Positions 1-64,000 of a stretch of 64,000 nt of DNA are shown here, one piece after another. The DNA comes from Eunapius fragilis (Eukaryota > Porifera > Demospongiae > Spongillida > Spongillidae), in the NCBI GenBank assembly GCA_963681505.1, contig OY811971.1, positions 19,106,369-19,170,368 of the forward strand. The letters are read 5' to 3'. The notes under the pieces are model-generated. The model ran no database searches. It was not told where the DNA came from and saw only the letters and a program-made list of their open reading frames with translations. Numbering within the stretch: the first letter of the stretch is position 1; each line of letters begins with the position of its first letter. The position numbers were made by a program, and so were the translations under genes.

Positions 1-1328
1 CAAACACATGGGGCTGTACATGTATGTGATGGCAGTGTGTTGTGTGTCTTATTTCCTTACCTCCTAGCTCACCATCCCATCTCCCCTCCTTCCCTCCTTC
101 CCTCCCTCCTTCCCTCCTCTCACATGTAGGCAGGTCCCAAATGGTACATCACCAGTCACACCTCTCACCAGCAGTGTGTCCTATTGTGACGGTGAACAGA
201 TGAGTGAGGTAATGGTCCAATGGATAAGGTGAGGAGTAGGGAGGTGGGCATTATATGGAACCAAACCTACAGAACTCATACACACGTAGTCATCAGTTTT
301 CTTTCAAGTTACATTGGCCCTGCAGATACATGTATTAAGTACAGCACCATAATACAATGGCAGTCCAAAGGGGATGATTATACTGGCTGGGGGCACAGGT
401 AACACTGCACACATGCATGTTTTCAAGAGTAGGGCACTGGGATGGGGAGGAGTTGTAGTAAATAAGAGGAATGGTTGTGATTTGTGTATTTGTTTCAGTG
501 TACATATCCATTCCTGCAGCCCATTTCAAAAAGGGTTGACATTGTTCCAGGTCACCAAACACTGGCTAGTTGGAAGATAGCTTATTGGAATGAGGGAGCT
601 ATTCCCTCTGCTCCTATGGTAAAATGGTCAGTGAACGGAGAATGTTGTTATGGTAACATACTGTATATGACTGTGTATTCTTGTAGGTGTACAAGAATGG
701 ACATTGGAAATAAAGGGAAGCTTTGGGTGGTACATATACATGACTGCTTGCCCCTTGTAACCATGGAGACCTTCAATGTCTCCTAACCACCTGCCATGGA
801 CTTTGGTTTGGTACGTACATGTGCATGTGTACTTTGTGGATGTGTGTGCATGTGTGTGTACACATGTAACAGGTATACCATACTGCCAAGATGTATTGGT
901 GATAACCAAGTTGGCGGAAAATGTGTGTATGTGTGCATGTGTGTAGGTGCATGTGTGTATTTATCAGTATATATATATATATATATGTGTATGTGAGCTT
1001 GCGTCTGTGCATGTTTGGTACCTGATAACGTCAGGCACATATGCAAAGGGGAGGTGGTTAGTAACCATGGAAACCTGTAAAATAGCTAATACACTATTTT
1101 AGAGTCTACTGTATGTCCATGTAGGGATGGACGCTAAGTGTTGTGCAGGGGTACTTTATGGGTGTGGCAGGTGACATATACCCCCAGGCTTAGTCTGGTC
1201 CCCAGGCCTTGTACTGTAGCTTGTGACCTCATTCATAATAAACTAGGTTTAGAGTTGTAAAGAATTATTGTGTGCTCATGTGACCTTGATGAGGTCATAC
1301 CTTTTCATGACCTCTGACGGCCTCTGTA
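1..1328 (+). other. Flanking sequence with one exon-like fragment, no complete gene
   Basis: No intact gene is visible. A stretch after a TTTCAG acceptor near 499 reads PISKRVDIVPGHQT in one frame and recurs near 62,270, so it is probably an exon remnant of an unidentified gene that was copied with its surroundings. The rest holds GT-rich simple sequence (830-1000) and non-coding sequence almost identical to 62,400-62,710. Confidence 0.3.
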
Positions 1329-1560
1329 GGGAGTCTTTAACGTACCCATCTTTAACCGATTAAGATTTCCTGTGACCATGTCTCTTAAGTAATCTATCCT
1401 GCACACCACCATTGGCTGCTGCAGTGGTACCACCAGCATGAAGGCTGTGCATGCCAAACATGGCTGGGTCAAAACCAAGCTTTGCTATTTTATCCAACAG
1501 TAACTCCCTTAGTCTAGAGTAACTGAGGCCACCTGTCTTACACAAGCCTTTATATTTCAT
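1329..1560 (-). pseudogene. Tyrosine recombinase C-terminal fragment, decayed
   Basis: On the minus strand the translation matches the C-terminal catalytic part of the DIRS/Crypton-like tyrosine recombinases common in marine invertebrates: FGMHSLHAGGTTAAANGGV, then RLLKRHG, a stop codon, and KDGYVKDS in the same frame. In the family the first motif is H-x-x-R. Here the arginine is histidine (HSLH), and a TAA stop lies before the expected nucleophile tyrosine (KDGY). No N-terminal core-binding half or element termini are visible. It is a dead fragment, and a second copy lies at 62,708-62,940. Confidence 0.72.
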
Positions 1561-2160
1561 ATGGTCTACTCCAGTTATTCTTCATCCTACTACCCCATCC
1601 CCCTTCCCCCCTCCACCCCTAGATGGCCAGCAAGCACTCATGTAAGGTCACCACACATTGCTGAACCATTGTGCTGGTCACTGACCAATGGGTAACCATC
1701 AACAGCTCCTGAGTACATGTAAGCCTTGGTTGGAGGAATGTAGCTGAGTGGAAGGAACCATACAATGTATGTAACGTTATCACTGAATCCATCAAGGTCA
1801 CATCCCCCCACCCTTGAAGATGTACTTGGAGTGACCATGTGGTGTCACCAAACACTTCATCATATGGTGATCCCAATTTCTATCGGACCGCCATAGTGTA
1901 GCACTTCTGCTGAAGGTGAGTATTTTTATATGGTGGTTTACTATTTGTATGTGTTGTGTGTACTATGGGGATGGTGTATAAGGAGATGTACATGGGGAGG
2001 AGGGGGAGGGTAGGGGGTGTGGTTTGGCTGGTGGTGTGATGTCTCACCTCCAGCTGTGCACACTAATAACGCAGTATGTTTTTGAAATGGTTTACAGTAC
2101 ATGTACCTGCACATGTACTTATACCTTGAAATATTTTGCACAACATAACCCTCCTCGCTG
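1561..2160. other. Non-coding flank with a small exon-like end
   Basis: No gene is recognised. Near 1,889-1,915 there is a partial copy of the 39-nt exon-like segment ending in CTGAAG followed by a GTGAGT donor, seen more fully at 24,823 and 57,796. The downstream 200 bases recur at about 25,815-26,000 and 63,300-63,480. Confidence 0.3.
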
Positions 2161-2475
2161 ATGTCCCCCTTCCCTCCCCTCTCCCCCTCCCCCTCTTTCC
2201 TTCTCTCCCCCTCTTCACCTCCCTCCCCACCTCCTCCCTCCTCTCTGTCCCCTTCCCTCCTCTTTGCCCTCCCCTCCGTCCCTCCCTCCCCTATGTCCCT
2301 CCCACCCCCTCGGTCCCTCCCCTCCCCTCTGTCCCTCCCCTCCTTCCCTCCCCTCCTTCCCTTCCCTCTGTCCCTCCCCTCCCTCCCCTCTGTCCCTTCC
2401 CTCCCTCCTCTCCCTCCCTCTTCTCCCTCCCCTCTTCCCCCTCCCCTCCCCTCTTCCCCCTCCCTCTCTTTCTCT
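2161..2475. repeat. Polypyrimidine (C/T) tract
   Basis: About 315 bases of almost pure C and T on the plus strand, built from CCCTCCCT-like units. Open frames on both strands here are low-complexity artefacts. Such homopurine-homopyrimidine DNA can form triplex or, on the G-rich strand, quadruplex structures. That is known behaviour of this sequence class and is not shown here. Confidence 0.9.
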
Positions 2476-2545
2476 GCACATTTGCTTAATATAAAATGGT
2501 ACCCACCTCCTTATTTCCTAATTTCTTGTCTCTCTCTCATCACAG

Positions 2546-2696
2546 GACAGTAGCCATCAATATGGACACATCACTCCTCCCCACCAGTGTGCCCACCACC
2601 ACACTCTGGAGGGTCTGCCTATAGGATGGGGGAGGTGGCCCAGTGTGTCCCCCTCCCTTCCTACACTGCAGGGGGATTGGTCAGGTCTATTGTCAC
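2546..2696 (+). other. 151-nt exon-like repeat, copy 1
   Basis: A 151-nt segment sits between a CATCACAG acceptor and a CAC/GTAAGG donor, always downstream of a polypyrimidine tract. One frame is fully open (starts DSSHQYGH). A second frame gives the protein-like GGSAYRMGEVAQCVPLPSY but has a TAG near its start. Four copies of identical length occur in the window (also at 5,227, 26,262 and 29,331). I do not recognise the product. It may be an exon of a gene broken up by duplication. Confidence 0.35.
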
Positions 2697-2783
2697 GTAA
2701 GGGGACTTGCCTGCTGCCGGCTGAATCTATAAATTAATTTCCATGGCGATGGAGGGCTCCATAATTGTCCACCTCTTCCCCAG

Positions 2784-2960
2784 GCCTGAACTGTTACCTT
2801 GGAGGGAAAGGGATACCTATTCACTGTGTGGGCACTCCTACAGTAGGTGCTACCTGGTGTACTTCAGGAGGTCTACCACCATGCTATAGAACTTGGTCAC
2901 CAATGCACTATTGCAAGATGGCACTCTCCCATCATGAGGGAGCTATCCACGTCCACAGAC
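2784..2960 (+). other. Exon-like fragment with CGHSYSRCYLVY frame
   Basis: Follows a CTTCCCCAG acceptor. One frame reads WRERDTYSLCGHSYSRCYLV and continues to a TAG after STTML. Copies at 5,458 and 29,569 carry small deletions in the same region. Product not recognised. It lies about 90 nt after the 151-nt exon-like unit and probably belongs to the same unknown, now fragmented, gene. Confidence 0.3.
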
Positions 2961-3165
2961 CAACCCAACATGTGATTTCATAATTCATCATGGCATGTAC
3001 ATGTATGTGTGTTTATGTGTGTGTGTATGTGTATGTGTGTTGGGTACATGTACCTGAGATCAGGTCAGTGGCATGTACAGTATAGGGGGCGGGGTTAGTA
3101 ACCAAGGAAACCTGCAAAATAGCTAATCCACTAGGTGGATAACCACACCCCCTGTGTATGCCCAG

Positions 3166-3298
3166 GAAGGTGATGAGGTACATGTATATCTTACACCATG
3201 TGTGGTGTGTGTCCAGGCTGCTCCATGTAACCAATGAGCTGACTGTACTAGGGGATGGGTGCCATATCAACACTGATGTGATTGGGGCATTTTGTGGG
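3166..3298 (+). other. 133-nt exon-like segment, copy 1
   Basis: Bounded by a TGCCCAG acceptor and a GT donor. The open frame of 44 codons reads KVMRYMYILHHVWCVSRLL and onward, and looks protein-like. An equal-length copy is at 61,433-61,565 and a truncated one at 26,687-26,741. The product is not recognised. Confidence 0.35.
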
Positions 3299-3357
3299 GT
3301 GGATTAATAAGCTGCCGCAAATTTGAATAACCCTATTCACAGTTTTTATTATTATGT

Positions 3358-3388
<31 letters not shown>

Positions 3389-4009
3389 CCCAACAGAACA
3401 GTTGTGTGCTGGACATATAACTTATAATTGTGTGTATGTTATGACTGATATTATCATGCGTGAATTTGAGGGGGTAGCCTAGACATACAACTTATGACTG
3501 ATATTCAAGTTACCATGCGTTGTTTTGAGGGGGGAGGTGGTGATGGTGTGGTCAGGGGATAGGAAGGAGTCATTAGCTGGTTTGAATGGCATGACATCTG
3601 GCCATACAGACCAATGAAGTTGTTACCTTGACTGTTGGGTGGGGTATGTTAGGTGGAGTGGGAGGGGTATGTGATGAGGCCACACCCACCAGGTGTGGTC
3701 AGTGGCAACACTCTGTATGCTGTCATCATAGTTGGTGATGTTTGAAGAACTAGGGTGGAGGTATCAGGCAGGCCTGGGAGAGTGTATGTCATGACGTACA
3801 TGTACATGTATGTCCCCAGGCCTAGTATGGTCCCCAGGCCTAGTATGGTCCCCAGGCCTAGTATGGTCCCCAGGCCTCGTACTGTAGCTAATAGACCTCA
3901 TTCATCATTTAGAGCTGTGTGTGCTCATGTGACCTTGTGATAATTTTTCATATGCCGTCTTCATAACATTATTCATACTCCCAGTTATCATGTATCCTAT
4001 GGTAACCCA
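3299..4009. other. Non-coding stretch with GT microsatellite
   Basis: No gene seen. It includes a (GT)n run at about 3,356-3,388 and three direct copies of a 15-bp CCCAGGCCTAGTATG-like unit at 3,820-3,880. Block B has lost most of this stretch and has unrelated sequence in its place (26,742-28,122). Confidence 0.6.
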
Positions 4010-5155
4010 TCCCCCTCCCTCCCTCTTCCCCCTCCCCTCCCCTCCCCTCATCCCCCTCCCCTCCCCTCGTCCCCCTACCCCTCTTGCCCCTCCCCTCGTC
4101 CCCCTTCCCCTACCCCTCTTCCCGCTCCCCCTCCCCTCCCCCCCTCCCCTCCCTCCTCCCCCTTCCCCTCTTCCCACTCCCCCTCTTCCCCCTCCCCTCC
4201 CCTCTTCCCCCACCCCTACCCTCCCCTCCCCTCCCCTCTTCCCCCTCCCCTCCCTTCTTCCCCCTCCCCTCCCCTCTTCCCCCTCCCCTCCCCTCTTCCC
4301 CTCCCCTCCCCTCCCCCCTTTCCCCTCCTTCCCTCTTCCCCCTCCCTCCCCTCTTCCTCCTCCTTCCCCCTCCCTCCTCTCCCCTCTTCCAAGTCCCCTC
4401 CCCTCTTCCCCTCCCCTCTTCCCCTCCCCTCTTCCCCTCCCCTCTCCCCTCTTCCCCCTCCCTCCCCTCTTCCCCCTCTCCTCCCCTCTTCCCCTCCCCT
4501 CCCCTCTCCCCTCCCTCTCCCCTCTTCCCCTCCCTCCCCTCTTCCCCCTCCTTCCCCTCTTCCCCCTCCCTCCCCTCTTCCCCCTCCCTCCCCTCTTCCC
4601 CCTCCCCTCCCCTCTTCCCCTCTTCCCCTCCCCTCCCCTCTTCACCCTCCCTTCTTCCCCCTCCCCTCTTCCCCCTCCCCTCTTCCCCCTTCCCTCCCCT
4701 CTCCCCTCCCTCTCCCCTCTTCCCCTCCCTCCCCTCTTCCCCCTCCTTCCCCTCTTCCCCCTCCCTCCCCTCTTCCCCCTCCCTCCCCTCTTCCCCTCCC
4801 CTCCCCTCTTCCCCTCCCCTCCCCTCTTCCCCCTCCCCTCCCCTCTTCCCCTCCCCTCCCCTCTTCCCCTCCCCTCCCCTCTTCCTCCTCCCCTCCCCTC
4901 TTCCCCCTCCCCTCCCCTCTTCCCCCTCCCCTCCCCTCTTCACCCTCCCCTCTTCCCCTCCCCTCCCCTCTTCCCAGTCCCCTCCCCTCTTCCCCTCCCC
5001 TCTTCCCCTTCCCTCTTCCCCTCCCCTCTTCCCCTTCACTCTTCCCCTCCCCCTTTCCCCTCCCTCCCCTCTTCCCCCTCCCCTTCCCTCTTCCCCTTCC
5101 CCTCCCCTCTTTCCCCTCCCCTCTGCCCCTTTCCTCCCTTTTTCCCCTCTTTCTC
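4010..5155. repeat. Long polypyrimidine tract (about 1.15 kb)
   Basis: Over 1.1 kb of nearly pure C/T on the plus strand, made of irregular CCCCTCCCCTCTTCC units. It creates 360-414-codon proline/serine/leucine ORFs on plus and glycine/arginine/glutamate ORFs on minus that are compositional shadows. The counterpart in block B is 28,187-29,263. Confidence 0.93.
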
Positions 5156-5226
5156 TGCACGTTTGATTAACATAAAATGGTACCCACCTCCTTATTTCTT
5201 TATTTCTTCTCTCTCTCTCATCACAG

Positions 5227-5377
5227 GACAGTAGCCATAAATATGGACACATCACTCCTCCCCACCAGTGTACCCACCATCACACTCTGGAGGGTCTGCC
5301 CATAGGATGGGGGAGGTGGCCCAGTGTGTCCCCCTCCCTTCCTACACTGCAGGGGGATTGGCCAGGTCTATTGTCAC
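5227..5377 (+). other. 151-nt exon-like repeat, copy 2
   Basis: Same 151-nt unit as at 2,546, with intact acceptor and GTAAGG donor, directly after the long polypyrimidine tract. Product not recognised. Confidence 0.35.
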
Positions 5378-5457
5378 GTAAGGGGACTTGCCTGCTGAGG
5401 CTATAAATTAATTTCCATGGCGATGGAGGGCTCCATAATTGTCCACCTCTTCCCCAG

Positions 5458-5660
5458 GCCTAAACCTATACCTTGTAGGGAAAGGGATACCTATTCACTG
5501 TGTGGGCACTCCTAGGTGCTACCTGGTGTACTTCAGGAGGTCTACCACCATGCTATAGAACTTGGTCGACCAATGCACTATTGCAAGATGGCACTCTCCC
5601 ATCATGAGGGAGCTATCCACGTCTGCAGACCAACCCAACATGCGATTTCATCTTTTATTG
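5458..5660 (+). other. Exon-like fragment, second copy
   Basis: Copy of the 2,784 fragment after a CTTCCCCAG acceptor. A deletion near 5,514 removes bases present in the first copy, so it is probably not a working exon. Confidence 0.25.
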
Positions 5661-6087
5661 GATGTCTTAAAATGTAAGTCCATTGGTCGTGTGTGTACAT
5701 TGTGTGTATGTATGCACAAAATGCAGTGTGCACTTGTTGGGTGGGATAATGGTGGGAAGGTTGTATGTGTCATAATGTGTTTGGTATGTGTTTACGTACA
5801 TGTACATGTGCACACAACACATACATGTATGTTAAAGCTAGATAGCCAGCCACCCTCCTGGTCATAAGTCTGGTGTGGAGATGGCCATCCTCCTGGTCAT
5901 AGGTCATGTAGATGGAACAATATCCAAAGATTTGTTGTTTTTGTAAATTTACAGGCCTCTGTGTAATGCTTTCTGTATGGTTTGTTATAACAGCTGGAAT
6001 AATCTACTAATATAATATTAATTCATTTATGTGCATTTAACTAACATGGGGGCGGGGCACCTTGCATGTCACCTTGGCTGTACCTAG
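5661..6087. other. Non-coding upstream of FAM50 fragment A
   Basis: I see no coding signal here, and no exon for the missing FAM50 N-terminus. The block is nearly identical to 29,780-30,190. Confidence 0.6.
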
Positions 6088-6534
6088 TGAAGAGGAGAGG
6101 AAGCAAACCAAGAGAGGAGCCAGAGGTGGAGGTGTGCTGTCCTTTGACTTTGACGGGGACGATGAGGAAGAGGAGAGGGGAGGAGGTGGAGGGAAGGAAG
6201 AGGACAAAGAGAAGGCTGAGGGTACAACACTGCTTCAGTTCTGTGAGCTTACCCCTATCCGTCTCTCCCTCCTGCACCCCTCCCTTCATAGACTCTCCTC
6301 CATCTTTCAAGAAGAAGAAGATGACCAAGAACCCCACTGTGGACACCTCCTTCCTCCCTGATAAGGAGCGGGAGGTCAGTGTGGCCCCGCCCCCTAGCAC
6401 CCCCTAGTGGTGACCTGGGATGTTAGATCTCTCCTTACAGGAGGCAGAGCAGCAGGAGAGAGAACGTCTGAGGAAGGAGTGGTTGGAGAAACAAGAGAAG
6501 ATCAAGAGTGAGTGTGTGATACCCTTATAGGGGA

Positions 6535-7165
6535 GTGCTATGTGGAGGTGTGCTAAGTGAAGAGGAGTGTACTGTGGAGGTGTGTACTGTATGGAGGTGT
6601 TTGCTATGTGAAGGTGTGTATTATGAGGAGGTGTGCTATGTGGAGGTGAGTGCCTCCTCATAGTACACATCTCCACATAGCACACACCTCCATACTGGCT
6701 CCACATACTACACACCTCCGCCACACACCTCCACATGCCACACACCTTCACATAGCACACCTCCACATAACGTACATGTACCTCAACATACCACACACCT
6801 CGATAGCTGTGTGTGCTGTGTGGAAGTGTGTTCTGTGTGGATGTGTTATGTGGAAGTGTGTACTATATGGAGGTGTGTGCTATGTGGAGGTGTATACTGT
6901 GTGGACGTGTGTTTGATGTGGAGGTGTGTGCTATGTGGAGGTGTGTGCTATGTCCTAATAGCACACACCTCCACATAGCACACCCTCCACATAGCACAGA
7001 CCTCTCACAGTACCTTCAGTGCAGTGTGTGTGCTGAACTATGCGGAGGTGTGTTATGTGGAAATTTGCTTTTCTGGAGGTGTGTTCTATCTATATGGAAG
7101 TGTGTGCTATTTGGAGTTCTGTGCTGTGTGGAGGTGTGTGTTGTGGATGTGTGGGCTGTTTGGGT
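6535..7165. repeat. 17-bp minisatellite in both orientations, copy A
   Basis: Irregular array of a CTATGTGGAGGTGTGTG-like unit in a FAM50 intron, with stretches of the reverse complement (6,655-6,800 and 6,960-7,010) inside it. The array can therefore fold back on itself. Block B has a longer, cleaner version at 30,640-31,440. Confidence 0.8.
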
Positions 7166-7511
7166 GTGCATTGTCAGGGTTCGTACAGAATTAAATCATT
7201 CAATAAATGGAAGTTAATTAAAAACTTTTGATAAATTATTTAGGCTTTGCCTCGTGTCGCCTTAGTCTTTTAACCCCTCCCCACCCCAATATCTGAATGC
7301 ATTGCTTCCCTGCATGTATATCTACATGTACATTATAACGTACTACAGGCCTGGGGATGAGATAGTGTAACTGTTGTGTACAAGCTATTGGTATGTAATG
7401 GTTTGCTCTGATGTGCACATGTATTATAAAGTATATACACGTGTGGTTTAAACATTATTAGCATTAAGATGACCACATTAATATGTGTACGTGCCCTGCT
7501 TGTGGAGGTGT

Positions 7512-7674
7512 TTGTTGTTATGTGGTGGTCTTCCCCTCAACCCCTGTGTTGTTATGTGGTGGTCTCCCCCTCAACCCCTGTGTTGTTATGTGGTGGTCTT
7601 CCCCTCAACCCCTGTGTTGTTATGTGGTGGTCTTCCCCTCAACCCCTGTGTTGTTATGTGGTGGTCTTCCCCTT
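7512..7674. repeat. 34-bp minisatellite, about 5 units
   Basis: Tandem units beginning GTTGTTATGTGGTGGTCTTC in the FAM50 intron just before the exon at 7,694. Hydrophobic CCYVVV-type ORFs across it are artefacts. The B copy has about 12 units. Confidence 0.9.
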
Positions 7675-7729
7675 ATGTGTTGCCTTTATGTAGATAAGGA
7701 TATTGACATCACCTACAGTTACTGGGATG

Positions 7730-8412
7730 CAGGAACAATTATAACGGCCGGACACCGGACATTTGTCCGGCCAATTTAGTCAATTGTCCGGCGGTCAATT
7801 AACCATCCGGACAAAATGGCCGGACAAAAACGCGTAAGTGATTTTGATACTGGAAGCAGTGATAGCCCTGGTCCTACCTGTAAAAAAACACCTAAGTGAC
7901 AAGTAACGAAAGCAACCTTCGATAGATGGCAACAAGATAATGATCACGATCACCAAACGCTCGTCTGGCTTTGTTGTGAACTGGAACGCGATAATGTCCA
8001 CGTAGCTGTTTTGCTACGTGATGCGCGCAAGCGCCACAAGGACAGCATTGTATCGTTGCGAAACTTCCAGATGACCTGGATTACTGGTACTATTAGGGGG
8101 CGTCTCCGAACTATTTTGGTAAAGTTAACATCATTATGACGTTGGGGGGGGGGGGGGGGTGTTCAGGCTCGTGACGTTTCTGACCAAATAAAATGGCGGC
8201 CAGCCTCCCAAAACCAATGATATTATGAGGGGGGGGGGGGGGGGGGGGGGGTTATAATAAAACAAAATAGTTTGGAGACGCCCCCTTAATTTAATGTTTT
8301 GTGTCTACGTACTAAAAAATAAATGACCCGCCATTTTTGAAACATGTCTGGGCAAACACACCTACCCCTTGACATTTGTCTGGCCATCCCAAAAAAGTTA
8401 TAATTGTCCCTG
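7730..8412. mobile_element. 683-bp hAT-like non-autonomous DNA element
   Basis: Inserted in a FAM50 exon that is uninterrupted in copy B, so both ends are exact. Termini are CAGGAACAATTATAAC and the inverted CAGGGACAATTATAAC. The flanks carry a 5-bp duplication, GGATG (7725-7729 and 8413-8417). Subterminal TGTCCGG/TGTCTGG motifs are repeated in both orientations. No transposase frame is present. CAGG ends, a short duplication and subterminal repeats point to the hAT superfamily (5-bp group), but this is inferred from ends alone. Confidence 0.85.
8096..8285. mobile_element. 190-bp Harbinger-like MITE nested in the hAT-like element
   Basis: Terminal inverted repeats of 23 bp, starting GGGGGCGTCTCC, with one mismatch (8096-8118 and 8263-8285). 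They are flanked by TTA on both sides (8093-8095 and 8286-8288), the three-base duplication typical of PIF/Harbinger. The interior has two long G runs (about 8,143-8,158 and 8,229-8,251). Confidence 0.82.
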
Positions 8413-8707
8413 GGATGGCTCGGGTCATCGTAAGCATGTGCAGGGGAGAGAGAACATGTGCACGTGAGTAGGTGTGGTCTAAGTAGATGTACATGTTAGG
8501 GTGTGTGGTCTGGGAACATGTGCTGCTTGTGAGGGTGTGTTCAGGGTTTTCCCTTGTTGCCTTCAGATGAAAAAAGGTGACACCATACGAATGTTTCTTC
8601 AGAAATGCCTTGAAAGCCTGAGAAAGGACTTTTCAGAGCTGAGGTATGTAACAAGCATTGCTACCAGTTCCCATCGCCATGGCGATGTGTTTTAATGTCT
8701 ATTCTAC

Positions 8708-9050
8708 CAGGGGTACATTTGTCTACCGCTGTGTACAGAAAGTAAATTTATTCACATTCTGCCAGTTTAACATTCCTTTTACACTTGACGGTACGTCCTC
8801 GTTGTACAGTTCCTTTAGAACTTGGCCCAAAATTGCCAAAGGTATAATTCTTTTTCTTTATACTAACTACACGTGTCACGGTGAAATAGCTTTACCTTGA
8901 AGCTCTGACTTGGAACCAAAGAAAAAGAATTATACCTTGGCAATTTTGGGCCAAGCTCTAAAGAAACTGTACAAAGAGCACGTACTGTCAAATGTTAATG
9001 TGAATAAATTTGTTTTCTGCACAATGCTGTAGACAAATGGAGACACCCTG
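8708..9050. mobile_element. Hairpin MITE in FAM50 intron, copy A
   Basis: Two arms of roughly 140 bases are inverted copies, for example GGCCCAAAATTGCC at about 8,825 and its complement near 8,945, and TTTATTCACAT with its complement near 9,005. Ends read CAGGGG and CACCCTG. The same element is at 32,810-33,153, so it was there before the block duplication. Confidence 0.75.
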
Positions 9051-9910
9051 TACGTTAGAAAATGATTGATCAGCGTTCATGTTGATTGCACAGGCATGTT
9101 GAAGGCTCCAGGGCACTTATGGCATTATGGGTAGGGTAAAAATATTCTAAAGGTTTAATTCCAGCTATGCAACTACTGTCACCAATTAGTGCAGTTGTCA
9201 TCGTCAATGCACACACGCACACACATGATGGCGTTATGTTTTTTCCTTCCACTGAACATCAGGGCAGCTGGTCCAGACAGTCTTATTTATGTGAAGGAAG
9301 ACCTGATCATTCCTCAGGTACTGGGCGTGGTGAAGGATAGCCACGCCCCCTGATCATCTTGTCCCCATTCCATGCAGCATCATTCTTTCTATGACTTCAT
9401 AGTCACAAAGGCTAGGGGCAAGAGTGGTGAGTGATGGTGGGACCAATGGTGAGGGGGTGGGGTCAGGTCATTAGTCAGGTGACTTTCCATCACCCAGGTC
9501 CTCTCTTTAGCTTTGATGTCCACGAGGATGTAAGGATGGTGAACGATGCCAGCCTTGAGAAGGATGAGGTCTGCTTGGGACTGGGGAGGAGGTGTATATA
9601 AGGGGAGGAACTGGTGTATGTCATGGAGGTCATAATAACCTTTTTACCCTTACATGTACCTCTTCCCTTATCTGAGTGTATCCCTCTTCCCTTACCTGAG
9701 TGTATCCCTCTTCTTTCCATGGCAACAGTCTCATGCAGGCAAGGTGTGTCTAAGGAGCTGGTATGAACGCAACAAACATATCTTTCCCGCCAGTCGGTGG
9801 GAACCGTATGACCCAACTAAGAACTGGGATAAATACCCGGTATGTGCATTTAACCGCTATAATTATTGTACATGTATGTCTATATGCATGTACATGTGTA
9901 TGGGATCATG

Positions 9911-10104
9911 GCAGCGAAAAGGGACCTAGCTCATAATTATTTCATATTCAAAGAGACACCTATGTCCTCTACAACTTCTTTCTTACGTACTGGAAAATAG
10001 TCTGTCCATCATGGGGCCTCATTTTTAATAATGCGTACATTTTAATAGCAATCATCAACTTTGATGCTCCTTCCTTGAAAATGCGCTAGGTCCCTTTTCC
10101 CTGC
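9911..10104. mobile_element. 194-bp MITE with AAAAGGGACCTAGC ends, copy A
   Basis: Terminal inverted repeats of 20 bp, GCAGCGAAAAGGGACCTAGC against GCAGGGAAAAGGGACCTAGC with one mismatch. It sits in the last FAM50 intron directly before a tetranucleotide array. No coding capacity. Counterpart at 34,069-34,263. Confidence 0.78.
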
Positions 10105-10268
10105 ATGTATGTACACATGTATGTATGTATGTATGTATGTATGTATGTATGTATGTATGTATGTATGTATGTATGTATGTATGTATGTATGTATGTATGT
10201 ATGTATGTATGTATGTATGTATGTATGTATGTATGTACGCATGTATGTATGTACGCATGTATGTATGT
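10105..10268. repeat. (ATGT)n microsatellite, about 40 units
   Basis: Almost perfect ATGT tandem array with a few CG interruptions at the end. Block B has a shorter version at 34,264-34,353. Tyr-Val-Cys-Met ORFs over it are artefacts. Confidence 0.97.
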
Positions 10269-10505
10269 GTGGTTTAATACCTATTGTCACCTTTAGATTG
10301 CTGACAAGGATAATGACTGATGTATTCATCTTGGCGATGGACTTTCTATTAGAACATTCACTGCACACAACAGTGAACACACACTTGTATATTGGTATAA
10401 GTTATTTGTTTACTATGCAGCTGCCTCCTCCTCTGTTGTTCTTATCTGCAGATCTTCAAAAAACAAAATGACCAATTTTGTCATTTATTTGCCAAGAAGC
10501 CAATG

Positions 10506-10937
10506 GAGCTCACACAGGGTGGTTCATTGGAGCTCACACAGGGTGGTTCATTGGAGCTCACACAGAGTGGTTCATTGGAGCTCACACAGGGTGGTTCATT
10601 GGAGCTCACACAGGGTGGTTCATTGGAGCTCACACAGAGTGGTTCATTGGAGCTCACACAGAGTGGTTCATTGGAGCTCACACAGGGTGGTTCATTGGAG
10701 CTCACACAGGGTGGTTCTTTGGAGCTCACACAGGGTGGTTCATTGGAGCTCACACAGGGTGGTTCATTGGAGCTCACACAGAGTGGTTCATTGGAGCTCA
10801 CACAGGGTGGTTCATTGGAGCTCACACAGGGTGGTTCATTGGAGCTCACACAGGGTGGTTCATTGGAGCTCACACAGGGTGGTTCATTGGAGCTCACACA
10901 GGGTGGTTCATTGGAGCTCACACAGGGTGGTTCATTG
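10506..10937. repeat. 24-bp minisatellite, 18 units, copy A
   Basis: Eighteen head-to-tail units of GAGCTCACACAGGGTGGTTC plus four bases, varying mainly at CAGGG/CAGAG. Because 24 is divisible by three, several frames are open on both strands. In copy A it is in frame with the stop-less last FAM50 exon and would encode ELTQGGSL repeats. Confidence 0.97.
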
Positions 10938-11162
10938 CACCTTTGTTCATACATACGGCTACAATATCTTGTAATTTAGTAGTGGTGCAGTTAAAATACT
11001 AGTGGGAGCAGTTAGAATACTAGGTCGTCACCAAGACGACAAGGGCAAGCTGATCGGATCGGCTGAATTGGGACATCCAAATTCAACTGCCCACGTCCGG
11101 TTTTGTTTGCGCGACCACATGACCACTGTATAGTATATATTTGCCTAGCTGTTGAGGTGAAC

Positions 11163-11222
11163 ATGGTGTGCAGTGAGGAAGACATCTACAAAATTACTGG
11201 TTATGACTTTGATCGAGTTGAA
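11163..11222 (+). pseudogene. Truncated extra first NLR exon (Death-domain start), copy A
   Basis: CTGTTGAGGTGAACATG followed by a frame reading MVCSEEDIYKITGYDFDRVE is a diverged duplicate of the start of the real Death-domain exon at 11,710, including its leader. It stops matching after 20 codons, where a palindromic insertion follows. The block B copy at 35,226 has TTG in place of ATG. It is probably a dead remnant of an older first-exon duplication. Confidence 0.65.
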
Positions 11223-11254
11223 TCAGAGATAATATATATTATATATTATCTCTG
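11223..11254. mobile_element. 32-bp palindromic micro-insertion with 6-bp duplication
   Basis: A near-perfect palindrome with arms CAGAGATAATATATA and TATATATTATCTCTG. It is flanked by GTTGAA at 11,217-11,222 and 11,255-11,260. Block B at the same site (about 35,280) has a single GTTGAA and no palindrome. Related CAGAGATAAT...ATTATCTCTG palindromes occur at about 12,201-12,224, with half-forms near 23,475, 50,675, 36,555 and 56,645. Confidence 0.7.
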
Positions 11255-11709
11255 GTTGAATTACGAATTGAAATATGACGTGTTCACTGTTCACGGCCTA
11301 ACATACGTAGAGTTGTTACATATTACTTTATCCGGCCGGTATACCATAGTCCTAGACTCACTATTAAAATATGGTTCTTGTAGCTTGCTAGACTGATGAT
11401 TAACACGGCCACCCTGACTCACCTACGAGCATAAGCACTTCCATTGACAGGTACCCGAGCACGGCGGGCAACAGTTCAATAAAAGTGCACTTAACACGGC
11501 AACGTAACAACGCGGAGGTTTGACGTAAACCATAGATACAATATCTTCAGAGATAATATATTAACTCTATGTTTATAGATATTTGATGACATGTTCCAAC
11601 AACGGTTGCAACGTCGTTCGGTACTGGAATCGGGTCTTTAATTAAATCCTGCCCCACCCGTTCGCGCGACCCCCGTATTTGCCTAATACCTGCAGCTGTT
11701 GAGGTGAAC

Positions 11710-14700
11710 ATGGAGTGCAGAGAAGAAGATATTTATACAATAACTGGTTATGAATTTGACTGGAGGCGTGTTGGCCGAAGACTTCTCAGTGATCAGAAGA
11801 CCAGGGACATTGATAGAGAAGGTGGTAGCGAAGGAGATAAGAGAGAGAAGATGTTATTAGAATGGACAAGGACGAAGGCACATGATGCGACGTACGGAGC
11901 ATTAGTGAAGGTGTTGAGGGATCTGGAGAACAACGCTACTGCTGATCGTGTTGAAGAGTTGGAGAGGAAGCCTAGGCCGTCTCAAGGTACAACCAGTACA
12001 GCATATCATCCCAACGTTATCAATATAGGCCTAACGTTCAACTCTAGACAAACACAGTATTTAACTAAAACTACACCAGCACACCCAAGGATGGATGTAG
12101 CATTGCCTAATATGTGTGGGGGTGTCGGTGTGGGTGTGCATGTGTGTTGGTGTGTGTGTGTGCTGTCATAAATTAATATATCACCAAATATATGTTGTAT
12201 CAGAGATAATGTTTATTATCTCTGGTTGTGTATCAACATGGTTTTTTACATGTAAATAGTCCTTCACATAACATGATCACATCACCCCAGCTCCACCTTC
12301 AGCCACCCAGCCCACTACAGACGTCCCACTGGTAGTGATGAGATATGCGAAGTACCTGAGGAGTGTGTACAAGAGAAGGCCATGTGGAGACCAGTGGTCG
12401 CCTGTAGTCTCCAAGTGTTACAAAAACCTATCTGTGGTTGAGAGCATTGAAGATTTCCCAAAGGAGAAAGAAGACATATGCAGGCTGGCAATGGTGCACT
12501 CCAAGATAGAAGAGGTGAAGAGGTTGAAGAGAACCATACAGATTGGTCAGGTAGGTGTGGTCCATGATTAGCATGTACATGTAGCCATCTTGTAAAGAGA
12601 TAAGAGTGTGTGCATTTAAACATGTCTCCTGGTCTTCAACTCCAGGTTGGCCTGTTAAGATATGGTGAGAGGGCTAACTGTATAGTAGTGGAAGGCATTC
12701 CGGGTATAGGGAAATCAACATTCAGCTGGCACCTTGGGGTCAGCTGGGCCCAAAAGGAGATCCTTCATGGCTACCATCTGGTTGTCATCCTACGCTTCAG
12801 GGATGAGAGGGTGCAGCGTGCCAAGTGTGTGTCTGACCTCTTGTACTGTCCTGACCAAACAGCCCAAGAGCATGAGGCTGTTGTAGACTGGATTAGGTCA
12901 CGTGAAGGAGATGGTGTGATGTTGGTTCTTGATGGCTATGATGAGCTGTCTTCCCATCTGCAGACGTCATCCATCTTTGCTGACATCATCAAAGGGGAGG
13001 TGCTTCCCAAGATGACTGTGTTGGTGTCCAGTCGACCTTCAGCTAACCAAAACCTCTATGGACTGTGTGAATTACAGAAATGTCAGTTCATTGAGGTGAT
13101 TGGGTTTGACAGAGAAGAGATCCAGCAGTATGTTGATGGTGCCCTTGAACACAACAAGGAGTTAAGGGACCAGCTCATGTCCTATCTTGAACATTATCCT
13201 CACATCCATGGCTTAATGTATGTTCCCCTCAACTGTGCCATCATTGTACAGATCTTCAGAGATCAGATGAAGAATAAAAGCCAACCACCTCAAACCCACA
13301 CAGAAGTGTACCAGTTGCTGATCAAGACAGTACTGAGGCGTCATGAAGAGAAGTTAGCCACACCCCCAGAGGTCAAGGAACAAATGAGTCCACATCCACT
13401 CCCCAGTAAGTGATCTTTAGGGCTCATGAGTGTACTGAAAAGTGGCATCAAAAGCCAACAACCTTTACTGTGTTATACATACCATATGCATTAATATAAT
13501 TCACATACCAATCCAGTGGTACTTTATAAGATGATACTTTCTGCGGCTATTTACTGCTTGAATGTACTAATAAAAGCTATAAAATGCCAACGACCTTTAT
13601 AGTGCCACCAGATCAAAGTATAGACAAGCCACCAGGTGGGAAGAGGCGCAAGTACACAAAACCTGTTCCAAGTAAGTTCTAGTCTGAATGCATTAATGTG
13701 TACCCTTATGCCACGCCATTAGACATCAGTACCGGTATTTAGCTGTGTGCATTTCCATACAGTACTACACCACATATACACCATCACCACACTTCACACT
13801 CATCACATGACACACTTTGCTCATAATCACACACACAATGCCCGCATACAGTACTCATGTGTTGCTTTTCATGGATTGCAACTAAGTGATCATGTGTGTA
13901 TACTAGAACCATGTATTAAACAAACACAATTTTCCACAGTCACAGACAAAACCAAAACATCAAGATTTACTTGGCTTAATGATGTGTCAGATGAAACCAT
14001 TTCCCAACTGCTGGTACTTGCCAAGCTAGCATATGATGGCACCAAACAAGACCAGCTGATATTCCATGACCTAGGTGCAGGGGGTCCATTGAAGACATTA
14101 GGTAGGGTACATAGTGGGTGTGGTCTTTGCGTATGGTGCACACTTTATGTACATGTATGGTACATCAATGTGATACATGTATGTGTGTATTCCATTACCA
14201 TTGATGGTCCATTGATGTATACAGGTCTACTCCAAGAGGTACCAGAACTTTACTTGGAGACCTCTAAATCATATCACTTCCTACATAAGACAGTACAGGA
14301 GTTTATGGCAGCCTTGTATGTGTCAACACTGTCTCCTGGTGAGAGGGGCAAGATTGTAAGGACATCCTTTGATGAGGGCAGTATGCGAATGGTTATGCGT
14401 TTCATGGCTGGTCTGAACAAGTTCCAAACACAAGATGATATGAAATTTATCCTAGCACTCCAGGAGAAGGATGGAAAAAGTCTGCTTGAAAGCCTCCATT
14501 GGTTGTTTGAAGCACATGACCCTGGTCTTGTACAGAAGTGTATGGGTGACAGGAAGAGGGTGTTGGAATTGAATGGTAAAACCTTGGATCCATTTGACTG
14601 CTATGTTCTTGGGTACTGTATTGCTAACAGCAGACAGCCATGTGACCTGGTGCTATGGGGCTGCTCCATTAATGCAGAGTGTGTGAAGATGCTGACAGTG

Positions 14701-17700
14701 GTTGAGAAGGGAAGAGCCTTTGACTACATCAGGAGTATTGACCTCGTAGCCAATTATAAGCTGGGGGACGAAGGAGCTAAGGTTCTAGGTGAGCTGTACT
14801 GTACATTACAATACCAATTAATTTGCAAACCTAGCAACTTCCATAGGTTAACTGTGTCTATGCACACAATGCATAAGTCAGGCTATGTGCCCAGCTGACA
14901 GATTAGTGGAGAAAATGGGCTCACCTGAGCAATGACGTGCCATCCCTGACCAGTAGGCCGTAGGGACAATCTGCTTACCAAGCCAGAATGCTGGCCCTGG
15001 GTCTTCCAGTTAGACAGCTGATGGGGAAAAAGGGGCCATCCTTCATCAAAAGGTCCTGTTAACTAATGGTGGAGGCTACCAGCTGTGATTCCATGTAGTG
15101 GAGCCTATGCAATGTTGCTTGTATGGTCATGTGTGGGAAACTGAGGGTCACAGGCCCCAGATGGTGATGTCCTTACAATGGGCACTTAGACTGTCATATG
15201 AGGGGTAGGGGGTGTGGGGGCTGTCAACATACATAAGTACACTAATCCTGCAGGTCTTTGTTTAGTTACCATGGTAACTGGCTTGTGTGCATCCCATCCA
15301 TCAGTCCTGTAACAGCACAGTAGTTGTTGCTTGTGTATGAACTGACAGAGGGGAAGGGGTAATAATTCATAACAGTACCCCCAACCACTGTTAAGTCCAA
15401 ATAAGCCAGGCAAGTCTCACATGACCAACCCGATCATGACCACACCCCTCATTTGATCCATGCCAGGACTTTGGTCCAGGCTTGGTCCTCTAGTTAGAAG
15501 GTCAGCCCGGCAGGGACCCGCCCTGATCTCTCTAAAAGCAATGGGGAGTGCTGGGAGGGCTGCCTGTGTGTGTGCATATATTCTCACAAGCCATGGTACA
15601 CAAAGGAACAATTGGGTGGAAGAGGCTCACGTGCCCACCCCTGCTAGCTAAGGTGACCCCCTGTGTGGCCACAAGTACCTGGCCCCCTCCCCCAAGATGC
15701 TGTTGGGGGAATAGCAGGGCCAGACTAAACTCTATTTAGCTCCCTAAACCCATCACCACTGTTATGCATGCACTCAGGGTTAACACTTCACACCCACATG
15801 TATTAAGAAAGAATGTCATGTGGGTTGTAACAAAATGGAGGGGTGAGGGGTGTGGCTTAATATATCTTTATATTAAACAGTACCCTCTATGGTACAGGTG
15901 ATGGGATGGTGTGTGTGTGTCTGTGTGGGTGTGGGGAAGTGCAGTTTTTGGGTTGTGTGGTCCGCATACATAAGCCCACTAATCCTGCAGGTCTGTTTTG
16001 TCGCCAGTACATGTACGTCTCAAATTTATGTCTGCAACACATGTATAGCTTAATGATGTGGGGGAGTGCACCTTTTTGGGGTGTGTTGTCTTTTTTTTGT
16101 CGCCAGTACATCTCAAATTTATTTCTGTAACACATGTGTAGCTATAGCTTAATTGTGTTTAATTGTGATCAACTTTATTGCCATCCTTTATTACATCATA
16201 CCAGTGAGAATGTTGACAGAGAACAAGGTCCTCACAAAACTTCGACTTGAGAACTGTGGACTAGGTCCAGAGGGCCTTTTTGATGTCTGTGATGTCATCA
16301 GAATGAACACTACATTGACTTCACTAGACCTATCACGGAACACATTTGATGAACAAAGCATACCCAGCCTAGGTATGGTGGTGGTTATAAATGGTTTTAT
16401 GGTCCTCTTGTAATCAGATGTTATAAGTGTGTTCACCCTGTAACTAATTACAATTCCCTCAACCAGTGACCCCCCCCCTGTACTTGTTACTCAAAGGTCC
16501 CTTGAGTGATGCAGGTCACCAGCTGGGAATCCCTGTAGACCAAACACAAAGGAACAATTGGGTGGAAGAGGCTCACGTACCCACCCCTGCTAGCTAAGGT
16601 GACCCCCCTGAATGGCCACAAGCACCTGTCCCCCCTCCCCCTCCCCCTCCCCCAAGATGATGTTAGGGGAAAACCATGGCTCCACTGAACTCTGATTAGC
16701 TCCCTAAACAGTACTCTAAACCGTTAACCACTGTTAAGTCCTAATATGGTGCATAGCCGAGTAGGTCAAACCTCCTGTGACCAACCCAATCATGACCACA
16801 CCCTCATTTCATTTTAATATGTACACAAGTTGTACTGTTAAGTAACAAAATGGAGGGGTGAGGGGTGTGGCTTAATCTAAACAGTACCCTCTTTGGTACA
16901 GGTGATGGGATGGTGTGTGTGTGTGTGGGTATGGGGGAGTGCACCTTTTGGGGTGTGTTGTCTGCAGGACTTTTTTGTCGCCAGTACATCTCAAATTTAT
17001 TTCTGTAACACATGTGTAGCTATAGCTTAATTGTGTTTAATTGTGATCAACTTTATTGCCATCCTTTATTACATCATACCAGTGAGAATGTTGACAGAGA
17101 ACAAGGTCCTCACATCACTTGGACTTAAGCACTGTGGACTACGTCATAATGGCCTTATTGAAGTGTGTGATGTCATCAGAATGAACACTACATTGACTTC
17201 ACTATACCTATCAGTGAACACATTTGATGAACAAAGCATATCCAGCCTAGGTATGGTGGTGGTTATTAATGGTTTTATGGTCCTCTTGTAATCAGGTGTT
17301 ATAAGTGTGTTCACCCTGTAACTAATTACAATTCCCTCAACCAGTGACCCCCCCCCCTGTACTTGTTACTCAAAGGTCCCTTGAGTGATGCAGGTCACCA
17401 CCTAGGGATCCCTGTAGAGCAAACACAAAGGAACAATTGGGTGGAAGAGGCTCACGTGCTCACCCCTGCTAGCTAAGGTGAAGGTGACCCCACTGAGTGG
17501 CCACAAGCACCTGTCCCCCCCCCCCCTCCTCCCCCAAGATGATGTTAGGGGAAAACCATGGCTCCACTGAACTCTGATTAGCTCCCTAAACAGAACCTTA
17601 ACCGTTAACCACTGTAAAGTCCTAATATGGTGCATAGCCGAGTAGGTCAAACCTCCTGTGACCAACCCAATCATGACCACACCCACATTTCATTTTAATG

Positions 17701-20700
17701 TGTACACAAGTTGTACTGTTAAGTAACATAATGGAGGGGTGAGGGGTGTGGCTTAATCTAAACAGTACCCTCTGTGGTACGGGTGATGGGATGGTGTGTG
17801 TGTCTGTGTGGGTGTGGGGGAGTGCACCTTTTGGGGTGTGTTGTCTGCAGGTCTGTTTTGTCGCCAGTACATCTCAAATTTATTTCTGTAACACATGTGT
17901 AGCTATAGCTTAATTGTGTTTAATTGTGATCAACTTTATTGCCATCCTTTATTACATCATACCAGTGAGAATGTTGACAGAGAACAAGGTCCTCACATTT
18001 CTTGCACTTGTGAGCTGTGGACTAGGTCCAGAGGGCATTATTGAAGTCTGTGATGTCATCAGAATGAACACTACATTGACTTCACTAAACCTATCAGGGA
18101 ACACATTTGATGAACAAAGCATACGCAGCCTAGGTATGGTGGTGGTTATAAATGGTTTTATGGTTCTCTTGTAATCAGATGTTATCAGTGTGTTCACCCC
18201 TGTAACTAATTCCATTTCCCTCAACCAGTGACCCCCGTAATTGTTACTCAAGGGAAGGTCCCATGAGTGATGCAGGTCACCAGCTGGGAATCCCTGTGTA
18301 CCAAACCATGCATGGCTTGTTAGGACATGTGGGGGGAGACTTGGGGAGACAGGCACCAGATGGATGGAGGTGGAGGGTGGGTGATGGAAACAGGCGAAGC
18401 ACTGGGGAGTGCTGGGAGGGCTGCCTGTGTGTGTGCATATATTCTCACAAGCCATGGTACACAAAGGAACAATTGGGTGGAAGAGGCTCACGTACCCACC
18501 CCTGCTAGCTAAGGTGACCCCCTTGAGTGGCCACAAGCACCTGTCCCCCCCCCCCCCCACTTCCCCCAAGATGATATTAGGGGAAAACCATGGCTCCACT
18601 GAACTCTGATTAGCTCCCTAAACAGTACCCTAAACCGTTAACCACTGTTAAGTCCTAATATGGTGCATAGCCGAGTAGGTCAAACCTCCTGTGACCAACC
18701 CAATCATGACCACACCCACATTTCATTTTAATGTAACTTCCATAGGCTAATTGTGTCTATGCACCCAATGGTTAAGTCAGGCTATGTGCCCAGTTGACTG
18801 ATTAGTGGAGAAAATGGGCTCACCTGAGCAATGACGTGCCATCCCTGACCTGTAGGCCGTAGGGACAACATGCTTACCATGCCAGGATGCTGGTCCTGGA
18901 TCTTCCAGTTAGACAGCTGATGGGGAAAAATAGGGCCACCCCTCATCTAAAGGTCCTGTTAACTAGTGGTGGAGGCTACCAGCTGTGATTCCATGTAGTG
19001 GAGCCTATATGCAATGTTGCTTGTTAGGTCATGTGTGGGAAACTGAGGGTCACAGGCCCCAGATGGTGATGTCCTTACAATGGGCACTTAGACTGTCATA
19101 TGAGGGGTAGGGGGTGTGGTGGCAGTCAACATACATAAGTACACTAATCCTGCAGGTCTTTGTTTAGTTACCATGGTAACTGGCTTGTGTGCATCCCATC
19201 CATCAGTCCTGTAACAGCACAGTAGTTGTTCCTTGTGTATGGACTGACAGAGGGGAAGGGGTAATAATTCATAACAGTACTCCCAACCACTGTTAAGTCC
19301 AAATAAGCCAGGCAAGTCTCACATGACCAACCTGATCATGACCACACCCCTCATTCGATCCATGCCAGGACTTTGGTCGTGGCTTGGTCAACTAGTTAGA
19401 AGGTCAGCCCGGCAGGGACCTGCCCTGATCTCTCCTAAAGCACTGGGGAGTGCTGGGAGGGCTGCCTGTGTGTGTGCATATATTCTCACAAGCCATGGTA
19501 CACAAAGGAACAATTGGGTGGAAGAGGCTCACGTGCCCACCCCTGCTAGCTAAGGTGACCCCCTTGAGTGGCTACAACAACCTGTCCCCCTCCCCCCCTC
19601 CCCCAAGATGCTGTTAGGGGAATAGCAGAGCCAGACTAAACTCTATTTAGCTCTCTAAAACATAACCACTGTTATGCATGCACTCAGGGTTAACACTTCC
19701 CACCCACATGTATTAAGAAAGAATGAATTCATGTGTGTGTGGGTTGTAACAAAATGGAGGGGTGAGGGGTGTGGCTTAATATATCTTAATATTAAACAGT
19801 ACCCTCTATGGTACAGGTGATGGGATGGTGTGTGTGTCTGTGTGGGTGTGGGGGAGTGCACCTTTTGGGGGTGTGGTCCACATACATAAGCCCACTAATC
19901 CTGCAGGTCTATTTTGTCGCCAGTACATCTCAAATTTATTTCTGTAACACATGTGTAGCTATAGCTTAATTGTGTTTAATTGTGATCAACTTTATTGCCA
20001 TCCTTTATTACATCATACCAGTGAGAATGTTGACAGAGAACAAGGTCCTCACATCATTTGTACTTTGGTACTTTGGAGTAGGTCCAGAGGTCCTTATTGA
20101 AGTTTGTGATGTCATCAGAATGAACACTACATTGACTTCACTAGACCTATCATGGAACACATTTGATGAACAAAGCATACCCAGCCTAGGTATGGTGGTG
20201 GTTATAAATGGTTTTATGGTCCTCTTGTAATCAGATGTTATAAGTGTGTTCACCCCCGCAACTAATTACAATTCCCTCAACCAGTGACCCCCCCCCCTGT
20301 ACTTGTTACTCAAAGGTCCCTTGAGTGATGCAGGTCACCACCTAGGGATCCCTGTAGACCAAACACAAAGGAACAATTGGGTGGAAGAGGCTCACGTACC
20401 CACCCCTGCTAGCTAAGGTGAAGGTGACCCCACTGAGTGGCCACAAGCACCTGTCCCCCCCCCCCCCCTCCTCCCCCAAGATGATGTTAGGGGAAAACCA
20501 TGGCTCCACTGAACTCTGATTAGCTCCCTAAACAGTACCCTAAACCGTTAACCACTGTTAAGTCCTAATATGGTGCATAGCCGAGTAGGTCAAACCTCCT
20601 GTGACCAACCCAATCATGACCACACCCACATTTCATTTTAATGTGTACACAAGTTGTACTGTTAAGTAACAAAATGGAGGGGTGAGGGGTGTGGCTTAAT

Positions 20701-22692
20701 CTAAACAGTACCCTCTATGGTACAGGTGATGGGATGGTGTGTGTGTGTGTGGGTGTGGAGGAGTGCACCTTTTGGGGTGTGTTGTCTGCAGGACTTTTTT
20801 GTCGCCAGTACATCTCAAATTTATTTCTGTAACACATGTGTAGGTATAGCTTAATTGTGTTTAATTGTGATCAACTTTATTGCCATCCTTTATTACATCA
20901 TACCAGTGAGAATGTTGACAGAGAACAAGGTCCTCTCATCACTTCGACTTGGAGACTGTGGACTAGGTCCAGAGAGCCTTATTGAAGTCTGTGATCTCAT
21001 CAGAATGAACACTACATTGACTTCACTAGACCTATCAGGGAACAGATTTGATGAACAAAGCATACCCAGCCTAGGTACGGTAGTGGTTATAAATGGTTTT
21101 ATGGTCCTCTTGTAATCAGATGTTATAAGTGTTTACCACTGTAATTTATGATTAATTATCGTACCTAGTAACTTCCCCTAGCTGAGTGTTTGTAAACACC
21201 CGTCTCCCCTCCCCATGCTCCATCTGCTTTTCCCACGTGCCCGAATGGTGATTGGTGGCAGAAAGGACATGTGGGGGTGACTTGGGGAGACAGGCACCAG
21301 ATGGTGTTTCTGGTCATCAACTGGATGACGTGTGAGTCAAGCCAGGATGCTGGCCCAGGCTTGGGTCCCCGAGTTAGAAGGTCAAGCCACGTAGGGAACC
21401 GTCCTGGCTGTATTTAGCATTTGTTAGCATGACAGCTTATACATGTACACGAAATGACAAAATACACGGATGGGGGTACCAGGTGAAGAGGGGGTGGAGG
21501 GTGGGTAATACAAACAGGTGAGCTCTCCTGAAGCACTGGGGAGTGCTGGGAGAGCTACCTGTGTGTGTGTGTGCATATACTCTCTCATTTATATACAGCT
21601 GCCCCCCCCCCCCCCCACCACAAGATACTGATAGGGGAATACCAGGGCTCCATTAAATTCAGTTTAGCTTCCTAAACAGTACCCTAAACCACAACCAATT
21701 CTTATCCTGCCCGTACATATAAGTATTGTTAACTGAATGCATGATGTTAAGTATATGACATATTAAGTATATGCTTGTATGATGACGCCTCCTGTACTGT
21801 TAAGTACTACATACTCAGGTTTAACATTTCCCACTCACATGTCATATGAATGAATTTGCATAGGTGTGTGGACTGTAACAAAATGGAGGGGTGTGGGGTG
21901 TGGCTTAATCTAAACAGTACCCTCTATGGTACAGGTGATGGGATTGAGTGTGTTGGCTGTTAAGATAATGCCAGTAATGAGATACAAGGGGTGTGGCTAA
22001 AAATATCTGTATGTTAAACTGTGTGGTAGGGTGGAAGGGATGGGGAGGAGTACATGTATATCCCATGGGAAGGGATGGGGAGGAGTATAGGCATGCATAA
22101 CCCACTAGACAGTGTAGTCATCTTCGTTCAAGGGCTTTAGAGCCTTTGGGGGTAGGCTTGGCTTTTAGAGTGGTCCATGGTCATACCCTTGGAGGAGGAG
22201 GAGGTACTGGGAGGGTCACTGACCTCCTTTTTGTACATCATGAGAGCTAACTGCTAGTTCTTGTAACGACTGCAGTGGACCTTCTGTGTTCTGTCCTCAG
22301 TACCCTCCCTCCTGAGAGTAGGTGCTGTAGGGAAATAGGGGATGATGGGGGCTAGACTACCTCTGTAACCCCTCCCCCACCCCACCCCTCTATGAGAGCT
22401 GTCAGTACATATACCACCTGATGTGTCCTTATTCCATACCTCAGAACTATTACTCACCAATAACCAAACATTGGAAGAGCTGGACCTGCAGTCGTGTGGT
22501 CTGGATGATGATGCTATGTGTTCACTGGCCAGGGGTCTTAAACACTGTAAGCTGAAGAAACTGGACCTTTGCTACAATCTCTTCACCAAAAGAGGAGCTA
22601 GTGAACTTTATGAAGTGCTAAAGGATCATCCAACCCTTAAAAAAGAGATGGTAGAAATACCTTCTCACTTCAGTAGCCATGGCTACTATTGA
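11710..22692 (+). CDS. NLR immune receptor A (Death-NACHT-LRR), complete gene model
   Basis: Predicted cytosolic NOD-like receptor, 1059 residues. Exons: 11710-11986, 12291-12550, 12646-13405, 13603-13671, 13940-14101, 14225-14788, 16205-16372, 17083-17250, 17966-18133, 20022-20189, 20907-21074 and 22445-22692. All junctions are GT-AG and phases agree throughout. Residues 1-92 form a Death-like domain (YEFDWRRVGRRLLSD). A linker (MRYAKYLRSVY) follows. The NACHT domain has Walker A GIPGIGKST, Walker B VMLVLDGYDEL and sensor TVLVSSRPSA. A winged-helix region ends in YHFLHKTVQEFMAALYVS. Five tandem 56-residue two-LRR exons and a terminal LRR exon follow. Family knowledge: NACHT oligomerises after LRR ligand sensing and the Death domain recruits partners. 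Start chosen at the first ATG of the Death exon, in a context (GGTGAACATG) shared with gene B. Confidence 0.9.
13603..13671 (+). other. 69-nt phase-neutral mini-exon unique to NLR-A
   Basis: Between TTTATAG and a GTAAGT donor, this exon has phase 1 at both ends and encodes a basic linker containing PPGGKRRKYTKPVP. Skipping it keeps the frame, so it could be a cassette exon. NLR-B lacks it and instead has a longer end on the preceding exon. Confidence 0.6.
14789..16204. other. NLR-A intron of repeated blocks
   Basis: A 1.4-kb intron before the first array LRR exon. It contains sequence blocks shared by other NLR introns in both genes, for example the block around CAAAGGAACAATTGGGTGG at about 15,601, and the one around TACCATGGTAACTGGC at about 15,266. 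No exon or decayed LRR exon is seen in it. Confidence 0.65.
16205..16372 (+). other. LRR array exon A1
   Basis: 168 nt, phase 1-1, 56 residues, two LRRs. Residues at the variable sites: Lys12, Arg14, Glu16, Asn17, Gly24, Phe26, Asp27, Asp42, Arg45, Thr47, Pro54. Confidence 0.9.
17083..17250 (+). other. LRR array exon A2
   Basis: 168 nt, phase 1-1. Variable sites: Ser12, Gly14, Lys16, His17, Gly24, Ile26, Glu27, Tyr42, Val45, Thr47, Ser54. It alone carries RHN in place of the usual GPE at residues 21-23. Spacing from A1 is 878 bp. Confidence 0.9.
17966..18133 (+). other. LRR array exon A3
   Basis: 168 nt, phase 1-1. Variable sites: Phe12, Ala14, Val16, Ser17, Gly24, Ile26, Glu27, Asn42, Gly45, Thr47, Arg54. 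Spacing from A2 is 883 bp. Confidence 0.9.
18134..20021. other. Longer NLR-A intron between array exons A3 and A4
   Basis: About 1.9 kb. It contains the shared intron blocks plus an extra copy of the segment at 14,850-15,700, here at about 18,735-19,650. No coding exon is visible. Confidence 0.65.
20022..20189 (+). other. LRR array exon A4
   Basis: 168 nt, phase 1-1. Variable sites: Ser12, Val14, Trp16, Tyr17, Val24, Ile26, Glu27, Asp42, Trp45, Thr47, Pro54. The usual Leu13 and Cys18 are Phe, and Leu20 is Val. Confidence 0.9.
20907..21074 (+). other. LRR array exon A5
   Basis: 168 nt, phase 1-1. Variable sites: Ser12, Arg14, Gly16, Asp17, Ser24, Ile26, Glu27, Asp42, Gly45, Arg47, Pro54. Thr11 is Ser and Val31 is Leu. 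Spacing from A4 is 885 bp. Confidence 0.9.
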
Positions 22693-22979
22693 TTTTTTAT
22701 TTTTATAACTCTTATAATTCATGTCACCTGATTGTGGAAGGGGACAGCAGTATAAGGTCTTGGGGTTAGGGGTGTGGGGTGTGAGAATGTGCCCATGACT
22801 GGACAATGGTGATGTGGTAAGCATGTGCATGTAGTATTATAGAACATTTCAATGCATACGTCTGTTGTATAGTAATGCCCCCAGCCTGATATGCACCAGT
22901 GAGTTTGGGACCCAGATGAACAATCAATGCAGTGTAAGTGCTTCTGATCTGCAAGTGGCAATCTTTTCTTAGAGATGGT

Positions 22980-22995
22980 GGCTTTGAAAAAAGCC
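22980..22995 (-). promoter_or_regulatory. Histone mRNA 3' stem-loop of the H2B pseudogene, copy A
   Basis: Minus-strand GGCTTTTTTCAAAGCC forms a 6-bp stem with a TTTC loop and is followed by ACCA. This is the form of the replication-dependent histone stem-loop bound by SLBP. A purine-rich CTAAGAAAAGATT about 10 nt downstream fits the U7-binding histone downstream element. The hairpin appears intact although the coding region is not. Confidence 0.8.
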
Positions 22996-23291
22996 ATTAC
23001 AAAGATGGAGGGAGAGGGAAGGAGACCGTTTACCTCCTGCTGGTGTTCATGGTGACGACCTTTGTACTTCACTGACGTCATGTTTGGACAGCTCACCAGG
23101 TGGGTGGTGGGTGGACCTCCCATCTGGTGATGGTGACCCTCTAGAAGATGTAGTTGATGAAGGAGTTCATGATGCTCATGGCCTTGTTCTGGAGATGGTG
23201 GTGCCTGAGGTGGACCTGCTTGTAGATGAAGTAGGTCTCCTTGTGGAGCTTCTTGCTTCTCTCCCTTCTTACTAGCCATCTTTAGAGCCAT
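22980..23291 (-). pseudogene. Histone H2B pseudogene, copy A
   Basis: Read on the minus strand from 23,279 it starts MASKKGEK, then in another frame KLHKETYFIYKQV, KAMSIMNSFINYIF, a TAG stop, TITRWEV, and finally GELSKHDVSEV. These correspond in order to the H2B landmarks KETYAIYIYKVLKQVHPD, KAMSIMNSFVNDIFER, TITSREIQ and PGELAKHAVSEG. The alpha-2 to alpha-3 segment between IFER and TITSRE is deleted, and there is at least one frameshift and one stop. It cannot make H2B, although the 3' processing hairpin survives. It lies head-on to the 3' end of NLR-A. Confidence 0.85.
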
Positions 23292-23612
23292 CTTGATGAG
23301 CTGTGTTACTTGGAATCATTCCGCCTATATAGCTATTGTGGGATCAAAGTGGTGTGTACATAGAGGAATTGTTTTCAACTGACCGATTAGCAATACCATC
23401 CCAACAACAACTTGATACAAAGAAATGTTTTCTTAGGTGTACACGTAAGGATATTTCCAAACACAAGCTACAATTATATATTATCTCTGTATTGATGTAA
23501 CCGCATAAACACATTGCATGCTTGAGCTTTTAAAATGTGATGGTGAAAATGGTTACAAAAGCACGTGACCTCGAAGGTTTACTCCAGCTGAGGGCCCCGT
23601 ACAAATACTTAC

Positions 23613-24450
23613 CTGTGTACATGTTGCCCCGTCTGCATGCCTGAGCATAGCCAACAGCTTATCCAGGTAGGCCGTGTAGTTGGCACACATCCAGACGCAG
23701 CAGGATTGGTCCGCCTCGTTATCGCGCGCCCCCTATCCGACGGCGCGATGGCTCATCCAGGGGCAGGTGGTGGTGATGAGGCGACAGTATGTGGAGCAGA
23801 GGATCGTGACACACTCCTTGAGCACGAGGAGACTGTCTGACTGCGGTACATAGGAACTTATAGTTGGTTGGAGAGGGCCGGGGGCGGGATAGTGACGTAC
23901 CAGGAGGCCCGTATGCATCAAGCAGTGGAGTTTCGTACAACGTTTTCGCTTTCACCTCCAAAACTTCTCTGATTAACAACGACCAGTTAGGACAATCAAC
24001 ACGTACAGATTATTGAAATTTAGTGCACACAATTATTGGAACTATTTTTTATAATAACCACGACACAGCTGGAGGTAGCGACGGACCATATCCAAGTGGA
24101 GGGTTCTCCCTAGCTCATAAGTTATTTCATCGTCATGCATGCATATATATGCTAGGATGCTGCAAATGGCGGTCCAGAGGTCTGCAGATGTTTTAAGTTA
24201 TCGGCGGACATGATGACGTCCGACATGAAGCTGTAGACTAGCAGCAGCTGAAGCGAGTGTTCTCCCTAGATCATGTAAGCTACACCCCTGGCCCCATGTG
24301 GGGTTACCTCCTTCAGCCCAGAGAAGACAGGGGTGGTGTTTGTGCAGGGGAGGGAGGAGATCCACGTGTTGGTGAGCAGTCTGCATGCCTACCCCTGCAT
24401 GTTGGGAGGTTTTGGGCACACCCTCTCCTCCACATGGTTACTGAGGATGG
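23613..24450 (-). pseudogene. Unidentified gene X, several exons with stops, copy A
   Basis: Minus-strand coding segments of an unrecognised, possibly helical-repeat protein. The best exon is 23613-23840, 76 codons between a GTACCGCAG acceptor and a CACAG/GTAAGT donor. It has the frame SDSLLVLKECVTILCS through CVWMCANYTAYLDKLLAML, broken by one TAG after SHRAVG. Upstream pieces read LLTNTWISSLPCTNTT (about 24,330-24,390), LLLVYSFMSDVIMSADN (about 24,200-24,250) and LWTAICSILAYICMHDDE (about 24,120-24,180). The last two are out of frame by one base. It is probably a pseudogene. The same stop is in copy B, so the break predates the block duplication. Confidence 0.5.
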
Positions 24451-25212
24451 AGAAACACAGAAGTTGTGACTGTGAATTACTGGTTAGCTCCTAAAAGGAT
24501 GGGAATTTATCTAATGTGAGTGTGTTGAAGGGTCCCCTAATGGTGTCTCCCCTCTCCCCTCCCCCTCTCCTCTTTCCCCTCTCCTCTGCCCCTGCCGTGG
24601 TTAAGGGATAGCTTAATGGAAAGGTTGTGTTGTTAAGAGAGATATCACCTCTCCCCCCTCCCCATCCCACCCCACACCTCTACTCCTCCCACGTCCTCTC
24701 AGAAACCCCTCCCCTTGTACCTGATGTCTGTAATTATCATCTGACGGCCATTCATCCAATGAATGGTATTTGCCAATATCCATTTCTTCTTTTTCATCTA
24801 ACTTGAAGTGTTTTGCCCCCAGGCTGACAATCTTGTGGTTAGTGTAGCACTTCAGCTGAAGGTGAGTATTTTTATATGGTGGTTCAAAATGCACTATGTG
24901 TGTCATGGGTTAGGCATAGCCTCACACCACCCTCCCTCCTTTCCCTCTCCCCTTCCACCACCCCAGACCCAATACCCTGGTCTAGTGTGCTACATGTAAG
25001 CCTTCACCCCTAGCTCCTTGTTCCTTCTTTCCCTCCCAATGGTTGCCATGTCACTGTTTTTTGCGTTTGGTTTAAAACCATACCTATTTTTGTCTGTACA
25101 CAGCAAACACACATATCACACCCCCCCCCCCCAAAAGATAGTCCATTGTTGTCTATTCTAAATAAAGCACACCTTTAGCACGTACAACACTGATATCCTT
25201 TTGTTGCTTCAG
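24451..25212. other. Non-coding stretch with one 39-nt exon-like unit
   Basis: C/T-rich runs (24,540-24,600, 24,640-24,720 and 24,930-24,970) and no full gene. At 24,823-24,861 an acceptor, 13 open codons (ADNLVVSVALQLK) and a GTGAGT donor form a micro-exon-like unit, repeated exactly in length at 57,796-57,834 and partly near 1,889 and 63,258. The gene is unknown. Confidence 0.35.
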
Positions 25213-25373
25213 ATGTAATTTTGTCACGACAACAAGCAGAGCCTCCAGAAGAAAGGATAATACCACACAAGTGGAGAATGATGGTGTACAGCCAGGACAC
25301 TCCCACTTTGACGAGTCCCCATGCCATAAAGGCAGCAAGTGGCTGCAACATGTTAATGCAGTACCCTCAAAAG
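25213..25373 (+). other. 161-nt exon-like segment, single copy
   Basis: Between TTGCTTCAG and AAG/GTTAGC. Two frames are open across it, one containing PPEERIIPHKWRMMVYSQD and the other ESPCHKGSKWLQHV. I cannot choose between them and do not recognise either. No counterpart was found at the matching place beyond block B. Confidence 0.35.
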
Positions 25374-25604
25374 GTTAGCATGTGGCTTGGGGCATTTGGT
25401 GGGATGAGGTAGACCTGTTCCATTATGTCTTCACATCCCCTCTCTTTTCATTTCCAACAAACATATGGTGGTGTACATGTATGTGATGGCAGTGTGTTGG
25501 GTCATCTTGTGTGTCTTATTTCCTTACCTTTTTGTGCACTGGTTGGGAGGACAGCTTATTGCCACAAGTTGAAATGACCTATTCACAGTTTTTATTATTG
25601 TGCG

Positions 25605-25646
<42 letters not shown>

Positions 25647-26021
25647 TGTGTGTGCCCAACAGAACAGTTTTGTGTTGGACGTACAACTTATAATTGTGTG
25701 TATGTTGTGACTGATATTCAAGTTATCATGTGTGAATTTGAGGGGGGAGGTGGTGATGGTGTGGTCAGGGGATAGGAGGGAGTCATTAGCTGGTTTGAAT
25801 GGCATGACATCTGGCATGGTTTACTACGTGATGTATATGTGTTGTGTGTGGATTAGCTGTATGGGGATGGTGTATAAGGAGATATATGGGGAGGAGGGTG
25901 GGGGTAGGGTGTGTGGTTTGGCTGGTGGGTGTGATGTCTCACCTCCAGCTGTACACACTAATAATTCAGTAAATCCTATTAATTTGTACCTCTACCTTGT
26001 AATATTAGGCATAGCGTACCC
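25374..26021. other. Inter-block non-coding sequence
   Basis: Contains a (GT)n run at about 25,612-25,655 and sequence related to 3,330-3,600 and 1,920-2,140. It lies at the junction between blocks A and B. No gene seen. Confidence 0.55.
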
Positions 26022-26203
26022 CCTCCTCTCTGCTAAATATTACCCTCCCCTCTCCCCCTCTTTCCCTCCCCTCCTCCTCCCCTCCTCCTCCCTCCCTCTG
26101 CCCCTCCCCTCCCTCCCCTCGGTCCCTTCCCTCCTCTGGTCCCCCTCTTCCCCCTCCCCTCCTCTCTACCCCCTTCTTCCCCTCTTCCCCTCTTCTCTGC
26201 ACA
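26022..26203. repeat. Polypyrimidine tract, start of block B
   Basis: About 180 bases of C/T, the shorter counterpart of 2,161-2,475. Confidence 0.88.
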
Positions 26204-26261
26204 TTTATAAAATGGTACCCACCTCCTTATTTCCTTATTTCTTGTCTCTCTCTAATCACAG

Positions 26262-26412
26262 GACAGTAGCCATCAATATGGACACATCACTCCTCCTCAC
26301 CAGTGTACCCACCACCACACTCTGGAGGGTCTGCCCATAGGATGGGGGAGGTGGCCCAGTGTGTCCCCCTCCCTTCCTACACTGCAGGGGGATTGGCCAG
26401 GTCTATTGTCAC
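26262..26412 (+). other. 151-nt exon-like repeat, copy 3
   Basis: Same unit as at 2,546, with acceptor and GTAAGG donor intact. Product not recognised. Confidence 0.35.
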
Positions 26413-26686
26413 GTAAGGGGGCTTGCCTGCTGAAGCTATAAATTAATTTCCATGGCGATGGAGAGCTCCATTATTGTAAGTGTGTGTGTGTGTGTGTGTG
26501 TTTGTATGTACATGTATGTGTGAACATGTGTGTGTACATGATTGTGTGTGTGTATGTGTGTTGGGTACATGTACCTGAGATCAGGTCAGTGGCATGTACA
26601 GTATAGGGGGCCGGGTTAGTAACCAAGGAAACCTGCAAAATAGCTAATCCACTAGGTGGATAACCACACCCCCTGTGTATGCCCAG

Positions 26687-26741
26687 GAAGGTGATGAGGT
26701 ACATGTATATCTTACACCATGTGTGGTGTGTGTCCAGGCTC
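26687..26741 (+). other. Truncated copy of the 133-nt exon-like segment
   Basis: Matches 3,166 onward through VMRYMYILHHVWCVSRL and then breaks off abruptly at the edge of the novel 1.4-kb sequence that follows. Confidence 0.4.
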
Positions 26742-26756
26742 CCGGGTGAAAAATTT

Positions 26757-26910
26757 CGCGTTGCAACGCGTTGCAACGCGTTGCGCGGCGTTAATGAGCA
26801 CGGTTACGTTCGACGACTTCGCAACGCGTTGCTACGCGTTGCCACGCGTTGCCACGCTAGAAAAATGTCCCTTTTTAACGCCACGCGCGTGGCAACGCGT
26901 TGCAACGCTT
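26757..26910. repeat. Cluster of GCAACGCGTTGC palindromes
   Basis: At least eight overlapping copies of GCAACGCGTTGC or one-base variants such as GCCACGCGTTGC. Each is its own reverse complement or nearly so. CpG density is far above the rest of the window. Confidence 0.85.
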
Positions 26911-27159
26911 AGGCTTATAACAAAATTCATAGCATTGGGATAACGTTGCGTCGATGAATATTTTTTATTGTTACTATATATATAGTAATGAAATCGAATG
27001 AAATTGATATCTTTGTTTATAATTTCTACAGCCATGACATATACAACAAAACAATGTCCCTTTTATGCCTTGGACGGGTCAGGCTGGGTCTTCATCCATT
27101 ACAGTGGAGATAGTTGGAGCTAGGGGGTAATAGTTGGAGGGGTAAAAATTGGCATGGAT

Positions 27160-27735
27160 GTAATGTTTACAACAATTACCACCATGGTGGACATCCTGCA
27201 ACACTTGGCTTCAACCTGTGTGATATTCAAAACGTTGCACACCATACACATAGCAAACTGTACCCACTTGGAGGACACTATAGAGGCATCCTGTTAAGAA
27301 AGGCAACACTTGGCTTCAACCTGTGTGATATTCAAAACGTTGCACACCATACACATAGCAAACTGTACCCACTTGGAGGACACTATAGAGGCATCCTGTT
27401 AAGAAAGGCAACACTTTCTAAATGTTGCACATCATACACAAAGCAGTACCCATGTAACTTACCACAAGATGCCAAAAGAACCATGCACTCTAAGACTCCA
27501 TGTTGGATATCCTGTAAGAAAGGCAAACTTGGCTTCAAACAATTGCAACCTGTGTGATATTCTAAATGTTGCACATCATACACATAGCAGCACCCATTGA
27601 ACTTACCACACATTGCCAAGATATAAGAAGCACTATGCACAGGAGGCCACTTTTATAGTCACCTGTAGGAAAGGCAACACTTAACTTCAAACAACCTGTG
27701 CGATATTCTAAATGTTGCACACCATTCACAAAAAG
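27160..27735. repeat. 105-bp tandem repeat, two exact plus about three diverged units
   Basis: Units at 27,201-27,305 and 27,306-27,410 appear identical, starting ACACTTGGCTTCAACCTGTG. Diverged units continue from 27,411 with recurrent GTGTGATATTCTAAATGTTG. Confidence 0.85.
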
Positions 27736-28186
27736 GTGAAGACATACCTGCAGAACAACAAAATAGATCTCAGGTGCATTCAAAAGATCGCAGACCAAAA
27801 CTCTGTAAACATACATGTACACTAAACTCTATACGGGCTTCCGCAATTAGATACACTTACGCTCCGCAACTGGGTAGCAAGATACAAAATTGCTCACTTC
27901 GTAATTCTTCTTGTTGACCTGAAGAAATGTACGATTGAGCGCCAAGCTACTACGTAAAAAGGAATTAGTATATAACGTACGCTGTTTTTCCAATCCGTAT
28001 ATGACAATGTGTATAACTGACGGTGAGACCATGGCCGTATACGCAGTTCTACACCGTTATACGCAATGTGTATGACAGATTATGTATAACAGCGTGTATA
28101 ACAATGTTATGCCGAGGGGTATAACATTATTCATACTCCCAGTTGTCATGTATCCTATGGTAACCTCCTACATGTACTAGCCCATC

Positions 28187-29263
28187 CCCCTCCCTCCCTC
28201 TTCCCCCTCCCCTCCCCTCTTCCTCCTCCCCTCCCCTCCCCTCTTCCTCCTCCCTCCCCTCTCCTCTTCCCCCTCCTTCCCCTCTTCCCCTCCCCTCCCC
28301 TCGTCCCCCTTCCCCTACCCCTCCTCCCCCTCCCCTCCTCCCCCTCCCCTCCCCTCCTCCCCTCCCTCCTCCCCCTCCCCCTCTTCCCACTCCCCCTCTT
28401 CCCCCTCCCCTCCCCTCTTCCCCCACCCCTACCCTCCCCTCCCCTCCCCTCTTCCCCTCCCCTCCCCTCTTCCCCCTCCCCTCCCCTCTTCCCCTCCCCT
28501 CCCCTCTTCCCAGTCCCCTCCCCTCTTCCCCTCACCTCTTCCCCTCCCCTCCCCTCCCCTCTCCCCTCTTCCCCCTCCCTCCCCTCCTCCCCCTCCCCTC
28601 CCCTCTTCCCCTCCCCTCCCCTCTTCCCCTCCCCCTCCCCTCTTCCCCTCCCCTCCCCTCTTCCCCTCCCCTCCCCTCTTCCCCCTCCCCTCCCCTCTTC
28701 CCCCTCCCCTCTTCCCCCTCCCCTCTTCCCCCTCCCCTCTTCCCCCTCCCCTCCCCTCTTCCCACTACCCTCTTCCCCCTCCCCTCCCCTCTTCCCCCTC
28801 CCCTCCCCTCTTCCCCCTCCCCTCCCCTCTTCCCCCTCCCCTCCCCTCTTCCTTTCCCCTCCCCTCTTCCCCTTCCCCTCTCCCCTCTTCCCCCTCCCCT
28901 CTTCCCCCTCCCCTCCCCTCTTCCCCTCCCCTCCCCTCTTCTCCCTCCCCTCCCCTCTTCCCCCTCCCCTCTTCCCCCTCCCCTCCCCTCTTCCCCCTCC
29001 CCTCCCCTCTTCCCCTCCCTCCCCTCTTCCCCCTCCTTCCCCTCTTCCCCCTCCCTCCCCTCTTCCCCCTCCCCTCCCCTCTTCCCCTCCCTTCCCCTCT
29101 TCCCCTCCCCTCCCCTCTTCCCCCTCCCCTCTCCCCTCTTCCCCCTCCCCTCTTTCCCCTCCCCTCCCCTTTTCCCCTCCCTCCCCTCTTCCCCCTCCCC
29201 TTCCCTCTTCCCCTTCCCCTCCCCTCTGCCCCCTTTCCTCCCTTTTTCCCCTCTTTCTCTGCA
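28187..29263. repeat. Long polypyrimidine tract, block B
   Basis: About 1.08 kb of C/T sequence, the counterpart of 4,010-5,155, with the same CCCCTCTTCC units in a different arrangement. Long glycine-arginine ORFs on minus are artefacts. Confidence 0.93.
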
Positions 29264-29330
29264 CGTTTGATTAATATAAAATGGTACCCACCTCCTTATT
29301 TCTTTATTTCTTGTCTCTCTCTCATCACAG

Positions 29331-29481
29331 GACAGTAGCCATCAATATGGACACATCACTCCTCCCCACCAGTGTACCCACCACCACACTCTGGAGGGTC
29401 TGCCCATAGGATGGGGGAGGTGGCCCAGTGTGTCCCCCTCCCTTCCTACACTGCAGGGGGATTGCTCAGGTCTATTGTCAC
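29331..29481 (+). other. 151-nt exon-like repeat, copy 4
   Basis: Fourth copy of the 2,546 unit, immediately after the long tract, with both splice-like ends intact. Confidence 0.35.
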
Positions 29482-29568
29482 GTAAGGGGACTTGCCTGCT
29501 GTCGGCTGAATCTATTAATTAATTTCCATGGCGATGGAGGGCTCCATAATTGTCCACCTCTTCCCCAG

Positions 29569-29760
29569 GCCTAAACCGATACCTTGGAGGGAAAGGGATA
29601 CCTATTCACTGTGTGGGCACTTTTAGGTGCTACCTGGTGTACTTCAGGTCTACCACCATGCTATAGAGAACTTGGTCACCAATGCACTATTGCAAAATGG
29701 CACTCTCCCATCATGAGGGAGCTATCCACGTCCACAGACCAACCCAACATGTGATTTCAT
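29569..29760 (+). other. Exon-like fragment, third copy
   Basis: Copy of the 2,784 fragment. It has a small deletion near 29,622 and a two-base gain near 29,663 relative to 2,784, so the frame is not preserved. Confidence 0.25.
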
Positions 29761-30192
29761 CTTTTATTGGACATCTTAAAATGTAAGTCCATTGGTCGTG
29801 TGTGTACATTGTGTGTATGTATGCACAAAATGCAGTGTGCACTTGTTCAGGGATAATGGTGGGAAGGCTGTAATGTGTCATAATGTGTTTGGTATGTGTT
29901 TACGTACATGTACATGTCCACACAACACATACATGTATGTTAAAGCTAGATAGCCAGCCACCCTCCTGGTCATAAGTCTGGTGTGGAGATGGCCATCCTC
30001 CTGGTCATAGGTCATGTTGATGGAACAATATCCAAAGATTAGTTGTTTTTGTAAATTTACAGGCCTCTGTGTAATGCTTTCTGTATGGTTTGTTATAACA
30101 GCTGGAATAATCTACTGAGATATTAATTCATTTATGTGCATTTAACTAACATGGAGGCGGGGCACCTTGCATGTCACCTTGGCTGTACCTAG

Positions 30193-33100
30193 TGAGGAGG
30201 AGAGGAAGCAAACCAAGAGAGGGGCCAGAGGTGGAGGTGTGCTGTCCTTTGACTTTGACGGGGACGATGAGGAAGAGGAGAGGGGAGGAGGTGGAGGGAA
30301 GGAAGTGGACAAAGAGAAGGCTGAGGGTACAACACTGCTTCAGTTCTATGAGCAGGTGCTTACCCCTATCCGTCTCTCCCTCCTGCATCCCTCCCTAGAC
30401 TCTCCTCCATCTTTCAAGAAGAAGAAGATGACCAAGAACCCCACTGTGGACACCTCCTTCCTCCCTGATAAGGAGCGGGAGGTCAGTGTGGCCCCGCCCC
30501 CTACCAACCCCTAGTGGTGACCTGGGATGTTAGATCTCTCCTTACAGGAGGCAGAGCAGCAGGAGAGAGAACGTCTGAGGAAGGAGTGGTTGGAGAAACA
30601 AGAGAAGATCAAGAGTGAGTGTGTGATACCCTTACAGGGGAGTGCTATGTGGAGGGGTGTACTATGTGGAGGTGTGCTAAGTGGAGAGGAGTGTACTGTG
30701 GAGGTGTGTATTGTGGAGATTTTTGCTATGTGAAGGTGTGTATTATGAGGAGGTGTGCTATGTGGAGGTGAGTGCCTCCTCATAGTACACATCTCCACAC
30801 AGCACACACCTCCATACTGGCTCCACATACCACACACCTCCACACAGCACACACCTCCACATAGCACATACCTCCACATGCCACACACCTCCACATAACG
30901 TACATGTACCTCAACATACCACACACCTCGATAGCTGTGTGTGCTGTGTGGAAGTGTGTTCTGTAGGATGTGTTATGTGGAAGTGTGTACTATGTGGAGG
31001 TGTGTGCTAGTGGAGGTGTATACTGTGTGGAGGTGTGTTCTGTGGGATGTGTTATGTGGAAGTGTGTACTATGTGGAGGTGTGTGCTATGTGGAGGTATG
31101 TGCTATGTGGAGGTGTGTGCTATGTGGAGGTGTGTGCTATGTGGAGGTGTGTACTATGTGGAGGTGTGTGCTATGTGGAGGTGTGTGCTAGTGGAGGTGT
31201 ATACTGTGTGGAGGTGTGTTCTGTGGGATGTGTTATGTGGAAGTGTGTACTATGTGGAGGTGTGTGCTACATGTATGTGGAGGTATGTGCTATGTGGAGG
31301 TGTGTGCTATGTGGAGGTGTGTGCTATGTGGAGGTGTGTACTATGTGGAGGTGTGTGCTATGTGGAGGTGTGTGCTATGTGGACATAGCACACGCCTCCA
31401 CATAGCACACACCTCCACATAGCACAGACCCCTCACAGTACCTTCAGTGCAGTGTGTGTGCTGAACTATGCGGAGGTGTGTTATGTGGAAATTTGCTTTT
31501 CTGGAGGTGTGTTCTATCTATATGGAGGTGAGTGCTATTTGGAGTTCTGTGCTGTGTGGAGGTGTGTGTTGTGGATGTGTGGGCTGTGTGGGTGTGCATT
31601 GTCAGGGTTCGTACAGAATTAAATCATTCAATAAATGAAAGTTAATTAAAAACTTGATCAATTATTTAGGCTTTGCCCCGTGTCGCTTTAGTCTTTTAAC
31701 CCCTCCCCACCCCAAAATCTGAATGCGTTGCTTCCCTGCATATATATCTACATGTACATTATAACGTACTACAGGCCTGGGGATGAGATAGTGTAACTGT
31801 TGTGTACAAGCTATTGGTATGTAATGGTTTGCTCTGATGTGCACATCTATTATAAAGTATATACACGTGTGGTTTAAACATTATTAGCATTAAGATGACC
31901 ACATTAATATGTGTACGTGCCCTGCTTGTGGAGGTGTTTGTTGTTATGTGGTGGTCTTCCCCTCAACCCCTGTGTTGTTATGTGATGGTCTTCCCCTCAA
32001 CCCCTGTGTTGTTATGTGGTGGTCTCCCCCTCAACCCCTGTGTTGTTATGTGGTGGTCTCCCCCTCAACCCCTGTGTTGTTATGTGATGGTCTCTCCCCT
32101 CAACCCTTGTGTTGTTATGTGGTGGTCTTCCCCTCAACCCCTGTGTTGTTATGTGGTGGTCTCCCCCTCAACCCCTGTGTTGTTATGTGATGGTCTTCCC
32201 CTCAACCCCTGTGTTGTTATGTGGTGGTCTCCCCCTCAACCCCTGTGTTGTTATGTGGTGGTCTTCCCCTCAACCCCTGTGTTGTTATGTGGTGGTCTCC
32301 CCCTCAACCCCTGTGTTGTTATGTGGTGGTCTTCCCCTTATGTGTTGCCTTTATGTAGATGAGGATATTGACATCACCTACAGTTACTGGGATGGCTCGG
32401 GTCATCGTAAGCATGTGCAGGTGAGAGAGAACATGTGCACGTGTGTAGGTGTGGTCTAAGTAGATGTACATGTTAGAGGGTGTGGTCTGGGAACATGTGC
32501 ACGTGAGTAGGTGTGGTCTAAGTAGATGTACATGTTAGGGGGTGTGGTCTGGGAACATGTGCACGTGAGTAGGTGTGGTCTAAGTAGATGTACATGTTAG
32601 GGTGTGTGGTCTGGGAACATGTGCTGCTTGTGAGGGTGTGTTCAGGGTTTTCCCTTGTTGCCTTCAGATGAAAAAAGGTGACACCATACGAATGTTTCTT
32701 CAGAAATGCCTTGAAAGCCTGAGAAAGGACTTTTCAGAGCTGAGGTATGTAACAAGCATTTGCTACCTGTTCCCATCGCCATGGCGATGTGTTTTAATGT
32801 CTATTCTATCATGGGTACATTTGTCTACCGCTGTGTACAGAAAGTAAATTTATTCACACTCTGCCAGTTTAACATTCCTTTTACACTTGACGGTACGTCC
32901 TCGTTGTACAGTTCCTTTAGAACTTGGCCCAAAATTGCCAAAGGTATAATTCTTTTTCTTTATACTAACTACACGTATCACGGTGAAATAGCTTTACCTT
33001 GAAGCTCTGGCTTAGAACCAAAGAAAAAGAATTATACCTTTGGCAATTTTGGGCCAAGCTCTAAAGGAACTGTACAAAGAGCACGTACTGTCAAATGTTA

Positions 33101-34549
33101 ATGTGAATAAATTTGTTTTCTGCACAATGCTGTAGACAAATGGAGACACCCTGTACGTTAGAAAATGATTGATCAGCGTTCATGTTGATTGCACAGGCAT
33201 GTTGAAGGCTCCAGGGCACTTATGGCATTTATGGGTAGTGTAAAAATATTCAACTCCAGCTATGCAACTACTGTACCACCAATTAGTGCAGTTGCCATCG
33301 TCAATGCACGCACACACATGATGGCGTTATGTTTTTTCCCTCCACTGAACATCAGGGCAGCTGGTCCAGACAGTCTTATTTATGTGAAGGAAGACCTGAT
33401 CATTCCTCAGGTACTGGGTGTGGTGAAGGATAGCCACGCCCCCTGATCATCTTGTCCCCATTCCATGCAGCATCATTCTTTCTATGACTTCATAGTCACA
33501 AAGGCTAGGGGCAAGAGTGGTGAGTGATGGTGGGACCTTGGTGAGGGGGTGGGGTCAGGTGATTAGTCAGGTGACTTTCCATCACCCAGGTCCTCTCTTT
33601 AGCTTTGATGTCCACGAGGATGTGAGGATGGTGAACGATGCCAGCCTTGAGAAGGATGAGGTCTGCTTGGGACTGGGGAGGAGGTGTATATAAGGGGAGG
33701 AACTGGTGTAGGTTATGGAGGTCATAATAACCTTTTTACCCTTACCTCTTCCCTTATCTGAGTGTATCCCTCTTCCCTTACCTGAATGTATCCCTCTTCC
33801 CTTACCTGAATGTATCCCTCTTCCCTTACCTGAATGTACATGTATCCCTCTTCTCTTACCTGAGTGTATCCCTCTTCTTTCCATGGCAACAGTCTCATGC
33901 AGGCAAGGTGTGTCTAAGGAGCTGGTATGAACGCAACAAACATATCTTTCCCGCCAGTCGGTGGGAACCTTATGACCCAACTAAGAACTGGGATAAATAC
34001 ACAGTATGTGCATTTAACCGCTATAATTATTGTATGTCTATATGCATGTACATGTATATGGGATCATGGCAGCGAAAAGGGACCTAGCTCATAATTATTT
34101 CATATTCAAAGGGACACCTTTGTCCTCTACAACTTCTTTCTTACATACTGGAAAATAGTCTGTCCATCATGGGGCCTCATTTTTTAATAATGCGTACATT
34201 TTAATAGCTATCATCAACTTTGATGCTCCTTCCTGGAAAATGCGCTAGGTCCCTTTTCCCTGCATGTATGCATGTATGTATGTATGTATGTATGTATGTA
34301 TGTATGTATGCATGTATGTATGTATGTATGTATGTATGTACGCATGTATGTATGGTTTAATACCTATTATCACCTTTAGATTGCTGACAAGGATAAGGAC
34401 TGATGTATTCATCTTGGCGATGGACTTTCTATTAGAACATTCACTGCACACAACAGTGAACACACACTTGTATATTGGTATAAGTTATTTGTTTACTATG
34501 CAGCTGCCTCCTCCTCTGTTGTTCTTATCTGCAGATCTTCAAAAAATAA
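30193..34549 (+). CDS. FAM50: FAM50/XAP5-like protein copy B, 5' part missing
   Basis: Nuclear FAM50/XAP5 family, linked to pre-mRNA splicing. Exons: 30193-30481, 30548-30614, 32359-32420, 32668-32744, 33356-33410, 33471-33519, 33590-33660, 33893-34003 and 34535-34549. They join in one frame: acidic region after [108 protein letters not shown] and a terminal KYTIFKK followed by TAA. About 264 residues are encoded, against roughly 340 for the vertebrate protein. Exons for the first ~120 residues (basic coiled-coil) are not found in the 5 kb upstream. It is either a 5'-truncated duplicate or its first exons lie elsewhere. AATAAA overlaps the stop and may be the poly(A) signal. Confidence 0.85.
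30640..31440. repeat. 17-bp minisatellite, copy B
   Basis: Long array of CTATGTGGAGGTGTGTG units in the FAM50-B intron, with short inverted stretches at 30,775-30,900 and 31,383-31,430 that can pair with the main array. Val-Glu-Val-Cys ORFs across it are artefacts. Confidence 0.85.
31938..32336. repeat. 34-bp minisatellite, about 12 units
   Basis: Same unit as 7,512-7,674 but expanded to about 12 copies, ending just before the FAM50-B exon at 32,359. Confidence 0.92.
32810..33153. mobile_element. Hairpin MITE in FAM50 intron, copy B
   Basis: Counterpart of 8,708-9,050 with the same long inverted arms. The left end reads CATGGG rather than CAGGGG. Confidence 0.72.
34069..34263. mobile_element. 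MITE with AAAAGGGACCTAGC ends, copy B
   Basis: Counterpart of 9,911-10,104, again directly before the ATGT array. Confidence 0.75.
34264..34353. repeat. (ATGT)n microsatellite, copy B
   Basis: About 22 units with occasional ATGC and ACGC variants, shorter than in block A. Confidence 0.95.
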
Positions 34550-34602
34550 AGTGACCAATTTTCTCCTGACCTGACGATCATTTACTTGCCAACAAGCCAA
34601 TG

Positions 34603-35000
34603 GAGCTCACACAGGGTGGTTCATTGGAGCTCACACAGGGTGGTTCATTGGAGCTCACACAGGGTGGTTCATTGGAGCTCACACAGGGTGGTTCATTGGA
34701 GCTCACACAGGGTGGTTCATTGGAGCTCACACAGGGTGGTTCATTGGAGCTCACACAGGGTGGTTCATTGGAGCTCACACACGGTGGTTCATTGGAGCTC
34801 ACACAGGGTGGTTCATTGGAGCTCACACAGGGTGGTTCATTGGAGCTCACACAGGGTGGTTCACACAGGGTGGTTCATTGTGGCTCACACAGGATGGTTC
34901 ATTGGAGCTCACACAGGGTGGTTCATTGGAGCTCACACAGGGTGGTTCGTTGGAGCTCACACAGGGTGGTTCATTGGAGCTCACACAGGGTGGTTCATTG
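34603..35000. repeat. 24-bp minisatellite, about 17 units, copy B
   Basis: Same unit as at 10,506. A shortened unit near 34,860 shifts the register. In B the array lies after the FAM50 stop and is untranslated. Confidence 0.95.
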
Positions 35001-35225
35001 CACCTTTGTTCATTCATACGGCTACAATATCTTGTAATTTAGTAGTGGTGCAGTTTAAATACTAGTGGGAGCAGTTAGAATACTAGGTCGTCACCAAGAC
35101 GACAAGGCCAAGGTGATCGGATCGGCTGAATTGGGACATCCAAATTAAACTGCCCACGTCCGGTTTTGTTTGCGCGACCACAAGACCACTGTATAGTATA
35201 TTTTTGCCTAGCTGTTGAGGTGAAC

Positions 35226-35287
35226 TTGGTGTGCAGTGAGGAAAACATCTACAAAATTACTGGATATGACTTTGATCGAGTTGAATA
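35226..35287 (+). pseudogene. Truncated extra first NLR exon, copy B
   Basis: Counterpart of 11,163-11,222. The start codon is TTG and the frame ends at TAA after about 20 codons. No palindrome is inserted here, so this gives the pre-insertion sequence for copy A. Confidence 0.65.
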
Positions 35288-35757
35288 ACGAATTGAAATA
35301 TGAATTAACAACGTGTTCACGGCCTAACATACGTATACGTAGATCTCTTTTTGTTACATATTACTTTATCCGGCCGGTATACCATAGTCCTAGACTCACT
35401 ATTAAAATATGGTTCTTGTAGCTTGCTAGACTGATGATAAACACGGCCACCCTGACTCACCTACGAGCATAAGCACTTCCATTGACAGGTACCCGAGCAC
35501 GGCGGGCAACAGTTCAATAAAAGTGCACTTAACACCGCAACGTAACAACGCGGAGGTTTAACGTAAACCATAGAGACAATATCTTCAGAGATAATATATT
35601 AACTCTGACTGAACATGTTCATAGATATTTGATGACATGTTCCAACAACGGTTGCAACGCCGTTCGGTACTGGAATCGGGTCTTTAATTAAATCCTGCCC
35701 CACCCGTTCTCGCGCGACCCCCGTATTTGCCTAATACCTGCAGCTGTTGAGGTGAAC

Positions 35758-49877
<14,120 letters not shown>

Positions 49878-50181
49878 CCATGGCTACTAGTGAATTTTAT
49901 TTTAATTACTTTTATAATTCATGTCACCTGATTGTGGAAGGGGACAGCCATATAAGGTCTTGGGGTTAGGGGTGTGGGGTGTGGGAATGTGCCCATGACT
50001 GGACAATGGTGATGAGGTTAGCATGTGCATGTAGTATTATTGAACATTTCAATGTGTACGTCCGTTGTATAGTAATGCCCCCAACCTGATATGCACCAGT
50101 GTGAGTTTGGGACCCAGATGAACAATCAATGCAGTGTAAGTGCTTCTGATCTGCAAGTGGCAATCTTTTCTTAGAGATGGT

Positions 50182-50197
50182 GGCTTTGAAAAAAGCC
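50182..50197 (-). promoter_or_regulatory. Histone mRNA 3' stem-loop, copy B
   Basis: Identical GGCTTTTTTCAAAGCC hairpin on minus, followed by ACCA and a purine-rich element, as in copy A. Confidence 0.8.
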
Positions 50198-50486
50198 ATT
50201 ACAAAGATGGAGGGAGAGTGAAGGAGACCGTTTACCTCCTGCTGATGTTCATGGTGACGACCTTTGCACTTCACTGACGTCATGCTTGGACAGCTCACCA
50301 GGTGGGTGGACCTCCCAGCTGGTGATGGTGACCCTCTAGAAGATGTAGTTGATGAAGGAGTTCATGATGCTCATGGCCTTGTTCTGGAGATGGTGGTGTC
50401 TGAGGTGGACCTGCTGGTAGATGAAGTAGGTCTCCTTGTGGAGCTTCTTGCTTCTCTCCCTTCTTACTAGCCATCTTTAGAGCCAT
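50182..50486 (-). pseudogene. Histone H2B pseudogene, copy B
   Basis: Counterpart of 22,980-23,291 with the same H2B landmarks (KAMSIMNSFINYIF, stop, TITSW-like segment, GELSKHDVS), the same internal deletion and the same stop. The break therefore predates the block duplication. Confidence 0.82.
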
Positions 50487-52784
50487 CTTGATGAGCTGTG
50501 TTACTTGGAATCATTCCTCCTATATAGCTATTGTGGGATCAAAGTGGTGTGTACATAGAGGAATTGTTTTCAACTGACCAATTAGCAATACCATCCCACC
50601 AACAACTTGATACAAAGAAATGTTTTCTTAGGTGTACACGTAAGGATATTTCCAAACACAAGCTACTATTATATATTATCTCTGTATTGATGTAACCGCA
50701 GAAACACATTGCATGCTTGAGCTTTTAAAATGTGATGGTGAAAATGGTTACAAAAGCACGTGACATCGAAGGTTTACTCCAGCTGAGGACCCCGTACAAA
50801 TACTTACCTGTGTACATGTTACCCCGTCTGCATTCCTGAGCATAGCCAACAGCTTATCCAAGTAGGCCGTGTAGTTGGCACACATCCACACGCAGGACTG
50901 GTCCGCCTCGTTATCGCGCGCTCCCTATCCGACGGCGCGATGGCTCATCCAGGGGCAGGTGGTGGTGATGAGGCGACAGTATGTGGAGCAGAGGTTCGTG
51001 ACACACTCCTTGAGCACGGGGAGACTGTCTGACTGCGGTACAAAGGAACTTATAGTTGGTTGGAGGGAGAGGGCCGGGGGCGGGGTAGTGACGTACCAGG
51101 AGGCCCGTATGCACCAAGCAGTGGAGTTTCGTACAACGTTTTCGCTTTCACCTCAAAAACTTCTCTGATTAACAACGACCAGTTAGGACAATCAACACGT
51201 ACAGCTTATTGAAATTTAGTGCACACAATTATTGGAATTAATAACCACGACCCAGCTAGCTGAAGGTAATATCCAAGTGGAGGGTTCTCCCTATCTCATA
51301 ACACTGCGCGAAGGCATACCGTATGCGGTGTTGTATATTGCATTGATATTACACAAAACTGGTCTGCAATCGTCGCGTATGCAGTTTTAGGTACGACTGG
51401 AATGCAGACTCCCGATAACTCCGGATACGGATACATTGTATATACGTATGATATCAGGTCTGCATACGACCTCTGTATATCAATCAGTATACGTTTCATG
51501 ACCGTATACTGACCCTTGTAACGTTTCAGCATACGTTTGATGTTTGTATGCAGAGTTTCGGTATACGAGTTGTTATCGTAGCATATCCCGATCTGCATTC
51601 GGCTACTATATCCAATCCCAATAACCAATAAAAACATGAGTTGCAAACTTTATATAATGAAATCACAACGACATGAATAAGCAGTACAAAATTCTGCTTT
51701 CTATACTTCTTTCCTCCATCATCAATGCAGCTTTGCATCCATTCGGTCCTGAAGTTGAGGTAAAGTGCGCGTCAAGTCAGTAGCCGCGGTATAAACATCC
51801 ATGACTTACTGGGAGCAACTGAAGCGCTGTGAACATAGAGTGCGCATAGCAAGTTCTTCAGCGGGTAGTACTTGCCATTTCTAGGGCAGGTTTGATCCTT
51901 TGTTTAGTAGTGGACCAGTGGTTTTATGCTGTGCTTGCTGTCGGCTTTCTGTATTAATGAACAAGCTACGGCAAATGTCAAAACGGTACACATTTTCCAA
52001 CGTACTTGAGTTTACTTGCCAAGCGTACGCTCGATTTCTGTCTTCAGCGGTGTATCTAAAGAACACGGCATTGTAAAGACTCTACCTTTTTATGTTTTCT
52101 TCGTAAATCGATTTGCCTGGTTTGAGTTTAAAAGAACACTCACACACGTTCAACACTTACTACGATCCCTGCACAAGTGATTAGTGAATTCCACCGTAGA
52201 ATTACCACGTAGCAGCGTGTTCTTTTTTTTGACACGCGAATAACTACGGAAGATGAAACGCATGGCCAAATTGAGCATCATTACACAACCATAAAGACCA
52301 CTTACCTTCGTTGATCTCTCTGCCTACCTATAAGAGAGACATAATACTTACCTGCCTTTCATACAGCCATTTTTAAGCGCCAAGAAACACGTGACCACGC
52401 GACTAAAGATTATTTGTCAATAACCTCCAATCGAAGCCCAGCGCAGCTGAGGTACTATAAAGCCCTGTGGATATGAAATTGTTTCTGCCTAATGCATGAT
52501 CAGATCATTGATGTATGTGTGTATGTGCTTTGTTTAGCGGCTTACAAACAATTTCAATAGGCCTGGAGCTTTGTTTTACACCAAGGCATCAATACAACTG
52601 GCTGTCACGGTCATGCAGTATTAAGCTGTGATTGGTTTTGCTCCGTCGATGAACGCACCACGTATGTCACACCCACGTTGAGAGCTGTGCTGATGATGTG
52701 CATGGTCGGAGAGCATCAGTGTACAGGGGCTGATATCGAAAAGGAGGATTGCACTGCAGCAGGTCAGACCCGCGATATGGAAAG

Positions 52785-52915
52785 CAGGGGGGGGGGGGGG
52801 GGGGTTCTGTACGCTTCAGGCCAGACACTCTAAGAGGGGGGGGGGGGGGGGGTGCTGCCTAGCGGAAGGGGGGGGGGAGGAAACGTATATGAAATGGGTA
52901 GGGGGGGGGGGGGGG
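52785..52915. repeat. Three long G runs inside the transposon
   Basis: Runs of about 16-18 G at 52,787-52,804, 52,836-52,852 and 52,902-52,917, with a shorter one at 52,868. Length may be unreliable in the assembly. Confidence 0.85.
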
Positions 52916-53225
52916 GGTTGCAACCCCACCCCCCTGTATCTGCCCATGGTGTACTGTGCTCCCCCACAATAATGCATGTCACTGATTTGTGACTGCAGCT
53001 GCTTCTTCTAACATAGCACATGCTGTCCATACCTTAACTAAATTGTCACCATATGTCTCCTGGCCTAGCCAGCCTCAGTTAAACAGTTAAACGTAATGCC
53101 CCCCCCCCCCCTCCCTGCCCCAAATCTGCACTTCATTTTCTATTGTATGTGTGTGTGTGTGCCCTTAGGTATTATACATGTTTCTGTACAACAAATTTGA
53201 CAGAAACTTAGCTCCCTCCCAAATG

Positions 53226-53541
53226 CAAGGGTGTAGACTAGTTTTTAAGGGTGGGGTTATTTGTGGTTACTTTTGCGTGTGCGCGTGGGTTTTGTTTGTG
53301 AATACGATGTCGTTGCTCTCCTGGCTTGCTACACAGAAACCAAAGAGCTGTACAATCAGCAATTGCAAGTGTGGGATGCAATTGTAATACGTGTGTGTGG
53401 CATGTCACATACAACTCTATTGAATAGTGTGCACTTTACAATTGATTATTAACAACTTCAGAAATTTTTATAACTCAACTGCAAAAATCTGGGGGGGCTA
53501 AAGCCCCCCCTCTCTCCCCCCCACCCTTGTCTACGCCTTTG
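53226..53541. mobile_element. Possible 316-bp MITE nested in the CACTG transposon
   Basis: Inverted ends CAAGGGTGTAGAC and CAAAGGCGTAGAC, both leading into G/C-rich GGGTGGGG sequence. No clear target duplication. There is no empty site for comparison. Confidence 0.45.
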
Positions 53542-56500
53542 CAATGTGATTGGCTGCACGGAATGTGACGCTGCCACATGCTTGATGGGGTTTAATGTGC
53601 GCATAGGGATTGTCAGCCTAAACTTTTCTGTGTTGGTGTTTTTATTTTTTAGGCAGATTCCAGTTGAGTGTTCATTGACAGCGAGACAGGACAACGTAAC
53701 AAGATGTTGAACTGGAGTGTTCAAGGCACAAAATGGAACTGTGTGTAGTTTGTGTCTTTTGTAATGTGATGTGGGAGTGGTTTTTCTGTAGGTTTTTTAC
53801 AGGAGCCGTGTGAGGGACCACCCCTCCAAATGCATACATATGGCTCCTTGTGTGTTGTGTTGTAATGCTATGTCTATGCCGTTATATGAGCTTTCACAAT
53901 GAATTTGAACCAAATTGATGATTGACAGGGAGGTGGGGGCATCACGTGGTGCAGCACATGGGGAGGGAGGTACCGTGAGTGTCATGCACCCATGATGTGT
54001 CAAGCTTGTGAGTACACTTACATTGTTCGCGGTTGTTTAGTGTTCATGCATGTGTAATACACACCTTTGTATCCCACCCTTAGGACTCATCGACATCTGG
54101 TTTGGATTTTCAAGCCCATCGTGTCATCAAAGAACACCATTAAATATATATTAGTACACCATTGCGGATTCAATTTGTTAAACTCGCACTGTCATGGATT
54201 ATGTTTAAGACCACATGTCACATGGTGCATGGGAACCAGAGGCCTCAAACCAATGCTTTCAGTCTGTATTAAACCCTGCCACTGGATAGTCCAAACTATG
54301 CAACACTAATGTCATCCACTCTGACCTGGCTTGTGTAGTGCATGATGAAATCATGCTGGAACGTAGTTTTAATTTGGAAGAATCGGTGTTGTAAGGATTG
54401 TTATTGTGCCCCGCCCACATTATAGTACACTTGTTTTAACGCTTATAGTCGACTTATGTGCAACAGAATTCGACTCAGCGGGGTACATTTCACTGTATTC
54501 GGAACAAGATAAAGTTTGGTCATGCTAAAATATCGCTGAGATCGGAATTAGGGTACATATATAAACTGCAATTGAGCGCTACATTCAGAATAGCAATAAC
54601 TAAAGCTGCAGTACACAGAAATTAATTCCGTTATTGCTTTCCAATGTATTCTGTACTTCAAACTTGCATTTATAATTATTTACTGCCGATTACCCGGCCC
54701 AAGATAGTATCATCTCTGATCTGTCAATGCCCTTGGTCATTATAATATTAAAATCAGTCATTGAGCACTTGGTTGAAAGTATGCAACACTGCCAGCGTTG
54801 TACCGCGTCATTTCAACTTTGGCCTTGTGCAACAGATGTGTTCAGCAGGTGACTTACTGACATCTATTCGATGATATCTTTGGACATCAATTTCAGTATT
54901 ATTGTGCCCCGCCTACACTGATATAGCCAACTTAATATATAATATTTACGTGCAATAGAAGCTATAGTGACCCAGGGGCATATTCCATTGTGTAACGAAT
55001 GTTTTAAAGGCACAGAATAACTTTGGTCGTTCTTTTTTATGATACAAATCAGATTATAATTGTTACAATATACATATATTCATATTACAATTCATGGGCA
55101 TATATATATCATAATAAGATTGAGTTATGTGTGAGATCCTATAATAGTACCTATTGATAATCCTATGTCCCCTAAACATTTGGTTTACTTTAGTAATGAT
55201 ACATCGATATTTATGTACACAAATTTTTTGCAGTCCACTATAAGTATTCGCTGTGAGGAGTTTGAGATATTATTGTGAGTATACAAACTGAGCATAGCCA
55301 GGTGTAAAGATGGAGTGGGCGGGGGTGGGCACATACAGTTTTTTCTTATTATATTGAAGTGGTAAGAGAATCATAGCATTGGCTTCTGTACGTTCGATTC
55401 TCCGAGCGTCCATTGTACCAGAAAAATGTAAAGGATTTTGAGCTACAGTCTCATTCCAGATCAGAACAGAAACCTGTTCTAATGAATGTGCTTATATGCT
55501 TCCAGATTGTTCCATATATGGCTTGTTGACATGTAGTTGCAGCTGTTTCTAAGGTTTGAGGTAAGAATGAATATGATTAGGTGTGCATATATATGTGTGT
55601 GTGTGTGTGTGTGTGGGTGTGGGTGTGTGTAGTTTGTGAGTGATTGAGACAGCCATAGAATTCTTCAAATAACAGTTTGGAACAGGAATATACAAAGCAA
55701 TTCAGCATTCAAATAAAATGTAGTCAACAAAAGTCCATTGGTTGCAGCTGATTGAGGTGCATGTCCTTATCAGCAGCTCAATTGTTCCAGGTCTGCATAA
55801 ACTGATCATATGACTCAAATTACATAGCAATCCCTTCCAAAAAGAAGCATCCATAAAGACTAGAGTTAAAACCATCCCATCCCAGTGGCACATCCCCCCC
55901 CCTCCCCCCTGTCTCCTGCCACCAAGCAGGATTAAGAAGTATTAGTTTTACCTGAAAAGCAAAACTTCTAGCTTCGTCCCCAGACCAGATCGCAATGGGT
56001 AAGCTTAGAGCACTTCTTCATAGACCCTAACTGGCAGAGTTATGCCCATCCCACACCATTTGCACTTCTGTCAACAATACCTTGTTTGCCGATGTTTTAA
56101 ATTCAACTCACCTTTGAATATGCCCAGCGTGTATGTGTTCTAGGATAGAGAAAAGACACACAAGTAACATGTGCACATCCAACTGAGCAACTGACTGTCA
56201 GTTGTGTTGTGTGTTGAATGAAGTGTGTATTATAACCTGAATCAATTCCATCTCTGATGTGGGGTCATCAATATCTAACGAGGCTGCCATTTGTGGAGAG
56301 AATACACAAGTAACAGACAGTACACATACCCATAGCACACAATGGTTGCACCTTAAAGTTTATGCATGTCTATCTGAGCAGATACGAAAGACTGTCAGTG
56401 CATACATGATCCGAGTATGTGTGCAACATGTGCGCGTGTGTGCACATGTGTGTGAATGCGTGCGAGTGTATGTACGTGTGTGTTCAAAAATTTTTATATT

Positions 56501-57795
56501 ATAATAAACATCTAACCCGCAAATCAACCATCTCCTATGTGTTAGTCCCCATTATCAAAAGATGCCGCCAACCGCGTCCAGCACCCTGTTATGAGACATC
56601 GTTTTGTTCGGGAATAGGTGCGTGCCGCGTCTATATAATATATATTATCTCTGCTATATCTGAAAGGCAAGTTACCCAATCGGCATGCATGCTACGGGGA
56701 AGTACTCCATGCATGCTGTTAGATAAAATTGACTAACCCCTCCAGACTCCAAAGTGCTTCCCCTCTGCGGTCTATAAACTATTAAGTGCTAGTCACGTGA
56801 TACAGATAATAAAAAGAAAAGAATATTATGAGTGATGCCTGCTGACCAAGGATTGTAGCTAGCTCCATCACAGCTGTCCGCAGACAAGCGCGTTGCTTCT
56901 TTATGAATGCTGCACAAGAACCTTACAGGCATACGTAGTTGACGGTATTTCCACTTGTTAAATCGATCCGCATATCCCCTTCTTACTGCTCCGCATTCGG
57001 CCCCTCTGAATATTGCACAGCATTCTGTTCCTCATACTAGTCTTCTCACATACGAGTCCCCATATGTGTCCGGATACTAGAGTTTCTGCATATGTATCCG
57101 TATATGACTTAGTATGCAGTGTCTGCGCTACTCTGTATACGGTATACTTCCGCGCAGTGTAAGTTATTTCATCGTCATGCTAGAATGCTGGAAATGGCGG
57201 TCCAGAGGCCTGCAGGTGTTTGTAGTTATCAGCGGACATGCTGACGTCCGACATGAAGCTGCAGCTGAAGGTGAGTGTTCTCCCTAGCTCATGTAGACTA
57301 CACCCCTGGCCCCGTGTGGGGTTACCTCCTTCAGCCCGGAGAAGGCAGGGGTGGTGTTTGTGTAAGGGAGGGAGGAGATCCACGTATTGGTGAGCAGTCT
57401 GCATACCTACCCCTGTATGTTGGGAGGTTTTGGGCACACCCTCTCCTTCACATGGTTACTGAGGATGGAGAAACACAGAAGTTGTGACTGTGAATTACTG
57501 GTTAGCTCCTAAAAGGATGGGAATTTATCTAATGTGAGTGTTTTGAAGGGTCCCCTAATAGTGTCTTCCCTCTCCCCTCCCCCTCTCCTCTTTCCCCTCC
57601 CTCTCCCCCTGCTGTGGTTAAGGGATAGCTTAATGGAAAGGTTGTGTTGTTACGAGAGATATCACCCTTCCCCACCCCACCCCACACCTCTTCTCCTCCC
57701 ACTTCCTCTCAGAAACCTCTCCCCTTGTACCTGATGGCTGTAATTATCATCTGACAGCCATTCATCCAATGAATGGCATAAGTGTTTTGCCCCAG

Positions 57796-57834
57796 GCTGA
57801 CAATCTTGTGGTTAGTGTAGCACTTCAGCTGAAG
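57796..57834 (+). other. 39-nt micro-exon-like unit, block B
   Basis: Same length and frame (ADNLVVSVALQLK) as at 24,823, again with a GTGAGT donor. Host gene unknown. Confidence 0.35.
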
Positions 57835-58458
57835 GTGAGTATTTTTATATGATGGTTCAAAATAAATGTACTAATACTACTGTAGGGCCAACAATTTTAA
57901 ATGGGTGAAAATTTTGGAATGCGGGCATTTGGAACGGGGTAATTATTGGAACTACGCAAAGGTTTGGAACGAATTTGATGAGGGATGCATGACGTGTCGT
58001 CACGATATTTTGGAACAAAACCTATATTACCGCAACTGTTCTACGCACCACGTGGTGTATGGCACGGTGCTGCTTACTTCCAAAAGACTCCTTTACGGTG
58101 GCCCGGTAGGTCGCGGGTACGAGCAGCGGTTTGAGAGCAAAAATGAGTACGAGCAACGGTCTGAGAACAAAATTGCGTACGGTCCGTGAGCAAAAACGCG
58201 CAGGAGCTGAGAGCAAAAATGCGTACGAGCTGAGAGCAGTTGTTTACATTGGATTTAGGCATTACGCCATTTGTTTTTCTTTCTTTAAAAAAATGGCTTC
58301 CAGATGCAACGCTAGCGTCATCCGTTTGTAACTTTCCCAAGGCTGTTAACATACTGAGGCAGCGCAAGGGAACTATTCTCCATCCCTGATTGCGCACCGG
58401 TGTGTAACTGTGTGTGGGCATGAGTGTCTTGTGTGTACGTGTTTGTGTGTGTGTGCGG

Positions 58459-58521
<63 letters not shown>

Positions 58522-58702
58522 CGATTCCTTTTACATCGTGATGTGTATCTCTTTATTTGTCATACACTGGTACAGTTAAGAGCAATCTTGGGAGATTTAC
58601 CAAAAGCACGGTGCGTTATGTCTTAAGTTCTTCAGAGCTTATTACGCATATAGAAAGCTGTGATCTCATCTTATTTAATTTGCAATAAGTCGGCTGTCTG
58701 AA

Positions 58703-58757
<55 letters not shown>
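58459..58757. repeat. (GT)n runs in left arm, mirrored as (CA)n at 59,781-60,085
   Basis: Two GT dinucleotide runs (about 58,459-58,517 and 58,704-58,757) with complementary CA runs at matching distances in the right arm. Confidence 0.92.
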
Positions 58758-58758
<1 letters not shown>

Positions 58759-58917
58759 TTTTGTCTACATCATAGGGAAATTTTACTTTTTATCATGCAT
58801 ACACTGTTTTGTCCCACTATTGATTGGGCCGAGGATCTTGTAACACTCAAGATTGAGATAATCAGCTTCAACCCAGAACTCTCTAAGTTGCTGACATGTT
58901 GTCCCTCTCTCTCTCTC

Positions 58918-59063
58918 TCATTGCGTTGTTGCAGCTTTGATTGCCTCCCTGTCATTCTCAGGCTTGGGCAGTGCTGTTAACAGTAGGCGACGGTAGTGTT
59001 CAACACCAAGGTCTCCCTCTCCAATGCCATCTCTGCTCTGGACCCTCCCATTTCCCAGAGGGT
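58918..59063 (-). other. Exon-like segment in left arm of the fold-back
   Basis: On minus, after a CTGACAAG acceptor-like end, 47 codons read through DGIGEGDLGVEHYRRLLLT and ALPKPENDREAIKAATTQ to a TGA. An upstream frame ending HEELTATDRR has a GTAAGC donor at about 59,139, but the phases do not join cleanly. Product not recognised. It may be captured host sequence. Confidence 0.3.
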
Positions 59064-59473
59064 CTTGTCAGGAATGATAATGATATAAGCTCAACATTTC
59101 CACATCTTGTTGGAGTCTTCCTCCCCAGCCAACAGAGCTTACCTTCTGTCAGTAGCAGTTAGCTCCTCATGCTTCCTCTTGGCTACCGGTGGTACCTTCC
59201 CCTTTTGGTGACCAAAAGGGTTGAGAGCTAGTATTGGGGTAGAATGGGCACATAGACTAATCGGAAGTATCCAACTCAAGCCACCACCAATGGCCATCTG
59301 GTACTCATTGGAATCCAGGTACAAACTCATACTAGGGGAAGTGACCACCGATAGCCAAGAGGAAGCATGAGGAGCTAACTGCTACTGACAGAAGGTAAGC
59401 TCTGTTGGCTGGGGAGGAAGACTCCAACAAGATGTGGAAATGTTGAGCTTATATCATTATCATTCCTGACAAG

Positions 59474-59619
59474 ACCCTCTGGGAAATGGGAGGGTCCAGA
59501 GCAGAGATGGCATTGGAGAGGGAGACCTTGGTGTTGAACACTACCGTCGCCTACTGTTAACAGCACTGCCCAAGCCTGAGAATGACAGGGAGGCAATCAA
59601 AGCTGCAACAACGCAATGA
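59474..59619 (+). other. Exon-like segment in right arm, inverted duplicate
   Basis: Identical translation to the minus-strand segment at 58,918-59,063, now on plus, as expected for the palindromic structure. Confidence 0.3.
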
Positions 59620-59779
59620 GAGAGAGAGAGAGGGACAACATGTCAGCAACTTAGAGAGTTCTGGGTTGAAGCTGATTATCTCAATCTTGAGTGTTACAAG
59701 ATCCTCGGCCCAATCAATAGTGGGACAAAACAGTGTATGCATGATAAAAAGTAAAATTTCCCTATGATGTAGACAAAAC

Positions 59780-59831
<52 letters not shown>

Positions 59832-60017
59832 TTTCAGACAGCCGACTTATTGCAAATTAAATAAGATGAGATAACAGCTTTCTATATGCGTAATAAGCTC
59901 TGAAGAACTTAAGTTAGAAAACATAACGCACCGTGCTTTTGGTAAATCTCCCAAGATTGCTCTTAACTGTACCAGTGTATGACAAATAAAGAGATACACA
60001 TCACGATGTAAAAGGAA

Positions 60018-60087
<70 letters not shown>

Positions 60088-60359
60088 CCGCACACACACA
60101 CAAACACGTACACACAAGACACTCATGCCCACACACAGTTACACACCGGTGCGCAATCAGGGATCGAGAATAGTTCCCTTGCGCTGCCTCAGGATGTTAA
60201 CAGCCCTTGGGAAAGTTACAAACGGATGACGCTAGCGTTGCATCTGGAAGCCATTTTTTTAAAGAAAAAAAACAAATGGCGTAATGCCTAAATCCAATGT
60301 AAACAACTGCTCTCAGCTCGTACGCATTTTTGCTCTCAGCTCCTGCGCGTTTTTGCTCT

Positions 60360-60500
60360 CGGACCGTACGCAATTTTGCTCTCAGACCGTACGCAATTTT
60401 GCTCTCGGACCGTACGCAATTTTGCTCGTGGACCGTACGCAATTTTGCTCACGGACCGTACGCAATTTTGTTCTCAGACCGTTGCTCGTACTCATTTTTG
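60360..60500. repeat. Short tandem repeat, ACCGTACGCAATTTTGCTC
   Basis: Five to six copies of a 22-23-bp unit near the outer end of the right fold-back arm. The left arm (58,120-58,200) has fewer. Confidence 0.8.
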
Positions 60501-60562
60501 CTCTCAAACCGCTGCTCGTACCCGCGACCTACCGGGCCACCGTAAAATGTACTAATACTACT

Positions 60563-61148
60563 AGTATGTGTGGCATGGGTAGGGCACAGCCTCCCACCTA
60601 TCCCTCCTTCAACCACCCCAGACCCAATACCCTGGTCTAGTGTGCTACTTGTAAGCCTTCACCCCTAGTTCCTTGTTCCTTCTTTCCTCCCAATGGTTGC
60701 CATGTCACTGTTTTAGAATTTGGTTAAAAACCATGACTTATATTTGTCAATCACAGCAAAAACACACACTTTCTACACACCCTGACCAAAATATTGTCTG
60801 TTTTACCAGTGGGGGCTGTAGGTTTGCTACTCTATATAAGGCACAGCTTAGCACACTGTTTTTATTTAGCTAGGCCATTTCATCACTTGCTCCATTTAGA
60901 TCTCACCAGCCACACCTCCCTCCACCACCTGTGCCAACTGTATTATTTGCCTGTGCAGCAGATAAATATGATGTGGTGGTACAAATGTGTTAGCACAAAT
61001 ACACGTGTGCACACATAACATCAGCTTCTGTACTGAGGTACATATAGTGTGCAAACCTCAGTGCTCTGGCTAAACAAACACTTGGAGCTCTCTCCCTTCC
61101 CTCCCTCATCTATTTGGTGTACATTTGTCTCCACATCCTCCATTACAG
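60563..61148. other. Non-coding stretch after the fold-back
   Basis: The first 240 bases match 24,895-25,130 of block A and mark the end of the duplicated block. Nothing coding recognised. Confidence 0.5.
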
Positions 61149-61236
61149 TTAGTCAAGGCTGTGTGGGCTTTGTCCCTTACAAACACGGCTAGCCAAGCCT
61201 TGGACCACAGTGACCCTGGCTGGGATACATGCACAG
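61149..61236 (+). other. 88-nt exon-like segment, single copy
   Basis: Between a CATTACAG acceptor and a GCACAG/GTCATC donor. The open frame reads LVKAVWALSLTNTASQALD and continues to a donor. Product not recognised. A (GT)n run follows at 61,256-61,294. Confidence 0.35.
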
Positions 61237-61251
61237 GTCATCACACTACCT

Positions 61252-61296
<45 letters not shown>

Positions 61297-61432
61297 CTGA
61301 GAGTGTAATTATAAGGTCAGGGGCATATGCAGCATAGGGGCGGGGTTAGTAACCAAGGAAACCTGCAAAATAGCTCATCAGCTATTTTACTGTTTATCTT
61401 GGTTGCTAGCCACACCCCCTGTGTATGCCCAG

Positions 61433-61565
61433 GAAGGTGATGAGGTACATGTATATCTTACACCATGTGTGGTGTGTGTCCAGGCTGCTCCATGTAACCA
61501 ATGAGCTGACTGTACTAGGGGATGGGTGCCATAGCAACACTGATGTGATTGGGGCATTTTGTGGG
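61433..61565 (+). other. 133-nt exon-like segment, copy 3
   Basis: Same length as 3,166-3,298 with both ends intact and the same open frame (VMRYMYILHHVWCVSRLL). Confidence 0.35.
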
Positions 61566-61824
61566 GTGGGTAAATAAGCTGTCTCAAAATTGAAATGACC
61601 CTATTCACAGTTTTTATTATTGTGTGTGTGTGCCCAACAGAATAGTTGTGTGCTGGATGTACAACTTATAATTGTGTGTACATTGTGACTGATATTATCA
61701 TGCTTGAATTTGAAGGGGTAAGGGTGTGTCGTTTGGTGGGTGTGATGTCTCCCTTCAGCTGTGCACAGTAAATACTTCTGTTTTTGAAAGTAATACTAGG
61801 TATAATGTACATGTATAACGTTCC

Positions 61825-62070
61825 CCCCCCTCCTCTTTGCTGTCACCCTCTTCCCTCTTTCCCCTCTCCTCTGCCCCTCCTCCTCCCTCCCCTTTGCTCC
61901 CTCTGCCCTTCCCATACCTTTTCCCCCTCCCTCCTCCCTTCCCCCTTTCCTCCCTTCCCCTCCCTCTTACTTCTACCCTCCCTCCCCTCCCTCTACACAC
62001 CCCTCCTCTCTTCCCCCTCTTCTCTCTGCCACGCCCCCTCCCCTTCTCCCTCCCCCCTCCCCCGCTGCCC
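61825..62070. repeat. Polypyrimidine tract
   Basis: C/T-rich stretch of about 245 bases, less pure than those near 4 and 28 kb. Confidence 0.85.
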
Positions 62071-62247
62071 CTGCTGTAGTTTTATAAATGAGGGTATCTT
62101 CAAACCTTGCTCCCCACCTACCTTTAGCTGGGTTCCTCTTCCCTCTGCCCTCCCCTCTTCCGGGGATGGGGAGGAGGTGTGGGGAACTGGGATGGGGAGG
62201 AGGTGTAGGACATGAGAGGAATGGTGTGAGTGGTGTGTTTGTTTCAG

Positions 62248-62360
62248 TGTACATATCTCCCTGCATCCATTCCTGCAGCCCATTTCAAAGAGGGTAGACA
62301 TTGTTCCAGGTCACCAAACACTGGTGTTGGAGGTGGCTGGTTGGAGGGACAGCTTATTGG
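62248..62360 (+). other. Exon-like fragment, fuller copy of the one near 500
   Basis: After GTTTGTTTCAG, one frame reads PFLQPISKRVDIVPGHQTLV through VAGWRDSLLE before a stop. The copy near 500 has a deletion after the HQT codons. Product not recognised. Confidence 0.3.
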
Positions 62361-62707
62361 AATGAGGGAGCTATTTCCTCTGCTCCTATGTGAAAATGGT
62401 CAGTGAACGGAGCATATTGTTACATGGTAACATACTGTGTATGGGGAGGGGAGGAGGTTAGTAACCAAGGAAACCTGTAAATTAGCTGTCCATGTAGGGA
62501 TGAATGCTACATGTAAGTGTTGTGCAGGGGTACTTTATGGGTGTGGCAGGTGGCATATGTCCCCAGGCCTAGTCTGGTCCCCAGGCCTTGTACTGTAGCT
62601 TGTGACCTCATTCATAATAAACTAGGTTTAGAGTTGTAAAGAATTATTGTGTGCTCATGTGACCTTGATGAGGTCATACCTTTTCAGGACCTCTAACCAC
62701 CTCTGTA

Positions 62708-62940
62708 GGGAGTCTTTAATGTACCCATCTTTAGCCGATCAAGATGTCCTGTGACCATGTCTCTGAAGTAATCTGTCCTGCACACCACCATTGGCTGCTG
62801 CAGTGGTACCACCAGCATGAAGGCTGGGCATGCCAAACATGGCTGGGTCAAAACCAAGCTTTGCTATTTTATCCAACAGTAACTCCCTTAGTCTAGAGTA
62901 ACTGAGGCCACCTGTCTTACACAAGCCTTTATATTTCATA
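62708..62940 (-). pseudogene. Tyrosine recombinase fragment, second copy, decayed
   Basis: Matches 1,329-1,560. The catalytic motif here reads PSLH, so both the histidine and the arginine of H-x-x-R are lost, and a TGA precedes the KDGY tyrosine segment. The two copies have different lesions on top of the shared arginine loss. Confidence 0.72.
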
Positions 62941-63507
62941 TGGTCTACTCCAGTTATCATGCATCCTACTACCCCATCCCCCTCCTCCCCCCTCCACCCC
63001 CAGATGGCCAGCAAGCACTCATGTAGGGTCACCACATTGCTGAACCATTGTGCTGGCCATTGACCAATGGGTAACCATCAACAGCCCCTGAGTAAGCCTT
63101 GGTTGGAGAGATAGCTGAACAGAAGGAACTGTATGTAAAGTTATCACTGAACCCATCAAGGTTACATCCCCCCTTGAAGGTGTACTTGGAGTAGCCATGT
63201 GGTGTCACCCAAACACTTCATCATATGGTAATCCATATTTCTATCTGATGGCCAAATGTCTGTGGTTAGTGTAGCACTTCAGCTGAAGGTGAGTATTTTT
63301 ATATGGTGGGTTACTACAGTATGTGCATGTGTTGTGTGTACATTAGCTGTATGGGGATGGTGTATACAGAGTGGAGGAGGGTGTGTGGTTTGGCTGGTGG
63401 GTGTGATGTCTCACCTCCAGCTGTGCACACTTAAATACTTCTGTGTTTGAAATGGTTTTTTAGTACCTATACATGTGCATGTACCTTTGAATATTAGACA
63501 TAACGTA
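62941..63507. other. Flank equivalent to 1,560-2,140
   Basis: Repeat of the left-hand flank. A partial ADNLVVSVALQLK-type exon end with a GTGAGT donor lies at about 63,258-63,291. No complete gene. Confidence 0.4.
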
Positions 63508-63735
63508 CCCCCTCCTCTCTGTCCTCCTCCTCCCTCCCTCCCCTCCCGTCCCCTCTGTACCTCCCCTCCCTCCCCATGTCCCTCCCCTCCTTCCCCTCTG
63601 TCCCTCCCTTCCTCTCGGTCCCTTTCCTCCTCTGGTCCCCTTATGCCCCTCCCCCTCTTCTCCCTTTACCCTCCTCACTGCCCCTCCCTCCCCTCTGTCC
63701 CTCCTCTTGGCTCCCCTCTTCCTCTCTGTCTCTGC
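63508..63735. repeat. Polypyrimidine tract near right edge
   Basis: C/T-rich run of about 230 bases in the same position relative to its left flank as 2,161-2,475, so a further partial copy of the block may begin here. Confidence 0.85.
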
Positions 63736-63926
63736 ACATTTGTAATACTGTAACTCACACGTTTGATTAATATAAGGGCCATGGTGTAGCCGTCTACATC
63801 AGAACTGAGAAGAAGAGAGGACTAATATGAACCAAACGTCTAGTCCAGCAGTGTGCAGAGCAGTACAAGTGACAAGAGTGCTGCTCCCTCCTCACTGCTA
63901 ACCCCCCAGGGGGGAACCCCCCACAG

Positions 63927-64000
63927 GTGAACCCGTGCAGCAGGGATGTGGAGCAGCAGGTGTTCTGCCTTCTCCAACACACCACGCGTATGAAGGCTAT
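63927..64000 (+). other. Possible exon running off the window
   Basis: After a CCCCACAG acceptor the frame is open to the edge and reads VNPCSRDVEQQVFCLLQHTT. It differs from the matching positions in blocks A and B. Not recognised. Confidence 0.3.

Follow-up and report, generated by a model that had tools for sequence, protein, structure and literature searches.

Uniform LRR exons with diversified concave-face codons in Death-NACHT-LRR genes of the sponge Eunapius fragilis

Introduction

LRR modules with a variable concave face are familiar from the lamprey VLRs, secreted or anchored receptors that are assembled somatically. A first-pass annotation of the sponge locus described here likened it to these receptors; concave-face variety is present in both, somatic assembly is a feature of the VLRs, and the comparison is not supported beyond analogy, the sponge copies being exons of one assembly that lie in open reading frames.

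For brown algae, the available portions of PMC11378527 describe LRR-ROCO (and NB-ARC-TPR) genes with tandem LRR exons of constant length and a single phase, for which exon shuffling was inferred, and, in LRR-ROCO, positive selection at concave residues under M2/M8. The sponge cassettes share with LRR-ROCO the tandem, constant-length, one-phase LRR exons and the selected concave residues, but differ in three respects: the LRR-ROCO genes carry a ROC-COR GTPase and the sponge genes Death-NACHT; the LRR-ROCO exon is a phase-2 exon of 72 nt coding for one LRR, the sponge exon one of 168 nt coding for two; and alternative splicing has been reported for LRR-ROCO, whereas the sponge exons are known from genomic sequence alone (PMC11378527). 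Fungal NLRs, e.g., those of Podospora, have internally conserved WD, ANK and TPR repeats with positively selected concave sites (PMC4986451, available portions). They resemble the sponge genes in being NOD-type receptors with near-identical repeats, concerted evolution and exchange between genes; however, the fungal set, as presented in those portions, is without LRR motifs, whereas the two-LRR unit of the sponge is an exon of its own between introns (PMC4986451).

Among animals, the zebrafish NLR-B30.2 genes also form clusters with gene conversion and a selected recognition domain, but according to the available portions of PMC4852459 the selection falls in B30.2, with the LRRs judged not particularly variable, whereas in the sponge it falls in the LRRs. 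Mammalian NLRP3 has similarly modular, frame-preserving exons, of 171 nt and with two LRRs of 28/29 residues; near-identical copies with hypervariable codons, as present in the sponge, are not described for NLRP exons in the available portions of PMC11352923. The expanded NLR family of Dysidea avara includes the same Death-NACHT-LRR architecture as the genes treated here, and the words selection, exon, tandem and hypervariab are absent from the main text of that source as available (PMC12909245). The literature searched held no report of near-identical LRR cassettes with concave-face selection in an animal NLR, and more may be contained in two studies known through citation, that of Amphimedon NLRs by Yuen et al. 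2014 (cited in PMC4986451) and that by Zambounis et al. 2012 (PMC3341825; cited in PMC11378527). Near-identical receptor repeats with selected concave sites are, then, known from fungal NLRs, and one-LRR exon cassettes with selected concave residues from brown algae; what is apparently new is the combination of near-identical LRR cassettes and concave-face selection in an animal NLR.

Data and conventions

The window is a stretch of 64 kb on contig C1 (19106369-19170368), and the genome searched comprised 219 Mb in 24 contigs; all results for the window cluster come from one genome assembly. Codons of the LRR exon are numbered such that the number in the first-pass annotation equals ours plus one, so that the eleven variable codons named there are 11, 13, 15, 16, 23, 25, 26, 41, 44, 46 and 53. 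Because these had been picked by eye, ten concave codons of the xxLxLxx motif, set beforehand from the LRR consensus, were used as well. The codon models and the concave-share, distance and distinct-state statistics used the 14 intact copies of the cluster, leaving out the copy at 82245 (9-nt deletion) and that at -24308 (stop); a set of 15 copies used for pN/pS kept the stop copy.

Genes of the cluster

The window holds two genes with Death, NACHT, HD2-like and LRR parts, A at 11.7-22.7 kb and B at 35.8-49.9 kb, both on the + strand. A third, C, in which tblastn finds these parts as well, is situated beyond the right edge of the window, at 76.3-89.8 kb in window numbering. Judged by their sequence, A and B (and C by tblastn) are predicted to be tandem intracellular receptors of Death-NACHT-LRR architecture. 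Gene A has an N-terminal Death-domain exon (approximately 11704..11997; Pfam Death E 2.1e-5), which by tblastn has 74% identity to residues 1-94 of Ephydatia muelleri Em0001g2887a. A Death-to-NACHT piece found by tblastn with the same protein (approximately 12299..12550) follows, a Pfam scan of 12272-12550 giving no match, and then the NACHT exon (approximately 12643..13410; Pfam NACHT E 3.6e-21). The HD2 exon (14225..14788), the 3' end of which consists of LRR-like repeats, continues in frame into five LRR exons (16205..16372, 17083..17250, 17966..18133, 20022..20189 and 20907..21074) and a last LRR exon that reaches an in-frame stop (22445..22692); no stop interrupts the reading of these exons, from HD2 onward, before that point, with a Pfam LRR_6 match, under splicing predicted from the sequence. 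Gene B is laid out likewise on the + strand, with a Death-domain exon (approximately 35758..36045; Pfam Death E 5.4e-6, and tblastn), a pre-NACHT and NACHT stretch (approximately 36651..37748; Pfam NACHT E 6.4e-22, and tblastn), an HD2 exon placed by Pfam scan, reading frame and comparison between genes (38155..38724), four LRR exons (40213..40380, 42379..42546, 44410..44577 and 48062..48229) and a last LRR exon placed by tblastn and reading frame up to its in-frame stop (49645..49877).

The Death domain scores above the Pfam cut-off of 22.6 in both A (25.0 bits) and B (26.9 bits), that of gene C being found by tblastn only, and the NLRC4_HD2 scores, 25.0 bits in A and 26.8 in B, are both under the curated cut-off of 33.1. 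The named relatives of the NACHT exon are from Ephydatia muelleri, and the LRR array matches, by sequence, ribonuclease inhibitor and NLRP LRRs in PDB. Nine pieces of A and B (Death, pre-NACHT, NACHT, HD2 and LRR) gave no Pfam match to a ROC or COR domain at E 0.001.

Between genes A, B and C, pN/pS rises toward the LRR end: it is 0.16-0.19 in the Death domain, 0.26-0.35 in the pre-NACHT piece (one stop codon in the script-picked frame of gene C being skipped), 0.28-0.54 in NACHT (gene A against B 0.42, against C 0.54), 0.59-0.94 in the HD2 exon and 1.06-1.84 in the last LRR exon.

Pairs of matching minisatellites (4020-5148 and 28185-29251; 7513-7673 and 31939-32338; 10504-10937 and 34601-35000) are spaced about 24 kb apart, as are the Death exons (11710 and 35758), so that A and B have the look of a single unit of about 24 kb duplicated in tandem. 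An ORF on the - strand downstream of gene A (22719-23291), without a match in a Pfam scan, has a similar stretch near 50190-50467 downstream of gene B. Farther right, the ORFs 58705-58980 (+) and 59557-59832 (-) have an identical translation and 58074-58421 (-) shares a stretch with 60284-60640 (+), so that 58074-60640 is an inverted repeat around CA-rich sequence and perhaps a mobile element. The end of a 98-aa ORF (62739-63035, -) seems to resemble the C-terminal part of tyrosine recombinases from DIRS/Crypton-like elements.

The LRR exon cassette

Sixteen copies of the LRR exon were found in 180 kb: 14 in the three genes (five in A, four in B and five in C in this assembly) and two to the left of the window, one of these with a stop (-24308). 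The exon is 168 nt long in 15 of the 16, the copy at 82245 having a 9-nt deletion, and each codes for two 28-residue LRRs, i.e., a 56-residue unit, with the same phase at both ends and a border codon split after its first base. The nine 168-nt exons of the window with their variable codons, as first described, are real: the borders are correct, with AG and GTA flanking all nine, and each of the eleven named codons varies. The mean nucleotide difference among the 16 exons is 8.9%, and eight units have 78-85% protein identity to the first. The sponge units thus do not reach the more than 85% identity over at least 100 residues by which the available text of PMC4986451 defines the fungal repeats, while positive selection at repeat surface positions, as in fungal-type NLR repeats, is found in the sponge exons.

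Replacement and silent change

The earlier impression of few synonymous changes is borne out by the counts. In the nine window copies, all 39 distinct states at the eleven codons are replacements and none is silent, and the other 44 codons have 14 replacement and 3 silent states, against a neutral one-step mutational opportunity of 2.91:1; in the 14 intact copies the ratios are 42:1 and 20:9. The codon series quoted for positions 13 and 16 (14 and 17 in the original numbering) are exact, and the third base is constant in all 14 copies at codons 13, 16, 23 and 41. Over all codons of the nine copies pN/pS is 3.45, with 7.4 in the eleven and 1.39 elsewhere; outside the named codons it is 0.72 in the 15-copy set. 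The near-identity claimed for the rest of the exon needs correcting, as variation within the nine copies extends to 14 of the remaining 44 codons, mostly in a single copy.

With the ten concave codons set from the consensus, replacement and silent states number 29 and 0 in nine copies (p 0.0005 against the opportunity) and 33 and 2 in fourteen (p 0.007), these Fisher tests on minimum states being rough, since opportunities or codons enter them as counts. Set directly against the rest of the exon, the concave codons give p 0.11 (nine) and 0.09 (fourteen), a weaker contrast that is partly due to the fast codons 22, 23 and 26, which lie outside the strands. Outside the ten concave codons pN/pS is 2.3 (nine copies) and 1.3 (fourteen), and the replacement excess is thus not purely concave. 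Transitions and transversions among the distinct derived states number 13:26 in the fast codons, 14:17 in the other exon codons and 13:15 in the near flanks; an AID/APOBEC-like spectrum is rejected, as there is no transition bias.

Replacement differences are centred on the concave strands, with a share of 0.524 in nine copies (p 8e-5) and 0.531 in fourteen (p 7e-5) where 0.182 is expected, and this share is never matched when the motif is shifted by 1-8 codons, the next best being 0.40 and 0.45 at +3. The fast codons are 11, 13, 15 and 16 in the first LRR and 41 and 44 in the second, where 38, 39 and 43 are constant in nine copies. The claim that the variation is confined to surface positions thus holds as a centring on concave strand codons but not as confinement, since 22, 23, 25, 26, 46 and 53 are non-strand. 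The LRRs that frame the array, those closing the HD2 exon and those of the last exon, also differ between genes at xLxLxx strand positions.

Codon models, run with custom simplified scripts on scaled trees rather than PAML and assuming a tree, which exchange between copies violates, favour M2a over M1a by 2dlnL 76 (FastTree tree, omega 12) and 136 (star, omega 17) in 14 copies and by 81 (star, omega 24) in the nine of the window, with omega of 12-24 assigned to about 20% of codons. The dN/dS at the variable sites is accordingly far above 1, rather than near or below it. Both 14-copy runs return codons 11, 13, 15, 16, 22, 23, 26, 41, 44 and 46 as positive; most of the codons first named are among the fast ones, to which codon 22 (originally 23) has to be added, and 25 and 53 (originally 26 and 54) are non-significant. 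In a two-class model with a free silent rate, selection-only is ahead of a neutral hotspot by 17.0 lnL (star) and 10.2 (tree) in 14 copies, and the fast class shows no raised silent rate (0 on the star, 0.94 on the tree).

Flanks and exchange between copies

The flanking introns had been called nearly invariant, which is true from about -110 to +45 nt of the exon and fails farther out, where the full set of 16 copies shows a pairwise p of 0.20 at -400..-200 and of 0.24 at +61..+200 and indels are numerous. Over the 91 pairs of 14 copies, the distance is 0.299 for the fast codons and 0.033 for the remaining exon sequence; it is 0.026 and 0.034 in the near flanks upstream and downstream, and 0.169 and 0.248 in the far flanks. 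The near introns have thus diverged about one-tenth as much as the variable codons, rather than equally.

The fast-codon distance is alike within genes (0.307) and between them (0.296), whereas the far-intron distance is greater between than within genes, at 0.185 versus 0.118 upstream and 0.278 versus 0.153 downstream. Exon distance does not rise with far-intron distance (rho -0.26 to -0.05 over 91 pairs), and on visual inspection the introns downstream of this one cassette are of two kinds, which occur intermixed across the genes. A uniform cassette with distances independent of the far introns is the pattern that an exon-centred exchange of short tracts would leave behind; the conservation of the near flanks may owe something to selection on splice signals as well.

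The C5 array and related arrays

A sample of nine exons on contig C5 (four in L030, five in L032-L036), picked from the 83 matches of one search of the genome, another having given 79, belongs to another subfamily with its own flanks. L033, whose exon end was poorly aligned, is omitted from the final flank figures for C5. Its four most variable codons are 13, 44, 15 and 16 and its concave share is 0.485 (p 0.0008), but silent change is raised too, with pS of 0.24 in the concave codons versus 0.06 outside and an overall pN/pS of 0.90. The distinct silent states number 7 in the ten concave codons and 5 in the rest, with the last codon set constant in all nine (Fisher p 0.009, again rough). In the codon model, run over 54 codons, M2a is still ahead of M1a (2dlnL 34 and 26), and in the two-class model the neutral hotspot is ahead of selection-only by 13.3 and 4.2 lnL. 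As the silent changes are raised at the same codons, selection alone does not describe the whole family. It is possible, and the reading we favour, that old divergence is retained at selected codons and erased around them by exchange; multi-nucleotide changes or local hypermutation are possible sources as well.

Further arrays on C15, C1 at 22.35 Mb, C4 and C5 at 5.75 Mb were viewed in translation only. On C15, the locus L029 (G000:C15:3930001-3940000) packs 12 matches into 10 kb; its exons, of this same type, have diverged far more, and one carries a stop. In Ephydatia muelleri, the proteins Em0003g1742a (four units) and Em0069g4a (three full and one partial) contain the same 56-residue units, varying at the protein level at strand positions such as 13, 15, 16 and 41 plus some others. 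The ENA records P0123, P0125 and P0129 are predicted NACHT proteins of great length. Their many 28-residue LRRs are near-identical, to the eye differ mainly at strand positions, and perhaps represent the same design in one reading frame.

Evaluation of explanations

The cluster is probably explained by germline diversifying selection together with exon-centred exchange. With the same phase at both ends of the exon, the gain, loss or exchange of copies would leave the reading frame intact. Exchange of short tracts around the exon, by gene conversion or unequal crossing-over, would keep uniform across the genes a cassette made up of the exon, about 110 nt before it and about 45 nt after it, and diversifying selection would keep replacing the concave-face residues 11, 13, 15 and 16 of the first LRR and 41 and 44 of the second, acting also at a few non-strand positions (22, 23, 26 and 46). 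Conversion is the homogenising process we infer; the diversification may be driven by microbial or other non-self ligands, as the NLR architecture suggests, and the concave face would bind the ligand directly. The first-pass annotation had proposed just such a selected recognition surface with a homogenised remainder, which finds support in the window cluster; in the C5 array, with its raised silent changes, selection alone falls short.

One alternative is a combinatorial repertoire, in which alternative splicing or somatic exchange of the exons gives each animal many receptors. The shared length of 15 of the 16 copies, their common phase and splice borders and the near-identical near flanks would suit it, as would the alternative splicing reported for the brown-algal LRR-ROCO exon arrays (PMC11378527) and described for the LRR exons of NLRP3 (PMC11352923), both in the portions available. 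However, all five exons of gene A stand in one open frame and the gene models of E. muelleri join consecutive units, and we regard this reading as rather unlikely. Improbable, too, is an anticipatory repertoire in which pre-diversified cassettes are selected by splicing, or swapped somatically or in the germline, on an unchanging Death-NACHT base, with a local mutation process at the same codons in addition, the last being hinted at by the raised silent changes of the C5 array.

Local hypermutation at these codons, under ordinary or weak selection, could also make variety. In the C5 array the silent and replacement rates of the fast class are both about 7-18 times the silent rate of the slow class and silent states concentrate at concave codons (the rough p of 0.009 given above), as such a process would have it; yet in the window cluster the 39 distinct states of the eleven codons include no silent one, third bases are constant in 14 of 14 copies at the four codons listed earlier, and selection-only has a lead of 10-17 lnL, which together make hypermutation quite improbable. 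Ordinary recent tandem duplication with relaxed LRR constraint, the concave positions being merely tolerant, would agree with a pN/pS near 1 outside the named codons (1.39 in nine copies, 0.72 in fifteen), but relaxation cannot exceed the neutral rate, and the fast codons run at about ten times the near-intron rate with omega far above 1; this very improbable reading is already contradicted for the window cluster. Template-copied mutagenesis of the diversity-generating-retroelement kind, changing only bases where the template has A, is hardly conceivable and is rejected on the base pattern, for beyond a superficial resemblance in NNC and NNA codons with a fixed third base, A is never seen in 7 of the 23 columns whose minor states occur in at least two copies and 37 of 53 consensus A bases are invariant in 14 copies.

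Significance

The cluster is an animal case, from an early-branching phylum, of the layout known from fungal NLRs and brown-algal LRR-ROCOs, with a uniform repeat scaffold and a few fast binding-face codons, organised as modular exons inside an NLR. The shortness of the cassette makes exchange, copy number and splicing directly testable. As B30.2 was named the recognition module in zebrafish, with the LRRs little variable (available portions of PMC4852459), selection on the concave face of the sponge LRRs bears on how direct recognition by NLRs evolved.
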